Part shown: in pieces, positions 1 through 64,000 of the stretch
Numbering within the stretch: the first letter of the stretch is position 1
Layout: every line of letters starts with the position of its first letter
DNA from: Burkholderiales bacterium
GTDB taxonomy: Bacteria > Pseudomonadota > Gammaproteobacteria > Burkholderiales > Burkholderiaceae_C
NCBI GenBank assembly: GCA_017307855.1
Contig: JAFKGD010000016.1
Span: 1-64,000, forward strand
DNA length: 64,000 nt
Direction: 5' to 3'
Position numbers and translations under genes: made by a program
The notes under the pieces: model-generated
What the model was told of the DNA's origin: nothing
The model's input: the letters and a program-made list of their open reading frames with translations, nothing else
Databases searched by the model: none

Positions 1-137
<137 letters not shown>

Positions 138-318
138 GGCACCGAGGCGTTCCCCGGGGCGCTCCGCCATCGCCCGCACAGGGCGTTAACTGCGCATTAA
201 CAGCGAGCCAACTCTTTTCATTTGATGCGCCCACGCAATTGATCGAGCATCGATTTCGAAGGTGGCGATGCCGGCGGCGGTACGCAGCCTTCCATTCATA
301 ACGACATGGAGACACCAC
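138..318. promoter_or_regulatory. Intergenic region with inverted repeat GTTAA-N7-TTAAC
   Basis: The stretch between trxB and the Bug receptor gene contains the inverted repeat GTTAA-N7-TTAAC at 185-201, inside the most AT-rich part of the gap. The spacing (T-N11-A) would suit a LysR-type regulator, but no such gene lies next to it. The repeat is about 120 bases upstream of the proposed start at 319, so it could be a promoter or operator for the receptor/aconitase X genes. This is an inference from position only. Confidence 0.3.
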
Positions 319-1299
319 TTGATCGACATCCGCAGAAGGCGCCTCGGCGTCGCCCTGGCCCACGCGCCGCTTGCCCTGCTCGCGGCACCCGCCTCTCGCG
401 CACAGAGCGGCAAACCGCTGTTCATCATCCTCACCGTGCCGCCAGGCACGTCCATTGACGCGCTGGCACGCACGCTGGGCGAGAAGCTGCGTGTATCGCT
501 GAACCGCCCGGTGGTGGTTGAATCGCGCGCCGGAGGCGGCGGCGTGGTGGCGGTGCAGCACATCAAGCGCTCGCCCGACGATGGCTCGGTGATGCTGCTG
601 TCACCCACTTCGGCCGTCTCCATGCATGCGCTGTTCACCACCCAGCCCGGATTCGACGTCCACCAGGATCTGGCGGCGGTATGCGAGGTCGCGGCTTCTC
701 CGCACACCATCACTGTCAATCGCGCGCTGGGTGTCGAGAGCTTCCCCGCCTTCGTGGAATACCTGCGGCGCCATCCCGACAAGGCATCGGTGGGCACGCC
801 CAGCCTCGCAGGCCTCGCCACGCTGATGGTCTACCAGTTGAGCCGCCAGTTGAAGATCGATTTCCAGACGGTGCCCTACAAGGGTGGACAACCGCTGCTC
901 GCCGATTTGCTGGGCAACCAGGTGCCGGCCGCCGCATCGGTGCTGGCCGACTATCTGCCCGAGCATCGATCCGGCCGCATCAAGGTGTTGGCGCATGCCA
1001 GCAAGGAGCGCTCGCCGCTCGCGCCCGACATTCCCACGTTCAACGAGCTGGGCTATCCGATCTACGAAGCGCGCACCACGTTCGGCATGTTCCTGCGCAG
1101 GGGCACGCCACCCTCGATCGTGCAGGACTACGCCCGCCATCTCACGGCGGCGGTCCGGTCGCCCGACGTGGTCGAGAAGCTGCAGGCCATCGGCCTCACG
1201 CCGGTGGGCGGGCCGCCCGAGGCCTACCACCAGGTGGTGCAGAACGACATCCGCCAGTGGGGACCGCTGATCGCCGAATCCGGCCTGAAAATCAACTGA
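319..1299 (+). CDS. Bug-family tripartite tricarboxylate transporter receptor
   Basis: This is a periplasmic substrate-binding protein of the Bug/TctC family (326 aa, normal for the family). These proteins deliver organic acids to a TctAB-type permease, or act as orphan receptors in Burkholderiales. I chose the TTG at 319 because a GGAG lies 6-7 bases upstream and translation from it gives a basic stretch (IRRRR), a hydrophobic core and an ASRAQ cleavage site. An in-frame ATG at 262 would put 19 unlikely residues in front. Typical family features are the PPGTSIDALAR segment near the mature N-terminus and VPYKGGQPLLADLLGNQV in the middle. No permease genes are nearby. The adjacent split aconitase X suggests a hydroxy- or amino-acid-type ligand, which is an inference. 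Confidence 0.82.
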   Translation: MIDIRRRRLGVALAHAPLALLAAPASRAQSGKPLFIILTVPPGTSIDALARTLGEKLRVSLNRPVVVESRAGGGGVVAVQHIKRSPDDGSVMLLSPTSAVSMHALFTTQPGFDVHQDLAAVCEVAASPHTITVNRALGVESFPAFVEYLRRHPDKASVGTPSLAGLATLMVYQLSRQLKIDFQTVPYKGGQPLLADLLGNQVPAAASVLADYLPEHRSGRIKVLAHASKERSPLAPDIPTFNELGYPIYEARTTFGMFLRRGTPPSIVQDYARHLTAAVRSPDVVEKLQAIGLTPVGGPPEAYHQVVQNDIRQWGPLIAESGLKIN

Positions 1300-1308
1300 G
1301 GGCTGCGC

Positions 1309-2601
1309 ATGCGACTCACCGATCAAGAGAAAGCCATGGCCGACGGGCGCGACGGCCCGGGCATCCAGAAGGCCATGGACCTGCTGCTGCGCTACGGCGA
1401 AGCGCTGGGCGCCGAACGGCTGGTGGAGACGCGAAACGTCTGCTCGATGTTCACGGCCAGCATGCCGTTCCAGCGCGACTACGCCATCCGCCAGGGCAGC
1501 ATGGACGCCATGCTGTCCGAGTTCAACCTCGACAGCCAGGAAACGGTGGAGATACCGCCGTTCCGGGCCTTCACCAGCCAGCTGCAGATCGGCTTCGACA
1601 GCGCCCATGCGCCGAGCCTGGGCGTTGGCGAAGAAATGATGCGCTTCTACCGGCGCAGCGAGGTCCACATGGCCGGCCTGGGGGCGCAGCTGATGAACAC
1701 CTGCACGCCCTACCAGGTGGGCAACGTACCCACCCGCGGCGAGCACTGCGCATGGATGGAGTCGTCGGCGGTGATCTACTGCAACTCGGTGCTGGGCGCC
1801 CGCACCAACACCGAGGGGCGCGAGAGCACCAGCGCCGCCGCCCTGACGGCACGCATTCCGTACTGGGGCTATCACCTCGACGAGAACCGCTACGCCACCG
1901 ACGTCATCGAGCTCGATGTCGATGTCGATTCCACCGAGGACTGGGGCATCCTGGGCTACTACGTGGGCGAGCAGGTGCTCGAACGTGTGCCTGCACTCAC
2001 GCGACGCCACGGCACGATACGCACACCCAATCTGGCGCGCCTGAAGCACTTCGGCGCTGCCGCCTCGTCATCGGGCGGCGTGGAGATGTATCACATCGTC
2101 GGCGTCACGCCCGAGGCCCTCACGCTGGAGCAGGCACTGGGCCGGCGTGCGCCGCAGCGGACCTTCCGCTATGGCGAGGCGGAGCGCCGCGCCACCTACG
2201 AGCGCATCAATTCCACCGCCGGCAGCCATGACATCCAGTTCGTCATGCTGGGCTGCCCGCACTACACGATCGAGCAGATCTGGGAAGCCGCCATGCTGCT
2301 GCAAGGCCGCAAGGTCCATGACAACTGCGCACTGTGGATCTTCACACCGCGCACCATCAAGGCGCTGGCCGACCTGAACGGCTACACGCGCATCATTGAG
2401 GATGCGGGCGGCGTGCTGATGTCCGACACCTGCTCGGCCGTCAGCCGCATGATTCCGCCGGGGACTCGGGCCGTTGCGCTCGACTCGGCCAAGCAGGCGC
2501 ACTACCTGCCGGCGGCCGTCGGCGTGCAGGCCTGGTTCGGCAGCACGGCGCAATGCATCGATGCCGCCTGCACAGGCCAATGGCGGGGAGCCTTGCAATG
2601 A
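1309..2601 (+). CDS. Aconitase X catalytic subunit (DUF521)
   Basis: This is the large subunit of a two-gene aconitase X (430 aa). The family contains iron-sulfur dehydratases. Characterised members include cis-3-hydroxy-L-proline dehydratase and archaeal mevalonate 5-phosphate dehydratase. Family-type segments include YQVGNVPTRGEH and IYCNSVLGARTN in the N-terminal half and MSDTCSAVSRM near the C-terminus, with cysteines placed to ligate the cluster. The gene starts 9 bases after the Bug receptor and shares an ATGA overlap with the swivel-domain subunit, so the three should be co-translated. The substrate is unknown; hydroxyproline dehydration is the best guess for bacterial members, and no other hydroxyproline gene is visible here. 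Confidence 0.85.
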   Translation: MRLTDQEKAMADGRDGPGIQKAMDLLLRYGEALGAERLVETRNVCSMFTASMPFQRDYAIRQGSMDAMLSEFNLDSQETVEIPPFRAFTSQLQIGFDSAHAPSLGVGEEMMRFYRRSEVHMAGLGAQLMNTCTPYQVGNVPTRGEHCAWMESSAVIYCNSVLGARTNTEGRESTSAAALTARIPYWGYHLDENRYATDVIELDVDVDSTEDWGILGYYVGEQVLERVPALTRRHGTIRTPNLARLKHFGAAASSSGGVEMYHIVGVTPEALTLEQALGRRAPQRTFRYGEAERRATYERINSTAGSHDIQFVMLGCPHYTIEQIWEAAMLLQGRKVHDNCALWIFTPRTIKALADLNGYTRIIEDAGGVLMSDTCSAVSRMIPPGTRAVALDSAKQAHYLPAAVGVQAWFGSTAQCIDAACTGQWRGALQ

Positions 2602-3053
2602 GCGGCGCCATCGCATCGGATAACACTGCCGCACGGCAGACCCTGACGCTGCGCGGGCGCAAGGTGGTGGGGGGCGTCGCCGAAGGCGAGGCACTCGTCA
2701 CCCGCCAGCACATATCGGGCTGGGGCGGCGTCGACCCGCGCACGGGAACCATCATCGAGACCCGGCACGAGCTGCGCGGCGTGAGCTTTGCCGGCAAGGT
2801 ACTGGTGTTTCCTGGCGCCAAGGGGTCCTCGGGATGGTCCAGCACCTTCCATACGGCCCGGCTGATGGGTATGGCGCCTGCCGCCATGCTCTACAACGAA
2901 ACCACGGCCAAGGCCGCGCTGGGCGCGGTGGTGACGCACGCGCCCACCGTCACGGACTTCGACCTCGACCCGCTGCAGCACATCGAGACCGGTGACTGGG
3001 TACGCGTCGACGCCGACCGGGGCGTGGTGGAAGTGGTGCGGCGCGCTACCTAG
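2598..3053 (+). CDS. Aconitase X swivel-domain subunit (DUF126)
   Basis: This is the small subunit of the split aconitase X (151 aa). It holds the swivel domain that closes over the active site of the DUF521 partner. The segment FPGAKGSSGWSSTFH, with its GS-rich loop, is characteristic of the family. The ATG at 2598 overlaps the partner's stop codon (ATGA); an upstream in-frame ATG at 2553 lies inside the partner and is not preferred. The TAG stop at 3051-3053 lies within a CTAG palindrome that also supplies the stop of the convergent regulator gene, so the two genes have no spacer between them. Confidence 0.83.
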   Translation: MSGAIASDNTAARQTLTLRGRKVVGGVAEGEALVTRQHISGWGGVDPRTGTIIETRHELRGVSFAGKVLVFPGAKGSSGWSSTFHTARLMGMAPAAMLYNETTAKAALGAVVTHAPTVTDFDLDPLQHIETGDWVRVDADRGVVEVVRRAT

Positions 3054-3676
3054 ATCCCGGCCAGTTGCCGCAGCCGTCCCGGATCGGTGAGGCTCAGCAC
3101 GCGGCCCGAGCCGCTGATGAGCTCGCGCTCACGCAGGTGGCGCAACACGCGCGAGAAGGTTTCGGGGGCGATGCCCAGTTGCGCGGCGATCAGGCGCTTG
3201 TGCTGCACCAGCCGCACCGACGTGCTGTGGCCGCCTTCGCCGGGCTCGGCGTGGCGCAGCAACCATTCGGCGCAGCGCGCTTCGGCGTCCTTGGCCAGGC
3301 GGCTGACGGCAAGTTCCGCCTGCTGGCGGTGCGCACGCGCCACGTCGTGCACGATGCCGGCGAGCGGCGGCGGCAGCGCATCGAACCAGCTGCGCAGCAC
3401 GGCCAGCGGCACGCGGCGAACCACCACGGTCGTCTCGGCCACCGCATCGACCACGCCGGGCAGCCCCAGCACGGCCGCGCCGGCGTCGAGCCAGCAGGGG
3501 CCTTCGGCCGCGCCGAAGCGGTGGCCGATCACGCGGCCATCGAGCAGGCCGAGCGTGACCCGGCCGCTCTGCAGGAACAGCACGCTTTCGGGAGGCGCGC
3601 CGCGCAGCAGCACGGGTTCGCCCGCACCGATCTCGCGGATGTCGGGACCGAGCTCATAGGACGTGGACGGCAGCAT
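3050..3676 (-). CDS. Crp/Fnr-family transcriptional regulator, FNR-class recognition helix
   Basis: This is a cytoplasmic DNA-binding regulator (208 aa from the ATG at 3676; a GTG at 3685 is also in frame). The N-terminal two-thirds is a cyclic-nucleotide-type beta-barrel, followed by a dimer helix and a winged helix-turn-helix. The recognition helix reads ETFSRVLRHL, with the Glu-x-x-Ser-Arg pattern of FNR that recognises TTGAT-N4-ATCAA. The N-terminal cysteine cluster of oxygen-sensing FNR is absent: only scattered cysteines are present. A haem- or redox-sensing DNR/NnrR-like role is therefore possible. A matching half-conserved FNR box lies just upstream, suggesting autoregulation. The gene is convergent with and abuts the aconitase X genes, and does not obviously control them. 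Confidence 0.82.
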   Translation of the reverse strand: MLPSTSYELGPDIREIGAGEPVLLRGAPPESVLFLQSGRVTLGLLDGRVIGHRFGAAEGPCWLDAGAAVLGLPGVVDAVAETTVVVRRVPLAVLRSWFDALPPPLAGIVHDVARAHRQQAELAVSRLAKDAEARCAEWLLRHAEPGEGGHSTSVRLVQHKRLIAAQLGIAPETFSRVLRHLRERELISGSGRVLSLTDPGRLRQLAGI

Positions 3677-3711
3677 GCAAAGCACTGTGCCGCCGCCCGC
3701 CCGGTGCGGCT

Positions 3712-3725
3712 TTGAGCAGGATCAA
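3712..3725. promoter_or_regulatory. FNR-like box upstream of the Crp/Fnr gene
   Basis: TTGAG-CAGG-ATCAA differs from the FNR consensus TTGAT-N4-ATCAA at one position. It lies 36 bases upstream of the regulator's ATG. The regulator itself carries the FNR-type Glu-x-x-Ser-Arg recognition helix. Autoregulation is inferred. The glycerate kinase gene on the other side ends at 3800 and reads toward this site, so it is not a target. Confidence 0.5.
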
Positions 3726-3799
3726 GCGCCGCGGCGAAATCCCCGTCGCCGGCAAAGCGAGCGCCCGCTCAGCCGCCCGGCATCGCCACGGGCCGATGC

Positions 3800-5143
3800 T
3801 CAAAGCACCAGCAGCGCGCGGAAGTCGTTGACGTTGGTGTGCGTGGGGCCGGTGGTGAAGAGGTCGCCCAGCGGCTCGAAAAAGCCGCAGGCATCGTTGC
3901 GCGACAGGTAGGCCGGCAGCTTGAGCCCGGCCGCGTGGGCACGCGCCAGCACGTCGGGCGTGACGAAGGCGCCGGCGTTGGCCTCCACCCCGTCGATGCC
4001 GTCAGTGTCGGCGGCCAGCGCCCATACATCCGCCTGGCCTTGCAGCGCCTCGGCCAGGCCCATGCAGAACTCGCCGGCCCGCCCCCCACGGCCTCGCGGC
4101 GTTCCCTCGGGCTGCTTCTTCACGGTGACCGTGGTCTCGCCGCCCGAGAGGATCACGCAGGGCCTGGCGAACGGCTGGCCGCGCCGTGCCACCGCGCGCG
4201 CCAGCGCCGCGTGAACACGGCCGACCTCGCGCGATTCGCCCTCGATCTCGTCGGAGAGGATGTGTGCCTCGATGCCCGCCGCACGCGCCGCGGCCGCGGC
4301 CGCTTCCAGCGACTGCTGCGGCGTGGCGATCATGTGGACCGCGTGGCCGGCCAGGCGCGCGTCGCCGGGCTTGGGCGTCTCCAGCGCGCCGGACTCGAGC
4401 GCGGCGCGCACGGCCGGCGGCACGTCGATGCCGTAGCGCGCGAGGATGGCCAGCGCATCGGCGCAAGTGGTGGCATCGGCCACGGTGGGGCCGCTGGCGA
4501 TGACCGAAGGATCGTCACCCGGCACGTCGCTGATGGTGAGCGTGACCACGCGCGCCGGCGCACAGGCTGTCGCCAGCCGGCCGCCCTTGATGCGCGAGAG
4601 GTGCTTGCGCACGCAGTTCATCTGGGCGATGTCGGCACCGGATTCCAGCAGCTCGCGGTTGATGCGCTGCTTGTCGGCCAGCGTGAGGCCATCCGCCGGC
4701 AGGGTGAGCAGCGCCGACCCGCCGCCGGAGATCAGGCACAGCACCAGGTCGTCGGCCGTGAGTCCTTGCGTGAGCGCCATGATGCGCTCGGCCGCGGCCA
4801 GCCCCGCCGCATCGGGCACGGGATGGGAAGCCTCCACCACTTCGATGCGCTGCGGCAGGCCTGCCGGGCGCGGCGGCGTGTGGCCGTAGCGCGTGACGAC
4901 CAGGCCCGACAGCGGCGCATCGGCCGGCCACAGCGCCTCAACCGCCTGCGCCATCGCGCCGCCCGCCTTGCCCGCGCCCAGCACCAGGGTGCGGCCACGC
5001 GGCGGCGCTGGAAGGAACGGCGCCGTGGTGTGCAGCGGCAGGGCGCGGCGCACGGCGGCGCGGTAGAGGTGCTCGAGGAAGTCGCGCGGCTGGCGGCGCG
5101 GATCAGGGGTGGCAGCAGGCGTGGTGTCGGTGTGGGCGGTCAT
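3800..5143 (-). CDS. Glycerate 2-kinase, MOFRL family (TtuD/GckA-like)
   Basis: This is predicted to phosphorylate D-glycerate to 2-phosphoglycerate in the cytoplasm (447 aa). The N-terminal DUF4147 domain has GAGKAGGAMA with the candidate catalytic lysine at K59 and a glycine-rich LISGGGSALL loop. The C-terminal MOFRL domain contains RGGRAGEF and ADTDGIDG. Some homologues are annotated as hydroxypyruvate reductase (TtuD), but the fold is that of a kinase. It is the last gene of the minus-strand operon, 72 bases after the maleate isomerase-like gene. This suggests that the pathway encoded here ends in glycerate, for example via glyoxylate, tartronate semialdehyde or hydroxypyruvate. Confidence 0.87.
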   Translation of the reverse strand: MTAHTDTTPAATPDPRRQPRDFLEHLYRAAVRRALPLHTTAPFLPAPPRGRTLVLGAGKAGGAMAQAVEALWPADAPLSGLVVTRYGHTPPRPAGLPQRIEVVEASHPVPDAAGLAAAERIMALTQGLTADDLVLCLISGGGSALLTLPADGLTLADKQRINRELLESGADIAQMNCVRKHLSRIKGGRLATACAPARVVTLTISDVPGDDPSVIASGPTVADATTCADALAILARYGIDVPPAVRAALESGALETPKPGDARLAGHAVHMIATPQQSLEAAAAAARAAGIEAHILSDEIEGESREVGRVHAALARAVARRGQPFARPCVILSGGETTVTVKKQPEGTPRGRGGRAGEFCMGLAEALQGQADVWALAADTDGIDGVEANAGAFVTPDVLARAHAAGLKLPAYLSRNDACGFFEPLGDLFTTGPTHTNVNDFRALLVL

Positions 5144-5215
5144 GTGACAGGTGTCTCCGCCGCCGATTGTGCGGCCTGTCGCGCTGCCCCGCCGCGAACG
5201 CTCCGCCGGCTCCGC

Positions 5216-5962
5216 TCAGAAGCGTTCCATCAACTGCCCGAAGCCGGCCCGCCGGTCGTTGATACCGCACGCGCGCAGCGCATGCCAGTAGGTGGCCGTG
5301 TTGATGGCGATGACCGGCTTGCCCAGGAACAACTCGGCCGCGGCGGCCATGCGGATGGCCGAGAGGTTGGTTCCCACCTGCACGATGGCGTCCACGTCGT
5401 CGCCGTCGATCTGGCGGATGGCGTCGCGCACCATCTGGTCTGTGGTGTGTGCAATCAGCACCGGGCTGGGCCGCTGCAGGCAGACGTCGCGCACCACGGT
5501 GAATCCGCAGTCCTGATAGAAGCGGCGCACCTGCTCGTTGGCCACCTCGAAGTAGGGCGAGAGGAAGGCGATGCGTTTCGCGCCCACGGCGTTGAGCGCG
5601 GCCTCGGTGGCGAACGAGCCGCAGCTCACATCCACGCCCGCGCGCTCCTTCATGCCCTTGAGGTACTTCTCGGCGCCTGCGCGGCCGTTCCAGAAGGTGG
5701 CGGCGGACATGCCCATGACGAGGTAGTCCATCTCGCAGCTGGTCAGCGTGTCGATGGCGTCCAGCGTGGCGGCATTGATGCGTTCGACCAGCACCATGAA
5801 GCTGGCGTCGTCGCTCACCGGATCATTGGGGATCGCGATGCGGCTGTAGTGGTTGGTCACGCCCACCGGACGCAGGTCGTCGAAGTCCGGTTGTACGACC
5901 GTGTTGGTGGACGGGCCCAGCGTGCCCAGCTTCTTGCGGTATCCGAGGTGATCGACGCTCAT
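5216..5962 (-). CDS. Maleate isomerase/Asp-Glu racemase-like protein lacking both catalytic cysteines
   Basis: This protein (248 aa) belongs to the Asp/Glu racemase superfamily, closest to maleate isomerase and arylmalonate decarboxylase. Typical members have one cysteine in each half of a pseudo-symmetric active site. Here the first site reads VMGMSAATFW and the second VQVGTNLSAI, so neither has the expected Cys. The C-terminal segment KPVIAINTATYWHALRACG is family-like. I chose the ATG at 5962; it overlaps the preceding hydrolase stop by ATGA, so the two are translationally coupled. Pairing an amidase with a maleate isomerase resembles NicF/NicE of nicotinate degradation, but the missing cysteines argue for a different reaction or a non-catalytic role. 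Confidence 0.75.
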   Translation of the reverse strand: MSVDHLGYRKKLGTLGPSTNTVVQPDFDDLRPVGVTNHYSRIAIPNDPVSDDASFMVLVERINAATLDAIDTLTSCEMDYLVMGMSAATFWNGRAGAEKYLKGMKERAGVDVSCGSFATEAALNAVGAKRIAFLSPYFEVANEQVRRFYQDCGFTVVRDVCLQRPSPVLIAHTTDQMVRDAIRQIDGDDVDAIVQVGTNLSAIRMAAAAELFLGKPVIAINTATYWHALRACGINDRRAGFGQLMERF

Positions 5963-6606
5963 GGCGAAACAGTCCTTTGCAGATGATCGAGAACGGTGGC
6001 GAGGTCCAGCACGTCGGCGTATTTCTGCTGCATGTCGAACAGGTTGGCCTCGTGCGGTTCGAGGGCGCGGTCGCCCACGCATTCGCGCGGCACCACGGTG
6101 CGGAAGTTGTGCTGCATCGAATCGACCACGCTGGCGCGCACGCAGCCGCTGGTGGTGGCGCCGACGATGACGGCCGTGTCCACGCCGTGCAGGCGAAGCC
6201 AGCTGGCCAGCGGCGTGTCGAAGAAGGCCGAGGCCGAGCCCTTGCGCACGATCAGCTCGCCTGCCCGGGGTGCGAGGCAGTCGACCACCTGCGAGGCGTG
6301 CGACGTCTCGGTGAGCTTGAGTAAGCCGGGCACGCGGGTGGCGAAGATGTTGCGGTCGCTCGCGTCGTCTGCAAACACCACGCGCGAGAACGCCACTGGC
6401 AGGCCGAGCTGGCGGAACGTCGCCAGCAGCGGCACGGTGGCCTGCGCGGCCGCCTCGATGTGGGGGCCGCCGAACAGGTCGATGTCGACGAAGCTGTTGA
6501 CGAAATCCACCACCACCAGGCCGCAGCGCGTGCCGAAGCCCGACGTTCCGCCCAGCCCCTGGTGCCGGTAGACCGCGTTCTTGTCGTTCAGGTCAGGCGC
6601 CGCCAT
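5959..6606 (-). CDS. Isochorismatase-family cysteine hydrolase (maleamate/N-carbamoylsarcosine amidase-like)
   Basis: This is a cytoplasmic amidohydrolase of the isochorismatase-like fold (215 aa). The Asp-Lys-Cys triad is visible at D34 (VVVDFVNSF), K122 (VRKGSASAFF) and C155 (GATTSGCVRAS). The GATTSGC motif and the N-terminal arm resemble N-carbamoylsarcosine amidase and the maleamate amidohydrolase NicF, enzymes that release ammonia from an acyclic amide or carbamoyl acid. It overlaps the upstream lyase gene by 14 bases and the downstream isomerase-like gene by 4. Its substrate is probably a ring-opened nitrogen compound produced by the operon's monooxygenase (inference). Confidence 0.83.
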   Translation of the reverse strand: MAAPDLNDKNAVYRHQGLGGTSGFGTRCGLVVVDFVNSFVDIDLFGGPHIEAAAQATVPLLATFRQLGLPVAFSRVVFADDASDRNIFATRVPGLLKLTETSHASQVVDCLAPRAGELIVRKGSASAFFDTPLASWLRLHGVDTAVIVGATTSGCVRASVVDSMQHNFRTVVPRECVGDRALEPHEANLFDMQQKYADVLDLATVLDHLQRTVSP

Positions 6607-7522
6607 CGGTGTCGTCCTTCATGAGGCGGGCGTGGCGCGCGTCGAACTCGCCAACCCAGTCGAAGCCCATGCGTTGCGAGAAGCTGCCGAAGTCGTAGCG
6701 CGGCGTCGGCAGGGTGTGCGAGGAGCCCGTGGCCCGGATGCCTTCGTAGATCGATTCGGCTGCCTGTGCGGCTGCCAGCAGCGCAGCCACCGGCTGCAGC
6801 GCCAGGCCGACGCCCAGCTCGCGCAGCTCGTCCAATGTGAGCATCGGGCCGCGTCCGCCTTCCACGAGGTTGACCACCATTGGCAGGTCGAAGTGGCGAC
6901 ACAGCGTGCGGATTTCCTCGGCTGATTCCGTGCCTTCGACGAACAGCACGTCGGCACCGGCGCGGGCGTAGCGCTCCGCGCGGCGCATGGCCTCGTCCAG
7001 GCCCAGGCTGGTGCGCGCGTCGGTGCGTGCGATGACGAGCAGGTCGGGGTCGTTGCGTGTCTCGACTGCCACCCGAACCTTGGCCGCCATGTCGGCCGCC
7101 TCGATCACGCGGCGGCCCAGCATGTGGCCGCATTTCTTGGGCGCTTCCTGGTCTTCGAGCTGCAACGCCGCCGCTCCGGCCGCTTCGTAGCCGCGCACGG
7201 TGTGCATCACGTTGAGCAGGCCACCATAGCCGGTGTCGGCGTCGCAGATGAGCGGCGTGTCGGTGACGGTGGCGAGCTGCGCGACGCGGTTCACCATGTC
7301 GCCGTAGGTGGCGATGCCCGCATCGGGCAGCCCCAGCAGCGAGGCGACGACGCCGTAGCCTGTCATGTAGAGCGCATCGAACCCCTGGCGGTCGGCAAGG
7401 CGCGCCGACACACCGTCGTAGATGCCGGGGGCGACGACGGTGTGGCCGCGGCGCGCCAGTCGCGCGCGCAGCGCCGACCGGCGCTGGGCCGGCGTGCGGG
7501 CGCTGTGACCCTGGTGGGTCAT
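6593..7522 (-). CDS. Isocitrate lyase/PEP mutase-family enzyme
   Basis: This is a TIM-barrel enzyme of the ICL/PEPM superfamily (309 aa). The metal-binding segment DADTGYGG begins at D94, and the loop PKKCGHMLGRR carries C131, matching the KKCGH signature of C-C bond lyases such as 2-methylisocitrate lyase. A lyase, or an oxaloacetate/oxalomalate-type hydrolase, is more likely than a phosphonate mutase. The ATG at 7522 overlaps the monooxygenase stop (ATGA). A lyase here could cleave a C4-C6 acid to pyruvate or glyoxylate, which would feed the glycerate kinase at the end of the operon (inference). Confidence 0.83.
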   Translation of the reverse strand: MTHQGHSARTPAQRRSALRARLARRGHTVVAPGIYDGVSARLADRQGFDALYMTGYGVVASLLGLPDAGIATYGDMVNRVAQLATVTDTPLICDADTGYGGLLNVMHTVRGYEAAGAAALQLEDQEAPKKCGHMLGRRVIEAADMAAKVRVAVETRNDPDLLVIARTDARTSLGLDEAMRRAERYARAGADVLFVEGTESAEEIRTLCRHFDLPMVVNLVEGGRGPMLTLDELRELGVGLALQPVAALLAAAQAAESIYEGIRATGSSHTLPTPRYDFGSFSQRMGFDWVGEFDARHARLMKDDTDGGA

Positions 7523-8721
7523 GCAATGGCCTCGGCGCGTTCGAGCGCGTCGAGCATCGAGGTCTTGCGCAGGTACGCCCTGGCGCGGGCCGGGTCGTTG
7601 GCGGTGGCGCGCAGCTCGTCCTGCGTGCGCTGGCGCACGGCAGGGTCGCGCTCTTCCATTTCCTTCTTGTTGCGCGCGGTGCTGGCGTTGATGTACTCGA
7701 TCGCGATCGAGCGGCGCTGGCGCTCGTAGCGGTCGAGCACGGATTCGTCGGCGCGGCCTTCGATCACGGCCAGCAGCTTGCCGCACAGGTTCATGGCGTC
7801 GTGCACGCCGCCGTTCATGCCCATGCCGCCCAGCGGATTGTTGATGTGCGCCGCATCGCCGGCCAGGAACACGCGCCTGTCGCGGAACTTCGCGGCCACG
7901 CGCTGGTGCACCTTGTAGAGCGAGCGGTGGAAGGTGGTGTAGGGCGTGTCCTTCGGCAGCAGGTGCTGCAGCTCCTTCTCGGCGTTCGGCTCGGAGAGGC
8001 ATTCCTCGTCGGTCATCTCGAGGTTGGTGGGCACGAGGATGCGCCACAGCGAGGGCACCTTCAGCATCACGCACCACTGCTCGGGATCGGAGCAGTAGTT
8101 GACCCAGGAGAGCTGCGGCATGTGCTGCTCGAACGGGAAGTCGGTCGAGATGACGAGGAAGCGCTCGGGGTACGTATAGCCCTCGAAGGCGATGTGCAGG
8201 CTCTTGCGCACCGCGCTGCGCGCGCCGTCGGCACCGATCACGTAGTCGGCCTCGATCACCTGCGGCTCGCCACCGATGAGCACCGTGGCGCGCGCACCGG
8301 CGGGCAGGTGCTCCAGCGACTGCAGCGGCGTGCTCATGAGCAGGGTGACGTGCGGCATGGCGTCGAGCCGCGACTTGATCTGCTCGGTGAGCTTCCATTG
8401 CTCGCACTGCAGCCGGAACGGATGCTGCGTCTCCCCCGTGAGCAGTTCCATATCGAATTCGGCAATGACACCGTCGGCGCGGTCGCGCTGCTGCGTGAAG
8501 CGCGCGACGAGGCCCTGCTCGATCAGGTGCTCGGTCAGGCCGTATCGGGCCAGCATGTCCAGCGTGGGCGGATGGAAGGTGGAGGCCCGCAGGTCGTGAT
8601 TGAGGTCGGCCGCGGCCTCCACGATGGTGACGCGGACGCCCTCGCTGGCGAGGATGAGCGCGCTCACCAGGCCCACCGGGCCCGCGCCGGCGATCAATAC
8701 GTGTGTGTTCGTCGTGCTCAT
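7519..8721 (-). CDS. FAD-dependent aromatic-ring-type monooxygenase
   Basis: This is a class A flavoprotein monooxygenase (400 aa) of the p-hydroxybenzoate hydroxylase fold. The N-terminal dinucleotide motif is GAGPVG (residues 12-17), the central motif is YVIGADGARSAVRKS, and the FAD ribityl motif is VFLAGDAAH followed by NPLGGMGMNGG. The ATG at 8721 has GGGA about 8 bases upstream and is preferred over a codon 18 bases earlier. The enzyme should use NAD(P)H and O2 to hydroxylate an aromatic or heteroaromatic ring in the cytoplasm. It is first in a five-gene operon transcribed away from the GntR gene. A role like NicC (6-hydroxynicotinate 3-monooxygenase) is possible, but the substrate cannot be read from the sequence. 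Confidence 0.83.
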   Translation of the reverse strand: MSTTNTHVLIAGAGPVGLVSALILASEGVRVTIVEAAADLNHDLRASTFHPPTLDMLARYGLTEHLIEQGLVARFTQQRDRADGVIAEFDMELLTGETQHPFRLQCEQWKLTEQIKSRLDAMPHVTLLMSTPLQSLEHLPAGARATVLIGGEPQVIEADYVIGADGARSAVRKSLHIAFEGYTYPERFLVISTDFPFEQHMPQLSWVNYCSDPEQWCVMLKVPSLWRILVPTNLEMTDEECLSEPNAEKELQHLLPKDTPYTTFHRSLYKVHQRVAAKFRDRRVFLAGDAAHINNPLGGMGMNGGVHDAMNLCGKLLAVIEGRADESVLDRYERQRRSIAIEYINASTARNKKEMEERDPAVRQRTQDELRATANDPARARAYLRKTSMLDALERAEAIA

Positions 8722-8916
8722 GACATTCCCGAATTGCAATGACCCAAACTGTACACAATTGAGTTTTCCGCTGCAATTTCCCGACTCATATCAAGTCACG
8801 CCACTTGGCCTATACAGAGGGAAAACTTGATTCTCATTGCATCACAGGCTTGACATCATCCGACTGAACCAAATGGTTTTGTACACAATTCACCACCTTG
8901 ATCTACATTAAGACCC
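8722..8916. promoter_or_regulatory. Divergent control region with two TGTACACAATT boxes
   Basis: This region lies between the monooxygenase and GntR genes. An identical 11-mer, TGTACACAATT, occurs at 8750-8760 (29 bases before the monooxygenase ATG) and at 8880-8890 (about 27 bases before the GntR start). Each contains TTGT/CTGT-ACACAA, an imperfect palindrome of the size bound by GntR/FCD repressors. The DNA between them is distinctly AT-richer than the surroundings. The layout predicts one operator per promoter, so that the regulator controls both arms and itself. Confidence 0.65.
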
Positions 8917-9585
8917 ATGTCGCGCCAGAGCTCACTTGCCTACGAAACCGTCCGGAAATGGATCCTCGACGGTGAGTACGAACCCGGCCAGCGCCTCGTC
9001 GAGGAAGACGTGGCGCGGCGAGTCGGGGTGTCGCGCACCTCCCTGCGCGACTGCCTGCGCCGCCTGGCCGCCGACGGGCTGGTGCACACCGCGCCCGGCC
9101 GCGGCACCTTCGTGCTCGAGCTCGACACCGGAGAGGTCGACGAGGTGTTCCAGCTGCGTTCGATGCTCGAGGGCCACGGCGCCGCCCTGGCCGCCCAGCA
9201 CGGCGATGCCACCCACTTCGACACCCTGGCCCGTGTGGCAGAGGCCATCGACGAACTGCTCAACCGCCGCGACGTGGAAGAGTCCGCGCTCTACGCGCAG
9301 TTCCAGACCCACAACACCGCCTTCCACCTGACGCTGCTGGAAGCCAGCCGCTCCGCCCGCCTGCAATCGATGGCGCGCAGCCTGATCGAGGTGCCGCTGG
9401 TGGCACTCAAGCAGCACACCTGGCCCGGCGAGGTGTCGGTGCGGCGCTCGAACGCGCAGCACCACGAGCTGATCGAGGCGCTGCGCGCGCGCGATCCGGT
9501 GCTCGCCCGCCTCACGGTGCAGGCCCACATCCTGGGCGCCCGCCCGCGTGCCATGGTGGCCGCACGCGCGGCCGCCTCATCCTGA
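8917..9585 (+). CDS. GntR-family regulator, FCD domain
   Basis: This is a ligand-responsive repressor (222 aa). The N-terminal winged helix-turn-helix spans roughly residues 5-70, with VARRVGVSRTSLRDCLRRL as the recognition region. It is followed by an all-helical FCD ligand-binding domain whose metal-binding histidines include those in HNTAFHLTLL and QHHELIEALR. FCD regulators typically sense organic acids. The gene is divergent from the five-gene minus operon and is first in the plus operon, 28 bases ahead of the deacetylase gene. Two TGTACACAATT copies in the preceding gap are its likely operators. The ligand is unknown. Confidence 0.87.
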   Translation: MSRQSSLAYETVRKWILDGEYEPGQRLVEEDVARRVGVSRTSLRDCLRRLAADGLVHTAPGRGTFVLELDTGEVDEVFQLRSMLEGHGAALAAQHGDATHFDTLARVAEAIDELLNRRDVEESALYAQFQTHNTAFHLTLLEASRSARLQSMARSLIEVPLVALKQHTWPGEVSVRRSNAQHHELIEALRARDPVLARLTVQAHILGARPRAMVAARAAASS

Positions 9586-9613
9586 ACCTTCCCGCCCCCG
9601 ACGAAAGACCCGT

Positions 9614-10516
9614 ATGCACTACCCCTGGTCACCCATCATCAAGCGCGGCCCGCTGCGCTGGCCCGAAGGCAAGCGCCTGGCCGTGATCATCACCATGAAC
9701 TGCGAGTACTGGGACCTGACCAAGGACACCAAGGAGCCCTACTACGCCGGCGGTCCGCCGATGCTGCCCGACCACCTGCCGGGCAACGTGGCCGACTTCC
9801 CCAACTTCACCTGGCGCGAATACGGCCAGCGCGTGGGCGTGTGGCGCCTGTTCAAGCTGTTCTCGGGCATGGACGTGCCGCTGTCGCTGACGATCAACGC
9901 CAAGACCGCGCTGGAGCGGCCCGAGATCATCGAGTACGGCAACGAGCGCGGCTGGGAGTTCGTGGCGCACAACTACGAGCAGGGCGAACTGCTGACCCGC
10001 TACACGTTCGACATCGACAAGGAACGCGCCGTCATCGACGCCACCCTGGAAGCGTTCGAGAAGACCGTCGGCCGCAAGGCCCGCGGATGGCTGTCGTCGT
10101 CGCTGCGCGGCACGCCCAACACGGCCGACCTGCTGGCAGAGCGCGGCCTGCTGTACTACTGCGACCTGATGAACGACGAGCAGCCGTACCTGATCCACAC
10201 GCCCTCGGGGCCGATGGTCAACGTGCCGTACTCGATCGAGATCAACGACTTCACGTTCTTCCATCGCCGCGCCATGAACACCTGGGATGCCGCCCGCATG
10301 CTCAAGGCGCAATTCGACCAGCTCTACGAAGAGAGCGGCGAGTCGGCCATGCTGATGAACATCGGCCTGCATCCGCACGTGTCGGGCCACCCGCACCGCA
10401 TGGACTGCTACCGCGAGTTCCTCGCCCATGCGAAGCAGCGCGACGACATCTGGTGGACCACCCGCGAGGAGCTGGCCACCTGGTACATGACACAACACGA
10501 GAGACATATCCCCTGA
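9614..10516 (+). CDS. Polysaccharide deacetylase-family (PuuE-like) hydrolase
   Basis: This is a NodB-fold hydrolase (300 aa) of the group that includes the allantoinase PuuE, which is encoded at 24293. The canonical Asp-Asp metal motif is replaced by MNCEYWD, as in amide-cleaving members, and FVAHNYEQGE supplies the histidine region. The tail HPHVSGHPHRMDCYREFL has the conserved histidine and arginine. I chose the ATG at 9614, where the family-like sequence YPWSPIIKRGPLRWP starts. The family contains cyclic amide hydrolases, so hydrolysis of a lactam or ring amide is more likely here than sugar deacetylation. It is second in the plus operon, after gntR. Confidence 0.78.
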   Translation: MHYPWSPIIKRGPLRWPEGKRLAVIITMNCEYWDLTKDTKEPYYAGGPPMLPDHLPGNVADFPNFTWREYGQRVGVWRLFKLFSGMDVPLSLTINAKTALERPEIIEYGNERGWEFVAHNYEQGELLTRYTFDIDKERAVIDATLEAFEKTVGRKARGWLSSSLRGTPNTADLLAERGLLYYCDLMNDEQPYLIHTPSGPMVNVPYSIEINDFTFFHRRAMNTWDAARMLKAQFDQLYEESGESAMLMNIGLHPHVSGHPHRMDCYREFLAHAKQRDDIWWTTREELATWYMTQHERHIP

Positions 10517-10577
10517 ATCCGGCGGCCGCGGCGATGTGCCGTGCGCTCGCTCCCCCAACCGAACAGGAGTCTCATTC

Positions 10578-11549
10578 ATGTCCACGAGAAGACAGGCCCT
10601 CGCGGCCCTGGCCGCACTGGCCTCGCCGCTGGTCCCCCTTGCCGTCAAGGCGCAGGAGCAACGCCCCTTGCGACTGGTGATTCCCTTCGCGGCTGGCGGC
10701 AGCTCCGACGCCATGGCGCGCCTGCTGGCCACGCGCCTGTCGCCCGAGCTGGGCGGTCGCACCGTGATCGTCGAGCCCACGCCGGGGGGCAGCGGGCTGC
10801 TGGCCTCGCGCAAGCTGCTCAACGCGCCGGCCGACGGCACGATGCTGCTGAACATCTCGCCCACCACAACCATCATCCTGCCCAAGACGACCAAGCTCGA
10901 TTTCGATCCGCTGACGGATTTCGTGCCGGTGTCCAACATGGGCTCCAACCCGCTGGTGCTGGGTGTGCACAAATCGGTCCCGGCGAACAACCTGAAGGAA
11001 TTCATCGCCTGGGCCAAGTCGCAGCCGCCCAAGTCGATCAACTTCGCATCGGGCGGCACGGGCACGTCCACCCACCTGGTGGCCGAGCTGTTCTTCAAGC
11101 GTGCGGGCCTGCAACTCACCCATGTGCCCTACAAGGGCGGCGCGCCGGCGCTGCAGGACCTGCTGGCCGGCCACGTATCGGCCTACTTCGGCAACCCGGC
11201 CGAATTCCTCGCGCAGCTGGGCGGCGGCAACATCCGCGTGCTGGCCACCTCGGGCGACAAGCGCCTGTCGGAATTGCCCGACATGCCCACGCTGGCCGAA
11301 TCCATCCCCGGCCTGTCGCTCGTCACCTGGAACGGCCTGGCCTTCCGCAAGGGCACGCCAGCCGACGAGGTCGCCCGCGTCTCGGCCGCGATCCAGCGTG
11401 TGTCCAGGCAGCCTGAGTACATCGCCGGCATGGCGAAGATCGGCATCGCCGTGATCGGCGACACGCCCGAGCACTTCGGCGCCACCATCGCGCGCGACCG
11501 CGTGCTGTGGAACGAGGCCATCGCCGTGGCCGACCTCAAGCAGGAATGA
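10578..11549 (+). CDS. Bug-family periplasmic receptor
   Basis: This is the second Bug/TctC-type solute-binding protein in the window (323 aa). The signal peptide STRRQALAALAALASPLV has an RR pair and a cleavage region at VKAQ, so Tat or Sec export are both possible. Family hallmarks are VIPFAAGGSSDAMAR near the mature N-terminus and THVPYKGGAPALQDLLAGHV in the centre. The ATG at 10578 has AGGAG 9 bases upstream, better than the codon at 10536. No TctAB membrane genes accompany it. A strong hairpin with a T-run follows the gene, so the first three genes of the plus arm may form their own transcript. Confidence 0.84.
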   Translation: MSTRRQALAALAALASPLVPLAVKAQEQRPLRLVIPFAAGGSSDAMARLLATRLSPELGGRTVIVEPTPGGSGLLASRKLLNAPADGTMLLNISPTTTIILPKTTKLDFDPLTDFVPVSNMGSNPLVLGVHKSVPANNLKEFIAWAKSQPPKSINFASGGTGTSTHLVAELFFKRAGLQLTHVPYKGGAPALQDLLAGHVSAYFGNPAEFLAQLGGGNIRVLATSGDKRLSELPDMPTLAESIPGLSLVTWNGLAFRKGTPADEVARVSAAIQRVSRQPEYIAGMAKIGIAVIGDTPEHFGATIARDRVLWNEAIAVADLKQE

Positions 11550-11562
11550 CCCTGCCCGGTTC

Positions 11563-11603
11563 GGCGCGCCCGGCACGCCCGGGCGCGCCGCACCGCCTTT
11601 TTT
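11563..11603 (+). terminator. Rho-independent terminator-like hairpin
   Basis: A perfect 11-bp stem, GGCGCGCCCGG (11563-11573) pairing with CCGGGCGCGCC (11579-11589), closes a 5-base loop. Six T residues follow at 11598-11603, 8 bases after the stem. The distance to the T-run is a little long for a textbook terminator. It sits between the Bug gene and the dioxygenase gene and may partly separate two transcripts. Confidence 0.65.
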
Positions 11604-11627
11604 CTTCCCCGAGCAGGAGCGTCCCGC

Positions 11628-12722
11628 ATGAGCACCGCCACGCAAGAAATTCCGGCCATCACGGGCTACACCCGCGGCCCGCTGGCCGACGGCCGCGCCG
11701 ACTGGCGGGCGCGCGATGTGCGTGATATGGCCGGCTGGTCGTACACCTTCAGCGCGCAGGAACGCGACACGCTCTCGGCCGCGCTCACACGGGCGCTGGC
11801 GGCCGGTATCGACATCGACGCCGTCACCCCGAATGACTTTCCGCTGCCGGGCTTCGCGCCGCTCATCGATCGCATGCTGGCCGAGATCGAGCACGGCCGC
11901 GGCCTGTTTTTGCTGCGTGGCTTTCCGGTGGACCGGCACACCAAGGCCGAACTGCGCTACATGTACGTGGGCCTCACGCGCCATCTGGGCACGCTGATGT
12001 CGCAGAGCAGCGGCGGCGATCACATCGGCGACGTGCGCAACTTCAACGTCGACGTCAACAGCTCCGCCGGCCGCGCCTACACCAGCAAGCAGAAGCTCAC
12101 CTTCCATTCGGACCAGTGCGACATCGTGAGCCTGATGGTGCTGCGCGTGGCGAAGGAAGGCGGCCTGTCCAAGCTGGCGAGCGCGCTGGCCATCCGCAAC
12201 GAGATCGCTCGCACGCGCCCCGACCTGCTGGACGTGCTGCATCAGCCCTTCCCCTGGAGCTGGCAGGAACAGCAGCCGCCGGGCGATCGCCCCTGGTACC
12301 TGCAGCCCATCTACACCGAGCAGGACGGGCGCTTTTCCAGCTACTACATCCGTACGCACATCAACTCGTCGCAGCGCTACGACGACGCACCGCGCCTCGC
12401 GCCGCGGCAGATCGAGGCGATGGACCTGGTCGACCAGCTGGCCAACGACGACGAGTTCAACTTCGCCACGATGTTCCAGCCCGGCGACGTGCAGTTCCTC
12501 AACAACCACGTCATCCTGCATTCGCGCACCGCGTTCGAGGACTTCGACGAGGACGACCGCCGCCGCCACCTGCTGCGCATCTGGCTGTCGGTGCCGGGCA
12601 GCCGGCCGCTGCATGCGGCGATGCACACGCTGTTCCAGGACCAGCGCGCGGGCGCCGTGCGCGGCGGCTTCCCCTCGCGCACCGGCCGGCGCGTCTACGA
12701 GACCACGGTCTCGGCAAGCTGA
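11628..12722 (+). CDS. TauD/TfdA-family Fe(II)/2-oxoglutarate dioxygenase
   Basis: This is a non-haem iron dioxygenase (364 aa). The facial triad is visible: H160 and D162 in FHSDQCD, and a distal histidine in LNNHVILHSR (H298 is favoured). A basic segment, DDRRRHLLRIW, follows and would bind 2-oxoglutarate. The family couples 2-oxoglutarate decarboxylation to hydroxylation, for example of taurine, 2,4-D or, in fungal XanA, xanthine. The ATG follows GAGCAGGAG. The gene begins a run of six tightly spaced genes (to 16774), and its product probably carries out an early oxidation in their pathway. The substrate is unknown. Confidence 0.82.
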   Translation: MSTATQEIPAITGYTRGPLADGRADWRARDVRDMAGWSYTFSAQERDTLSAALTRALAAGIDIDAVTPNDFPLPGFAPLIDRMLAEIEHGRGLFLLRGFPVDRHTKAELRYMYVGLTRHLGTLMSQSSGGDHIGDVRNFNVDVNSSAGRAYTSKQKLTFHSDQCDIVSLMVLRVAKEGGLSKLASALAIRNEIARTRPDLLDVLHQPFPWSWQEQQPPGDRPWYLQPIYTEQDGRFSSYYIRTHINSSQRYDDAPRLAPRQIEAMDLVDQLANDDEFNFATMFQPGDVQFLNNHVILHSRTAFEDFDEDDRRRHLLRIWLSVPGSRPLHAAMHTLFQDQRAGAVRGGFPSRTGRRVYETTVSAS

Positions 12723-12749
12723 AGACATCCCCTTGAAGAAGGTCACCCC

Positions 12750-13178
12750 ATGAAAGTCGTCCGCGTGGCCCACGTCGCCGTGGCTACCGATGCGCTCGCC
12801 ACGCTCAAGAGCGTGTTCGGCGACGTGCTGCAACTGCCGCTCATGAAGGAAGCGCGCTTCCCGTCGGGCACCGAGATGGCGATGTTCCGCCTCGGCAACC
12901 TCGACATGGAGGTGGTGCAGAACCACGCGCCCGACAGCCTGCCCGGCCGTTTCGTGCGCGAGAAGGGCGGTGGGGGCTACTACCACCTGTGCCTGGAGGT
13001 GGACGACCTGCCCGGCGCCGTGGCCGAACTCTCGGCCCGCGGCGTGCACGCGCTGGCCGGTGCGCCCACCAGGGGCGCGCACGGCGAGCCCGTGGTCTTC
13101 CTCGATCCGGCCTGCACGGGCGGCCTGATGTTCGAGCTGACCCAGGTGTACGAGCACGACGCCCCCGCAACGCATTGA
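12750..13178 (+). CDS. VOC-family (glyoxalase/epimerase-like) protein
   Basis: This is a small vicinal-oxygen-chelate protein (142 aa) with two beta-alpha-beta-beta-beta repeats. Candidate metal ligands are H8 (VRVAHVAVAT), E54 (DMEVVQN), the histidine of YYHLCLEV and the glutamate near FELTQVYE. The arrangement resembles methylmalonyl-CoA epimerase and 4-hydroxyphenylpyruvate-type VOC proteins. An epimerase, isomerase or ring-cleaving dioxygenase activity on an oxidised intermediate is possible. It starts 27 bases after the dioxygenase gene and is followed 12 bases later by the SDR gene. Confidence 0.75.
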   Translation: MKVVRVAHVAVATDALATLKSVFGDVLQLPLMKEARFPSGTEMAMFRLGNLDMEVVQNHAPDSLPGRFVREKGGGGYYHLCLEVDDLPGAVAELSARGVHALAGAPTRGAHGEPVVFLDPACTGGLMFELTQVYEHDAPATH

Positions 13179-13190
13179 CGGAGAAGTTCC

Positions 13191-13955
13191 TTGCACGCTG
13201 AATCCCCCACGGTCCTGCTCATCGGCGCGGCGCACGGCATCGGCCGCGCCGCTGCACTGCAACTGGCCGCGCGCGGCGCGAAACTGGCCGCCTGCGACAT
13301 CGATGTGGCCGGACTCGAATCGCTGAAGGCCGAGCTGCCGGCCGGCGCCCAGGTGCTGCTGCAGCAGGCCGACGTCACCTCGGCCGAATCGCTGGCCGGC
13401 TTCGTCGCCGCCACCGAGGCCCGCTTCGGGCCGATCGACTCGGCCATCTGCAACGCGGGCGGCATGATTTCGCTGGTGCACGAGGGCCAGGTGGCCAGCA
13501 ACGTGCGGCGCTTCGCCGACACGCCGCCGGCCGACTGGAAGAAGATCGTCGACCTCAACCTCTACGGCGTGCTCAACATGACGCACGCGGTGCTGCCCGG
13601 CATGGCCGCGCGCGGGCGTGGCCGCATGGTCTATGTGGCCTCGGTGTCGGGCCTGGTCGGCAGCCCCGGCCTGGCCGTGTACTCGGCCGCCAAGGGCGGT
13701 GTGATCGCGTTCGCCAAGTCGATGGCGCGCGAACTCGGCGAGAACGGCATCTCGGTCAACTGCGTGGCACCCGGCGGCATCGCCACGCGTGCCTTCAGCA
13801 CCGGCTCGGCCTCGGTGAGCAAGCGGCTCGAACGCGTGGCGCTCGGGCGACTGGGCCAGCCCGAGGAAGTGGCCAACGTCATCACCTACATGGCGCTGGA
13901 CGCGCCGCCCTACCTGACGGGAGAGACGGTGTCGGTGTCGGGAGGCCCGCCGTGA
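13191..13955 (+). CDS. Short-chain dehydrogenase/reductase
   Basis: This is a classical SDR (254 aa). The nucleotide-binding motif is GAAHGIG (residues 12-18), NAGG is at 88-91, and the active site is S151/S153 with Y164-x3-K168 (YSAAK). The aspartate after the second strand (ACDID) favours NAD(H). The start is a TTG at 13191 with GGAG 8 bases upstream; no closer ATG fits. It overlaps the next dehydrogenase gene by GTGA. It probably oxidises an alcohol or cis-diol intermediate of the plus-arm pathway. Confidence 0.85.
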   Translation: MHAESPTVLLIGAAHGIGRAAALQLAARGAKLAACDIDVAGLESLKAELPAGAQVLLQQADVTSAESLAGFVAATEARFGPIDSAICNAGGMISLVHEGQVASNVRRFADTPPADWKKIVDLNLYGVLNMTHAVLPGMAARGRGRMVYVASVSGLVGSPGLAVYSAAKGGVIAFAKSMARELGENGISVNCVAPGGIATRAFSTGSASVSKRLERVALGRLGQPEEVANVITYMALDAPPYLTGETVSVSGGPP

Positions 13956-14944
13956 GCACTACCCCTGAAGCCGCGGCGCCCCTGCGCGTGGCGGCGGCGT
14001 CCCCCTCGTTCTGCGAGCACCCCGTGCTGTGCGACGAACTGCGCGCGCACTTTCCGGAAGCCACCTTCAACACATCGCTCAAGCGCCTCGAAGGCGCGTC
14101 GCTGGTGGACTTCCTGCGCGGACACGACGTGGCCATCGTCGCGCTGGAGCATGTCACCGAAGAGGTGGTGGCGCAGTTGCCGGAGCTCAGGATCGTCTCC
14201 AAGATGGGCACGGGCGTGGACATGATCGACGCCAGGGCCCTGGCTTCGCGCGGCATCCGCTTCGGCTGGAAAGCCGGCGCCAACGCGCTGTCCATCGCCG
14301 AGCTGGTGATCGCCTACTCGCTGGTGGCGCTGCGCGGCATGGGCTCGTCCAACCTCGCGCTGCGCAGCGGCGGCGATACCAGCCGCCGCATGGGCCGGCT
14401 GCTCACGGGCCGCGTGGTGGGCCTGCACGGTTGCGGCCACATCGCGCAGGCCGTGGTGCGGCTGCTCGCACCCTTCGGCTGCACGATCCTGGCGCACGAC
14501 ATCGTCGATCGCAGCGACTTCTACGCGCAACACGGCATCGAGTCCGTGGGCTTCGACGAACTGCTGGCGCGCTCGGAAGTGCTGTCGATCCACGTGCCGC
14601 TGACCGATTCCACGCACGGCCTCTACGATGCGCCCGTGCTCGACCGGCTGCGGCCCGACTGCGTGCTGATCAACACCGCGCGCGGCGAGATCGTGCGAGA
14701 GGCGGCGCTGGCCGAACGCCTGAAGGACGGCCGCATCGCCGCCGCCTGCGCCGACGTGTTCGAGTCCGAGCCCGCCTTCGACTCGCCGCTGATCGCCCTG
14801 CCCAACTTCTTCGGCACGCCGCACATCGGCGGCAGCGCGGCCGAGGCCCGCCTGGCCATGGGGCGCATCGCCATCGCCGGCATCACCGACAACTTCATCC
14901 CCGTGCCGGGCGTCCACCCGTTCGGCCCGCAGGCCACGTCATGA
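13952..14944 (+). CDS. D-isomer-specific 2-hydroxyacid dehydrogenase
   Basis: This is an NAD(P)-dependent D-2-hydroxyacid dehydrogenase of the phosphoglycerate dehydrogenase type (330 aa). The Rossmann motif is GLHGCGHIA (residues 157-165). The catalytic residues R244 (NTARGE), E273 (FESEP) and H291 (TPHIGGS) are all present. It starts with GTG, overlapping the SDR stop, and ends in an ATGA overlap with the next gene, so it is translationally coupled on both sides. A hydroxypyruvate or glyoxylate reductase role would yield the glycerate used by the kinase at 3800, which would link the two divergent operons (inference). Confidence 0.86.
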   Translation: MSTTPEAAAPLRVAAASPSFCEHPVLCDELRAHFPEATFNTSLKRLEGASLVDFLRGHDVAIVALEHVTEEVVAQLPELRIVSKMGTGVDMIDARALASRGIRFGWKAGANALSIAELVIAYSLVALRGMGSSNLALRSGGDTSRRMGRLLTGRVVGLHGCGHIAQAVVRLLAPFGCTILAHDIVDRSDFYAQHGIESVGFDELLARSEVLSIHVPLTDSTHGLYDAPVLDRLRPDCVLINTARGEIVREAALAERLKDGRIAAACADVFESEPAFDSPLIALPNFFGTPHIGGSAAEARLAMGRIAIAGITDNFIPVPGVHPFGPQATS

Positions 14945-15681
14945 CCTCACCCGCCTACTTCGGCGACCGGGCCCGCCTGGGCCTGGTCGTGCCGCCCAAC
15001 AACACCGTCTGCGAGGCCGAGTGGGCCAGCGCGATGCCGCCCGGCGTGAGCCTGCATGCGGCACGCTTCCGGCTCAACCCGCTGGCGAAGACCGCCGAAG
15101 AACTCGACACACTGCGCACCGGGCTGCTGGACGCCAGCGCGATGCTGGCCGAAGCCGAGATGAGCGCGCTGGCCTTCGCCTGCACCGCGCCGTCGGCCGT
15201 GAGCCCGCGCCACGCGATGGAGACGGCGATGACAGCGGCCAGCACCCTCCCTTCAGCCACGGCCGCGGCCGCCGTGGTGGACGCGCTGGTGGCACTGGGC
15301 GCGAAGAGCGTGGCGCTGTTCTCGCCGTTCTCGGCCGCCGTCACGGCGCACGAGGCCGCATTCATGGAGCAGGAAGGCATCCGGGTTCTGGCCCAGCACT
15401 CGCTGGGACACGGCACCTATGCACCGGGCCGCCGGCTGGAGATCCACCGCATCGCGCCGGCCGAGGTGCAGGCCGCGGTCATGGCCATCGACCACGCAGG
15501 CGCCGATGCACTGGTGCTCTCGGGCACCAACCTGGTCACCTTCCCGATGATCGACGCGCTCGAGCAGCAGGCCGGCAAGCCCGTGGTCAGCAGCAACCAG
15601 GCGCTGTTCTGGTCGGCGCTGCGCAAGGCCGGCGTGCACGACGCGTTGCCGCTGGGCCGGCTGTTCCGCCTCGCGGCCTGA
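14941..15681 (+). CDS. Maleate isomerase/Asp-Glu racemase-family protein with one catalytic cysteine
   Basis: This is a second maleate-isomerase-like protein (246 aa), related to the one at 5216 in the divergent operon. The first active-site cysteine is retained at C81 (LAFACTAPSA), and PPNNT near residue 20 is the expected carboxylate-binding loop. The second cysteine is replaced by glycine in VLSGTNLVTF, where most family members have SCTNL-like sequence. A single-cysteine enzyme could be a decarboxylase or an altered isomerase rather than a racemase. The C-terminal segment PVVSSNQALFWSALRKAG is typical. The start overlaps the upstream dehydrogenase by ATGA. Confidence 0.78.
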   Translation: MTSPAYFGDRARLGLVVPPNNTVCEAEWASAMPPGVSLHAARFRLNPLAKTAEELDTLRTGLLDASAMLAEAEMSALAFACTAPSAVSPRHAMETAMTAASTLPSATAAAAVVDALVALGAKSVALFSPFSAAVTAHEAAFMEQEGIRVLAQHSLGHGTYAPGRRLEIHRIAPAEVQAAVMAIDHAGADALVLSGTNLVTFPMIDALEQQAGKPVVSSNQALFWSALRKAGVHDALPLGRLFRLAA

Positions 15682-15727
15682 TCCGCGCGCTTCCACTGTT
15701 CACTTCCCACCCTCAGGACTTCCGACG

Positions 15728-16774
15728 ATGAAACTCCAACGCATCCTCTCGCTCGTGGTCGGCACGCTGACCGCCGCGCTGATGGCCGCCGGCCCGGCCG
15801 CCGCACAGGCGCCAACCAAAGTCAAATTCACGCTCGACTGGCGTTTCGAAGCGCCAGCGGCGCCCTACTTCCTCGCGCAGGGCAAGGGCTACTTCGACCA
15901 GGAAAAGATCTCCATCGACATCGACGCGGGCGGCGGCTCGGGCCAGACGGTCACGCGCGTGGCCTCGGGCACCTATGACATGGGCTTCGCCGACCTGGCG
16001 ACCGTGATGGAGTTCCAGGCCAACAACCCGACGGCGCCGGCCAAGCCCGTGGGCGTGATGATGATCTACAACAATGCGCCCATGGCTCTGTACGCCATGA
16101 AGAAGTCGGGCATTGCGCAGCCAGCCGACCTCAAGGGCAAGAAGCTCGGCGGCCCGCAGTTCGACGCCGTGCGCCGCGCCTTCCCCATCTTCGCCAAGGC
16201 CAACGGCATCGATGCCTCGGCCTTCACCTGGACCACGATGGACCCGGCCCTGCGCGAGACCATGCTGGTGCGCGGTGACGTCGACGTGATCTCGGGCTTC
16301 ACCTTCTACACGCCGCAAAGCCTGGGCGCGCGCGGCGCCAAGCCGGGCGACTACAACACCATCCGCTATGCCGACAACGGCGTTCGCCTGTACGGCAACG
16401 CGGTCATCGTGAACGAGGCCTTCGCGAAGAAAAACCCCGAAGTGGTCAAGGGCGTGCTGCGAGCCATCGCGAGGGGTTATCGCGACACGGTGAAGAGCCC
16501 CGAGGAAGCCGTGGCCTATCTCAAGAAGCGCGAGCCGCTGATCAACGAAGAGGTCGAACTCTCGCGCACGCGCGCGCTGGTCGAGATGGTGCTGATGGCC
16601 CCCGATTCGGTGAACGAAGGCTTCGGCCGCGTCTCGCCGCCGCGCGTGTCGCTGATGGCCGCGCAGGTGAGCGATGCCTTCAATACGAAGACGCGCGTGA
16701 ACGCCGCGACAGTGTTCGACGCGTCGTATCTGCCGGCGGCTGCCGAGCTCGACTTCCTGCGCAAGCCGCGCTGA
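15728..16774 (+). CDS. ABC transporter substrate-binding protein (NMT1/SsuA-like), paralogue 1
   Basis: This is a periplasmic binding protein of the NMT1/THI5-like, nitrate/sulfonate/taurine-type ABC group (348 aa). It has a Sec signal peptide ending in GPAAAQA, and the mature part begins KFTLDWRFEAPAAPYFLAQ. It shares long, nearly identical segments with the protein at 28561: both have VTRVASGTYD, and their C-termini carry SLMA-(A/S)-QVSDAF. This gene is last in the plus operon and has no ATPase or permease of its own. It may use the membrane components encoded at 29704-31326, 13 kb away (inference). The ligand is probably an aromatic or heterocyclic compound. Confidence 0.85.
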   Translation: MKLQRILSLVVGTLTAALMAAGPAAAQAPTKVKFTLDWRFEAPAAPYFLAQGKGYFDQEKISIDIDAGGGSGQTVTRVASGTYDMGFADLATVMEFQANNPTAPAKPVGVMMIYNNAPMALYAMKKSGIAQPADLKGKKLGGPQFDAVRRAFPIFAKANGIDASAFTWTTMDPALRETMLVRGDVDVISGFTFYTPQSLGARGAKPGDYNTIRYADNGVRLYGNAVIVNEAFAKKNPEVVKGVLRAIARGYRDTVKSPEEAVAYLKKREPLINEEVELSRTRALVEMVLMAPDSVNEGFGRVSPPRVSLMAAQVSDAFNTKTRVNAATVFDASYLPAAAELDFLRKPR

Positions 16775-16799
16775 AGTCAGGGGCTGGAGCCGCGCGTTC

Positions 16800-18236
<1,437 letters not shown>

Positions 18237-18280
18237 GGCAGAGGTCCTATTCCACGGTCAGCAACGCAATCGCCCGCACC

Positions 18281-18380
18281 ACCCTGGCCAGAAACACCAC
18301 GGAACCGGCTTTGCCGGGCCGTCGGTGTTGCCCCCTGAAAGGGGGGAGGAGGAGCGCCCGCAGGGCGCGGAGCCTGGGGG
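18281..18380 (-). repeat. Dispersed 3'-end intergenic element, copy 1
   Basis: This is about 100 bases directly abutting the puuD stop codon. It contains ACGGAACCGGCTTTGCCGGG, then the inverted repeat CCCCCTGAAAGGGGGG, a small GCGCCCGCAGGGCGC stem and the end sequence GCCTGGGGGT. The same ordered blocks recur at 49869-49969 and, inverted, at 29587-29690, each time touching a stop codon. The hairpins suggest an RNA 3'-end or bidirectional terminator function. The class appears widespread in Comamonadaceae, from memory rather than a search. Confidence 0.75.
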
Positions 18381-19592
18381 TCAGTCTATTTTTCCGCCAC
18401 CATTGAACCAGCGGCCGAGGAGAGCACGCTCCGCATCGGTCATCTGCGTGGCGTTGTTCATCGGCATGACCCTGGTGGCCACGGCCTGCTGGTAGATGCC
18501 CTGGGCATGCTGCCGGACGCCTTCGGGCGAATCCAGGCGCACGTTCTTCATCTGCACCTGCGCGCCGTGGCAGCTGTAGCAGCGCTGCTCCAGCACCGGG
18601 CGGATCTCGGCGTAGCCCACCGGCGCGGCCGAGACGGCGGGCGCGGCGGCCTGTGCAGGCTGCGGCGCGGGCCGCATCCACACGATGGTGGCGATGAGGA
18701 TGGCGATGCCGGTGAGCGCATAGGGCAGCGGGTTCTTCGCCAGCCCGAGCTTGTAGCGGTGGCGGATCACGAAGTACTGCCGGATGGCCGCGCCGCCGGC
18801 CATGATGAGGATCAGCACCACCCAGTTGTATTCGTGCGTGTAGGTGAAGCTGTAGTGGTTGCTCAGCATCGTGAAGATGACCGGCAGCGTGAAGTAGGTG
18901 TTGTGCACGCTGCGCTGCTTGCCGCGCTGGCCGTGGATCGGATCGACCGGCTGGCCCGCGCGCATCCTGGCGACGTTCTTCTTCTGGCCGGGGATGATCC
19001 AGAAGAACACGTTGCCGCTCATGGTGGTGGCCATCATGGCGCCCACCAGGATGAAGGCCGCGCGGCCCGCGAACCAGTGGCAGGCCAGCCACGAGGCGAA
19101 GCACACCAGCAGCGCCACGCCGATGCCGACGATGGTGTCGCCATGCTTGCGGCGGCCGAACAGCTGGCAGATGCTGTCGTAGGCCATCCAGAACACGACG
19201 AAGAACGCCAGCGCCACGCCGATGGCCGCGCCGGGCGACCAGTCCATCTTTGTCCGGTCGATGAGGTAGGTGCTCGCGTTGGCGAGATACGAGACCGTGA
19301 AGAGCGCGAAGCCGCTGATCCAGGTGCTGTAGCTTTCCCAGAACGACCAGTGCAGGTTGTCGGGCAGCTTTTTGGGCGACAGCGAGTACTTCTGCATATT
19401 GTAGAAGCCGCCACCGTGCAGCGCCCATTGCTCGCCGCCCACGCCCTTGTCCAGCGATTCGGGGTCCTTGGGCTTTTCCAGGCTGCTGTCGAGCATGACG
19501 AAGTAGAGCGACGCGCCGATCCAGGCGATCGCGGTGACGACGTGGAGCCAGCGCAGCAGCAGGTTGGCCCAGTCGAGGTAGTAGCTGTCCAT
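18381..19592 (-). CDS. puuD: Membrane urate oxidase with C-terminal cytochrome c domain
   Basis: This is a PuuD-type urate hydroxylase (403 aa) that oxidises urate to 5-hydroxyisourate and passes electrons to the respiratory chain instead of to O2. The N-terminal portion has about eight hydrophobic segments starting at WANLLLRWLHVVTAIAWIG. The last 80 residues form a cytochrome c domain with the haem motif CYSCH (338-342) and the likely axial methionine in RVMPMNN. It lies at the inner membrane with the haem domain in the periplasm. The ATG at 19592 is preceded at 19726 by a GTGTATACAC palindrome that recurs before the gntR gene at 23580. The next purine step, HiuH, is encoded 3.5 kb upstream on the same strand. 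Confidence 0.92.
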   Translation of the reverse strand: MDSYYLDWANLLLRWLHVVTAIAWIGASLYFVMLDSSLEKPKDPESLDKGVGGEQWALHGGGFYNMQKYSLSPKKLPDNLHWSFWESYSTWISGFALFTVSYLANASTYLIDRTKMDWSPGAAIGVALAFFVVFWMAYDSICQLFGRRKHGDTIVGIGVALLVCFASWLACHWFAGRAAFILVGAMMATTMSGNVFFWIIPGQKKNVARMRAGQPVDPIHGQRGKQRSVHNTYFTLPVIFTMLSNHYSFTYTHEYNWVVLILIMAGGAAIRQYFVIRHRYKLGLAKNPLPYALTGIAILIATIVWMRPAPQPAQAAAPAVSAAPVGYAEIRPVLEQRCYSCHGAQVQMKNVRLDSPEGVRQHAQGIYQQAVATRVMPMNNATQMTDAERALLGRWFNGGGKID

Positions 19593-19793
19593 GTGTGTAC
19601 CGGCGGATGGGCCGCCGTCTCATAGGCTTTCGTGCGTGCTCACCACCGCGGGCGCTCTGAGCAGCTTGGGCCGCGAACCTGTGCGTGGGGATGGCACGTG
19701 CTCCGCTGCGACCTGTGTGCCAAAAGTGTATACACGTTCATGCCGCGAGGCCAGCGCTTCGTCGGGCCGCTGCGGCACGGCCGCCACACACTT
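19593..19793. promoter_or_regulatory. puuD upstream region with a GTGTATACAC operator
   Basis: This 201-base gap lies between the xdhC stop and the puuD start. It contains the perfect palindrome GTGTATACAC at 19726-19735, preceded on the plus strand by GTGCCAAAA. The same core with a nearly identical flank, read on the other strand, lies at 23553-23562 beside the GntR gene. It is 134 bases from the puuD ATG. I see no other gene-like content in this gap. Confidence 0.62.
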
Positions 19794-20699
19794 TCAGTCT
19801 TCCGGCAGCGTCTGCAATATCTGTGCCGCCACTGCCACGGCGATCACTTCGGGCGCCTTGCCATGGATGCCCGGCACGCCGATCGGGCACGTGACATGGG
19901 CGAAGTCGGCCTCGTCGAAGCCGCGCGCCTGCAGCCGGTGGCGGAAGGTGGCCCACTTGGTCTTGCTGCCGATGAGGCCGATGTAGGGAAGATCGGCCCG
20001 CTCGCGCTGGCGGCGCAGGCAGGCGGCCACGATGTCGAGGTCTTCCGCGTGGCTGAAGCTCATGATGACCACGCGCGAGCCGGAAGCCAGGCCGGCCACC
20101 GCGCCCTGCACCGGATCGGAATGCTCCGCGCGCACCTGGGGCGGCAGCGCGGCCGGGAAGATGCCGTCGCGGCTGTCGATCCAGGTGACGGCCAGCGGCA
20201 GCGGCGCCAGTGCGTGCACCAGCGCCCAGCCCACGTGGCCGCCGCCGAACAGCGCCACTTCGGCGCGCGGCGCGGGCAGCAATGCGCGCAGGCGGCCGAT
20301 GTCGTCGGCCGCCACGGGCTCGAAGCCCAGCACGACCACGCCGCCGCAGCACTGGCCCAGGCTGGGGCCGAGCACGAAGCGGCGCTCGCGCGGCAGCGCC
20401 GCGCCCGGGTCACGCAATATCGCGCGGGCATGGGCAATGGCCTCGTATTCCAGATGACCGCCGCCCACGGTGCCCAGCATGTCGGGGTCGCGGCCTTCGG
20501 GCGCGGTATCGCCGGGCGCCGCATCCACGCGTGGCCACACGGCCATCCAGGCGCCGCTCTCGCGCGGCACCGATCCTTCGGTGGCGAGCACGCGCACCAG
20601 CACGGTCCGGCCGTCACGAACCAGCCGAGCCATCAGGCCGGCCGTGCCCCGGTTCCAGTTCTTGTTCGACAAGTCGCTCACCAACCGTTTCCATTTCAT
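19794..20699 (-). CDS. xdhC: Xanthine dehydrogenase accessory protein
   Basis: XdhC (301 aa) inserts sulfurated molybdenum cofactor into xanthine dehydrogenase. The N-terminal XdhC/CoxI domain contains GTVGGGHLEYEAI and LGQCCGGVV with the conserved cysteine pair; the C-terminal Rossmann domain begins VALFGGGHVGWAL. The ATG at 20699 gives MKWKRLVSDL. The structural genes xdhAB are at 55825-59591, about 35 kb away, rather than next to it as in many genomes. Here it sits between the urate oxidase and hydroxyisourate hydrolase genes, within the ring-opening region, and may respond to the same regulator. Confidence 0.88.
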   Translation of the reverse strand: MKWKRLVSDLSNKNWNRGTAGLMARLVRDGRTVLVRVLATEGSVPRESGAWMAVWPRVDAAPGDTAPEGRDPDMLGTVGGGHLEYEAIAHARAILRDPGAALPRERRFVLGPSLGQCCGGVVVLGFEPVAADDIGRLRALLPAPRAEVALFGGGHVGWALVHALAPLPLAVTWIDSRDGIFPAALPPQVRAEHSDPVQGAVAGLASGSRVVIMSFSHAEDLDIVAACLRRQRERADLPYIGLIGSKTKWATFRHRLQARGFDEADFAHVTCPIGVPGIHGKAPEVIAVAVAAQILQTLPED

Positions 20700-20806
20700 G
20701 GAGCCGCCTGCTCCGTTTGCGGCACAGTATGCGCTGCCCGCCACTTCGCGAAGACACCGTGCCCACATCACACATCCCGCCTGCCAAAGACACCGCAGCA
20801 GGCTCC

Positions 20807-21319
20807 GTGCCACGTCGGCGCGGCTGGCGCGCCGTCCTGGCCGCGGCAGCCGCCATCGCCGGCTGCACCACCGCACCCCCCGGTGGCCCGTCGCGCCCGC
20901 CGCTGCCGCCCGACGCACCGCCACCCGGCCTGGCCACGTTGCCGCCGCCCGAGACCGCTCCGGCCGTGCCCACCGTATCGACTGCCGCCACGCCGCGCGC
21001 CTACCGCGCCGATGCGGCGCGGCACCTCTACCGCCTCAACGAAGCACGCATCTACCAGGGCAAGCTGCCGCCGCTGCTCTATGCCATCGGTGTGCTCAAC
21101 GTGCAGATCGACCGCCAGGGCCGCGTTACCGGCCTCGACTGGATGCGGCCGCCACGGGCCCCCGAGGTACGCGCGGAGATCGAACGCACCGTGCGCGCCG
21201 CCGCGCCCTATCCGGTGCCGCAGCGCATGGGCCGCGTGGTCTACACCGATACCTGGCTGTTCGACAAAAGCGGCAAGTTCCAGCTCGACACGCTGACCGA
21301 AGGCCAGCTGGGCGGCTGA
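20807..21319 (+). CDS. Predicted lipoprotein with TonB-like C-terminal domain
   Basis: This is an uncharacterised 170-aa protein. From the GTG at 20807 it has a basic start (PRRRGWR), a hydrophobic core and the lipobox IAGC, so it should be a lipoprotein. In-frame starts at 20759 (GTG) and 20729 (ATG) would add 16 or 26 residues before the signal. A proline-rich linker (residues about 20-55) leads to a C-terminal domain with VLNVQIDRQGRVTGLDW and PVPQRMGRVVYTDTW. This resembles TonB C-terminal or energy-transducer domains but lacks a membrane anchor helix. It is divergent from xdhC and convergent with the protease gene. Its function is not known. Confidence 0.66.
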   Translation: MPRRRGWRAVLAAAAAIAGCTTAPPGGPSRPPLPPDAPPPGLATLPPPETAPAVPTVSTAATPRAYRADAARHLYRLNEARIYQGKLPPLLYAIGVLNVQIDRQGRVTGLDWMRPPRAPEVRAEIERTVRAAAPYPVPQRMGRVVYTDTWLFDKSGKFQLDTLTEGQLGG

Positions 21320-21328
21320 CCCCGGCCC

Positions 21329-22504
21329 TCAGCCTGCCCGCAACGCCTCCAGACGAGCGCGCAGCGCCCGGATGCGCGCCTCCAGCCGGGCCGTCCGCGG
21401 TCCCCGTCCCCGCACCGCCACGCGCCGCAGCAGGCGCAGTTGCGCGCGCTGCAAATGCCACTTCAGCCGGCCTGCCTTCATGCCGTAGCGATTGCGCAGG
21501 TAGCGGCGCGCCATGAGGCGCTGCAAGGGTGAGCCCAGCCGCCTGCGTTCACTGTCGCTGATGAGTTCCCGCTCGGGCACGAAGTGGTCGGCCAGCGCAC
21601 GCAACTGGCGCCCTTCTTCCCGGGTGGCCGCATGCCAGAACAGCCAGGCGGCGGCCATCACCGGCACACCCTTCACCAGCAGCCACAGCAGGCGGCCGCC
21701 GGGCCATTGCAGCACCGCATCGACCAGCGGCGCATTCCAGAAGAAATGCAGCGCCCACGCCAGCAGCAGGCAGCCCGCGCCGCCGCCCGCGCGCTGCCAC
21801 ATCGGGCGCCGCGTCTGCAGCAGGCACCAGGCCACGCCCATGGCCGCCACGGTGCTGTAGGCCGCATGACTCCAGAGCCCGCCGACGAGGCCGCGCGCAA
21901 ACAGGTTGAGCAGCACCGGCTCGATCTGCTCGTCGCGCGGGAACACCAGCGAGGCATTGACCGAATAGCTGAAGTTCTCCACCACCTGAAAGCCCAGTCC
22001 CACCACGGCCCCGGCCGCCAGCACCGGCAGCGGCGTGCGGAACTGGTTGCGCGCCACCAGCACCAGCAGCACCACGCCGGCGAGCTTGAGCGGCTCCTCC
22101 ACCGTCGGACCGGCGAGCGCCGCGCCCCAGCGCAGCGCGAAGTCGGGCGAGACCAGCTTGGCGCACAGGCTGAGGATCGCGGCATTGGAAGGAATGGCAA
22201 GAAACGCCGCGCCAAGTCCGCCCCAGGCGAAGGCCAGCACGAGCGCAGTGTCGGGCAGCGGCTCCAGCAACTCGAAGCGGTGCAGCACCCACAGGAACAG
22301 CGCCGTGTACATCCCCCACGCCAGCAGGCCGAACAGCACCGTGGCCGGCACCACCGCGAAACCCAGTGCGAATGTGCGTGCCATGTCCCAGCTGCCCTGC
22401 GCAATGAGCAGCATGAGCAGCCAGAATGCCGCGCGGCGCGGCTGGACGAACGAATCGGTGCCGATGGGCGGGCCGGCCGGCGAAGGATCGGGCAGCGCGG
22501 TCAC
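21329..22504 (-). CDS. PrsW-family intramembrane metalloprotease
   Basis: This is a polytopic membrane protein (391 aa) of the PrsW/CPBP-related glutamic/metalloprotease family. The active-site motif VEEPLK (E136, E137, K140) is clear. VVENFSYSVNA, LWSHAAYS and ALHFFWN supply the further conserved Glu and His residues on later helices. A basic, arginine-rich tail of about 80 residues follows the last helix. It starts with GTG at 22504, overlapping the upstream gene's stop by GTGA, so it is translationally coupled. In Bacillus, PrsW cleaves an anti-sigma factor, but no anti-sigma gene is recognisable here. The coupled membrane protein is a candidate partner or substrate. Confidence 0.85.
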   Translation of the reverse strand: MTALPDPSPAGPPIGTDSFVQPRRAAFWLLMLLIAQGSWDMARTFALGFAVVPATVLFGLLAWGMYTALFLWVLHRFELLEPLPDTALVLAFAWGGLGAAFLAIPSNAAILSLCAKLVSPDFALRWGAALAGPTVEEPLKLAGVVLLVLVARNQFRTPLPVLAAGAVVGLGFQVVENFSYSVNASLVFPRDEQIEPVLLNLFARGLVGGLWSHAAYSTVAAMGVAWCLLQTRRPMWQRAGGGAGCLLLAWALHFFWNAPLVDAVLQWPGGRLLWLLVKGVPVMAAAWLFWHAATREEGRQLRALADHFVPERELISDSERRRLGSPLQRLMARRYLRNRYGMKAGRLKWHLQRAQLRLLRRVAVRGRGPRTARLEARIRALRARLEALRAG

Positions 22505-23061
22505 TGGAGGAACAGGTCCATCGAATCGACCATCGCGCGGGCCTCGGCCAGATGGCTGGCATGCCCCGATCGCGCATCCTGGAAGTTCACCTGGATGACC
22601 AGGCCGGCTTTCGCATCGACCATCTGCCAGTAGCGCCCGGTGAGCTGGGCGCCGAAGTAGCGCACGCTCTGGCCCTGAAGGCCCCAGCCGTTGAGATAGG
22701 GCTCGGGGTCGCCGTCGATGTTCAGGCCCCGCGCGCGCTCCAGTATGCGCATCTGGCGCGCCATCGGGCCCTGCTCGCCGCCGCTCCACACGCTGGTGCT
22801 GACGATGAAGGCCGCACCATCCTTGTAGAGTGCCAGCGCATTGCCGCTGCGCGAGGCCGGCAGGTTGATGCGCCAGCCCGGTGCAGGCGTGAAGCGTGCG
22901 CCCAGCCCCACCACCAGCGGCTGGTCTCCCTCGAGGTCGCGCAGCGCGGGTACGCTGCGGTCCCAGGCCTGCAGGCCTCCCGCGAACGTGACGAGGAAAA
23001 CCAGCACGGCCAGCGTCCCAGGCCAGGTGGCATAAGCGGTGCGACGGGGCGGTTCCAGCAT
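22501..23061 (-). CDS. Single-pass membrane protein of unknown function, coupled to PrsW
   Basis: I do not recognise this protein (186 aa from the ATG at 23061; a TTG at 23097 is also in frame, with no better ribosome site). It has one N-terminal membrane segment (TLAVLVFLVTFAGGLQAW) and then an extracytoplasmic domain of about 150 residues rich in Trp, Tyr and Gly, with two cysteine-free halves. Its stop overlaps the PrsW start, so the two proteins are made in proportion. It could be a substrate, inhibitor or adaptor of the protease. It is not obviously linked to the purine genes on either side. Confidence 0.65.
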   Translation of the reverse strand: MLEPPRRTAYATWPGTLAVLVFLVTFAGGLQAWDRSVPALRDLEGDQPLVVGLGARFTPAPGWRINLPASRSGNALALYKDGAAFIVSTSVWSGGEQGPMARQMRILERARGLNIDGDPEPYLNGWGLQGQSVRYFGAQLTGRYWQMVDAKAGLVIQVNFQDARSGHASHLAEARAMVDSMDLFLQ

Positions 23062-23112
23062 GCGCGCGATGGTGCCAGCCGGGGGCGCGCCCGGCAATGC
23101 GGCGCAGGTGGA

Positions 23113-23463
23113 TCAGGAGCCGCGGTAGGTGCTGTAGCTCCAGGGGCTCACGAGCAGCGGCACGTGGTAGTGCTGTTCGGCGTGGGCGACGCCGAAATCC
23201 AGGCTGACCTGGTCGAGGAAGCTGGGCTCGGGCAGCGCGACGCCCCGGGCCTTGAAGTAGCCCGCCACATCGAACACCAGGCGGTAGGTGCCCACCTTCA
23301 GGCTGGCGTTGTCGAACAGCGGCGCGCCGGTGCGGCCGTCGTGATTGAGCGTGTGGCGCTGCAGCAGCGTGGCCTCGCCACCCTGCGTGCTGTAGAGGCT
23401 GACCTGCATGCCGGCGGCGGGGCAGCCATTCATGGTGTCCAGGACGTGGGTGCTCAGGCCCAT
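23113..23463 (-). CDS. hiuH: 5-Hydroxyisourate hydrolase
   Basis: This is a transthyretin-like enzyme (116 aa) that hydrolyses 5-hydroxyisourate to OHCU, the step after urate oxidase. The catalytic signature is complete: LSTHVLDT near the N-terminus, HDGRTGAPL in the middle, HYHVPLLVSPWSYSTY, and the terminal tetrapeptide YRGS. There is no signal peptide, so it is cytoplasmic. The gene is divergent from the GntR gene, and the GTGTATACAC palindrome at 23553 lies in the 116-base gap between them. The next enzyme, OHCU decarboxylase, is encoded at 25250. Confidence 0.94.
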   Translation of the reverse strand: MGLSTHVLDTMNGCPAAGMQVSLYSTQGGEATLLQRHTLNHDGRTGAPLFDNASLKVGTYRLVFDVAGYFKARGVALPEPSFLDQVSLDFGVAHAEQHYHVPLLVSPWSYSTYRGS

Positions 23464-23552
23464 GGCGAATCCTTCGGTGCGGCGCGCGGCCGTGGCGGTT
23501 GGAAGGTGGCACCGTCCGCGCTCGGGCGAAGCCGCCGATTTGTCGACAGCAA

Positions 23553-23562
23553 GTGTATACAC
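23553..23562. promoter_or_regulatory. GTGTATACAC operator between hiuH and gntR
   Basis: This is a perfect 10-bp palindrome with AAGTGTATACACTTTTGG context. Read on the minus strand, its flank GTGCGCCAAAA matches GTGTGCCAAAA before the copy at 19726. It ends 17 bases before the first GntR start codon and 90 bases before the hiuH start. It could repress both promoters at once. Binding by the adjacent GntR protein is an inference. Confidence 0.68.
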
Positions 23563-23579
23563 TTTTGGCGCACGCAACT

Positions 23580-24275
23580 ATGATGGACGGCATGGACCAG
23601 CCCGTCGCTGCCCCGCCTTCCACCACGCGCGCCATCGTCGATGCGCTCACGCGCGCCATCGCCACGCGCCGCCTGCTGCCTGGCAGCAAGCTGGCCGAGC
23701 AAAAGCTCGCCGACCACTTCGGCGTCTCGCGTACGCTGGTGCGGCAGGCGCTGTTCCAGCTCTCGCAGAACCGGCTGATCCGTCTGGAGCCGGCGCGTGG
23801 CGCCTTCGTGGCGGCACCGTCGGCAGCGGAGGCGCGCCAGGTTTTCGCCGTGCGCCGCATGCTGGAGGCCGGGATGACGCGTGCGTTCGTGCGCGAGGCC
23901 ACGCCGGCCCGACTGCGCGCGCTGCGCGAGCATGTGGCGCACGAGAAGGCTGCCATGGCGCGCGGCGACACGCAGGGCCGCAATGAACTGCTGGGCGACT
24001 TCCACGTGCGCATGGCCGAGCTGATGGGCAACGAGGTGCTGGCACAGATGCTGGGCGAGCTGGTGTCGCGCTGCGCCCTCATCACCCTCATGTACCAGAG
24101 CGAGAGCGCCGCCGAGCACTCGAGCGAGGAGCACGCCGGGATCGTCCGGGCCCTCGCCGCGCGCGATGCCGGGCGCGCGGTGCAGCTCATGGACGAGCAC
24201 CTGCAGAACGTCGAGCGCAATCTCGAGTTCGACCGCAAGCTGCCGGCGAGCGACATCTCGCTGGCCCTCTCCTGA
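23580..24275 (+). CDS. GntR-family regulator (FCD), probable purine ring-opening repressor
   Basis: This is a regulator of 231 aa. The winged helix-turn-helix (residues about 15-80) contains KLAEQKLADHFGVSRTLVRQ. The FCD ligand domain contains AVRRMLEAGMTRAF and the metal-binding histidine of DFHVRMAEL. Three in-frame ATGs (23580, 23583, 23592) are possible starts; the first is used here and none has a clear ribosome site. It is divergent from hiuH and sits 17 bases before puuE. The palindrome 17 bases upstream implies autoregulation. A purine breakdown intermediate such as allantoin or urate is a reasonable inducer, but this is an inference. Confidence 0.84.
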   Translation: MMDGMDQPVAAPPSTTRAIVDALTRAIATRRLLPGSKLAEQKLADHFGVSRTLVRQALFQLSQNRLIRLEPARGAFVAAPSAAEARQVFAVRRMLEAGMTRAFVREATPARLRALREHVAHEKAAMARGDTQGRNELLGDFHVRMAELMGNEVLAQMLGELVSRCALITLMYQSESAAEHSSEEHAGIVRALAARDAGRAVQLMDEHLQNVERNLEFDRKLPASDISLALS

Positions 24276-24292
24276 CCCTATTTCCTTCGACC

Positions 24293-25246
24293 ATGGCCCG
24301 GCACTACGACTCCACCCTGCCCTATCCCCGCGACCTGGTCGGCTACGGCCGCGACGTGCCGCACGCCCGCTGGCCCGGCGGCGCGCGCATCGCCGTGCAG
24401 TTCGTGCTCAACTACGAAGAAGGCGGCGAGAACGCCACGCTGCATGGCGACGCGGGCTCGGAGCAGTTCCTCTCCGAAATGTTCAATCCGGCCGCCTACC
24501 CCGACCGGCACATGAGCATGGAGGGCATCTACGAATACGGGTCGCGCGCGGGCGTGTGGCGCATCCTGCGCGAGTTCGAGCAGCGCGGCCTGCCGCTCAC
24601 CGTGTTCGGCGTCAGCATGGCGCTGCAGCGGCACCCCGAGCTCACCGCCGCGTTCCGCGAGCTGGGCCACGAGATCGCCTGCCACGGCTGGCGCTGGATC
24701 CACTACCAGAACATCGACGAAGCCACCGAGCGCGAGCACATGCAGGTGGGCATGCAGATCATCCGCGAGCTCACCGGTGAACGCCCGCTGGGCTGGTACA
24801 CCGGCCGCGACAGCCCGCGCACCCACCGGCTGGTGGCCGACTACGGCGGCTTCGAGTACGACAGCGACTACTACGGCGACGACCTGCCCTTCTGGATGAA
24901 GGTGCGCAAGACCGATGGCATCGTGGTGCCGCAGCTGGTCGTGCCCTACACGCTCGACACCAACGACATGCGCTTCTCGCTGCCGCAGGGCTTCGCGCAG
25001 GGCGACGACTTCTTCACGTACCTGCGCGACAGCTTCGATGCGCTCTACGCCGAAGGCGATCCGTCAGGTCTCGACCGCCCGAAGATGCTCAGCGTGGGCC
25101 TGCACTGCCGCCTGCTGGGCCGGCCCGGGCGCATCGTCGCGCTGCAGCGCTTCCTCGACCACGTGCAGAAGCACGACAAGGTGTGGGTGTGCCGCCGCAT
25201 CGACATCGCGCGGCACTGGAAGCAGGCCCATCCGTTCACCGAATGA
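24293..25246 (+). CDS. puuE: Allantoinase, polysaccharide deacetylase type
   Basis: This is a metal-independent allantoinase (317 aa) that opens the hydantoin ring of allantoin to give allantoate. The NodB fold is recognised by RIAVQFVLNYEEGGEN, where the usual Asp-Asp motif has become NYEEGGE, then EIACHGWRWIHYQN, WYTGRDSPRTHRL, and the C-terminal SVGLHCRLLGRPGRI. These are typical of PuuE rather than chitin or peptidoglycan deacetylases. It starts 17 bases after gntR and ends 3 bases before the UraD-AllC fusion, so the three genes should form one operon. Confidence 0.93.
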   Translation: MARHYDSTLPYPRDLVGYGRDVPHARWPGGARIAVQFVLNYEEGGENATLHGDAGSEQFLSEMFNPAAYPDRHMSMEGIYEYGSRAGVWRILREFEQRGLPLTVFGVSMALQRHPELTAAFRELGHEIACHGWRWIHYQNIDEATEREHMQVGMQIIRELTGERPLGWYTGRDSPRTHRLVADYGGFEYDSDYYGDDLPFWMKVRKTDGIVVPQLVVPYTLDTNDMRFSLPQGFAQGDDFFTYLRDSFDALYAEGDPSGLDRPKMLSVGLHCRLLGRPGRIVALQRFLDHVQKHDKVWVCRRIDIARHWKQAHPFTE

Positions 25247-25249
25247 CCC

Positions 25250-27067
25250 ATGAATGACGCGAGTCACGCCACCATGCCCCTGACACTCGAGCAGCTCAAC
25301 ACCGCCGACGCGGCGCAGGCCGTGGCCTGGCTGGGCGGCATCTACGAACACTCGCCGTGGATCGCCGAGGCCGCGCTGGCGCAGCGCCCGTTCCGCTCGC
25401 TGGCCCACCTCAAGCACGCGATGGCGCAAGTGGTCACCGAAGCTGGCGACGCGCCGCAGCTCGCGCTGATCCGCGCCCACCCCGAACTGGCGGGCAAGGC
25501 CATGGTCAGCAAGACCCTCACCGCCGAATCCACGAACGAGCAGGGCAAGGCAGGCCTCACCGAGTGCACACCCGAAGAGTTCGCCACCCTGCAGAAACTC
25601 AACGCCGACTACAACGCGAAATTCGGCTTCCCCTTCATCGTGGCCGTGCGCGGGCCGCGCGGCAGCGGCATGACGCGCGGCGAGATCATCGCCACCTTCG
25701 CCCGGCGCCTGGCCAACCCGGTGGACTTCGAACGCGCCGAGGCGCTGCGCAACATCCACCGCATCGCCGAGATCCGGCTGGCCGACCTGTTCGACGCCGT
25801 GCCGTACACCGGCAACGAAGTGTGGGACTGGCACGAGCGCCTCGCGCAGCACAGCGACCCGGGTTTCGCCGAACGCGGCGAGCTCACCGTCACCTACCTC
25901 ACCGACGCCCACCGCGCCTGCGCGCAGCAGATCGTGCAGGACATGCGCGAGTGCGGCTTCGACGACGTGCACGTCGATGCCGTGGGCAACGTGGTGGGGC
26001 GCTACCACGCCAGTCTGCCGGATGCGAAGTACCTGCTCACCGGTTCGCACTACGACACGGTGCGCAACGGCGGCAAGTACGATGGACGCCTGGGCATCTA
26101 CGTGCCGCTGGCAGCCGTCAGGCAACTGGCAGCCACCGGCCGGCGGCTGCCGTTCGGCATCGAGGTGGTGGGATTCGCCGAAGAAGAGGGCCAGCGCTAC
26201 AAGGCGACGTTCCTGGGATCGGGCGCGCTGACGGGCGACTTCAATCCCGCCTGGCTCGACCAGCAGGACGCCGACGGCGTGCCGATGCGCGAGGCCATTC
26301 GCCTGGCGGGGCTGGACGTGTCGGCCATCCCCGCGCTGCGCCGCGATGCGCGCGACTACCTCGGCTTCGTCGAGGTGCACATCGAGCAGGGGCCGGTGCT
26401 CAATGAGCTGAATCTGCCGCTGGGCATCGTCACCTCCATCAACGGCGGCGTGCGCTTCCAGGGGCAGGTTGTCGGCATGGCCAGCCACGCCGGCACCACG
26501 CCCATGGATCGCCGCCGCGACGCGGCCGCCGCCGTGGCCGAGCTCACGCTCTACGTCGAGCGCCGCGCCGCCCAGGACGGCGACTCGGTCGGCACCGTGG
26601 GCATCGTCGAGGTGCCCGGCGGCTCGATCAACGTCGTGCCCGGCCGCTGCCGCTTCACGCTCGACCTGCGCGCACCCGTCGACACGCAGCGCGACGCGCT
26701 GGTGGCCGAGGTGCTGGCCGAACTGCACGCGCTGTGCGAGCGGCGCGGCGTGCGCGTCGAGATCGAGGAAACCATGCGCGCCGCCGCGGCGCCCAGCGCG
26801 CCCGCGTGGCAGCAGCGCTGGGAGGCCGCCGTCGATGCGCTGGGCGTGCCGATCCACCGCATGCCCAGCGGCGCCGGCCACGACGCCATGAAGCTGCACC
26901 AGGTGATGCCGCAGGCGATGCTGTTCGTGCGCGGACAGAACTCCGGCATCAGCCACAACCCGCTCGAATCCACCACGGCCGACGACATCCAGCTGGCCGT
27001 CGATGCCTTCTCGCACCTGCTCGGCCAACTGGCCGCCGAACCCGCATCCACCGCTCCCCGCCCATGA
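25250..27067 (+). CDS. OHCU decarboxylase-allantoate amidohydrolase fusion
   Basis: One 605-aa protein carries two consecutive purine steps. Residues about 9-180 are UraD, which decarboxylates OHCU to (S)-allantoin; the catalytic histidine region is LIRAHPELAGK (H77) and FGFPFIVAVRG is conserved. After a short linker, residues about 190-600 are an M20-type allantoate amidohydrolase (AllC-like), with TGSHYDTVRNGGKYDG and FAEEEGQRY as metal-binding motifs and GVRFQGQVVGMASHAG in the dimerisation lid. Allantoate hydrolysis gives ureidoglycine, CO2 and ammonia. The PuuE step encoded just upstream lies between the two activities. The reading frame is continuous with no frameshift sign. Confidence 0.9.
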   Translation: MNDASHATMPLTLEQLNTADAAQAVAWLGGIYEHSPWIAEAALAQRPFRSLAHLKHAMAQVVTEAGDAPQLALIRAHPELAGKAMVSKTLTAESTNEQGKAGLTECTPEEFATLQKLNADYNAKFGFPFIVAVRGPRGSGMTRGEIIATFARRLANPVDFERAEALRNIHRIAEIRLADLFDAVPYTGNEVWDWHERLAQHSDPGFAERGELTVTYLTDAHRACAQQIVQDMRECGFDDVHVDAVGNVVGRYHASLPDAKYLLTGSHYDTVRNGGKYDGRLGIYVPLAAVRQLAATGRRLPFGIEVVGFAEEEGQRYKATFLGSGALTGDFNPAWLDQQDADGVPMREAIRLAGLDVSAIPALRRDARDYLGFVEVHIEQGPVLNELNLPLGIVTSINGGVRFQGQVVGMASHAGTTPMDRRRDAAAAVAELTLYVERRAAQDGDSVGTVGIVEVPGGSINVVPGRCRFTLDLRAPVDTQRDALVAEVLAELHALCERRGVRVEIEETMRAAAAPSAPAWQQRWEAAVDALGVPIHRMPSGAGHDAMKLHQVMPQAMLFVRGQNSGISHNPLESTTADDIQLAVDAFSHLLGQLAAEPASTAPRP

Positions 27068-28317
27068 CGACCGCTTCCACCGACCACCAGAGACTCGACG
27101 CCTGGATCGACGCGCATTTCGACGACGAGGTCGCCTTCCTGCAGCAACTGGTGCGCGTGCCCACCGACACGCCGCCCGGCAACAACGCACCGCATGCCGA
27201 GCGCACGGCCGAGCTGCTGGCCGGCTTCGGCTGGCAGGCCGAGAAGTTTCCCGTGCCCGCCGACGAGGTGCGCGCCTACGGGCTCGAATCCATCACCAAC
27301 CTGATCGTGCGCCGCCGCTTCGGCGAGGGCGGTCTGACCATCGCCCTCAACGCCCACGGCGACGTGGTGCCGCCCGGCGAGGGCTGGACGCATGACCCCT
27401 ACGGCGGCGAGATCGAGGAGGGACGCATGTACGGCCGCGCCACGGCCGTGAGCAAGAGCGACTTCGCCACGTTCAGCTTCGCGCTGCGCGCGCTGGAAGC
27501 GCTCGGCGCGCCGATCAAGGGCGCCGTGGAACTGCACTTCACCTATGACGAGGAATTCGGCGGCGAGATGGGCCCGGGCTGGCTGCTGAAGAACGGGCAC
27601 ACGAAGCCCGACCTGATGATCGCCGCCGGCTTCAGCTACGAGGTCGTCACCGCGCACAACGGCTGCCTGCAGATGGAAGTGACGGTGCACGGCAAGATGG
27701 CGCACGCGGCCATCCCGTCCACGGGGGTCGATGCGCTGCAGGGCGCGGTGCACATCCTCTCGGCGCTCTACAGGCTCAACGATGGCTACCGTGCCATCAC
27801 CTCGCAGGTGCCCGGCATCACCCACCCCTACCTCAACGTGGGCCGCATCGAAGGCGGCACCAACACCAACGTCGTGCCCGGCAAGGTGGTGTTCAAGCTC
27901 GACCGCCGCATGATCCCGGAAGAGAACCCGGCCGAGGTCGAAGCCGCCATCCGCGCCACCATCGCAGAGGCCGCCGCTGACTTCGGCGCGCGCGGCCCGG
28001 CCATCACGGTGGACATCCGCCGCCTGCTGCTCGCCCACTCGATGCGACCGCTGCCAGGCAACCGGCCGCTGGTCGAGGCCATCCAGCGCAACGGCGCCGA
28101 GGTGTTCGGCCAGCCGATCCCCGACGTGGGCACGCCGCTCTATACCGACGTGCGGCTCTACGGCGAGCACGGCGTGCCCGGCGTGATCTATGGCGCCGGC
28201 CCGCGCACGGTGCTCGAATCGCACGCCAAGCGCAGCGACGAGCGGCTGGAGCTGGACGACCTGCGCCGCGCCACGAAAGTGATCGCGCGCTCGCTGCTCG
28301 ATTTGTTGGTGGCCTGA
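27064..28317 (+). CDS. M20-family (ArgE/DapE-like) amidohydrolase
   Basis: This is a dizinc amidohydrolase (417 aa). Metal-binding motifs are NAHGDVVPPGEGW and TYDEEFGGEMG, and the lid domain contains VTVHGKMAHAAIPSTGVDAL. It resembles succinyl-diaminopimelate desuccinylase and acetylornithine deacetylase, but it overlaps the fusion gene by ATGA, so it belongs to the allantoin operon. Plausible substrates are ureidoglycine or ureidoglycolate, formed by the preceding enzyme, or another N-carbamoyl/N-acyl product. No ureidoglycolate lyase or allantoicase gene is visible in the window, which leaves this as the best candidate for the next step (inference). Confidence 0.82.
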   Translation: MTTASTDHQRLDAWIDAHFDDEVAFLQQLVRVPTDTPPGNNAPHAERTAELLAGFGWQAEKFPVPADEVRAYGLESITNLIVRRRFGEGGLTIALNAHGDVVPPGEGWTHDPYGGEIEEGRMYGRATAVSKSDFATFSFALRALEALGAPIKGAVELHFTYDEEFGGEMGPGWLLKNGHTKPDLMIAAGFSYEVVTAHNGCLQMEVTVHGKMAHAAIPSTGVDALQGAVHILSALYRLNDGYRAITSQVPGITHPYLNVGRIEGGTNTNVVPGKVVFKLDRRMIPEENPAEVEAAIRATIAEAAADFGARGPAITVDIRRLLLAHSMRPLPGNRPLVEAIQRNGAEVFGQPIPDVGTPLYTDVRLYGEHGVPGVIYGAGPRTVLESHAKRSDERLELDDLRRATKVIARSLLDLLVA

Positions 28318-28560
28318 GGCGCCTCGTGCGCCGCACGCAGCATCTTTTGCACGAGCCCGGGGCACCAACCTAGGGCAATCCGCGATTGAGCGGCTTCAAT
28401 TTCGCCCTCAAATAGGGAAATCTGGATGAATTAATGGCCAGATCGCACCGCCGTGGCGCAATGGGTTCTCCCTGCCATGGTGCGCGCGTGGAGTGGGCAG
28501 GCATCGATTTTGCTATTCGATGTACTCAGACAAATTTCCTTCTATCCACGGAGTTCCTTC
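28318..28560. promoter_or_regulatory. Intergenic region before ABC transporter operon
   Basis: This 243-base gap is AT-richer than its surroundings, especially 28400-28440 and 28500-28550. A 7-bp inverted repeat, CTCGTGC (28323-28329) with GCACGAG (28349-28355), encloses TTTT and could be a weak terminator for the upstream operon or an operator. The remainder probably holds the promoter for the binding-protein gene at 28561. I could not assign promoter elements with confidence. Confidence 0.4.
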
Positions 28561-29583
28561 ATGAAGAAACGCGCTTTCCTGCAGACCGTCGCCGCCCTGG
28601 CCGCCACCGCCTCGTTCGGCGTGGCCCAGGCGCAGACGCCGATCAAGTTCCAGCTCGACTGGCGCTTCGAAGGCCCCGCCGCCCTGTTCCTCGTGCCCGC
28701 CGCCAAGGGCTACTTCAAGCAGGCCGGCCTGGACGTGACGGTGGATGCCGGCAACGGCTCGGGCGGTACCGTGACGCGCGTGGCCTCGGGCACCTATGAC
28801 ATTGGCTTCGCCGACATGGCGGCACTGATGGAATTCCACGCCAACAACCCCGACGCACCCAACAAGCCGGTCGCGGTGATGATGGTCTACAACAACACGC
28901 CCGCTTCGGTGATGGCGCTCAAGAAGAGCGGCATCAAGACGCCGGCCGACCTCAACGGCAAGAAGCTCGGCGCACCGGTGTTCGACGCCGGCCGTCGTGC
29001 CTTCCCGATCTTCGCGGCCGCCAACAAGGTGACCGGCGTGCAGTGGACGGCCATGGATCCCCCGCTGCGCGAAACCATGCTGGTGCGTGGCGACATCGAT
29101 GCCATCACCGGCTTCACCTTCACCTCGGTGCTCAACCTGGAGGCCCGCGGCGTCAAGGCCGAGGACGTGGTGGTGCTGCAGTACCCCGACTACGGCGTGA
29201 AGCTCTACGGCAACGCCATCATCGCCAGCCCCAAGCTGATCAAGGAGAACCCGGCCGCAGTGAAGGCGTTCCTCGCCGCCTTCGCCAAGGGCATGAAGGA
29301 TGTGCTGGCCAACCCCGCCGCCTCGATCGAGACGGTGAAGGCCCGCGACGGCATCATCAACGTGCCGCTCGAAACGCGCCGCCTGAAGATGGCCATCGAC
29401 ACCGTGATCAACAGTCCCGACGCGCGCGCCGAAGGTTTTGGCCAGATCAACCCCGGCCGCATGTCGCTGATGGCTTCGCAAGTGTCCGACGCCTTCTCCA
29501 CCAAGACCCGCGTCAACCCCGCGACCGTCTGGGACGGCTCGTTCCTGCCTACCAAGGCCGAACTGGACGTCCTGAAGAAGTAA
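28561..29583 (+). CDS. ABC transporter substrate-binding protein (NMT1/SsuA-like), paralogue 2
   Basis: This is a periplasmic binding protein (340 aa) with a signal peptide ending GVAQAQT. The mature start is KFQLDWRFEGPAALFLVPA, and conserved segments include VTRVASGTYD and LRETMLVRGDID. It is the closest relative of the protein at 15728, and more distant from the one at 34087. This copy is in a complete ABC operon with the ATPase (29704) and permease (30556). Its position beside the allantoin genes and a deaminase gene suggests that it imports a purine- or pyrimidine-derived compound. The ligand cannot be read from sequence. Confidence 0.87.
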   Translation: MKKRAFLQTVAALAATASFGVAQAQTPIKFQLDWRFEGPAALFLVPAAKGYFKQAGLDVTVDAGNGSGGTVTRVASGTYDIGFADMAALMEFHANNPDAPNKPVAVMMVYNNTPASVMALKKSGIKTPADLNGKKLGAPVFDAGRRAFPIFAAANKVTGVQWTAMDPPLRETMLVRGDIDAITGFTFTSVLNLEARGVKAEDVVVLQYPDYGVKLYGNAIIASPKLIKENPAAVKAFLAAFAKGMKDVLANPAASIETVKARDGIINVPLETRRLKMAIDTVINSPDARAEGFGQINPGRMSLMASQVSDAFSTKTRVNPATVWDGSFLPTKAELDVLKK

Positions 29584-29586
29584 ATC

Positions 29587-29690
29587 AGGCTCGCCCCCCA
29601 GGCTTGCCCACTTCGTGCAGCCGCCACCCCCCTACCCGGGGGGACGGCGACTGCGGCCTGGCAAAGCCAGTGCCGCGGCGCCCCCGCTTT
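29587..29690 (+). repeat. Dispersed 3'-end intergenic element, copy 3 (inverted)
   Basis: This copy begins 3 bases after the TAA of the binding-protein gene, with CGCCCCCCAGGC, the complement of the GCCTGGGGG end of copies 1 and 2. It then has the inverted repeat ACCCCCCTACCCGGGGGGA and the block GGCCTGGCAAAGCCAGTGCC, matching the complement of the ACCGG-CTTTGCC-GGGCC block. Its orientation relative to the upstream gene is the same as in the other copies. It lies between the binding-protein and ATPase genes and may reduce expression of the membrane components relative to the binding protein. Confidence 0.72.
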
Positions 29691-29703
29691 CTGAAAGACC
29701 GCC

Positions 29704-30537
29704 TTGAACGACGCCGCCTCCCCATCCTCATCCTTCGTCGACTTCCGCGACGTCTGGCTGGCCTACAACGACGAGTTGCTGGCGCAGAACCACTTCGCGG
29801 TCGAAGCCATCAACCTGCAGGTGAAGAAGGGCGAGTTCATCGCCATCGTCGGACCCTCGGGCTGCGGCAAGTCCACCTTCATGAAGCTCACGACGGGGCT
29901 GCGCATGCCCTCGATGGGCAAGATCCTGATCGACGGCCAGCCGGTCACCGGCCCGCTCAAGATCTCGGGCATGGCATTCCAGGCGCCCTCGCTGCTGCCC
30001 TGGCGCACCACGGTCGACAACGTGCTGCTGCCGCTGGAGATCGTCGAGCCCTATCGCAGCAACTTTTCGAAGAACCGCAAGCAGTACGAGGAGCGTGCCC
30101 GCAAGCTGCTGCAGAAGGTGGGCCTGGGCGGCTATGAGGACAAGTTCCCCTGGCAGCTCTCGGGCGGCATGCAGCAGCGCGCCAGTATCTGCCGCGCGCT
30201 CATCCACGAACCCAAGATGCTGCTGCTCGACGAGCCCTTCGGCGCGCTCGACGCGTTCACGCGCGAGGAGCTGTGGTGCATCCTGCGCGACCTCTGGACC
30301 GAACAGCAGTTCAACGTGATCCTGGTCACGCACGACCTGCGCGAGAGCGTGTTCCTGGCCGACACCGTGTACGTGATGAGCAAGAGCCCGGGCCGCTTCG
30401 TGGTCAAGCGCGAGATCGACCTGCCGCGCCCGCGCGATCTGGAAGTCACCTACACCAAAGAATTCACCGACATCGTGCTCGAACTGCGCGGCCACATCGG
30501 CGCGATCCGCAAGACCGGCGCCGCGATCAACCAGTAA
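29704..30537 (+). CDS. ABC transporter ATP-binding protein (SsuB/TauB-like)
   Basis: This is the cytoplasmic ATPase of a nitrate/sulfonate/taurine-type importer (277 aa). The Walker A motif GPSGCGKST is at 50-58, the ABC signature is LSGGMQQRAS, Walker B is MLLLDEPFGALD and the switch is VTHDLRESVF. The start is a TTG at 29704; no nearby ATG precedes the conserved region. A 3'-end repeat separates it from the binding-protein gene. It is followed by its permease 18 bases later. It may also serve the orphan binding proteins at 15728 and 34087 (inference). Confidence 0.9.
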   Translation: MNDAASPSSSFVDFRDVWLAYNDELLAQNHFAVEAINLQVKKGEFIAIVGPSGCGKSTFMKLTTGLRMPSMGKILIDGQPVTGPLKISGMAFQAPSLLPWRTTVDNVLLPLEIVEPYRSNFSKNRKQYEERARKLLQKVGLGGYEDKFPWQLSGGMQQRASICRALIHEPKMLLLDEPFGALDAFTREELWCILRDLWTEQQFNVILVTHDLRESVFLADTVYVMSKSPGRFVVKREIDLPRPRDLEVTYTKEFTDIVLELRGHIGAIRKTGAAINQ

Positions 30538-30555
30538 GAAGTACGGACCCGCACA

Positions 30556-31326
30556 ATGGCAAACAAGAAACAGATCGAGATCTGGTCGCCCTGGATCCTG
30601 CTGGTCGCCGTGATCCTGCTGTGGCAGATCATCTGCTCGGCGTTCAACGTCTCCGAATTCATCTTCCCGAGCCCGGCCCGCATCTGGGAACAGTTCTGGG
30701 AATTCAAGCTCATCATCGCCGGCCATGCCTGGCGCACGTACTGGGTGACGATGGCCGGCTTCGGCCTGGCGATCGTGGTCGGCGTGCTGCTGGGCTTCGT
30801 GATCGGCAGTTCGCGCCTGGCCTACGCGGCGATGTACCCGCTGATGACGGCGTTCAACGCGCTGCCCAAGGCCGCCTTCGTGCCCATCCTCGTGGTGTGG
30901 TTCGGCATCGGCGTCGGCCCGGCCATCCTTACGGCATTCCTGATCAGCTTCTTCCCGATCATGGTGAACATCGCCACCGGCCTGGCCACGCTCGAGCCCG
31001 AGCTCGAAGACGTGCTGCGCGTGCTGGGCGCCAAGCGCTGGGACGTGCTGATCAAGGTCGGCCTGCCTCGCTCGATGCCCTACTTCTTCGGCTCGCTGAA
31101 GGTCGCGATCACGCTGGCCTTCGTGGGCACCACGGTGTCGGAGATGACGGCGGCCAACGAAGGCATCGGCTACCTGCTGATTTCGGCCGGCTCGGCCATG
31201 CAGATGGGCCTGGCGTTCGCCGGCCTGCTGGTGGTGGGTGCGATGGCCATGCTGATGTATGAGCTGTTCAGCTTCATCGAGAAGCACACCACCGCCTGGG
31301 CGCACCGCGGAAGCCAGAACCAGTGA
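30556..31326 (+). CDS. ABC transporter permease (SsuC/TauC-like)
   Basis: This is an inner-membrane permease (256 aa) with about six hydrophobic helices beginning at WILLVAVILLWQII. The EAA-type loop that contacts the ATPase is visible as EDVLRVLGAKRWDVLIKVGLP. It is the only permease of this family in the window. The stop codon overlaps the GTG start of the deaminase gene (GTGA), which ties import to deamination of the cargo. Confidence 0.9.
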   Translation: MANKKQIEIWSPWILLVAVILLWQIICSAFNVSEFIFPSPARIWEQFWEFKLIIAGHAWRTYWVTMAGFGLAIVVGVLLGFVIGSSRLAYAAMYPLMTAFNALPKAAFVPILVVWFGIGVGPAILTAFLISFFPIMVNIATGLATLEPELEDVLRVLGAKRWDVLIKVGLPRSMPYFFGSLKVAITLAFVGTTVSEMTAANEGIGYLLISAGSAMQMGLAFAGLLVVGAMAMLMYELFSFIEKHTTAWAHRGSQNQ

Positions 31327-31799
31327 GCCCGGAGCAACAGATCGCGGCCCTGCGGCGCGCCGACGCCGTGGCGCGCCGTGCCATGGCGATGGGCCGGCAT
31401 CCCTTCGGCGCGCTGCTGCTGGCGCCGGACGGTGAAACGGTACTGGCCGAGCAGGGCAACATCGACACGGTGAACCACGCCGAGTCGACGCTCGCGCGCA
31501 CGGCCGCCGCCAACTATCCTGGCGAGTACCTTGCGCGCTGCACGCTGGTGACCACGTTCGAGCCCTGCGCCATGTGTGCAGGAACGATCTACTGGGCCGG
31601 CATCGGGCGCGTGCTGTACGGGGCGGAGGAAACCGAACTACTCGCTCTCACGAACGACCACCCCGAGAACCCGACGCTGAGTCTCCCGTGCCGCGACGTG
31701 TTTGCGCGCGGTCAGCGGGCGGTGGAGGTGGTCGGTCCGGTGGCCGCCGTGCGGGCGGAGATGGTGGCGACCCACCAGGGCTTCTGGCAGGCCCGCTGA
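31323..31799 (+). CDS. Nucleobase/nucleoside deaminase, cytidine deaminase fold
   Basis: This is a zinc deaminase (158 aa). The motif HAES supplies H52 and E54, and PCAMC supplies C82 and C85. It resembles the cytidine-deaminase-fold guanine deaminases and the general nucleoside deaminase family rather than TadA, because it lacks TadA's tRNA-binding tail and has a C-terminal PCRDVF segment. It starts with GTG overlapping the permease stop, so it should deaminate what that transporter brings in, probably an aminopurine or aminopyrimidine (inference). A paralogue is encoded at 36128. Confidence 0.83.
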   Translation: MSPEQQIAALRRADAVARRAMAMGRHPFGALLLAPDGETVLAEQGNIDTVNHAESTLARTAAANYPGEYLARCTLVTTFEPCAMCAGTIYWAGIGRVLYGAEETELLALTNDHPENPTLSLPCRDVFARGQRAVEVVGPVAAVRAEMVATHQGFWQAR

Positions 31800-31814
31800 G
31801 ATCGCGCGGCGGCG

Positions 31815-32450
31815 TCAGCCCTGCTCGCGCCACCAGGCGTGCAACGCCTCGATCTCCCCGGAACACAGCAGCGGCATGGCGTCGCGGATGCGCTCGATCG
31901 GCCAATCCCACCAGCGCATCTGCAGCAGCAGCGCGATCCGCTCGTCCGGGAAACGCTTCCTGATCGTGCGCGCCGGGTTGCCGCCGACGATGGCGTAGGG
32001 CTCGACATCGCGCGTCACCACCGCGCGGCTTGCGATGACGGCACCGTCGCCGATGGTCACACCAGCCATCACGATGGCTTCGGCGCCCATCCAGACATCG
32101 TTGCCCACGACGGTATCTCCGGCAGGCTGCCAGGCATCGAGCGCCTGGGCGAAAGCGGGCTCCTCCTTCATGTAGAAGAAGGGGAACGACGACACCCAGT
32201 CGTACCGGTGTCCCTGGTTGCCGGCCATCACGAAAGACACGCCCGTGCCGATCGAGCAGAAGCTCCCGATGCGCAGGCGATCGGCCGCCGCGCCAGGCTC
32301 GGGCGAGAGGTAACGGGCGCAGTCGTCAAAAGAGTGCCCGTGGTAGTAGCCCGAGTAGTAGCTGTAGCGGCCCACCTCGATGTTGGGATTGGTGACCTGC
32401 TCCGAAAGGAGCCGGCCCTTGAAGGGGCTGTCGAAGAAGTTGTCGCGCAT
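31815..32450 (-). CDS. catB: CatB-type chloramphenicol/xenobiotic O-acetyltransferase
   Basis: This is a left-handed beta-helix acetyltransferase (211 aa, the usual CatB length) that moves an acetyl group from acetyl-CoA to chloramphenicol-like hydroxyls. The start [40 protein letters not shown] with the catalytic histidine (H81) and [13 protein letters not shown] all match CatB closely. The ATG at 32450 is preferred over one 17 codons earlier. There are no integron or transposon signs beside it and base usage matches the neighbours, so it looks chromosomal. Whether it confers resistance cannot be told from sequence. Confidence 0.87.
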
Positions 32451-32535
32451 GCTCCCGATTGTCGTCGGCACACGCACCGCCGGGCCGGCCGGCAAGGGCA
32501 AGCGCGCGGCGCGCCCGAAGGCACGCCGCCGGTCC

Positions 32536-33525
32536 TCAGTACTTCTTGTTGAAATTGGCGCGGATGCGTTCGGCCAGATAGTCCCCGGCCGTGATCGGCG
32601 GGTACTTGCCGGAAGGCGACTCGATCAGCGCATCGGTATTGGCCTGGCAGAAGAACGCCAGGCTGTAGCGCGGCCCCATGTATTCGCCCGGCAGTGGGTT
32701 CTTCACGCGGTGGAAGTTGCTGGGCAGCTGGTCGTCGCTCCAGCGCATCAGCATGTCGCCGATGTTGCAGGTGATGTAGTCCTCCTCGGGCGGGATGGAC
32801 GTCCACTCCTGCGCGTCCATCTCCTTGCCCGGGCACACCTGCAAGCCGCCCTGGCCCTGGCGCTGGTAGAGCAGCGTGAGGCAGTCGAAGTCGGTGTGGG
32901 CACCGGCGCGCCACAGGTCGAGCTTGTCCTGCGCTTCGGGCGGGATGGCGTAGTAGTGCAGCATGCGCAGCGTGCTCTGATAGGTCTCGCTCGACGGGTC
33001 GTGGGCCCGCGTGAAGAACTCGCGGTCGAAGCCGAGCTTGTCGGCGAAGCACGAGAGCACGCGCATGCCGACGGCCCAGCTCGCCTCCTCGAAAGCCAGC
33101 ATGGTCGCCTTGAAGCCCGGCAGCTCTTCCTCGGTGGGATAGAGCCCGGCCATGCGCGGGCGCGTGATCTGGTAGCTCTCCTTCTGGTCGGCCGTGCCGG
33201 TGGAAGGACGCACCTGCTTGCGGCTTTCCCAGCCGGCGTTGCGCGCCAGCGGATACTGGCCCTTGACCTCGTCGGGCAGCGCGAAGAACTTCTCGCTCAT
33301 GGCGAAGGCCTCGCGCATCTGCGCCAGCGGGACGCCGTGGTTCTTGAGCTGGAAGAAGCCCACGTCGATGGAGGCGTCCCAGAGCTGGTCGGCGATCTCG
33401 GCGCGCCGGTTCTCGAAGTCGGCAAGATCGATGACGCGGATCTCGCGCGTGGTGTTCTCCGAACCCATCGCGCCCATGCGCGATTCCTTCTGCAGTTCGG
33501 CCATGTCGTAGGTGGCGGTGCTCAT
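32536..33525 (-). CDS. Isopenicillin-N-synthase-like Fe(II)/2OG oxygenase A
   Basis: This is a non-haem iron oxygenase (329 aa) with an N-terminal DIOX_N domain ([11 protein letters not shown]) and a C-terminal 2OG-FeII_Oxy domain. Iron ligands are H210 and D212 (AHTDFD) and the histidine in NFHRVKNP, and the 2-oxoglutarate-binding R-x-S is in GPRYSLAFF. Bacterial members near purine or pyrimidine genes are mostly uncharacterised; the family includes nucleobase dioxygenases in fungi. It is divergent from the binding protein at 34087, and the 561-base gap holds a matched pair of inverted sequence blocks. A second member is at 35145. Confidence 0.84.
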
Positions 33526-34086
33526 GTGTCGTGCTCCTGAATCGGTCGTCGAAAACGTCGGGGGTGAACAGGCTGCAGCCCGTGACGCAAAGACCGTGGA
33601 AGCAGGGAGCAGGCCGGGATGTGGCTGACTCGCACGAACTCCTGAAGTCTTCTCGCTCGGACGCGAACCTCAAGAGCAATTCCCGGACAGCCGATACATC
33701 GATCCGGCTGGTGAACGCTTCTACTCTTGCGCGGATTATGCAAACGCCCCGCCGCAAGCTCAAGCAGAAAAAGCAGGAACGGCGCGGCTTTTACACATCG
33801 CACCATCGCGGCGCGCGGACGCCAGCCGCGCGGCATGCCCATGCATCGTCATGGACATCGTGGCGCCGCGCGTTGGTGCACGCAGCACGCGGCGCGCCTC
33901 CGCCGGGCATGGCATGGAAGCTGCAACGAGGAACATCACGGAGTAGAAGCGTTCAGCGCGGGGCCATCGGCCTTTCGCCCGGAAATTGCTCTTGAAGCGG
34001 TGGCGCCTTCCGCAGGGAAAGCCACTGTCGTGGTGCTGCACGCGCAGCATCGTTCAACGAGTCCGTTTCCTTCAGGAGAGCTTCAC
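33526..34086. promoter_or_regulatory. 561-base divergent region with two pairs of inverted conserved blocks
   Basis: I see no convincing gene in this gap. Two sequence blocks occur once in each orientation. TCAAGAGCAATTCCCGG at 33670-33686 mirrors 33979-33995 with one mismatch. TGAACGCTTCTACTC at 33712-33726 mirrors 33941-33955 exactly. Order and spacing are preserved (25 and 23 bases between blocks), so each divergent gene has its own copy of a two-block upstream module. The modules start 144 bases before the oxygenase start and 91 bases before the binding-protein start. Base composition of 33730-33800 is relatively AT-rich. Confidence 0.6.
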
Positions 34087-35112
34087 ATGCAACGCCGTTC
34101 GATCCTCCGCGCCGCTGGCGCCGCCTCGATGCTCGCCGCCACGCCGTTCGTGCGCGCGCAGGGTTCGCTCAAGCCCTTCAAGTTCAACCTCGGCTGGAAG
34201 GTCGAAGCCTCGGGCGCGGGGTTCCTGCTGGCGCATCAGCGCGGCTACTACAAGGACGCCGGCCTCGATGTGGCCATCGACACGGGCAACGGCTCGGCCG
34301 CCGCGATCAGCCTGGTGGGCAGCGGCGCCTACGACGTGGCCTCGGCCGACCTGTCGTCGATGATCGAGTTCAACGTGGCCAACCCGCAGGCCGCGCTCAA
34401 GGCCGTCGCGATCCAGTACGACCTGAACCCCAACGCCATCATCGTGCGCCGCGATGGCCCCATCAAGAAGCCGTCCGACCTGGCCGGCAAGACGCTGCTG
34501 GGCCAGCCTTTCAACGCCTCGCGCAAGCTGTTCCCCGTGTTTGCCAAGGCCCAGGGCTTCGATGGATCGGGCGTGAAGTGGGAGAACGTCGCGCCCGACA
34601 TCGGCGACACCCGCTTCGTCAAGGGCGACTTCGACGGCTCGGCCTACTTCTTCTTCACCGGCCTGCTCAACCTGAAGGCGCGCGGCATGACGCCCGAGCA
34701 GCTGACCGTGTTCCGCTTCTCCGACTACGGCATGAAGTCGTATGGCAACGGCCTGGTCGCCAATGCCAAGAGCATGGAGCAGGCCGACGCGATGCGCGCC
34801 TTCGTCAAGGCCACCACGCGCGGCTGGATCGAATGCATCGCCGACCCGAAGGCGGGCGGCGCCGCCATCAAGGCGCGCGAGCCGCTGGCCAATCAGGACA
34901 TCGAGACCGAACGCCTGCAACTCATCGTTGATGGCACGATGAAGACGCCCGACGTGCGCGCCAACGGCTGGGGCGCGGCGACGCCGGCCCGCCTGCAGGC
35001 CACCATCGACGAAACGGTGGGCGCCTTCGGCCTCAAGAGCACGCCCACGGTGGCCGACTTCTTCACCGACCGCTTCCTGCCTTCGGCCGCCGATCGCAAG
35101 CTCAAGGCCTGA
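34087..35112 (+). CDS. ABC transporter substrate-binding protein (NMT1/SsuA-like), paralogue 3
   Basis: This is a periplasmic binding protein (341 aa) with a signal peptide containing QRRSILRAAGAASM and cleavage near FVRAQ; the RR pair would also allow Tat export. The mature start KFNLGWKVEASGAGFLLAHQ and the segment SLVGSGAYDVASADLSSMIE mark it as the most divergent of the three paralogues. GGAG lies 9 bases before the ATG at 34087; the open frame extends further upstream without support. It has no ATPase or permease beside it and is followed 32 bases later by an oxygenase gene. It probably shares the 29704-31326 transporter (inference). Confidence 0.84.
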   Translation: MQRRSILRAAGAASMLAATPFVRAQGSLKPFKFNLGWKVEASGAGFLLAHQRGYYKDAGLDVAIDTGNGSAAAISLVGSGAYDVASADLSSMIEFNVANPQAALKAVAIQYDLNPNAIIVRRDGPIKKPSDLAGKTLLGQPFNASRKLFPVFAKAQGFDGSGVKWENVAPDIGDTRFVKGDFDGSAYFFFTGLLNLKARGMTPEQLTVFRFSDYGMKSYGNGLVANAKSMEQADAMRAFVKATTRGWIECIADPKAGGAAIKAREPLANQDIETERLQLIVDGTMKTPDVRANGWGAATPARLQATIDETVGAFGLKSTPTVADFFTDRFLPSAADRKLKA

Positions 35113-35144
35113 TCGCCGATCACAGCCATCGCAGGAGTCGCATC

Positions 35145-36131
35145 ATGGGCATTCCGGTCATCGACCTGGAAGGCGCTCGGGCGCCGGGCGGTCCGCGCAG
35201 CGCCGAGGTGGCGCAGGCGTTCCGCGCGGCGGCCATGGCGTCCGGGTTCTTCTACATCCGCAATCATGGCGTCGCGGCCGAGCTGATCGCCGCGCAGTTC
35301 GAGGCGACGCGCGCGCTCATGGCGCTGCCGGTCGGGCGGCGCGAGCAGTTGTCGATCAAGCGCTCGCCCATCATGCGGGGCTTCGAGGGGCTGGGCGCGC
35401 AGACGCTCGATGCCGCGATGAACCCCGACCTCAAGGAGAGCTTCTACTGCGGCATGGACTGGCCGGCCGACCATCCGTACGTGAAGGCCGGCTACCAGAC
35501 CTATGGCCCGAGCCAGTGGCCCGAAGAACTGCCCGCCGTGCGCCCGCAGTGCGAGGCCTACATCGACGCGATGAACACGCTGTCGCTGCGGCTGATGCAG
35601 CTGATGGCGCTCTCGCTCGGACTGCCCGAGGATTACTTCGACGCCGCCTGCAAGGACCCGATGGTCACCTTGCGCATGGTGCGCTATCCGCCGCATCCCG
35701 AGAATGCCGACGAGCGCACCTTCGGCGCCGGTGCGCACACCGACTGGGGCGCGGTGACCATCCTCGCGCAGGATTCGCATGGCGGCCTGGAGGTGCAGAT
35801 GCCCGATGGCTCCTGGGTGGCGGCCACGCCGATGGAGGGCACCTTCGTGGTCAACCTCGGCGACATGATTCCGCGCTGGACCAACGGCCTCTACCACTCC
35901 AACCCGCACCGCGTGCGCAACACGTTCTCGGGCGGGGCGGCACGCTATTCGATCCCGTTCTTCTACGAGCCCGAGTTCACCGCGCGGATCGTGGCCGTGC
36001 CCGGCACCGTGCCCGTCGGCGAGCTGCCGCGCTTTGCGCCCTGCACTGCCGGCGAGCACCTGGAAGAGATGTATCGCAAGTCGTACAACCTCAAGGAACT
36101 GCCGCGCGAGACCGCCGGGGTCGAGGCATGA
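35145..36131 (+). CDS. Isopenicillin-N-synthase-like Fe(II)/2OG oxygenase B
   Basis: This is a second DIOX_N/2OG-FeII oxygenase (328 aa). Features are SGFFYIRNHGV near the N-terminus, the iron motif AHTDWG, the distal histidine in NPHRVRNTF and the R-x-S motif in ARYSIPFFY. It lies in an operon with the binding protein (34087) and, through an ATGA overlap, with the deaminase (36128). Import, oxygenation and deamination of one nitrogen heterocycle is therefore the simplest reading. It is clearly related to, but not a recent duplicate of, the oxygenase at 32536. Confidence 0.84.
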   Translation: MGIPVIDLEGARAPGGPRSAEVAQAFRAAAMASGFFYIRNHGVAAELIAAQFEATRALMALPVGRREQLSIKRSPIMRGFEGLGAQTLDAAMNPDLKESFYCGMDWPADHPYVKAGYQTYGPSQWPEELPAVRPQCEAYIDAMNTLSLRLMQLMALSLGLPEDYFDAACKDPMVTLRMVRYPPHPENADERTFGAGAHTDWGAVTILAQDSHGGLEVQMPDGSWVAATPMEGTFVVNLGDMIPRWTNGLYHSNPHRVRNTFSGGAARYSIPFFYEPEFTARIVAVPGTVPVGELPRFAPCTAGEHLEEMYRKSYNLKELPRETAGVEA

Positions 36132-36646
36132 GCAAAGAAGCTCGCGACACCTTCCCCGCAGAGCAGGCGCTGTCCGAGCGCGACGCGCTCTATCTACGCC
36201 AGGCCATTGCCGTCTCGCGCACGGCGCGCGAGCGCGGCAACCGGCCGTTCGGCGCCGTCATCGTGGCGGCTGACGGCAGCGTGCTGCAGGAAGCCTGGAA
36301 CGCCAACATGGAGAGCGGCGACTGCACGGCGCATGCCGAGACCAGCGCCGTGCGCCTGGCGAGCCCGAAGTTCAGCCGCGAGCAGCTCGCAGGGGCCACG
36401 CTCTACTCGTCGGGAGAGCCCTGCGTGATGTGCGCCGGTGCGATCTTCTGGTCCAACATCCGACGCGTGGTGTTCGGCATCGACGCAGAACGCCTGCGGG
36501 TGTTCCGTGGCGAGCGGCAGGAGCAGCGCGATGCCGAACTCTCATGCCGCGACGTGTTCGACGCCTCGCCGCACGCGATCGAGTGCATCGGTCCCGCGCT
36601 CATCGACGAGTCGAGCGCGCCGCACGTCGGGCACTGGAAGACCTGA
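36128..36646 (+). CDS. Nucleobase/nucleoside deaminase, cytidine deaminase fold, paralogue 2
   Basis: This is a zinc deaminase (172 aa) with AHAETSAV (H69, E71) and PCVMCAG (C99, C102). It shares the downstream element SCRDVF with the paralogue at 31323, and both are placed at the end of an import operon. The longer C-terminus ends APHVGHWKT. The ATG at 36128 overlaps the oxygenase stop. Substrate candidates are guanine-like bases or a deaminatable oxidation product of the oxygenase. This is an inference from context. Confidence 0.83.
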   Translation: MSKEARDTFPAEQALSERDALYLRQAIAVSRTARERGNRPFGAVIVAADGSVLQEAWNANMESGDCTAHAETSAVRLASPKFSREQLAGATLYSSGEPCVMCAGAIFWSNIRRVVFGIDAERLRVFRGERQEQRDAELSCRDVFDASPHAIECIGPALIDESSAPHVGHWKT

Positions 36647-36806
36647 TTCGTGCGCCCATGTCACGATAGATGACACGAAGCTCATCCCTTTTCTGAACAA
36701 TCGTTAAACGACTTTCACGCCCCCTCTCCGCCCGATAGCCTCGCGCGCGGTTCGTGGCCATGCCGGCCGCGACACAACATGCGAGAGCAGAGAAGGAGAG
36801 CGTGCA

Positions 36807-37496
36807 ATGAAATCGTCAGGAGCGGAATTCCTGGGCACTTTCTGGCTGGTGCTGGGCGGCTGCGGCAGCGCCGTGCTGGCCGCGGCGTTCCCGCAGGTGG
36901 GCATCGGCCTGCTGGGCGTGTCGCTGGCCTTCGGCCTCACGGTGCTGACCATGGCGTATGCCATCGGCCCGATTTCGGGCTGCCACCTCAATCCGGCCGT
37001 GTCGGTGGGCCTGTGGGCGGCGGGCCGCTTTCCGGCGTCGCGCCTGCTGCCTTACATCGGCGCGCAGGTGCTGGGCGCCTTGGCGGCAGGCGGCGTGCTG
37101 TTCGTCATCGCATCGGGTGCTCCCGGCTTCGACGTCAACGCGGGTTTTGCTTCCAACGGCTGGGGCGCGCATTCGCCGGGCGGCTATTCGTTCACATCGG
37201 CGCTGGTGGTCGAAGTGGTGATGACGCTGTTCTTCCTGCTGGTCATTCTGGGCGCCACCGCCAGGCGCGCACCGGCCGGCTTCGCGCCGCTGGCCATCGG
37301 TCTGGCGCTCACGCTGATCCTCCTGATCTCGATTCCCGTTACCAACACATCCGTCAATCCGGCGCGCAGCACGGGCGTCGCGCTGTTCGTGGGCGACTGG
37401 GCCGTGCAGCAGCTGTGGCTGTTCTGGGCCGCGCCCATCGCGGGCGCGGTGCTCGGCGCGCTGGCCTGGCGGCTGATTGCATCGAAGGACGACTGA
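36807..37496 (+). CDS. aqpZ: Aquaporin Z-like channel with altered selectivity filter
   Basis: This is a six-helix aquaporin (229 aa) with both pore motifs, HLNPAVSVG and SVNPARSTG. By alignment from memory to E. coli AqpZ, the aromatic/arginine filter residues are F42 (for F43), T181 (T183) and R187 (R189). The filter histidine H174 is replaced by leucine (L172, codon 37320-37322, in [10 protein letters not shown]). The first half-helix also reads GPISGCH instead of GHISGGH. Loss of the filter histidine usually widens or dehydrates the pore, as in solute-conducting aquaporins. Urea or ammonia passage would fit the nearby purine catabolism but is speculative. The ATG has AAGGAGAG upstream. 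Confidence 0.88.
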
Positions 37497-37526
37497 CACG
37501 GCCGGCGCACGCCGCCGTCACCGCAG

Positions 37527-37573
37527 GGGCGGTGGTGCGAACTGCCAGAATGGCGGGCGCACCACCGCCCTTT
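37527..37573 (+). terminator. Long stem-loop after aqpZ
   Basis: A perfect 13-bp stem, GGGCGGTGGTGCG (37527-37539) with CGCACCACCGCCC (37558-37570), encloses an 18-base loop. The loop itself can pair GCCA with TGGC. Only three T residues follow (37571-37573), so intrinsic termination may be weak. It lies 30 bases after aqpZ and ends 30 bases before the lysE-family gene. Confidence 0.6.
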
Positions 37574-37602
37574 GACCTTCTTCCGTTGCTGCGAGCCGAC
37601 CC

Positions 37603-38241
37603 ATGATCCCTGCCCACGATCTGCTCCTCTTCGCCGGCGCCGCCGTGCTGATCGCCCTCACGCCCGGACCCAACATGATCTACGTGACCTCGCGCTCCAT
37701 CAGCCAGGGGCGCCGTGCGGGCGTGACGTCGCTGCTGGGTGTGATCGTCGGCTTCCTCGCGCACATGTTCGCGGCGGCGGCTGGCCTCACGGCGCTGTTC
37801 CTCGCCGTGCCGCTGGCCTACGAAATCCTCAAGTGGGCCGGCGCAGCCTACCTGCTGTGGATGGCCTGGCAGGCGGTGAAACCCGGCGCCAGCTCGCCTT
37901 TCGAGATGCGCAGCCTGCCGCCCGATTCGCCCCGGCGCCTGTTCGCCATGGGCCTGATCACCAACCTGCTCAACCCCAAGATCGCGGTGTTCTACCTGGC
38001 CGTGTTCCCGCAGTTCGTCTCGCCCGCGCACGGCTCGGTGTTCGCGCAGAGCCTGGTGCTGGGTTTCATCCAGATCGTGAGCAGCTTTGCGGTCAACTTC
38101 ACGCTGGTGATGTGTGCCGGCGGGCTGGCCGGCTGGTTCGCACGCCATCCGGTGTGGATGGCCGTACAGCGCTGGGTGACGGGCTCGGTGCTGGCGGCGC
38201 TGGCCGTGCGGCTGGCGCTGGAACCGCGCCGCGGCGCGTGA
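37603..38241 (+). CDS. LysE/RhtB-family amino-acid exporter
   Basis: This is an inner-membrane translocator (212 aa) with about six hydrophobic segments. The N-terminal ALTPGPNMIYVTSRSISQG is the family signature, and GLITNLLNPKIAVFYLAVFP lies in the middle. Members export amino acids such as threonine, homoserine or lysine, driven by the proton gradient. It begins after the aqpZ stem-loop and is followed 19 bases later by the DUF2164 gene. The substrate cannot be predicted. Confidence 0.88.
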   Translation: MIPAHDLLLFAGAAVLIALTPGPNMIYVTSRSISQGRRAGVTSLLGVIVGFLAHMFAAAAGLTALFLAVPLAYEILKWAGAAYLLWMAWQAVKPGASSPFEMRSLPPDSPRRLFAMGLITNLLNPKIAVFYLAVFPQFVSPAHGSVFAQSLVLGFIQIVSSFAVNFTLVMCAGGLAGWFARHPVWMAVQRWVTGSVLAALAVRLALEPRRGA

Positions 38242-38260
38242 ACCGCAAGGAGCGTGCACC

Positions 38261-38524
38261 ATGACCATCCAACTCGACCGGGAGCAGCGCGACCAGGCCG
38301 TCGCCTCCATCGAGCGCTGGTTCCGCGAGGAACAGGGCGAAAAGATCGGCAACATCGCCGCCGGGGCGCTGCTGGGCTTTTTCCTCGCCGAGATCGGACC
38401 CGTGATCTACAACCGCGGCGTAGCCGACGTGCAGGAGAGGTTGCGCTCGCGCGTCGACGAGATCGACATCGAAGTGCACGAGGACGAGTTCGGCTACTGG
38501 AAGACGGCAGGCGGGCGCCGCTGA
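38261..38524 (+). CDS. DUF2164 family protein
   Basis: This is a small acidic protein of unknown function (87 aa). The sequence EKIGNIAAGALLGFFLAEIG, followed by VIYNRGVADVQERL, is the DUF2164 signature. No signal peptide is present. AAGGAG precedes the ATG. It follows the exporter gene and is convergent with the DUF1854 gene. Confidence 0.8.
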   Translation: MTIQLDREQRDQAVASIERWFREEQGEKIGNIAAGALLGFFLAEIGPVIYNRGVADVQERLRSRVDEIDIEVHEDEFGYWKTAGGRR

Positions 38525-38546
38525 CGCAACCTGTCCCGCAGCGCCT

Positions 38547-39029
38547 TCAAAGGAACCGCTCGAGCAGGCGCCGCGATGCACGGTCCAGCGCCGTGAGGTC
38601 GGGCACGCGGAACTGCACGCCGCTGGCCGACAGGATCAGCAGCCGCGTGCGCGAGAGGCGGCGGATGTCTTCCTCGCCGCTGAGCGTGAACTCGGTTTCG
38701 CCGCGATCCGTCTCCACGCGCCACACGCTGGGCGTGGAGAAGGTGGACACCGACATCAGCTGCCGGATCTCGGGCGCGAACTCGCGCACCGCCAGCTCCT
38801 GCTCGATCAGCGCGCGCGCGGCAGCGGGCAGCGCATCGAAGCTCGCCACCCAGGCCACTTCGTGGCCACCCTCGCCGACCAGCGACAGGCCTTCGCCCGG
38901 CGACGTCAGGGGAAAAGCACGCACCGGCAGCACGCCCGCGTGGAGGGTGCCGTCGGCCTGCGTGAGCACCAGGCGGCCGAAGGCGTCGCGTGCGAGGGTG
39001 AAGTCGGCGGGTTCGGTCATCGCGGTCAT
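38547..39029 (-). CDS. DUF1854 protein associated with cyanophycin metabolism
   Basis: This is a cytoplasmic protein of unknown activity (160 aa). The segment AVREFAPEIRQLMSVSTFST, with the following WRVETDRGETEF, is typical of the DUF1854 family, which is found next to cyanophycin synthetase genes in betaproteobacteria. Its start overlaps the stop of the ABC exporter gene (ATGA), so the two are co-translated. Genomic association with cphA is established for the family; the molecular role is not known. Confidence 0.8.
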   Translation of the reverse strand: MTAMTEPADFTLARDAFGRLVLTQADGTLHAGVLPVRAFPLTSPGEGLSLVGEGGHEVAWVASFDALPAAARALIEQELAVREFAPEIRQLMSVSTFSTPSVWRVETDRGETEFTLSGEEDIRRLSRTRLLILSASGVQFRVPDLTALDRASRRLLERFL

Positions 39030-41275
39030 TCCAGCAACTCCTTGGCGTGGCGCTGCTGCGCGTCGTACAGGCGCCAGTAGGCCCCGCGCCTGTCCATCAG
39101 CTCGTCGTGCGCCCCCACCTCGACGATGCGGCCACGGTCCATCACCACGAGGCGGTCGGCCTTGCGCAGCGTGGAGAGGCGGTGGGCGATGGCGATGGTG
39201 GTGCGGCCGCGAACGAGGTTGTCCAGGGCCTTCTGGATTTCCTGCTCGGTCTCGGTGTCCACGCTGGAAGTGGCCTCGTCCAGGATGAGGATGCGCGGAT
39301 CGATCAGCAGCGCGCGCGCGATGCTGATGCGCTGGCGCTCGCCGCCCGACAGGCCCTGGCCGCGCTCGCCCACCAGCGAGTCGTAGCCGTGCGGCAGGCG
39401 CAGGATGAATTCGTGCGCATGGGCGGCGCGCGCGGCGGCGACGATTTCGGCGCGCGTGGCGCCGGGCCGGCCGTACGCGATGTTCTCGGCCACGGTGCCG
39501 AAGAACAGGAAGGGCTCCTGCAGCACCAGGCCCATGTGGCGGCGCCAGTCCTGCACCCGGTAGCGGCGGATGTCGTGGCCGTCGACCATGATGGCGCCGT
39601 CGGTCACGTCATAGAAGCGGCAGATGAGGTTGACCAGCGTGCTCTTGCCGGAGCCACTGTGGCCCACCAGGCCGATCATTTCGCCCGGCTCGATCTTCAG
39701 GTCAAGCCCACGGATCACCGATCGGCTGCCGTAGCGGAAGCCCACGCCGCGCAGCTCGATGCGGCCCTCGGCGTGATCGAAGGGCACCGGGTTCGCCGGC
39801 TCGGGCACGTTGGATTGATGGTCGAGGATGTCGAAGATGCGCTTGGCGCCGGCGGCGGCCTTCTGCGTGACGGAGACGATGCGGCTCATGGAATCGAGCC
39901 GCGTGTAGAAGCGCCCGATGTAGGCGATGAAGGCCGTGAGCACGCCCACCGTGATCTGCTGGCGCGACACCAGCCAGATGCCGAAGGCCCACACCACCAG
40001 CAGGCCGATCTCGGTCAGCAGCGTGACGGTGGGAGAAAACAGCGACCAGGTCTTGTTGAGCCGGTCGTTGACGGCGAGGTTGTGGGCATTGGCGTCTTCG
40101 AAGCGCTGCGATTCGCGCTTCTCCTGCGCGAAGGCCTTGACCACACGGATGCCGGGAATGGTGTCGGCCAGCACGTTGGTGACTTCGCCCCACACGCGAT
40201 CGATCTTCTCGAAGCCGGTGCGCAGCCGGTCGCGCACCACGTGGATCATCCATGCGATGAAGGGCAGCGGCAGCAGGGTGACCAGCGCCAGCCACGGGTT
40301 GATGGAAAACAGGATGGCCGACGTCATGAGGATCATCACGACGTCGTTGGCGAAGTCGAGCGCATGCAGCGAAAGGAAGACGCAGATGCGGTCGGTCTCG
40401 GAGCCGATCCGCGACATCAGGTCGCCCGTGCGCTTGGCACCGAAGTAGTCGAGCGACAGGCCCAGCAGGTGGTCAAAGGTGGCCGTGCGCAGGTCGGCGC
40501 CGATGCGCTCGGATACCAGCGCGAGCAGCCAGGTGCGCGCCCAGCCCAGGCCCCAGGCCAGGAGGGCCGAACCCAGCAGGCCGCCCAGCAGAAGCGCCAC
40601 CATGCTGCGATCGATGGGCTGGCCGTTCTGATAGGGAATCAGCACGTCGTCCATCAGCGGAATGGTCAGGTAGGGCGGCACCAGCGTGGCGGCCGTGGAA
40701 GCCAGCGTGAGCAGCAGCCCCAGCAGCAACTGGTGGCGGTACGGCTTGGCGAAGCGCCACAGCCGCAGCAGCACCCAGGTGGATGGCGGCGGCTCGGCCG
40801 CCTCGACGCCTTCGTCCGCGCTGGTCGCAACGTCGGCGGCATCCGGATCGGCCGCCAGGCCGCTTTCGGCCAGCCGCAACAGCGCGGCGTCGAAGGCGCG
40901 CACGAGGGCCAGGGCCTGAGCTTGGCTCGAAAGTGTGAAACGCCAGCGGCCCAGCAGCGATGCTGCATCGCACAAATCGAGCGTGCCCACGCCAGCGTGG
41001 TCGGTGGTGCGCAGGTGCAAACCCCCGGCCAGGGGCCAGGACTGCCACTCGCCTTTTTTGTCGCCGTGCGGCGACAAATCGGACGCCTGAAGGGCAGGAC
41101 GGGCCAGCAAACGCCGGTTTGTCAGCACCAACTCGCCCGTTGCGAAGCGCAGTTGCGCATCGAGGTCAACCGCCAGCCGGGCCAGCACGTTCTCACCCTC
41201 TGCGAGCAAGGAAAGCCGGTCGCCAGACCCTCCATCGGGGAAGTGGGCGGGGGCCGCGGAAGAAAGGTTCTGCAT
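39026..41275 (-). CDS. Cyanophycin-associated ABC transporter, fused membrane and ATPase domains
   Basis: This is a half-size exporter of the MsbA/Lip type (749 aa). Residues 1-160 form a soluble N-terminal extension unusual for the family. They are followed by a six-helix membrane domain (from about KPYRHQLLLGLLL) and a nucleotide-binding domain with Walker A GHSGSGKST, signature LSGGERQRIS, Walker B ILILDEATSSVD and H-loop AIAHRLST. It is divergent from cphA' and coupled to the DUF1854 gene, matching the cyanophycin-metabolism ABC type. What it moves is unknown. The ATG at 41275 is chosen although the open frame runs far upstream through the opposite-strand cphA gene. Confidence 0.85.
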   Translation of the reverse strand: MQNLSSAAPAHFPDGGSGDRLSLLAEGENVLARLAVDLDAQLRFATGELVLTNRRLLARPALQASDLSPHGDKKGEWQSWPLAGGLHLRTTDHAGVGTLDLCDAASLLGRWRFTLSSQAQALALVRAFDAALLRLAESGLAADPDAADVATSADEGVEAAEPPPSTWVLLRLWRFAKPYRHQLLLGLLLTLASTAATLVPPYLTIPLMDDVLIPYQNGQPIDRSMVALLLGGLLGSALLAWGLGWARTWLLALVSERIGADLRTATFDHLLGLSLDYFGAKRTGDLMSRIGSETDRICVFLSLHALDFANDVVMILMTSAILFSINPWLALVTLLPLPFIAWMIHVVRDRLRTGFEKIDRVWGEVTNVLADTIPGIRVVKAFAQEKRESQRFEDANAHNLAVNDRLNKTWSLFSPTVTLLTEIGLLVVWAFGIWLVSRQQITVGVLTAFIAYIGRFYTRLDSMSRIVSVTQKAAAGAKRIFDILDHQSNVPEPANPVPFDHAEGRIELRGVGFRYGSRSVIRGLDLKIEPGEMIGLVGHSGSGKSTLVNLICRFYDVTDGAIMVDGHDIRRYRVQDWRRHMGLVLQEPFLFFGTVAENIAYGRPGATRAEIVAAARAAHAHEFILRLPHGYDSLVGERGQGLSGGERQRISIARALLIDPRILILDEATSSVDTETEQEIQKALDNLVRGRTTIAIAHRLSTLRKADRLVVMDRGRIVEVGAHDELMDRRGAYWRLYDAQQRHAKELLE

Positions 41276-41395
41276 GTGTTTTGACTGCTGCACGGCACCC
41301 CTGGGGCGGGGCCACGAGCGGGAGCCGGCGATTCTCGCCGATGCCACCCAACGGCGAAGCCATCGCTTCGGTTGACCTCTCTGATTGCATTGCGA

Positions 41396-43618
41396 ATGAC
41401 TACCCACGCCTTCGACATCCGCCTGGAACGCGTCAATTACCTGCGCGGCCCCAACATCTGGACGTACCGCTCGGTGCTGGAGGTCTGGCTCGACCTCGGC
41501 GAACTCGAGAACTGGCCGTCCAGTCGCCTTCCCGGTTTCAACGATCGCCTCACCGCCCTGCTTCCCACGCTGGAAGAACATCATTGCGGCGTAGGCGAGC
41601 GCGGCGGCTTCCTGCAGCGCCTGCACGAGGGCACCTGGATGGGCCACGTGCTCGAACACGTGGTGATCGAGCTGCTGAACCTGGCCGACATGCCCACGGC
41701 CTTCGGCCAGACCCGCTCCACCTCGCGCGCCGGCGTCTACCGCATGGTGTTCCGCGCCCGCGACGAGCAGGTCGCCCGCGTGGCCCTGGCCGAGGGCCAC
41801 GCCCTGCTGATGGCGGTGATCCGCAGCCAGCCCTTCGGCCAGGAGCAGGTGCAGGCCGCCGTCGGCCGCATCCGCACCACGGTGGACGACTGCTACCTCG
41901 GCCCTTCCACGGCCGCCATCGTCAACGCGGCGGCCGACCGCCGCATTCCGCACATCCGCCTGAACGACGGCAACCTGGTCCAGCTGGGTTACGGCGCCGC
42001 GCAGCGCCGCATCTGGACGGCCGAGAGCGACTCCACCAGCGCCATCGGCGAGAGCATCGCCGGCGACAAGGACCTCACCAAGACGCTGCTGGCCGCCTGC
42101 GGCATCCCGGTGCCCGAAGGCCAGGTGGTCGAATCGGCCGCCGCCGCCTGGGAAGCCGCCGAGGACATCGGCCTGCCCGTGGCCGTGAAGCCGTCCGACG
42201 CCAACCACGGCACCGGCGTCTCGCTCGACCTGCGCACGCAGGCCGAAGTGGAGGCCGCCTTCGCCATCGCCGAGCCGCAGGGCAGCGAGGTCATCGTCGA
42301 GCGGTTCGTGCCCGGCATCGATCACCGCCTGCTGGTGGTGGGCGGCCGCGTGGTGGCCGCCTCGCGCGGTCAACTCACCACGGTCACCGGCGACGGCCGC
42401 TGCACCGTGGCCGAGCTGATCGACAGCCAGCTCAACAGCGACCCGCGCCGTGGCGTGGAAGAAGACTTTCCGCTCTCGCGCATCGAGCTCGACCAGGAAC
42501 CGGTGATCGTCCTGGAGCTGCAGCGCCAGGGCCTGTCCGCCGGGTCCATACCTGCCGCCGGCCGTGAGGTCATCGTGCAGCGCAACGGAAACCTGTCGGA
42601 AGATTGCACCGACGACGTCCACCCGGAAGTGGCGCATGCCGCCACGCTGGCCGCCCGCGTGGTCGGCCTGGACATCGCCGGCATCGACATCGTCTGCCGT
42701 GACATCGGCCGGCCGCTGGCCGCGCAGGGCGGGGCCATCGTCGAAGTGAACGCCGGCCCCGGCCTGCTGATGCACCTCAAGCCCGCCATGGGCGCGCCCC
42801 GCCCGGTGGGACGCGCCATCTGCGAGCACCTGTTCCCCGAAGACGAAGCCGACGACGGCGCCGGCAGCGGGCGCATCCCCGTGGTGGGTATCACCGGCAC
42901 GCGCGACACCGCGACGGTGGCACGCCTGGTGGCATGGCTGCTGCAGTTGTCGGGCCGCTACACGGGCCTGGCCTGCGCCAAGGGCCTGTACCTGGACAAC
43001 CGCCAGGTCGAACGCGAGGACAGCGCCCACTTCGACGCCGCCCACCGCCTGCTGATCAACCGCAACGTGCAGGCGGCCGTGATCGAGAACGGCCCGGCCA
43101 GCATCCTGCGCGACGGCCTGGCCTACGACCGCTGCCAGATCGGCATCGTGACCGACATGGACGGCGCCGATGCCCTCACCGCCTGGGACGTGCAGGGCGA
43201 CGAGCAGATGTACAAGGTGATCCGCTCGCAGGTGGACGTGGTGCTGCCCGGCGGCACGGCCGTGCTGGCCGCCACGCTGCCGCGCGCGCTCGACCTGGCC
43301 GAGCTGTCCGACGGCGATGCCATCCTCTACGGCATGGACCCGGCGCTGGCCGCCATCGGCGACCACCGCTCGCGAGGCGGCCGCGCAGTGTTCGTGCGCC
43401 AGCAACGCGTGGTGCTGGCCACCGGCGCCAGCGAAGTCTTCCTCCCCGACCTGGGCAAGATGATCAATGGCCATGGCCGGGGCCAGAGCGCCACCGTCTC
43501 GCTGCTGGCCGCCGTGGCCGCCGCCTGGGCGCTGGGCATTGCGCCGGCGCTCATCGGCGCGGGCATCGAGGCTTTCGAGGAAATGCAGGCTCGCGCTGAA
43601 GCGCAGAAGGTGTCGTGA
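41396..43618 (+). CDS. Cyanophycin synthetase-like protein CphA' with degenerate Mur-ligase P-loop
   Basis: This is a paralogue of CphA (740 aa against 861 for its neighbour). It keeps the N-terminal domain (LRGPNIWTYRSVLEVW) and an ATP-grasp domain (VAVKPSDANHGTGVSLDL and IVEVNAGPGLLMH). In the C-terminal Mur-ligase-like domain the P-loop reads GTRDTATVAR, starting at G501, where CphA has GTNGKTTTTR, so the nucleotide-binding lysine is missing. It should therefore lack at least the arginine-adding half-reaction normally assigned to that domain. The ATG at 41396 is preferred. It lies 2 bases upstream of cphA; a known type of tandem in betaproteobacteria. Confidence 0.85.
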   Translation: MTTHAFDIRLERVNYLRGPNIWTYRSVLEVWLDLGELENWPSSRLPGFNDRLTALLPTLEEHHCGVGERGGFLQRLHEGTWMGHVLEHVVIELLNLADMPTAFGQTRSTSRAGVYRMVFRARDEQVARVALAEGHALLMAVIRSQPFGQEQVQAAVGRIRTTVDDCYLGPSTAAIVNAAADRRIPHIRLNDGNLVQLGYGAAQRRIWTAESDSTSAIGESIAGDKDLTKTLLAACGIPVPEGQVVESAAAAWEAAEDIGLPVAVKPSDANHGTGVSLDLRTQAEVEAAFAIAEPQGSEVIVERFVPGIDHRLLVVGGRVVAASRGQLTTVTGDGRCTVAELIDSQLNSDPRRGVEEDFPLSRIELDQEPVIVLELQRQGLSAGSIPAAGREVIVQRNGNLSEDCTDDVHPEVAHAATLAARVVGLDIAGIDIVCRDIGRPLAAQGGAIVEVNAGPGLLMHLKPAMGAPRPVGRAICEHLFPEDEADDGAGSGRIPVVGITGTRDTATVARLVAWLLQLSGRYTGLACAKGLYLDNRQVEREDSAHFDAAHRLLINRNVQAAVIENGPASILRDGLAYDRCQIGIVTDMDGADALTAWDVQGDEQMYKVIRSQVDVVLPGGTAVLAATLPRALDLAELSDGDAILYGMDPALAAIGDHRSRGGRAVFVRQQRVVLATGASEVFLPDLGKMINGHGRGQSATVSLLAAVAAAWALGIAPALIGAGIEAFEEMQARAEAQKVS

Positions 43619-43620
43619 TC

Positions 43621-46206
43621 ATGGAAATCAAGCGCATCCGGGCCCTGCGTGGCCCCAACCTCTGGAGCCGCAACACCTCGCTCGAGGCCATCGTCAAGCT
43701 CTCGGAGCAGGCCCGCACCATCGCCAGCGAGCCCGCGTTCGAAGTGCGCCTGCGCGAGTTGTTCCCCACCATCGGCGGCATCCGCCCACAGGGGTACGAA
43801 GGCCCGCTGTCGCTGGCCCACGTGTTCGAGGCCGCCGCCCTGGCGCTTCAGGCGCAGGCCGGCTGCCCCGTCACCTTCAGCCGCACTACCGAGACGGTGG
43901 AACCCTGCATCTTCCAGGTGGTGGTGCAGTACAGCGAAGAGGCCGTCGGCCGTGCCGCGCTGGCGCAGGCCGAGACCCTGGTTCGCGCCGCCATGGAAGG
44001 CGGCAGCTTCGACTCCGCCACTGCCATCGCGCTGCTGCGCGAACTGGATGAAGACGAGCGCCTGGGCCCCAGCACCGGCAACATCGTCGATGCGGCCGTG
44101 GCGCGCGGCATCCCCTATCGCCGGCTCACGCGCGGCAGTCTGGTGCAGTTCGGCTGGGGCTCACGCGCACGGCGCATCCAGGCGGCCGAGATCGACGGCA
44201 CCAGCGCCATCGCCGAATCCATCGCCCAGGACAAGGACCTGACCAAGAAGCTGCTTCGCGCGGCAGGCGTGCCGGTGCCGCTGGGCCTGCCGGTCGACAA
44301 CGTGGATGCCGCCTGGACGGCGGCGCTCTCCATCGGGCTGCCGGTGGTGGTCAAGCCGCAGGACGGCAACCAGGGCAAGGGCGTCACGGTCAACATCGTG
44401 AGCCGCGAGCATCTGGACATTGCCTTCCGCGTCGCGGCCGAATACGGCCAGGTGATGGTCGAGAAGTTCCTGCCCGGCAACGACTTCCGGCTGCTCGTGG
44501 TGGGCAACAAGCTGGTGGCGGCCTCGCGCCGCGATCCGCCGCAGGTCATCGGCGACGGCGAGCACACCGTGCGAGAGCTGGTGGACATCGTCAATCTCGA
44601 TCCGCGCCGTGGCGAGGGGCACGCCACATCCCTCACCAAGATCCGCTTCGACGACATCGCCGTGGCCCGCCTCTCGGTGCAGGGCCTCACGCCCGAATCC
44701 GTGCCGGCCAGGGGCCAGCGCGTGGTGCTGCGCAACAACGCCAACCTTTCCACCGGCGGCACCGCCACCGACGTCACCGACGACGTCCATCCCGACGTGG
44801 CCGCGCGCGCCGTGGCAGCGGCGCAGATGGTGGGCCTGCACATCTGCGGCGTGGACGTGGTGTGCGAAACGGTGCTGCGGCCGCTCGAAGAGCAGTCGGG
44901 CGGCATCGTCGAAGTGAACGCCGCGCCGGGCCTGCGCATGCATGTCTCGCCCTCGTACGGACGCGGTCGCAACGTCGGCGCGGCCGTGATCGACGAGATG
45001 TTCGAGCATGGCGACGACGGGCGCATCCCGGTGGTGGCCGTCACCGGCACCAACGGCAAGACCACCACCACGCGCCTGATCAACCACATCATCGCCGCCA
45101 GCGGCCGTGTGACGGGCATGACCAACACCGATGGCGTCTACATCGGCGGACGGCAGACCGACAGCGGCGACTGCAGCGGCCCCAAGAGCGCGCGCAACGT
45201 GCTCATGCATCCTGACGTCGATGCCGCCGTGTTCGAGGTGGCGCGCGGCGGCGTGCTGCGCGAGGGTCTGGGCTTCGACCGCTGCGACGTGGCCGTGGTG
45301 ACCAACGTGGGCGCCGGCGACCATCTGGGCCTGAACTACATCACCACGGTCGAGGACCTGGCGGTGCTCAAGCGCGTCATCGTGCAGAACGTGGCATCCA
45401 CCGGTTATGCCGTGCTCAACGCGGCCGACCCCATCGTCGCCAACATGGCGGCCGTGGCCACCGGGCAGGTGATCTTCTTCGCGCCCGACCGCATGCACCC
45501 CGTGATGTCGGCGCACCGCGCGCAGGGCCACCGCACGGTGTACCGCGACGGCGACGCCATCGTGGTGGCCGAGGGCTCGTGGCGCGAACGCCTGATGCTG
45601 CGCGATATTCCGATCACGCGCGGAGGCGTCATCGGCTTCCAGGTCGAGAACGTGATGGCTGCGGTGGCCGCCGTCTGGGCTGTGGGCATCGACTGGGACA
45701 CGGTGCGCAGCGGCCTGGCCAGCTTCGCCAGCGACACAGACAACGTACCGGGCCGATTCAACGTGCTGCACTACCGCGGCGCCACGCTGATCGCCGACTA
45801 CGGCCACAACCCCGACGCCATGCGCGCCCTGGTGGCCGCCGTCGAGGCCATGCCGGCCCGGCGCCGCAGCGTGGTCATCAGTGGGGCCGGTGACCGCCGC
45901 GACCGCGACATCGTCGAGCAGACGGTGATCCTGGGTGCCGCGTTCGACGACGTCATCCTCTACCAGGACGCGGCCCAGCGCGGCCGCGCCGACGGCGAGG
46001 TGATGGCGCTGCTGCGCGAAGGCCTGGCCGGTGCCGCCCGCACCAGCCACGTCCAGGAAATCCGCGGTGAATTCACTGCCATCGACGCCGCGCTCGAACG
46101 CCTGGAGCCGGGCGACCTGTGCCTGGTGCTGGTGGATCAGGTGGAAGAAGCGCTGGCCCACCTCAACCAGCGCGTGGCGGAGAGCACCGAAGGCGCATCC
46201 GCCTGA
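43621..46206 (+). CDS. cphA: Cyanophycin synthetase
   Basis: CphA (861 aa) polymerises aspartate and arginine into multi-L-arginyl-poly-L-aspartate, a cytoplasmic nitrogen store, using ATP. An N-terminal domain (IRALRGPNLWSRNTSLEA) is followed by the ATP-grasp domain (VVVKPQDGNQGKGVTVNI; IVEVNAAPGLRMH), which adds aspartate. The Mur-ligase-like domain, with an intact P-loop GTNGKTTTTRL (G476-), adds arginine. The ATG at 43621 gives the usual MEIKRIR start; a GTG at 43615 overlaps the cphA' stop and is an alternative. No cyanophycinase gene is visible in the window. Confidence 0.94.
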   Translation: MEIKRIRALRGPNLWSRNTSLEAIVKLSEQARTIASEPAFEVRLRELFPTIGGIRPQGYEGPLSLAHVFEAAALALQAQAGCPVTFSRTTETVEPCIFQVVVQYSEEAVGRAALAQAETLVRAAMEGGSFDSATAIALLRELDEDERLGPSTGNIVDAAVARGIPYRRLTRGSLVQFGWGSRARRIQAAEIDGTSAIAESIAQDKDLTKKLLRAAGVPVPLGLPVDNVDAAWTAALSIGLPVVVKPQDGNQGKGVTVNIVSREHLDIAFRVAAEYGQVMVEKFLPGNDFRLLVVGNKLVAASRRDPPQVIGDGEHTVRELVDIVNLDPRRGEGHATSLTKIRFDDIAVARLSVQGLTPESVPARGQRVVLRNNANLSTGGTATDVTDDVHPDVAARAVAAAQMVGLHICGVDVVCETVLRPLEEQSGGIVEVNAAPGLRMHVSPSYGRGRNVGAAVIDEMFEHGDDGRIPVVAVTGTNGKTTTTRLINHIIAASGRVTGMTNTDGVYIGGRQTDSGDCSGPKSARNVLMHPDVDAAVFEVARGGVLREGLGFDRCDVAVVTNVGAGDHLGLNYITTVEDLAVLKRVIVQNVASTGYAVLNAADPIVANMAAVATGQVIFFAPDRMHPVMSAHRAQGHRTVYRDGDAIVVAEGSWRERLMLRDIPITRGGVIGFQVENVMAAVAAVWAVGIDWDTVRSGLASFASDTDNVPGRFNVLHYRGATLIADYGHNPDAMRALVAAVEAMPARRRSVVISGAGDRRDRDIVEQTVILGAAFDDVILYQDAAQRGRADGEVMALLREGLAGAARTSHVQEIRGEFTAIDAALERLEPGDLCLVLVDQVEEALAHLNQRVAESTEGASA

Positions 46207-46225
46207 GGCACCTGCCCCGGCAGGC

Positions 46226-47509
46226 TCAGCCGGCCTGCGCGATGACCGTGCGCTCGATCAGCCGGTCGTCGCCCAGCACGATCATCGAGAACAGCAGTTC
46301 GGCCAGGTCGCGCGCCTGCGCCGTCTTGCGCGCCAGCAGCGGCGTCGCCTGTGGGTTGAGCACGAGGAAATCCGCGTCGCAGCCGCGCCGCAGGTTGCCC
46401 ACCACGCCCTCCAGCCCCAGCGCGCGCGCGGCACCCGCCGTGTGCAGCCACCACAGCCGCCCGGGCGACAGCGACAGGCCGGGCTTGGTCTGCCCTTCGC
46501 GGCCCACGTAGTAGGCGGCCAGCATGGTATGGAACGGACTGAAGCTGGTGCCGCCGCCCACGTCGCTGGCCAGCCCGTGCAGGTAGCCCACGCGGTCGGC
46601 GCCCTCGAAGTCGAAGAAGCCGCTGCCCAGGAACAGGTTGCTGGTCGGGCTGACGGCGGCGGCCGTGCCGGTGGCGCGCATCAGCGCGCGGTCTTCGTCA
46701 TCGAAGTGGATGCAATGCGCGTACACCGCGCGCTCGCGCATCAGGCCGAAGCCTTCGTACACGGCAAGGTAACTGCGTGCGTCGGGAAACAGCTCGTGGG
46801 CCCAGCGCACCTCGTCGAGGTTTTCGGCCACGTGCGACTGGATCCACACGTCGGGGTGCTTCGCCGCCAGCTCGCCCGCGCCCGCCAGCTGCGCGTCGGT
46901 GCAGCTGGGCGCGAAGCGCGGCGTGATGGCGTAGCCGAGCCGGCCGACGCCGTGCCACTTGCGGATCAGCGATTCGGTGTCGATCAGGCTCTGCTCGGTG
47001 TCGTCGCGCACGCCGTCGGGGCTGTGGCGGTCCTGCAGGCATTTGCCGGTGATCAGGCGCAGGCCACGCGCCTGCGCGGCGCCGAACAGCGCATCGACCG
47101 ACGCCGGATGCGAGGTGGAGAACGTGAGCGCCGTGGTGACGCCATTGCGTGCCAGCTCGTCGAGGAAGAACCCGGCCGTGGCCGCGGCGTAGGCGCCGTC
47201 GGCGAAGCGCGATTCATGCGGAAAGGTGTAGTTCTCGAGCCAGGGCAGCAGGCCGGGCGCGGGCGCGCCGATCACGTCGGTCTGAGGGTAGTGGATGTGC
47301 ATGTCCACGAAGCCGGGCGCGAGGATGCGGCCGGGCAGGTGCTCCACCGCCACGCCGGCGTAGTCGGCGTGCAGCGCCTGCCAGTTGCCGGCCGCACGGA
47401 TGACCTGGCTGCCCTGAGCGTCGGGCCCCACGACCAGCAGGCCATCGGACTCGAACTGGGGCTGGCCCTCGTCGTCGAAATTCAGCAGGCTGGCACGGTA
47501 GGCTTTCAT
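46226..47509 (-). CDS. guaD: Guanine deaminase
   Basis: This is a zinc amidohydrolase (427 aa) that converts guanine to xanthine plus ammonia. Diagnostic motifs are APGFVDMHIHYPQTDVIGAP, GKCLQDRHSPDGVRDDTEQS, QSHVAENLDEV, AHCIHFDD and ASDVGGGTSFSPF, which match the amidohydrolase-type GuaD. It is the last gene of the minus-strand purine uptake operon, 65 bases after the second BMP-type binding protein, and is convergent with cphA. Its product xanthine is the substrate of the xdhAB enzyme encoded at 55825-59591. Confidence 0.93.
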   Translation of the reverse strand: MKAYRASLLNFDDEGQPQFESDGLLVVGPDAQGSQVIRAAGNWQALHADYAGVAVEHLPGRILAPGFVDMHIHYPQTDVIGAPAPGLLPWLENYTFPHESRFADGAYAAATAGFFLDELARNGVTTALTFSTSHPASVDALFGAAQARGLRLITGKCLQDRHSPDGVRDDTEQSLIDTESLIRKWHGVGRLGYAITPRFAPSCTDAQLAGAGELAAKHPDVWIQSHVAENLDEVRWAHELFPDARSYLAVYEGFGLMRERAVYAHCIHFDDEDRALMRATGTAAAVSPTSNLFLGSGFFDFEGADRVGYLHGLASDVGGGTSFSPFHTMLAAYYVGREGQTKPGLSLSPGRLWWLHTAGAARALGLEGVVGNLRRGCDADFLVLNPQATPLLARKTAQARDLAELLFSMIVLGDDRLIERTVIAQAG

Positions 47510-47574
47510 GAGGCGCAAGCTTAAGGGCTGGTGGGCCGGCGCACATATGGCTGCGCGGATGGCAGCTATTCAGG

Positions 47575-48663
47575 TCAGCGCGCGACGCGTCCCTGCACGC
47601 CCTCGGCCAGCCAGTTCATGCCCAGGATCTGCTCGTCGGAAAGTGTCTGGCCGGCGGCGATCACCGGCCGGCCCTCGTTGTCGCGCACGGCCTGGCGCGC
47701 ATGGAAGGGATGCAGCTTGCCGGCGGCGATGTCGCGCTGGCGCGCCAGCACTTCGTCCCGCACGGCGGCGGGCACCCTGGGGCCGAAATCGCCGACGCGG
47801 ATCATCCCTTCGCGCACGCCGCCCCACACGTTGCCGCTCTTCCAGCTGCCATCCATCGCCGCGCGGATGCGGCGCAGGTAGTAGTCGCCCCACTGGTGGG
47901 TGACGGCCACGATCTGCGCATCGGGCGCAACCTTGCGCATGTCGGAGTGATAGGCCACCGCCATCTTGCCGCGCTCCTGGGCGGCGGCCATCACGGCCGT
48001 GCTGCCGGTGTGGAAAGCGATGACGTCCACGTCCTGGTTGAACAGGGCCATGGCGGCGTCGCGCTCGCGCGGCGGGTCGAACCACACGTCGAGCCACACC
48101 ACCTTCACCTGCGCGGCCGGATTGACCGACCGCATGCCCAGCGTGAAGGCATTGATGCCCTGCAGCACCTCGGGGATGGGAAAGCCCGCCACGTAGCCCG
48201 CGACGTTCGTCTTCGTCATGCGGCCCGCGGCGATGCCGGCGAGATAGCGGCCTTCGTAGTAACGCGCATTGGCGGCGGCCACGTTGGCGGCCGTCTTGTA
48301 GCCGGTGATGGATTCGAACTTCACGTCGGGAAAGTCGCGCGCCACGCGCAGCGTGGGCTCCATGTAGCCGAAGCTGGGCGTGAAGATGATCTTGTGGCCG
48401 GTGGCGGCCAGGTCGCGGATCACGCGCTCGGCATCGGCGCCTTCGGCCACGTTCTCCACGTAGGCCGTCTTCACGCGGTCGCCCAGTGCGGCCTGGGCGG
48501 CCCGGCGGGCGTCCTCGTGCTGGCGCACCCAGCCAGCATCGGTGATGGGCGCGACGTAGACGAAGCCGGCCTTGAACGGCTCGGAAGCGGTGGTCTGGCT
48601 GTGCGCCGCGGGGGATAGCAAAAGACAGGCGGCCGCGAGCGCGGCTGCGAGGTTTTTGTACAT
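47575..48663 (-). CDS. BMP-family ABC substrate-binding protein (purine/nucleoside type), second copy
   Basis: This is a periplasmic binding protein of the Bmp/PnrA group (362 aa), whose members bind purine nucleosides or bases. It has a Sec signal peptide ending AAHSQT with no lipobox, unlike its paralogue at 49970. Shared segments are FVYVAPITDAGW, TPSFGYMEPTLRVARDFPDV and GYVAGFPIPEVLQGINAFTLG. It lies between the adenine and guanine deaminase genes in the same operon, so a base or nucleoside ligand is likely. The single set of membrane components (51220-54738) would have to serve both binding proteins. Confidence 0.86.
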   Translation of the reverse strand: MYKNLAAALAAACLLLSPAAHSQTTASEPFKAGFVYVAPITDAGWVRQHEDARRAAQAALGDRVKTAYVENVAEGADAERVIRDLAATGHKIIFTPSFGYMEPTLRVARDFPDVKFESITGYKTAANVAAANARYYEGRYLAGIAAGRMTKTNVAGYVAGFPIPEVLQGINAFTLGMRSVNPAAQVKVVWLDVWFDPPRERDAAMALFNQDVDVIAFHTGSTAVMAAAQERGKMAVAYHSDMRKVAPDAQIVAVTHQWGDYYLRRIRAAMDGSWKSGNVWGGVREGMIRVGDFGPRVPAAVRDEVLARQRDIAAGKLHPFHARQAVRDNEGRPVIAAGQTLSDEQILGMNWLAEGVQGRVAR

Positions 48664-48743
48664 GGTGTTCCTCTACATGGTCCCGTTGAATGAAAACGGC
48701 GCCACCGCGGGACAGCGGCAGCGCCGGGGCAGGATTCTACGGG

Positions 48744-48761
48744 GGCACGGCGATCCGTGCC
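48744..48761 (-). other. Stem-loop after the adenine deaminase gene
   Basis: GGCACGG and CCGTGCC form a perfect 7-bp stem around the tetraloop CGAT, 9 bases after the deaminase stop on the minus strand. No T-run follows, so an intrinsic terminator is unlikely. It may instead stabilise or process the operon mRNA. Sequence evidence only. Confidence 0.4.
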
Positions 48762-48770
48762 GGCGCAGGG

Positions 48771-49835
<1,065 letters not shown>

Positions 49836-49868
49836 TCAAAGCGACCCTCTGAGATCCCCCGCGATGCG

Positions 49869-49969
49869 AGGCCAGGGCCACCGCGGAACCGGCCTTGCCG
49901 GGCCGCAGGTGGCGCGCCCTCGCAGGGGGGAGGCGAACCTCGCAACGCGAGGGTAGCCTGGGGGTGGGC
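49869..49969 (-). repeat. Dispersed 3'-end intergenic element, copy 2
   Basis: This element abuts the stop codon of the BMP-type lipoprotein gene. It contains CGCGGAACCGGCCTTGCCGG, then CCCTCGCAGGGGGG, the stem CCTCGCAACGCGAGG and the end GCCTGGGGGT. Block order and orientation to the upstream gene equal copy 1 at 18281. It lies inside the purine operon, between the binding-protein and adenine deaminase genes, so it may set a 3' end or processing point there. Confidence 0.74.
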
Positions 49970-51124
49970 TTACTTTCCGGGGACCTTGCCTTCCACACCC
50001 TTGATGTAGAAGTTCACACCGCCCAGGAACTTGTCGTCGGCGACGGCGTCCTTGGCGAGGATTTCCTTGCCGTCCTGGCCGACGATCGGGCCCTTCCAGA
50101 TGTTGTAGGTGCCTGCCTTGAGGCCGGCGCGGATCTCGTCGACCTTGGCCTTGGTTTCTGCCGGCACGTCAGCCGCGACGGACACGAGGTCGATCGCGCC
50201 TTCCTTCACGCCCCACCAGCTGCCCGTGTTGGACCAGGTGCCTTCCAGCGCGTCCTTGGTGGCCTTGATGTAGTACGGGCCCCAGTTGATCACGGCCGAA
50301 CCCAGGTGGGCCTTGGGGCCGTAGGCGGTCATGTCGCTGTCCCAGCCGAAGCCGCGCTTGCCCATCTTCTCGGCCGTCTGCAGCACGGCCGACGAGTCGG
50401 TGTTCTGCATCAGGATGTCGGCGCCGCCGTTGATCAGCGAGGTGGCCGCTTCGGTTTCCTTGGGCGGGTTGAACCATTCGTTGACCCACACCACCTTGGT
50501 CTTGACCTTGGGGTTCACCGACTGCGCACCCAGCGTGAAGCTGTTGATGTTGCGGATCACTTCGGGAATCGGAATGGAAGCCACCACACCCAGGGTGTTG
50601 GTCTTGGTCATGGCACCGGCGATCACGCCGGCCATGTAGGCGCCTTCATACGTGCGGCTGTCGTACGTGCGCATGTTGTCGGCGTTCTTGTAGCCGGTGG
50701 CGTGCTCGAACTTCACGTCCTTGAAGTCGCCTGCGACCTTGAGCATGGGCTCCATGTAGCCGAAGGTGGTGCCGAAGATCAGCTTGTTGCCTTGCTGGGC
50801 CATGTCGCGGATCACGCGCTCGGCATCGGCCGACTCGGGCACCGACTCGACGAAGCTGGTGACGATGCGGTCGCCGAATTCCTTCTCCAGCGCCTTGCGG
50901 CCGTTGTCGTGGGCGAAGGTCCAGCCGCCATCGCCCACCGGGCCGACGTAGGCGAACGCGATCTTCAGCGGCTCGGGCTTGGGAGCGGGCGCCGCGGCAG
51001 CAGGCGCGGGGGCCGGTGCCGGAGCCGGCGGCGGTTCTTCCTTGCCGCAGCCCACCAGGGCGGCAGCGGCCATGGCGGACAGCGCGGCCACCTTGAGCAG
51101 CGAGCGTTTGTTCAGGTCAGTCAT
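49970..51124 (-). CDS. BMP-family ABC substrate-binding lipoprotein (purine/nucleoside type)
   Basis: This is a membrane-anchored binding protein (384 aa). The N-terminus KRSLLKVAALSAMAAAALVG is followed by a cysteine at the lipobox (LVGC) and a Pro/Ala-rich linker of about 20 residues. The ligand domain begins KIAFAYVGPVGDGGW and contains GTTFGYMEPMLKVAGDFKDV and SIPIPEVIRNINSFTLGAQ, as in Bmp/PnrA-type nucleoside receptors. The ATG at 51124 has AAGGA upstream; the open frame extends further without support. It follows the two permease genes and precedes adenine deaminase. It is the primary binding protein of the importer encoded at 51220-54738. Confidence 0.9.
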   Translation of the reverse strand: MTDLNKRSLLKVAALSAMAAAALVGCGKEEPPPAPAPAPAPAAAAPAPKPEPLKIAFAYVGPVGDGGWTFAHDNGRKALEKEFGDRIVTSFVESVPESADAERVIRDMAQQGNKLIFGTTFGYMEPMLKVAGDFKDVKFEHATGYKNADNMRTYDSRTYEGAYMAGVIAGAMTKTNTLGVVASIPIPEVIRNINSFTLGAQSVNPKVKTKVVWVNEWFNPPKETEAATSLINGGADILMQNTDSSAVLQTAEKMGKRGFGWDSDMTAYGPKAHLGSAVINWGPYYIKATKDALEGTWSNTGSWWGVKEGAIDLVSVAADVPAETKAKVDEIRAGLKAGTYNIWKGPIVGQDGKEILAKDAVADDKFLGGVNFYIKGVEGKVPGK

Positions 51125-51219
51125 TTCTTTTCCTTCGTCGAAAGGCAGTTGCGGTGGGAGAAAAAACTCGGGTGTGATTATGTAACCAATCTGCCGTACA
51201 GCGGCCTCATTCCAGAAGG

Positions 51220-52140
51220 CTAGGCCCCTGGATGGAACGGCTTGCCCAGCGAGGCCGGCATGTTCACGCGTATCCACGCCGGGTTACGCGAAATCAATGC
51301 CAGCACCACGATGGTCGCCACGTAGGGCAGCATCGAGAGGAACTGGCTGGGCACGTCGACGCCGCGGCTCTGCAGGTGGAACTGCAGCATCGTCACCCCG
51401 CCGAAGATGTAGGCACCCAGCAGCACGCGTGCCGGCCGCCAGGTGGCGAAGGTCGTGAGCGCCAGCGCGATCCAGCCTTTGCCGGCCACCATGCCTTCCA
51501 CCCACAGTGGCGTGTAGATGATGGAAAGGTAGGCGCCGGCCAGGCCGCACAGTGCGCCGCCGGCCACCACCGCCGCCAGGCGGATGCGCCGCACGCCATA
51601 GCCCAGCGCATGCGCCGACTCGGGCGATTCGCCGACCGAGCGCAGCACCAGTCCCGAGCGCGAGCGGTAGAGGAACCAGATCAGCCACAGCGCGAACGCC
51701 ACCGTGAGATAGACCATGGGATGCTGGCGGAACAGCGCCGGACCGACGAAGGGAATATCGCCCAGCACCGGGATGGCGAAGTGCATGCGCTCGGGCAGCT
51801 TCTCCTGCACGTAGCCGATGCCCACGAAGGCCGAGAAGCCGGTGCCGAACAGGCTGAGCGCCAGGCCCGTGGCGTACTGGTTGGTGCCCAGCCAGATCAC
51901 CAGCAGGCCGAAGATGGCCGCCAGCAACGCGCCAGCGCCAGCGCCGGCCGCGAAGCCCGCCAGGTCGCTGCCGGTGTGCACCACCGCCGCGAAGCCCGCG
52001 ATGGCGGCGCACAGCATCATGCCTTCTGCACCCAGATTGACGATGCCAGCCTTCTCATTGATGAGCAAACCCAGAGCAGCGATGGCCAGCACCGTGCCCG
52101 CGTTGAGCGTGGCCGCCAGCAGGAGTGCGTACGAATCCAT
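51220..52140 (-). CDS. BMP-type ABC transporter permease 2
   Basis: This is an inner-membrane permease (306 aa) of the simple sugar/nucleoside (BPD_transp_2) family, with eight or so hydrophobic helices. The signature EKAGIVNLGAEGMML lies near the N-terminus. Its ATG shares one base with the upstream permease stop (TGATG), showing translational coupling. It forms a heterodimeric channel with the permease encoded at 52140. Confidence 0.9.
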   Translation of the reverse strand: MDSYALLLAATLNAGTVLAIAALGLLINEKAGIVNLGAEGMMLCAAIAGFAAVVHTGSDLAGFAAGAGAGALLAAIFGLLVIWLGTNQYATGLALSLFGTGFSAFVGIGYVQEKLPERMHFAIPVLGDIPFVGPALFRQHPMVYLTVAFALWLIWFLYRSRSGLVLRSVGESPESAHALGYGVRRIRLAAVVAGGALCGLAGAYLSIIYTPLWVEGMVAGKGWIALALTTFATWRPARVLLGAYIFGGVTMLQFHLQSRGVDVPSQFLSMLPYVATIVVLALISRNPAWIRVNMPASLGKPFHPGA

Positions 52141-53207
52141 CACAGGCCTGCCTTTCTGCTCCAGCGCACGCGATAAGCGATCAAGGTGTCGCAGGCCAGC
52201 AGCGTGAACAGCAGCAGGCCCTGGAACACGCCGGTGAGCGACTTGGGCAGGCCCAGCCGCGACTGCGCCAGCTCGCCGCCGATGTAGAACATGCTCATCA
52301 GGATGGCCGAGAACACCATGCCCACCGGGTGCAGCCGCCCCACGAAGGCCACGATGATGGCCGCGAAGCCGTAGCCGGCGGGCACATACGGTGTGAGTTG
52401 TCCGATGGGGCCCGCCACTTCGAGCGCGCCGGCCAGACCCGCCGCGCCGCCCGAGATCAACAGCGCCGTCCAGAGGGCGCGCCGCGACGAGAAACCCGCG
52501 TAGCGCGCCGCCGCCGGAGCGAGGCCGCCCACCTGCTGCGCGAAGCCCGCGCGCGTGCGGAACAGGAACACCCACAGCACGCCCGCACCCAGCAGCGCCA
52601 GCAGCAGGCCGATCGACACGCGCGAGCCCTGCATCAGGCGCGGGATGCGCGTGGCGGCCTCGAAGGTCTTGGTCTGCGGGAAGTTGTAGCCCATCGGGTC
52701 CTTCCACGGACCGTAGACGAGGAAATAAAGCAGCTGCACCGCCACGTACACCAGCATCAGGCTGACCAGGATCTCATTGGCGTTGAAACGATCGCGCAGC
52801 AGTGCCACGATGCCCGCCCACAGCATGCCGCCCAGGATGCCGGCCATCAGGATGGGCACGACGATCCACGCGCCCGTGCCGGGCGTGGCCAGCAGCGCCA
52901 CACCGCCACCGGCCACGGCGCCGATGACGAACTGGCCTTCGGCGCCGATGTTCCACACGTTGGAGCGGAAGCACACGGCCAGCCCCAGCGCCACGATCAG
53001 CAGCGGCGTGGCCTTGACCATCAGCTCGGACAGCGCATAGGCGTTCTTGACCGGTTCCCAGAAGAAAACCGACAGCCCGCGCACGGGATCCTTGCCCAGC
53101 GCCACGAACAGGATCACGCCGAGCACCACGGTGACGGCCAGGGCGAGCAGTGGCGAGCACGCGCTCCAGGCGCGCGAAGGTTGCGGACGGGGCTCAAGCC
53201 GGAGCAT
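52140..53207 (-). CDS. BMP-type ABC transporter permease 1
   Basis: This is the partner permease (355 aa), with family segment FRSNVWNIGAEGQFVIGAVA and about ten hydrophobic helices. It overlaps the ATPase gene by 14 bases and the second permease by one base. In Bacillus-type purine nucleoside importers (NupABC/BmpA) the same ATPase-permease-permease order occurs. Here adenine and guanine deaminases follow in the operon, supporting purine bases or nucleosides as cargo. Confidence 0.9.
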   Translation of the reverse strand: MLRLEPRPQPSRAWSACSPLLALAVTVVLGVILFVALGKDPVRGLSVFFWEPVKNAYALSELMVKATPLLIVALGLAVCFRSNVWNIGAEGQFVIGAVAGGGVALLATPGTGAWIVVPILMAGILGGMLWAGIVALLRDRFNANEILVSLMLVYVAVQLLYFLVYGPWKDPMGYNFPQTKTFEAATRIPRLMQGSRVSIGLLLALLGAGVLWVFLFRTRAGFAQQVGGLAPAAARYAGFSSRRALWTALLISGGAAGLAGALEVAGPIGQLTPYVPAGYGFAAIIVAFVGRLHPVGMVFSAILMSMFYIGGELAQSRLGLPKSLTGVFQGLLLFTLLACDTLIAYRVRWSRKAGL

Positions 53208-54738
53208 GGGCGGCCTCCACAGTTGCCGGCTGGCTGGGGGCGTGCTCCCACAGCCCGCTCATCCATTCGCCAATGCGCTCCACCGTGGCATCGGCCCTGG
53301 CGATCGGCGGCGACAGCCGGCCCCGGGCGATGACGTAGAGCCGGTCGCTGATCTCGAACAGCTCGTCGAGCTCTTCGCTGACCACCAGCACGGCGCAGCC
53401 CGCGTCGCGCAGCGCCAGCAGCTCGCCGCGGATCTGCGCGGCCGCGCCCACGTCCACGCCCCACGTGGGCTGCGAGACGATGAGCAGGCGCGGGCGCGCG
53501 TCGATCTCGCGCCCGACGATGAACTTCTGCAGGTTGCCGCCCGACAGCGATTTCGCCGCCGCCTGCGGCCCGCCCGCCTTGACGTTGAAGCGCGCGATGA
53601 TGTCGGCCGCCTGCCGCTGCAGCTGGCCGGTGCGGATCCAGCCGCCCCGCCCCACGGCATCGCGCCGCGTGAGCAGCAGGTTGTGCGCCAGGCCCAGCGT
53701 GGGCACGGCGCCACGGCCCAGGCGCTCCTCGGGCACGAAGTTCACGCCCAGCGCACGGCGGCGCTGCGGGCCCAGATGGCCGACGGCCTGGCCGAACACT
53801 TCGACCATGCTGCGTTCGGCCCGCGTGTCTTCGCCCGAGAGCGCATACAGCAGCTCTTTCTGGCCATTGCCCGAGACGCCCGCGATGCCCACGACCTCGC
53901 CCGCGTGCACTTCGAGCGAGAGCGCATCCAGGTCGATGCCGAAAGGCGATTCGCGCGGCAGCGAGAGCGAGCGCACGCGCAGCACGGTCTGCCCGGCTTC
54001 GGTGGGCCGGTGCTCCAGCGCCGGAGGCTCGGCGCCGATCATCAGGCGCGAGAGCGAGGCGTTGGTTTCCTCGCGCGGATCGCACACGCCCGTCACCTTG
54101 CCGCCGCGCAGCACCGTGCAGGCCGTGCACAGCTCGCGGATCTCGTGCAGCTTGTGGCTGATGTAGAGGATGCTGCAGCCTTCGCTGGCCAGCTGTTTGA
54201 GCACGACGAACAGCTTCTCGACCGCCTGCGGCGTGAGCACCGAGGTGGGCTCGTCCAGGATCAGCAGCCTGGGGTTGGTGAGCAGCGCGCGGATGATCTC
54301 CACGCGCTGCATCTCGCCCACCGACAGCGTGTGCACCGGGCGGTCGGGATCGATGTCCAGCCCGTACTCGGCGGCCTTGGCGCGCACGCGGGCGGACACC
54401 TCGGCCAGCTTGAGCCCACGATCCAGGCCCAGCCAGACGTTCTCGGCCACCGTCAGCGTATCGAACAGGCTGAAGTGCTGGAACACCATGCTGATGCCCA
54501 GGTGGCGCGCTTCCTGCGGATTGCGGATATGCACGGGCTGGCCGTCGAACAGCATCGAGCCTTCGTCGGGCTTGACCGAGCCGTAGATGATCTTCATGAG
54601 CGTGGATTTGCCGGCCCCGTTCTCGCCCAGCACCGCGTGGGTCTGGCCGGGCATCACCGTGAGCGACACGTCGCTGTTGGCCACCACGGCCGGGTACCGC
54701 TTGGTGATGTGGGCCAGTTGCAGGCGCGGGTGAGTCAT
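53194..54738 (-). CDS. BMP-type ABC transporter ATPase, two nucleotide-binding domains
   Basis: This is a tandem ATPase (514 aa). The first domain has Walker A GENGAGKST, signature LSVGEMQR and Walker B LLILDEPTSVL. The second has a degenerate Walker A-like GVSGNGQKE, signature LSGGNLQK and LLIVSQPTWGVD, as is normal for the sugar/nucleoside class of double ATPases. It is the first transporter gene of the operon and starts only 16 bases after the LysR gene, so the regulator and importer are probably on one transcript. Confidence 0.91.
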   Translation of the reverse strand: MTHPRLQLAHITKRYPAVVANSDVSLTVMPGQTHAVLGENGAGKSTLMKIIYGSVKPDEGSMLFDGQPVHIRNPQEARHLGISMVFQHFSLFDTLTVAENVWLGLDRGLKLAEVSARVRAKAAEYGLDIDPDRPVHTLSVGEMQRVEIIRALLTNPRLLILDEPTSVLTPQAVEKLFVVLKQLASEGCSILYISHKLHEIRELCTACTVLRGGKVTGVCDPREETNASLSRLMIGAEPPALEHRPTEAGQTVLRVRSLSLPRESPFGIDLDALSLEVHAGEVVGIAGVSGNGQKELLYALSGEDTRAERSMVEVFGQAVGHLGPQRRRALGVNFVPEERLGRGAVPTLGLAHNLLLTRRDAVGRGGWIRTGQLQRQAADIIARFNVKAGGPQAAAKSLSGGNLQKFIVGREIDARPRLLIVSQPTWGVDVGAAAQIRGELLALRDAGCAVLVVSEELDELFEISDRLYVIARGRLSPPIARADATVERIGEWMSGLWEHAPSQPATVEAAHAPA

Positions 54739-54754
54739 GCGGTGGTTGTCCTCG

Positions 54755-55696
54755 TCATTCTTTGGCGTCCTTGCGCAATTCGGCGGCCACCGACTTCACG
54801 CGCTCGCGCAGCCAGCGCGCCGAGCTCGACGCGTGCGTGCGTTCGTGCCACAACTGGTAGTACATCATGCGCGGCAAATCCACGGGGCATGGCAGCACCT
54901 GCACCGGCAGGCTGGAGGTGAAGCGCTCGCAGTACTGCCGGCCGGTGGTGAGCACGAGCAAGCTCGATGCCACCATGGCCGGGATCAGTCCGAAATGCGG
55001 ACAGCGGGCGGTGATGTTGCGCGCCAGGCCCAGCTCCGCCAGCAACTCGTCGACCACGCCGCGCGCGCCAGGGTGGGTAGGCGTGGGCGCAATGTGCTCG
55101 GCCGACAGCCATTCGTCCTGGTCCCAGCCGCGCCGCACGGCCGGGTGGTCAGTCGCCACCAGCGAGACCACCTCGTCGCCGAAAAGGCGCGCCATGTGCA
55201 GGTCGTCGGGCGGCTTGCGCCAGTTGCCCACCACCACGTCCACGCGGCCCTGCGCCAGATGGGCGCGGTAGTCGGAATCGGCGGTGAGCGGGTGGATCTC
55301 GATCTGGCAGGCCGGCGCCTGGGCCTTGATCTGCGCGACCAGACGCGGCAGGAACAACGGATCGAGGTAGTCGCTGGCCGCCACGCGGAAGGTGTTGATG
55401 GCCGTCTGCGGATCGAAGCCTCGCGCGTCGGCGAACATGACCTCGGCGGCACGGAGAATGCTGGCAGACGGCTCGATCATGCGCAGGCCGGCATCGGTGG
55501 GCACCATTCCGGAGCCCGAGCGCACCAGCAGCGGATCGCCGGCCAGCTCGCGCAGCCGTTTCAGGGCGGCCGAAACCGCGGGCTGGTACATGCCCAGGCG
55601 GATGGCGGCTCGCGAAACGCTGCGTTCTGTCAGCACGGTATGCAAGACCCTGATGAGGTGGAGGTCTATCTTGTCGAAAAGCGACTGGTCTCTCAT
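54755..55696 (-). CDS. LysR-family regulator, probable regulator of xdhAB and purine uptake
   Basis: This is a LysR-type regulator (313 aa). The helix-turn-helix is in SVSRAAIRLGMYQPAVSAAL (from about residue 26) and the effector domain begins near FRVAASDYLDP. It is divergent from xdhA and 16 bases upstream of the importer operon on its own strand. This position would let it sense a purine and regulate both directions. The 128-base divergent gap contains a TATG-N6-CATA repeat and a further CGTATG. The effector (hypoxanthine, xanthine or urate) is an inference. Confidence 0.86.
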   Translation of the reverse strand: MRDQSLFDKIDLHLIRVLHTVLTERSVSRAAIRLGMYQPAVSAALKRLRELAGDPLLVRSGSGMVPTDAGLRMIEPSASILRAAEVMFADARGFDPQTAINTFRVAASDYLDPLFLPRLVAQIKAQAPACQIEIHPLTADSDYRAHLAQGRVDVVVGNWRKPPDDLHMARLFGDEVVSLVATDHPAVRRGWDQDEWLSAEHIAPTPTHPGARGVVDELLAELGLARNITARCPHFGLIPAMVASSLLVLTTGRQYCERFTSSLPVQVLPCPVDLPRMMYYQLWHERTHASSSARWLRERVKSVAAELRKDAKE

Positions 55697-55716
55697 ACCT
55701 GCGTCCGCATTCGCGT

Positions 55717-55747
55717 CATATGCGAAGCCATATGCAATGGCCGTATG
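55717..55747. promoter_or_regulatory. Repeated CATATG boxes in the lysR-xdhA divergent gap
   Basis: CATATG occurs at 55717-55722 and 55729-55734, and a variant CGTATG at 55742-55747, spaced 12 and 13 bases apart. The first two form TATG-N6-CATA, an inverted repeat with T-N11-A-like geometry at 55719-55732, suitable for a LysR protein. They lie 20-50 bases from the lysR start and 78-108 bases from the xdhA start. Binding is inferred. Confidence 0.52.
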
Positions 55748-55824
55748 TCAGGGACTACCCTCATGTCATGGCGCCCCCCCTGGCGCGTCGAATGCTGCAT
55801 TCTGATTGTTGTGCCGAACCCACC

Positions 55825-57288
55825 ATGAATACCCGACCCATCCGCTTTGTCCGCCGGGGCGAGCTCGTCACGCTCGGCAATGTATCACCCGACCGCACGC
55901 TGCTGGAGGTGCTGCGCGAGGACCTCGGCTGCACCGGCACCAAGGAGGGCTGCGGCGAAGGTGACTGCGGCGCCTGCACCGTCGTGCTGGGCGAGGCCGA
56001 GGGCGACCGCGTGTCGTACAAGGCCGTCAACAGCTGCATCCGCCTAGCCCACTCCGTGGACGGTCTGGCCGTTTGGACGGTGGAAGACCTGGCGCAGGAC
56101 GACGGCAGCTTGCACCCGGTGCAGCAGTCGATGGTGGACTGCCACGGCAGCCAGTGCGGCTTCTGCACGCCGGGCTTCGTGATGAGCCTGTTCGGCATGT
56201 ACAACAACAAGGTGTGCCGCGGCCAGGCCGTCGGCCGCGAAGAGGCCCGGCGTGACCTCTCGGGCAACCTCTGCCGCTGCACCGGCTACCGCCCGATCCT
56301 CGACGCGGCCGAGCAGATGTTGCAGCTGCCGCCCGTGCGCGTCCATGAAGCCGCGTTGCTGGCGCAGTTGCGCGAGATCGCACCACAGCACGCGGACGGT
56401 GGTTACCTGGCCCCGGCCACCCTGCCCGCCCTGCTGCAGGCGCGCGCCGACCATCCGGGCGCCCAGGTCGTGGCCGGCACCACCGACGTGGGCCTGTGGA
56501 TCACCAAGATGCACCGCCAGTACGACACCGTGCTGGATGTGACCCGCGCGGCCGAGCTGCGCCGCGTGGAGCGCTACCCGCACCACATCGCCATCGGGGC
56601 CGCCGTGACGCTGCACGAGGCCTTCGACGCCCTGGTGGCCGACCGGCCTCAACTCGCCACGTTCGCCCAGCGCTTCGCCGGCTTGCCCGTGCGCAATTCG
56701 GGCACGCTGGGCGGCAACGTGGCCAACGGCTCGCCCATCGGCGACTCGATGCCGCTGCTGATCTCGCTGGGCGCGAGCGTGGTGCTGATGAGCATGCGGC
56801 GCGGCACGATGCGGCACCGTGAGTTGCCGCTGGAACAGCTCTACACCGGCTACCGCCAGAACGTCATGGCGCCCGACGAACTGCTGGCGTGGATCAAGGT
56901 GCCGTTGCCGACGACCGGAGAGTTCCTCAGGGCCTACAAGATTTCCAAGCGCTACGACGACGACATCTCGGCCGTGTGCCTGGCCGTGCGCCTGCACCTG
57001 CAGGACGGCGTGGTGAGCCAGGCCTCCATCGGTGCCGGCGGCGTGGCCGCCACGCCGGTGCGCGCCACGCAGGCAGAAGCCGCACTTGTCGGCCAGCCCT
57101 GGACCGAAGCGGCGGCCCGCGCCGCCGGCGCCGCGCTGCAGGCGCAGTTCCAGCCGATCTCCGACATGCGCGCCTCGGCGGCCTATCGCCGGCAACTGCT
57201 GGCCAACCTGATGCAGCGCCTCTGGCTGGAAAGCCAGGGCGCCACGCGCATCAATCTCGAGAGCTTCGCGCTGGAGGGAACGCAATGA
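55825..57288 (+). CDS. xdhA: Xanthine dehydrogenase small subunit (FeS/FAD)
   Basis: This is the electron-transfer subunit of xanthine dehydrogenase (487 aa). The N-terminal plant-type [2Fe-2S] domain has GCTGTKEGCGEGDCGACTV, and the second [2Fe-2S] domain has SQCGFCTPGF and GNLCRCTGYRP. The FAD domain contains VVAGTTDVGLW and SGTLGGNVANGSPIGD. The ATG at 55825 precedes the conserved start. It overlaps xdhB by ATGA. Together XdhAB oxidise hypoxanthine and xanthine to urate in the cytoplasm, with NAD+ as the usual acceptor. Confidence 0.94.
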   Translation: MNTRPIRFVRRGELVTLGNVSPDRTLLEVLREDLGCTGTKEGCGEGDCGACTVVLGEAEGDRVSYKAVNSCIRLAHSVDGLAVWTVEDLAQDDGSLHPVQQSMVDCHGSQCGFCTPGFVMSLFGMYNNKVCRGQAVGREEARRDLSGNLCRCTGYRPILDAAEQMLQLPPVRVHEAALLAQLREIAPQHADGGYLAPATLPALLQARADHPGAQVVAGTTDVGLWITKMHRQYDTVLDVTRAAELRRVERYPHHIAIGAAVTLHEAFDALVADRPQLATFAQRFAGLPVRNSGTLGGNVANGSPIGDSMPLLISLGASVVLMSMRRGTMRHRELPLEQLYTGYRQNVMAPDELLAWIKVPLPTTGEFLRAYKISKRYDDDISAVCLAVRLHLQDGVVSQASIGAGGVAATPVRATQAEAALVGQPWTEAAARAAGAALQAQFQPISDMRASAAYRRQLLANLMQRLWLESQGATRINLESFALEGTQ

Positions 57289-59591
57289 ACGCGCCCGACA
57301 AGATCCCCACAACGCTCGCCGTGGCCGGCGTCTCGCGGCCTCACGAAAGCGCGGCGGCCCAGGTCGCCGGTGGCGCTAGCTACGTGGACGACATACCCGA
57401 GATCAAGGGCACGCTGTTCGCCGCGCCCATCCTGTCCACGGTGGCCCACGGGCGACTCAGGGGCATCGACGACGCGGCCGCGCGCGCCCTGCCGGGGGTG
57501 CGCGGCATCGTCTATGCCGCCGATGTGCCGGGTGACAAGATCCTGGGCAACTTCGCGCACGATGAGCCCATCTTCGCGCTGGACACGGTGCAGTTCATCG
57601 GCCAGGTGGTCGGCCTGGTGGTGGCCGACAGCGTGATGCAGGCGCGCCGCGCGGCCCGTCGCGTCAAGCTCGACATCGAAGAGCTGCCCGCAGTACTGAC
57701 TGTGCACGAGGCCCTCGCAGCCGAAAGCTACGTGCTGCCGCCGGTGTTCGTTCGACGGGGCGACGCGGCCGCCGCGCTGGCCGCCGCGCCGCATCAGCTC
57801 ACGGGCGCGTTCGAGGTCGGCGGGCAGGAGCACTTCTACCTGGAAGGCCAGATTGCCTACGCGCTGCCGCTGGAGCAGAACCAGTGGTGGATCTATTCGA
57901 GCACGCAGCACCCGGGCGAGGTGCAGCACTGGGTGGCGCACGCGCTGGCCATCGAGAACAACGCGGTCACCGTCGAATGCCGGCGCATGGGCGGTGGCTT
58001 CGGCGGCAAGGAAACACAGAGCGGCCACCTGGCCGTGTGGGCCGCCATCGCGGCCAACCGCTTCAAGCGGCCGGTCAAGCTGCGGCTGGACCGCGATGAC
58101 GACTTCATGGTCACCGGCAAGCGCCACCCGTTCGCCTACGAATACACCGCGGGCTACGACGACACCGGCCGGCTGCAGGGCTTGAAGCTCATGCTGGCGG
58201 CCAACTGCGGCTTCTCGGCTGACCTCTCGGGCCCGGTGGCCGACCGCGCGGTGTTCCACGTCGACAATGCCTACCACCTGGCCGACGTCGAGATCGCCTC
58301 GTACCGCTGCAAGACCCACACGCAGAGCCACACGGCCTTCCGCGGCTTCGGCGGCCCGCAGGGCGTGATCCTGATCGAAGCCATCCTCTCGGACATCGCG
58401 CGCGCGCTCGGCATCGATCCGCTCACCGTGCGCCAGCGCAATTTCTACGACAAGGACGCGCGCGACACCACGCACTACGGCATGCGGGTGGAGGACAACA
58501 TCCTCGAGCCGCTGGTGTCCCGCCTGGCCCAGACGAGCGGCTACCAAGCGCGCCGCGACGCCATCGCCGCGTGGAATGCCGCCAACCCGGTCATCAAGCG
58601 CGGCATCGCCATCACGCCGGTGAAGTTCGGCATCTCGTTCACCGCCACCTTCTTCAACCAGGCCGGCGCGCTGGTGCACGTGTACACCGACGGTAGCGTG
58701 CAGGTGAACCACGGTGGCACCGAGATGGGCCAGGGCCTGAACACCAAGGTGGCGCAGATCGTGGCCGACGAGCTGGGCCTGCCCTTCCACCGCGTGCTGT
58801 GCACGGCCAGCGACACCAGCAAGGTGCCCAACGCCAGCGCCACGGCCGCATCCAGCGGCACCGACCTCAACGGCAAAGCCGCCCAGGCGGCGGCGCGCAC
58901 CGTGCGCGAGCGCCTGGCCGCCTTCGTGGCCGAGCGCTCGGGCTGCCAGCCGGGTCAGGTGGTGTTCGCCGCCGGCCAGGTGAGCACGCCGCAAGCCGCG
59001 ATGACCTGGGAGCAGGTGATCGACGATGCCTATCACGCGCGCGTGCAGCTGTGGAGCGACGGCTTCTACAAGACACCCAAGATCCACTACGACGCCAAGA
59101 CCCTCACCGGCCGGCCGTTCTACTACTTCGCCTACGGCGCCGCCTGCAGCGAGGTGGCGATCGACACGCTGACCGGCGAGAGCCGCGTGCTGAAAGTGGA
59201 CATCCTTCACGACGTGGGCACCAGCATCAACCCGGCGCTGGACATCGGCCAGGTCGAAGGCGGCTTCGTGCAGGGCATGGGCTGGCTCACCACCGAGGAG
59301 CTGGTGTGGAATGCCAAGGGTTACCTCTCCACCCACGCGCCCAGCACCTACAAGATCCCTGCCACGGGCGATATCCCGGACCATTTCAGGACCGAACTCT
59401 GGCCCGAGCCGAACCCCGAGGACTCCGTGTTTCGCAGCAAGGCCGTGGGCGAGCCGCCGTTCATGCTGGCGATCAGCGTGTGGGAAGCCATACGCGACGC
59501 AGTGGCCGTCACGCGTGCCGACCGTCGCGCGCGACTCGACGCCCCAGCGACGGCCGAGCGCGTCCTGAGCGCTTTGCAGCTCGATGGCTGA
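57285..59591 (+). CDS. xdhB: Xanthine dehydrogenase large subunit (molybdopterin)
   Basis: This is the molybdenum subunit (768 aa). Cofactor and substrate motifs are RMGGGFGGKET, HTAFRGFGGPQG, ASATAASSGTDLNG and the catalytic glutamate in SKAVGEPPFM near the C-terminus. It starts within the xdhA stop. The accessory gene xdhC does not follow here as it often does. It is located at 19794. The end of the gene is 48 bases from the convergent hemerythrin gene. Confidence 0.94.
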   Translation: MNAPDKIPTTLAVAGVSRPHESAAAQVAGGASYVDDIPEIKGTLFAAPILSTVAHGRLRGIDDAAARALPGVRGIVYAADVPGDKILGNFAHDEPIFALDTVQFIGQVVGLVVADSVMQARRAARRVKLDIEELPAVLTVHEALAAESYVLPPVFVRRGDAAAALAAAPHQLTGAFEVGGQEHFYLEGQIAYALPLEQNQWWIYSSTQHPGEVQHWVAHALAIENNAVTVECRRMGGGFGGKETQSGHLAVWAAIAANRFKRPVKLRLDRDDDFMVTGKRHPFAYEYTAGYDDTGRLQGLKLMLAANCGFSADLSGPVADRAVFHVDNAYHLADVEIASYRCKTHTQSHTAFRGFGGPQGVILIEAILSDIARALGIDPLTVRQRNFYDKDARDTTHYGMRVEDNILEPLVSRLAQTSGYQARRDAIAAWNAANPVIKRGIAITPVKFGISFTATFFNQAGALVHVYTDGSVQVNHGGTEMGQGLNTKVAQIVADELGLPFHRVLCTASDTSKVPNASATAASSGTDLNGKAAQAAARTVRERLAAFVAERSGCQPGQVVFAAGQVSTPQAAMTWEQVIDDAYHARVQLWSDGFYKTPKIHYDAKTLTGRPFYYFAYGAACSEVAIDTLTGESRVLKVDILHDVGTSINPALDIGQVEGGFVQGMGWLTTEELVWNAKGYLSTHAPSTYKIPATGDIPDHFRTELWPEPNPEDSVFRSKAVGEPPFMLAISVWEAIRDAVAVTRADRRARLDAPATAERVLSALQLDG

Positions 59592-59639
59592 AGCAACGAG
59601 GAACGGCAGACCGCGCAGAGGTGCGGCCCACGCCGGCAG

Positions 59640-60092
59640 TCAGGCGGCGTGCTCGCCGGCGCGCAGCGTAAGGAACTCGGCTTCGTAGACTCGCGCCAGA
59701 TCGGTCTTCTGGCGTTCGGTGAGCACCTTGCCAGCCTGCTGGAAGAACTTCCGCTCTTCTTCTTCGAGATGGTGGTTCACCTTGTGAGCGAGCTTCTTCG
59801 CATGCTCCATCCACGCGGCGCCGCCGGCCTGCAGTTTCTCCATGTCCTCCACCATCTCGTCCATCTCGTGGTGCTCGGCAATGGCGTGGCGCGAGGCGTC
59901 CACCGTGGCGTCGTGCTCGAACAGCGGCACGTAAAAGCACCGCTCCTCTGCCGTTTCGTGCGCGAGCAGCTCGCGCTTGAGGTCGCCGAACACTCGCTCG
60001 CGCTCCTCTGCGCTCACTTGGGCGGCGGTGAGGCGCGCGGCGAGCTCGCGCTGGGTATCGTGGCTGACTCGCAGGGCTTCGAAGATATTCAT
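59640..60092 (-). CDS. Hemerythrin HHE-domain protein
   Basis: This is a small four-helix protein (150 aa) with a diiron-binding histidine/glutamate pattern: VSHDTQRELA, LLAHETAEERCFY, IAEHHEMDEM and HKVNHHLEEEERKFF. Such proteins store or sense O2 or NO, or help repair iron centres. The motif order fits the HHE domain, with two repeats of about 60 residues. It is convergent with xdhB, and no operon partner is obvious. Its role is not clear. Confidence 0.85.
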   Translation of the reverse strand: MNIFEALRVSHDTQRELAARLTAAQVSAEERERVFGDLKRELLAHETAEERCFYVPLFEHDATVDASRHAIAEHHEMDEMVEDMEKLQAGGAAWMEHAKKLAHKVNHHLEEEERKFFQQAGKVLTERQKTDLARVYEAEFLTLRAGEHAA

Positions 60093-60217
60093 GCGGTGCA
60101 GTTTCGGCGCTACGGATGGCAGGCGATGTAGGCATTCGCCCCACGTACCTGCCGGAACGCGCCGGTCATCGGGCCTTCCTATACTGGGCGCTTCGATGCG
60201 CGACGCGGAGGTGAGGC

Positions 60218-60703
60218 ATGCGTGTGGCAGGGAAGCTGACGGTATGGGATGCGCAGGGGCGCTTCGGCGTCATTGCGCCCGATGACGGAAGCGACGAGGT
60301 TTTCGTGGAAGCGGCGGATGGCCTGGACGGGCCACCGCCGCTGCTGGGCGAGTTGCTCGTGTTCGACGTGGTGCGCAACCGCGACGGCACGCGCCGGGCC
60401 ATGAACGTGAGCCGTCCTTCCCGCGACAGTGCGGACCTCGAGCTCGACATCCTGAAGCCGACGCCTGCGACGCCCGCCCCCTTGCACAGGGTCGCGCCGG
60501 CGCGGCCCGCGCGCCGCGTCCGGACAGCCTGGAGCTTCGGCCGGATGCTCGTGACGGCCGTGGTCGTGCTGGGCATGGCCCTCGTGCTGTTCAGCCACCG
60601 CGACAAGCTGATCGCCCTGTCGGTGGAAGACCTCGATCCTTCGAAGCTGCTGCCGCAAGCCACGGCCGATGCGCCAGCGCCGCGCGAGCAACTGACGAAC
60701 TAG
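60218..60703 (+). CDS. Cold-shock-domain protein with C-terminal membrane helix
   Basis: This 161-aa protein begins with an OB-fold cold-shock domain (residues 1-68), with RNP-like segments GRFGVIAPDD and DEVFVEAADG. A charged linker of about 40 residues follows, then one hydrophobic helix (MLVTAVVVLGMALVLF, about 109-124) and a short tail. CspA-type aromatic residues in RNP1 are partly lost (GRFGVI in place of GFGFI). It resembles CSD-DUF1294 proteins but has only one membrane segment. It may bind nucleic acid at the membrane. The function is unknown. Confidence 0.75.
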   Translation: MRVAGKLTVWDAQGRFGVIAPDDGSDEVFVEAADGLDGPPPLLGELLVFDVVRNRDGTRRAMNVSRPSRDSADLELDILKPTPATPAPLHRVAPARPARRVRTAWSFGRMLVTAVVVLGMALVLFSHRDKLIALSVEDLDPSKLLPQATADAPAPREQLTN

Positions 60704-60722
60704 ACCCTGCCTGGGCCCTGCC

Positions 60723-61622
60723 TCATTCGGCGAACAGCTCCATCACAACGCTGCGCAGCCAGCGGTTGCCGGCATCGCCGTCGAAGCGGCGGCTCCAGTG
60801 AAGGGACACGGTGAAGTCGCGCAGCGGGAACATCGGCTCGATGATGGTGTAGCCGCCGTTCACCGCGAAGCCCTGCGCGATGGTCTTGGGCATCACCACC
60901 GCGAGGTCAGTGGCCCGCACGATCGAGGGCAGCACCATGAAGTGTTCGGCCGTCAGGCGCACGCGCGTTTCCAGCTTGAGCAATTGCAGGATGCGCAGCG
61001 TGTCGGCATGCGTGCGCACCGACACGAATTCGAGTTGGTGCAGATCGGCCAGCAAGGCCTGGCTGTTGCGCCGTTTGCCCGTGAACGGATGCCCTTCGCG
61101 CAGCAGGATGATGTAGCGGTCGTTGGTCAGTCGCGCGCGCAGCGTGTCCTTCACCGTCGGCAGGAAGCCGAAGGCCATGTCGATGCTGCCCGCGTCCAGC
61201 GCGGCCGTGATGTCCTCGCGCGGCAAGGGCAACGTGTCCACACGCACGCCGGGCGCGCGTTCGCGCAGCGCGGGCATCAGCTCGGGCAGGAAGCGACCCT
61301 CGCCGATGTCGCTCATGTGGATGCGGAAGGTGCGCTCGGACTGCGCCGGATCGAAATCCGATGCGTCGCCCAGCGCCTGCTCCAGCGTGGCCAGCGCCGT
61401 GCGCACGGCGCTGGCCAGGCGCTGTGCGCGTGGGGTGGGCCGCACACCGCCGGGGGCGCGCACGAACAGCGGGTCTTTCATCAGCAGGCGCAGCCGGGTC
61501 AGGCCCTGGCTGGCCGCGGGCTGCGTCACGTCGAGCAGGTCGGCCGCGCGGCTCACGCTGCCGGCGCGATAGACCGCATCGAAGAGGCGCAGCAGGTTGA
61601 GGTCGATGTCTTTGATATGCAT
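60723..61622 (-). CDS. LysR-family regulator, divergent from indolepyruvate oxidoreductase
   Basis: This is a LysR-type regulator (299 aa). The helix-turn-helix is in SVSRAADLLDVTQPAASQGL and the effector domain starts at FRIHMSDIGEG. The DLNLLRLFDAVYRAGSVSRA start places it in the NodD/LinR-like branch. The 96-base gap to iorA holds the inverted repeat CTTCAT-N11-ATGAAG. Control of iorAB by an aromatic 2-oxo acid is likely (inference). Confidence 0.87.
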   Translation of the reverse strand: MHIKDIDLNLLRLFDAVYRAGSVSRAADLLDVTQPAASQGLTRLRLLMKDPLFVRAPGGVRPTPRAQRLASAVRTALATLEQALGDASDFDPAQSERTFRIHMSDIGEGRFLPELMPALRERAPGVRVDTLPLPREDITAALDAGSIDMAFGFLPTVKDTLRARLTNDRYIILLREGHPFTGKRRNSQALLADLHQLEFVSVRTHADTLRILQLLKLETRVRLTAEHFMVLPSIVRATDLAVVMPKTIAQGFAVNGGYTIIEPMFPLRDFTVSLHWSRRFDGDAGNRWLRSVVMELFAE

Positions 61623-61643
61623 TTATCTAATGCTGCTTAGTTT

Positions 61644-61666
61644 CTTCATTTTATTGATTGATGAAG
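61644..61666. promoter_or_regulatory. LysR-type operator CTTCAT-N11-ATGAAG
   Basis: This is a perfect 6-bp inverted repeat with an 11-base centre (61644-61649 and 61661-61666), the classic T-N11-A architecture. It lies 22 bases from the lysR start and 52 bases from the iorA start, in the most AT-rich part of the gap. The regulator encoded next to it is the natural candidate. Confidence 0.7.
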
Positions 61667-61718
61667 CGGCCCGCGACAAGATCGGCATCGACAAACCCTA
61701 CCCACGGAGACAAGAGCC

Positions 61719-63884
61719 TTGGAAGTTTCTTTCAGCAAGGAAGTGGAACTGCTGCGCCTGAAAAACGGCGACACCTTCCACGGCGAGGGCATCCTCGCGA
61801 TCACCAAGGCCCTGCTCCAGTCGGGCGTGGCCTACGTCGGCGGCTACCAGGGCGCGCCGGTGTCCCACCTGCTCGACGTGATGGTCCAGGCCGAGTCGTA
61901 CATGAACGAGTTGGGCGTGCACGTCGAGGCCTGCTCCAACGAAGCCTCGGCCGCGGCCATGCTGGGCGCCTCCATCCACTATCCGCTGCGTGGCGCCGTG
62001 ACGTGGAAGTCCATCGTGGGCACGAACGTGGCCTCCGATGCGCTGTCCAACCTCTCGTCGCCCGGCGTCACCGGCGGTGCGCTGATCGTGGTGGGCGAGG
62101 ACTACGGCGAAGGCGCCTCGGTGATCCAGGAGCGCACCCACGCCTACGCGCTCAAGTCGAGCATGTGCCTGCTCGACCCGCGTCCCGACCTGCCCGTGAT
62201 GGTGCGCATGGTGGAACACGGCTTCCGCCTGTCCGAAGCCTCCAACATGCCCTGCATCCTGGAGCTGCGCATCCGCGCCTGCCACGTGCGCGGCAGCTTC
62301 GAGGCCAGCGACAACGTGCCGCCGCCCATTTCCACACGCACGTTGATGGAAGATCCGGCCGCCTTCGATTACATGCGGCTGGCGCACCCGCCGGTCACTT
62401 TCCGCCACGAGAAGCTCAAGGGCGAGGAGCGCATTCCGGCCGCGCGCCGCTACATCGCCGAGAACGGGCTCAACGAACTGATGCCCGGCCGCCACGAGCG
62501 CATGGGCATCATCGTGCAGGGCGGCCTCTACAACGCGCTGATCCGCAGCCTGCAGCAGCTGGGCCTGGCCGACGCCTTCGGCCAGAGCGAGATTCCGCTG
62601 CTGGTGCTCAACGTCGCCTGGCCCATCGTGCCCGAACAGGTGGCCGAGTTCTGCATGGGCAAGGACGGCGTGCTGGTGGTGGAAGAAGGCCAGCCCGAAT
62701 ACATCGAGCAGGAAATCGCCACGCTGCTGCGCCGGCGAGACATCCAGACGCCGCTGCACGGCAAGGACCTGCTGCCCGCCGCGGGCGAGTACACCGTCGA
62801 GGTGCTGGCCAGCGGGCTGGCGGCCTTCGCGCAACGCTACCTGCCCGATGCCGCACGCGAGGCGGCCACGGGTTCGGCCCGTGCGTGGCTGGACGGCAAC
62901 CAGGCGCGCCGCGCCGAGGTCTCGCGCCTGCTGGGCGAGCCGCTACCGGCGCGCCCGCCGGGCTTTTGCGTCGGCTGCCCGGAGCGTCCCGTGTTCTCGG
63001 CTCTCAAGCTGGCGCAGCAGGAGGTGGGCAAGGTGCACGTGGCGGCCGACATCGGCTGCCATGCGTTCGGCACCTTCGAGCCGTTCTCCCAGGGCCACTC
63101 GATCCTGGGCTACGGCATGAGCCTGGCCAGCCGCGCGGGCGTCTCGCCCATGATGCAGCGGCGCACCCTGGCCATCATGGGCGACGGCGGCTTCTGGCAC
63201 AACGGCCTGCTCACGGGCGTTCAGAGCGCGCTGTTCAACAAGGACGACGCGGTGCTGCTGATCTTCAAGAACGGCTACACCTCGGCCACCGGCACGCAGG
63301 ACATCATCTCCACGCCCGACGACGAGATCAAGGAGCGTGCGCGCGACAAGCAGCAGAGCCTGGTCGACAAGAACCAGACCATCGAAGCCACGCTGGAAGG
63401 CCTGGGCGTGGAGTGGATGCGCACGGTTCACACCTACGACGTGGACCGCATGCGCAAGACGGTCACCGAGGCGTTCACCAGCGACTTCAACGGCCTGAAG
63501 GTCATCGTGGCCGAAGGCGAATGCCAGTTGGAGCGCCAGCGTCGCATCAAGCCCTGGCTGGCCGGCCTGCTCTCGCGCGGCGAACGCGTGGTACGCGTGA
63601 AATACGGCGTGGACGAGGACGTCTGCAATGGCGATCACGCCTGCATCCGCCTGTCGGGCTGCCCCACCCTCACGCTCAAGGACAACCCCGATCCGCTGAA
63701 GGTCGATCCGGTGGCCACCGTGATCGACGGCTGCGTGGGGTGCGGCCTGTGCGGCGCCAATGCGCATGCGGCCACGCTGTGCCCGAGCTTCTACCGCGCC
63801 GAGGTGGTACAGAACCCCAAATGGCACGAACGCCTGCTGGCCGGCCTGCGCGGCGCCGTCGTGCGCGCGCTGCAGCCGGCCTGA
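61719..63884 (+). CDS. iorA: Indolepyruvate:ferredoxin oxidoreductase alpha subunit
   Basis: This is a thiamine-diphosphate enzyme (721 aa) that oxidatively decarboxylates arylpyruvates to aryl-acyl-CoA, reducing ferredoxin. The N-terminal pyrimidine-binding domain (GGYQGAPVSHLLDV; EACSNEASAAA) is followed by the diphosphate domain (ADIGCHAFGTFEPF; IMGDGGFWHNG with KNGYTSATG). A C-terminal ferredoxin-like domain has CNGDHACIRLSGCP and CVGCGLCGANAHAATLCP. The start is a TTG at 61719, with GGAGA about 10 bases upstream; no better ATG is seen. The beta subunit gene follows. Confidence 0.9.
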   Translation: MEVSFSKEVELLRLKNGDTFHGEGILAITKALLQSGVAYVGGYQGAPVSHLLDVMVQAESYMNELGVHVEACSNEASAAAMLGASIHYPLRGAVTWKSIVGTNVASDALSNLSSPGVTGGALIVVGEDYGEGASVIQERTHAYALKSSMCLLDPRPDLPVMVRMVEHGFRLSEASNMPCILELRIRACHVRGSFEASDNVPPPISTRTLMEDPAAFDYMRLAHPPVTFRHEKLKGEERIPAARRYIAENGLNELMPGRHERMGIIVQGGLYNALIRSLQQLGLADAFGQSEIPLLVLNVAWPIVPEQVAEFCMGKDGVLVVEEGQPEYIEQEIATLLRRRDIQTPLHGKDLLPAAGEYTVEVLASGLAAFAQRYLPDAAREAATGSARAWLDGNQARRAEVSRLLGEPLPARPPGFCVGCPERPVFSALKLAQQEVGKVHVAADIGCHAFGTFEPFSQGHSILGYGMSLASRAGVSPMMQRRTLAIMGDGGFWHNGLLTGVQSALFNKDDAVLLIFKNGYTSATGTQDIISTPDDEIKERARDKQQSLVDKNQTIEATLEGLGVEWMRTVHTYDVDRMRKTVTEAFTSDFNGLKVIVAEGECQLERQRRIKPWLAGLLSRGERVVRVKYGVDEDVCNGDHACIRLSGCPTLTLKDNPDPLKVDPVATVIDGCVGCGLCGANAHAATLCPSFYRAEVVQNPKWHERLLAGLRGAVVRALQPA

Positions 63885-63931
63885 AGCCAGCGACCCGCCG
63901 CAATGACGACAAGAACGAAACGAGACCCTCG

Positions 63932-64000
63932 ATGAACGCCACTGCCTCTCCATCGGCCAACGCCGCCCGCCCGCTCACCCTGCTGATCTGCGCCCTGGGA
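63932..64000 (+). CDS. Indolepyruvate oxidoreductase beta subunit, N-terminal fragment
   Basis: Only 23 codons are in the window, starting at the ATG at 63932. The translation ends PLTLLICALG, which matches the N-terminal beta-strand of IorB-type subunits that runs into a glycine-rich loop. It lies 47 bases after iorA. The position supports the assignment more than the short sequence does. The rest of the gene, probably a long IorB, lies beyond the window. Confidence 0.65.
   Translation, partial: MNATASPSANAARPLTLLICALG

Follow-up and report, generated by a model that had tools for sequence, protein, structure and literature searches.

The lower pathway of nicotinate and nicotine breakdown comprises HspB or NicC, NicX/Hpo, NicD/Nfo, NicF/Ami and NicE/Iso. 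Nicotinate fermentation uses dimethylmaleate hydratase and 2,3-dimethylmalate lyase, and in vitamin B6 breakdown the enzyme MHPCO cleaves the ring oxygenolytically. The order HspB, Hpo, Nfo, Ami, Iso is described in the available part of PMC6122326. In the hxn nicotinate pathway of Aspergillus nidulans, as given in the portion of PMC9304392 at hand, a PuuE-related cyclic imide hydrolase (HxnM) is followed by an amidase (HxnN). The locus reported here would resemble that pathway in imide opening by a PuuE-related enzyme and subsequent amide hydrolysis, with flavin monooxygenases upstream; it differs in that the hxn route, according to the same excerpts of PMC9304392, is fungal, uses a different amidase family, has no lyase and ends in 2-hydroxyglutarate.

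The window, a stretch of 64,000 nucleotides from a Burkholderiales bacterium, carries two divergent, tightly packed runs of genes between positions 3800 and 16774. Pfam and NCBIfam profiles combined with gene calls confirmed the families claimed for all 14 genes. On the minus strand lie an FAD monooxygenase (FMO, 7519..8721), an ICL/PEPM-superfamily lyase (6593..7522), an isochorismatase-type amidase (IsoC, 5959..6606), MI1, a protein with the AMDase/maleate-isomerase fold (5216..5962), and peripherally a glycerate 2-kinase with DUF4147 and MOFRL domains (GlyK, 3800..5143). The plus-strand run begins with a GntR/FCD regulator (8917..9585), assigned by Pfam, and a PuuE-like cyclic amidase/imidase (9614..10516), and continues to an NMT1/SsuA-type receptor. 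Neighbouring genes within a run overlap by up to 14 bp or lie at most 78 bp apart, which makes two transcription units plausible.

A linkage survey covered 80 monooxygenase loci, 47 of them with at least 8 kb of flank on both sides, and counted neighbours within 10 kb. The commonest partner is the amidase (61/80), and homologues of MI1 were found in 58, the ICL-type lyase in 46, GntR in 35 and the PuuE-like gene in 17 loci. The lyase, amidase and MI1 genes occur together in 39 of the 80 loci; among the 47 long-flank loci the count is 22. The PuuE-like gene was not found in 63 of the 80 loci (37 of the 47), where it is either unlinked or a component that the core can do without. Only 2 of 399 genomes of the window's family have this gene at E 1e-60, so common inheritance does not account for the linkage. 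A core of FMO, the ICL-type lyase, the NicF-like amidase and MI1 thus recurs, joined in part of the lineages by GntR and the PuuE-like gene. Burkholderiales-type, Rhodobacterales and Novosphingobium records carry this core, Roseomonas has part of it, and plasmids of Novosphingobium capsulatum and Allorhizobium bear the gene set too. The set is shared by other bacteria of water and soil, with related loci in Limnohabitans and Pigmentiphaga kullae as well. There is variety in its composition: Thioclava has the set but no lyase or PuuE-like gene in the stretch, the Roseomonas loci have no lyase in their flanks, and some monooxygenase relatives (e.g. L056 and L062) have none of the partners there. 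In L153 the PuuE-like, lyase, FMO and MI1 genes are present and no amidase was seen; L122 has the PuuE-like and lyase genes, with no FMO, MI1 or amidase seen. In L011, L019 and L020, Rieske- and extradiol-type genes stand in place of the PuuE-like gene, calls that rest on an NCBIfam match below cut-off for the L015 homologue only and on homology or reading for the others.

Three core proteins recall the nicotinate/nicotine lower pathway. FMO, assigned by Pfam, has PnpA and HspB as its nearest solved relatives by both sequence and predicted structure, at approximately 30% identity. The likeness to NicC, a decarboxylating monooxygenase, seen in the initial annotation appears weak, and this degree of kinship to PnpA and HspB makes ipso hydroxylation only a lead. 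For the amidase, placed by Pfam, the likeness to NicF is strong at the sequence level: its nearest solved entry is 3ot4/3uao, which we take to be the Bordetella maleamate amidohydrolase NicF, and 104 of 191 aligned residues are identical to 3ot4. Its D, K and C positions, presumably the catalytic triad, are at least 97% conserved among 57 members. The suggested likeness of MI1 to maleate isomerase stands for the fold, which Pfam and structure comparison support, the latter with maleate isomerase 2xed as nearest entry, but does not extend to NicE chemistry, as all 53 of 53 members have M85 and G197 in place of the two catalytic Cys. For MI1 and FMO alike, structure comparison confirms the fold and not the substrate. 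The PF02073 profile, representing the family to which we assume NicX/Hpo belongs, gave no match across the genome in a search made without a NicX-carrying control genome, in line with the earlier reading that no NicX-type gene is present; no NicD/Nfo (N-formylmaleamate deformylase) gene is found among the 14 genes. With no NicX-type gene found and a Cys-less MI1, the Nic pathway was rejected. The locus might still follow a scheme wherein the monooxygenase yields a 2,5-dihydroxypyridine, which a dioxygenase and a deformylase encoded elsewhere turn into the maleamate, and the amidase and isomerase complete the route as in P. putida S16. The three resemblances agree with such a scheme, which nonetheless has no role for the additional lyase and imidase-like genes and conflicts with the PF02073 result and the MI1 residues, and we consider it quite unlikely. 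Riboflavin/lumichrome catabolism was also rejected, as the route described in the accessible part of PMC12746152 uses a P450, a thiamin-dependent decarboxylase, a xanthine oxidase and a Rieske enzyme.

Alternatively, the monooxygenase may itself cleave a hydroxypyridine ring oxygenolytically in the manner of MHPCO, leaving the amidase to hydrolyse the resulting enamide. In many relatives GntR has as neighbours a YtnP-like MBL hydrolase and an SDR, a pair that recalls pyridoxolactonase and pyridoxal dehydrogenase, and the frequency of the amidase as a partner would suit this chemistry. However, the MBL gene is absent from the 14 genes, no MHPCO entry appears among the best 60 of 70 structure matches, where PnpA and HspB are nearest, and the PuuE-like and lyase genes are left unexplained. 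We regard such ring cleavage as unlikely.

The PuuE-like protein is an allantoinase paralogue by NCBIfam, sharing a protein family with PuuE but scoring 143.8 bits against the TIGR03212 cut-off of 424.6. Its family kinship suggests a cyclic imide hydrolase. The canonical allantoinase PuuE is a separate gene at approximately 24293-25246 (507.8 bits), and with the true PuuE at 24293, allantoin catabolism was rejected as the role of the locus. A related idea is that the PuuE-like, racemase-like and glycerate kinase genes form an annex to purine catabolism, serving allantoin and glyoxylate. Genes for 8-oxoguanine deaminase and XdhC come next, one that reads as PuuD-like, the canonical allantoinase and xanthine-dehydrogenase-like genes lie further on, and a glycerate kinase would suit glyoxylate use. 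Yet the genuine allantoinase is encoded separately, and the genes named around the core on two plasmids include none for purine breakdown, so this annex is highly improbable.

The lyase was placed by NCBIfam and by its motif states. The motif KKCGH is exact in 41 of 47 family members and reads PKKCGH in the window copy, which also carries N-L-V-E-G-G-R, thus matching the N-x-x-E-G-G of petal death protein as opposed to the N-I-T-E-F-G of PrpB. An assignment as the 2-methylisocitrate lyase PrpB was rejected on this state and on a score of 261.9 bits, below the TIGR02317 cut-off of 354.4. Petal death protein (1zlp), by its substrates presumably a 2-alkylmalate-type lyase, shares the PKKCGHM, N-x-x-E-G-G and S/T-G-Y states with the window lyase, although the likeness is at the superfamily level; these motifs suggest a possible alkylmalate-type activity.

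Some relatives offer a candidate hydratase for the step ahead of the lyase. LeuC and LeuD homologues lie near FMO, MI1 and the lyase in 4 of the 80 loci (L037, L038, L041 and L042), near the PuuE-like and lyase genes in L122, and near the PuuE-like, lyase, FMO and MI1 genes in L153. The pairing of a LeuCD-type hydratase with an ICL-family lyase recalls nicotinate fermentation; unlike that system, the route here would start with a monooxygenase, and the host genome has no LeuC-size paralogue beyond one, with no dedicated hydratase found. AcnX (1309-3053) is unsupported as the hydratase, being near the core in 0 of 80 loci at threshold. By association, the TauD-family dioxygenase (11628..12722, plus strand; Pfam, nearest solved entries 7n7v and FrbJ) could possibly install the hydroxyl: of 27 TauD matches outside the window, 7 have an ICL-family gene no more than approximately 1.5 kb away.

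Downstream of the PuuE-like gene, the plus-strand run holds a Bug/TctC solute receptor (10578..11549; Pfam), the TauD gene, a methylmalonyl-CoA-epimerase-like VOC protein (12750..13178) scoring 84 bits, below the cut-off of 114.95, an SDR dehydrogenase (13191..13955), a D-2-hydroxyacid dehydrogenase (HADH, 13952..14944), MI2 (14941..15681) and the NMT1/SsuA-type ABC receptor (15728..16774), the SDR, HADH and NMT1 assignments coming from Pfam and NCBIfam. MI2 is EutA/AMDase-like at scores below the cut-offs; its relatives keep both Cys, and the window copy has C81 and G195. No transporter gene appears among the gene calls next to the NMT1 receptor, which perhaps belongs to the purine island. 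Homologues of TauD, VOC, SDR, HADH and the NMT1 receptor were found in 0 of 80 core loci at survey thresholds. For glycerate kinase, 3 loci have a copy less than 10 kb from the monooxygenase (L047, L052 and L068, all titled Rhodospirillales), and in L068, the only one with annotated neighbours, these look unrelated. The initial annotation had placed all 13 genes around the regulator in one pathway, possibly ending in glycerate. Co-conservation across species, which it had named as support, holds for the core and not for the 13-gene set, of which no intact conserved instance was found, and both the single unit and the glycerate end product were rejected on these counts. As part of our tentative explanation, the genes at the far end of the right arm may, like glycerate kinase, be lineage-specific additions. 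That the two groups are wholly unrelated, with a core from FMO to the PuuE-like gene and a chance-adjacent set from TauD to the receptor, is somewhat unlikely. The survey counts agree with such a division, as does the company of TauD homologues elsewhere, either Bug and ICL genes or PrpD/AtuA genes; but successive gaps of 61, 78, 27 and 12 bp, two 4 bp overlaps and a gap of 46 bp suggest a single transcript, 7 of 80 loci have an MI2 homologue close to the core, and the lyases accompanying TauD elsewhere are themselves of the ICL type.

Our preferred reading, which is tentative, is a catabolic regulon under GntR/FCD control that breaks down a small nitrogen ring, probably one bearing carboxyl or alkyl substituents. 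The analysis establishes the families, the recurring linkage, the operator-like site pairs and the motif states, and each reaction, the order of the reactions and binding by the regulator are inferences. The PnpA/HspB-type monooxygenase would oxidise the ring to a cyclic imide or lactam, which the PuuE-like enzyme would open to a maleamate-type amic acid; the NicF-like amidase would then free ammonia to give a maleate-type diacid. Either this diacid or whatever the monooxygenase forms may be the substrate of Cys-free MI1. A hydroxyl would be placed beside a carboxylate; some relatives would use their LeuCD-type hydratase for this, and in the window the TauD-family dioxygenase could possibly serve. 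From the resulting alkylmalate-type acid, the PKKCGH lyase would release a short acid and a 2-oxoacid. The role in nitrogen-compound breakdown proposed at the outset is supported as likely. The combination of known enzyme kinds is new and looks like an undescribed route of nitrogen-ring breakdown; the gene set was not found among the literature matches listed. The natural substrate of the core is probably a nitrogen ring for which the literature searched showed no bacterial fate, and the core offers as targets a Cys-free branch of the maleate isomerase/arylmalonate decarboxylase fold, a divergent PuuE-like protein and a putative alkylmalate-type lyase. A more specific version, which we consider very unlikely, is an aerobic route for substituted pyrroles or maleimides such as fragments of bile pigment, heme or chlorophyll. 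Here the flavin monooxygenase would form a maleimide, the imidase, maleamate amidase and Cys-free MI-fold enzyme would follow, and after hydration or hydroxylation the lyase would release pyruvate and a short acid. If true, this would give bacteria of lakes and seas a catabolic link for fragments of tetrapyrroles.

Finally, the control of the divergent promoter by GntR that had been proposed for the locus gains support from a putative palindromic operator. Two exact copies of TGTACACAATT flank the promoter, one on the FMO side (8750..8760, plus strand) and one on the GntR side (8880..8890, plus strand). These are the only exact copies genome-wide, and none of 100 window shuffles contained two matches. 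The intergenic alignment was too gapped for reading, so sites were counted instead, and two similar sites are present in 20 of 22 corresponding intergenic regions. Divergent control therefore exceeds chance, with the site pair as a candidate place of GntR binding, and this pair offers a direct way of testing for the inducer.

The divergent gene set proposed in the initial annotation is real: searches against protein families and codon-based gene calling confirmed each of its genes in the window, a 64 kb stretch at the start of an 82.9 kb contig. Gene calling relied on a home-made codon score, although the related loci L047, L052 and L068 were read from open reading frames instead. The host genome comprises 5.0 Mb in 17 contigs, and is the sole member of its genus among the genomes searched. 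On the minus strand, an FAD monooxygenase (7519-8721), an ICL/PEPM-superfamily lyase (6593-7522), an isochorismatase-type amidase (5959-6606) and the AMDase/maleate-isomerase-fold protein MI1 (5216-5962) overlap by 4, 14 and 4 bp, with a glycerate 2-kinase (3800-5143) 72 bp further on. The plus-strand run begins 195 bp from the start of the other and has no gap larger than 78 bp; it comprises a GntR/FCD regulator (8917-9585), a PuuE-like cyclic amidase (9614-10516), a Bug receptor (10578-11549) and, at 11628-16774, TauD, VOC, SDR, D-2-hydroxyacid dehydrogenase (HADH), MI2 (a second maleate isomerase-like protein, 14941-15681) and NMT1 genes. The NMT1-type receptor (15728-16774) resembles by eye another at 28561-29583, which is flanked by ATPase- and permease-like genes; the former is flanked by none. 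At 319-3053, a Bug receptor and a split aconitase X (large subunit assigned by Pfam, small by position) adjoin a Crp-type regulator.

Between the monooxygenase and GntR genes lie two perfect matches to TGTACACAATT, at 8750 and 8880. The exact sequence occurs nowhere else in the host genome, where six places match with one mismatch and a reversed-pattern control gave two matches; none of 100 shuffles of the window reached two matches. We compared 22 mutually related loci, window included, in which GntR and monooxygenase genes are divergent neighbours. All 22 contain TGTACA, and in 20 of them TTGTGTACAA is found two or more times when a maximum of two mismatches is allowed; single-base shuffles, a control for single sites, gave at least one match in a mean of 4.8 of 22. 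As paired sites occur both in the window and in related loci, their sequences suggest that both arms are probably controlled by this GntR protein.

To count as linked, partners had to cover 40% or more of the query and lie within 10 kb of a monooxygenase relative, at identity thresholds of 45% (lyase), 38% (amidase, MI1, MI2), 48% (PuuE-like), 33% (GntR), 40% (glycerate 2-kinase, SDR, HADH) or 35% (TauD, VOC, NMT1, aconitase X). Among the best 80 of 153 relatives in the genome collection, we see the amidase in 61, MI1 in 58, the lyase in 46, GntR in 35, the PuuE-like gene in 17, MI2 in seven and the glycerate 2-kinase in three; lyase, amidase and MI1 are all three found at 39 of the 80 loci, and at 22 when only the 47 loci flanked by 8 kb or more on each side are considered. 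Many contigs are short, which lowers these counts. TauD, VOC, SDR, HADH, NMT1 and aconitase X (1309-3053 in the window) were found at none of the 80 loci at these thresholds and distance, weaker SDR and HADH matches being left out of the count. Thus a core does recur in other genomes, but the 13-gene extent first proposed does not hold, the recurring unit being smaller and better defined.

This unit crosses classes. In several Comamonadaceae-type loci the extra genes encode two SDRs, a YtnP-like MBL hydrolase, a branched-chain-type ABC transporter and a further isochorismatase, and Rhodobacterales loci add MI2, SDR and MBL families plus ABC or TRAP transport. Gene order is SDR-isochorismatase-PuuE-HTH-ICL-FMO-AMDase on a Novosphingobium capsulatum plasmid, and FMO-AMDase-GntR-racemase-MBL-isochorismatase on a Thioclava plasmid, in a stretch lacking the lyase and PuuE-like genes. 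An Allorhizobium plasmid carries ABC genes, FMO, MI1, PuuE, GntR, SDR, MBL, MI2, ICL, IsoC and SDR within roughly 16 kb. The 25 kb viewed in Roseomonas marmotae hold PuuE, ABC, SDR and MBL genes but no monooxygenase. Evidence against linkage comes from a host-genome monooxygenase paralogue placed in a different cluster and a Bradyrhizobium plasmid relative with other neighbours; the flanks of the relatives in L056 and L062 held no core partner. The host paralogue (41-43%; L081, G000:C2:237000-256900) lies with amidohydrolase, DUF4286, GntR, Bug and aldehyde dehydrogenase genes, and a Mariluticola plasmid (L152) has a similar set with a succinate-semialdehyde dehydrogenase. Within the window's family, strict cut-offs found the PuuE-like gene in two and MI2 in one of 399 genomes, a rarity that marks the gene set as an accessory trait.

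The core monooxygenase of L011, L019, L020 and L015 is divergent from reductase and HpaD-like extradiol dioxygenase genes, which may provide an alternative ring-cleaving start; a Rieske-type gene was also read beside them in L011 and L020. In Pigmentiphaga kullae (L044), a CoxSML-like molybdenum-hydroxylase operon, read from sequence starts, is separated from FMO-MI1-Bug-IsoC by a few genes, one of them pyrE-like, and L045 and L046 resemble it, judged from gene pattern alone.

By sequence and predicted structure (pLDDT 91.7), the closest solved proteins to the monooxygenase are PnpA and HspB, at about 30% identity. The amidase is identical at 104 of 191 aligned residues to 3ot4, which, with 3uao, we take to be Bordetella maleamate amidohydrolase. 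The PuuE-like protein, an allantoinase paralogue, scored 143.8 bits where the cut-off is 424.6, compared to 507.8 for a canonical allantoinase nearby. The MI1 model (pLDDT 92.0) is closest in fold to maleate cis-trans isomerase 2xed (TM 0.86, 20% identity). Arylmalonate decarboxylase and maleate isomerase use one- or two-cysteine chemistry. In MI1, G197 aligns with arylmalonate decarboxylase Cys188 and M85 corresponds to its residue 74, the latter position lying one residue past the end of the printed alignment; Gly and Met are each found in 53 of 53 members. With both Cys positions replaced, the sequence implies that this known chemistry should be closed to MI1. Both Cys are present in all seven MI2 relatives in Rhodobacterales; the window's MI2 keeps the first and has Gly at the second.

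The lyase motifs PKKCGH and N-L-V-E-G-G-R are closer to petal death protein than to PrpB, and 32 of 47 family members have N-x-x-E-G-G-R. Glycerate had been suggested as the end product; the tail looks more like alkylmalate cleavage than fumarate or glycerate formation. We tentatively favour a route from imide to amic acid to alkylmalate, in which we infer all reactions and to which we give somewhat less than an even chance. The original view that the set fits no pathway known to its author stands, and no description of it was found among the search results listed from open-licence PMC papers.

A lyase of the ICL type requires a 2-hydroxyacid with another carboxylate alongside. In L037, L038, L041 and L042, MI1 is followed downstream by LeuC and LeuD homologues. 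A Novosphingobium RL4 plasmid holds PuuE-like, ICL, FMO, MI1 and LeuCD genes inside about 20 kb, with no amidase match in the stretch; L122 combines PuuE-like, ICL and LeuCD genes, with no match for FMO, MI1 or amidase. The host genome has one LeuC-size aconitase-family gene, its remaining such frames being longer. Hypothetically, TauD may install the hydroxyl in the window's pathway. An ICL-family gene lies within about 1.5 kb of a TauD homologue in seven of 27 non-window matches, and in eight of 11 wide TauD loci, partly picked for lyase proximity, the lyase directly neighbours TauD or is separated from it by a single Bug gene, apart from L127, where three genes intervene.

These eight loci (L118-L121, L123-L125, L127), from genomes of the window's family, share TauD, Bug and ICL-family genes as a recurring group. 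A c3 gene is present in seven of them, assigned to LysR by Pfam in L118 and by homology in the others; seven lyases read N-M-V/I-E-G-G-Q-T-P and that of L121 N-I-V-E-S-G-R-T-P. In two others of the 11 wide loci, L116 (annotated) and L117 (by homology), the TauD homologue lies beside MmgE/PrpD, AtuA and DUF4387 genes, a separate gene set. Beyond the divergent genes, 16800-59591 is a large purine and nucleoside catabolism island with 8-oxoguanine deaminase, XdhC and canonical PuuE and, from sequence starts, PuuD, deaminases, ABC systems and xanthine dehydrogenase.
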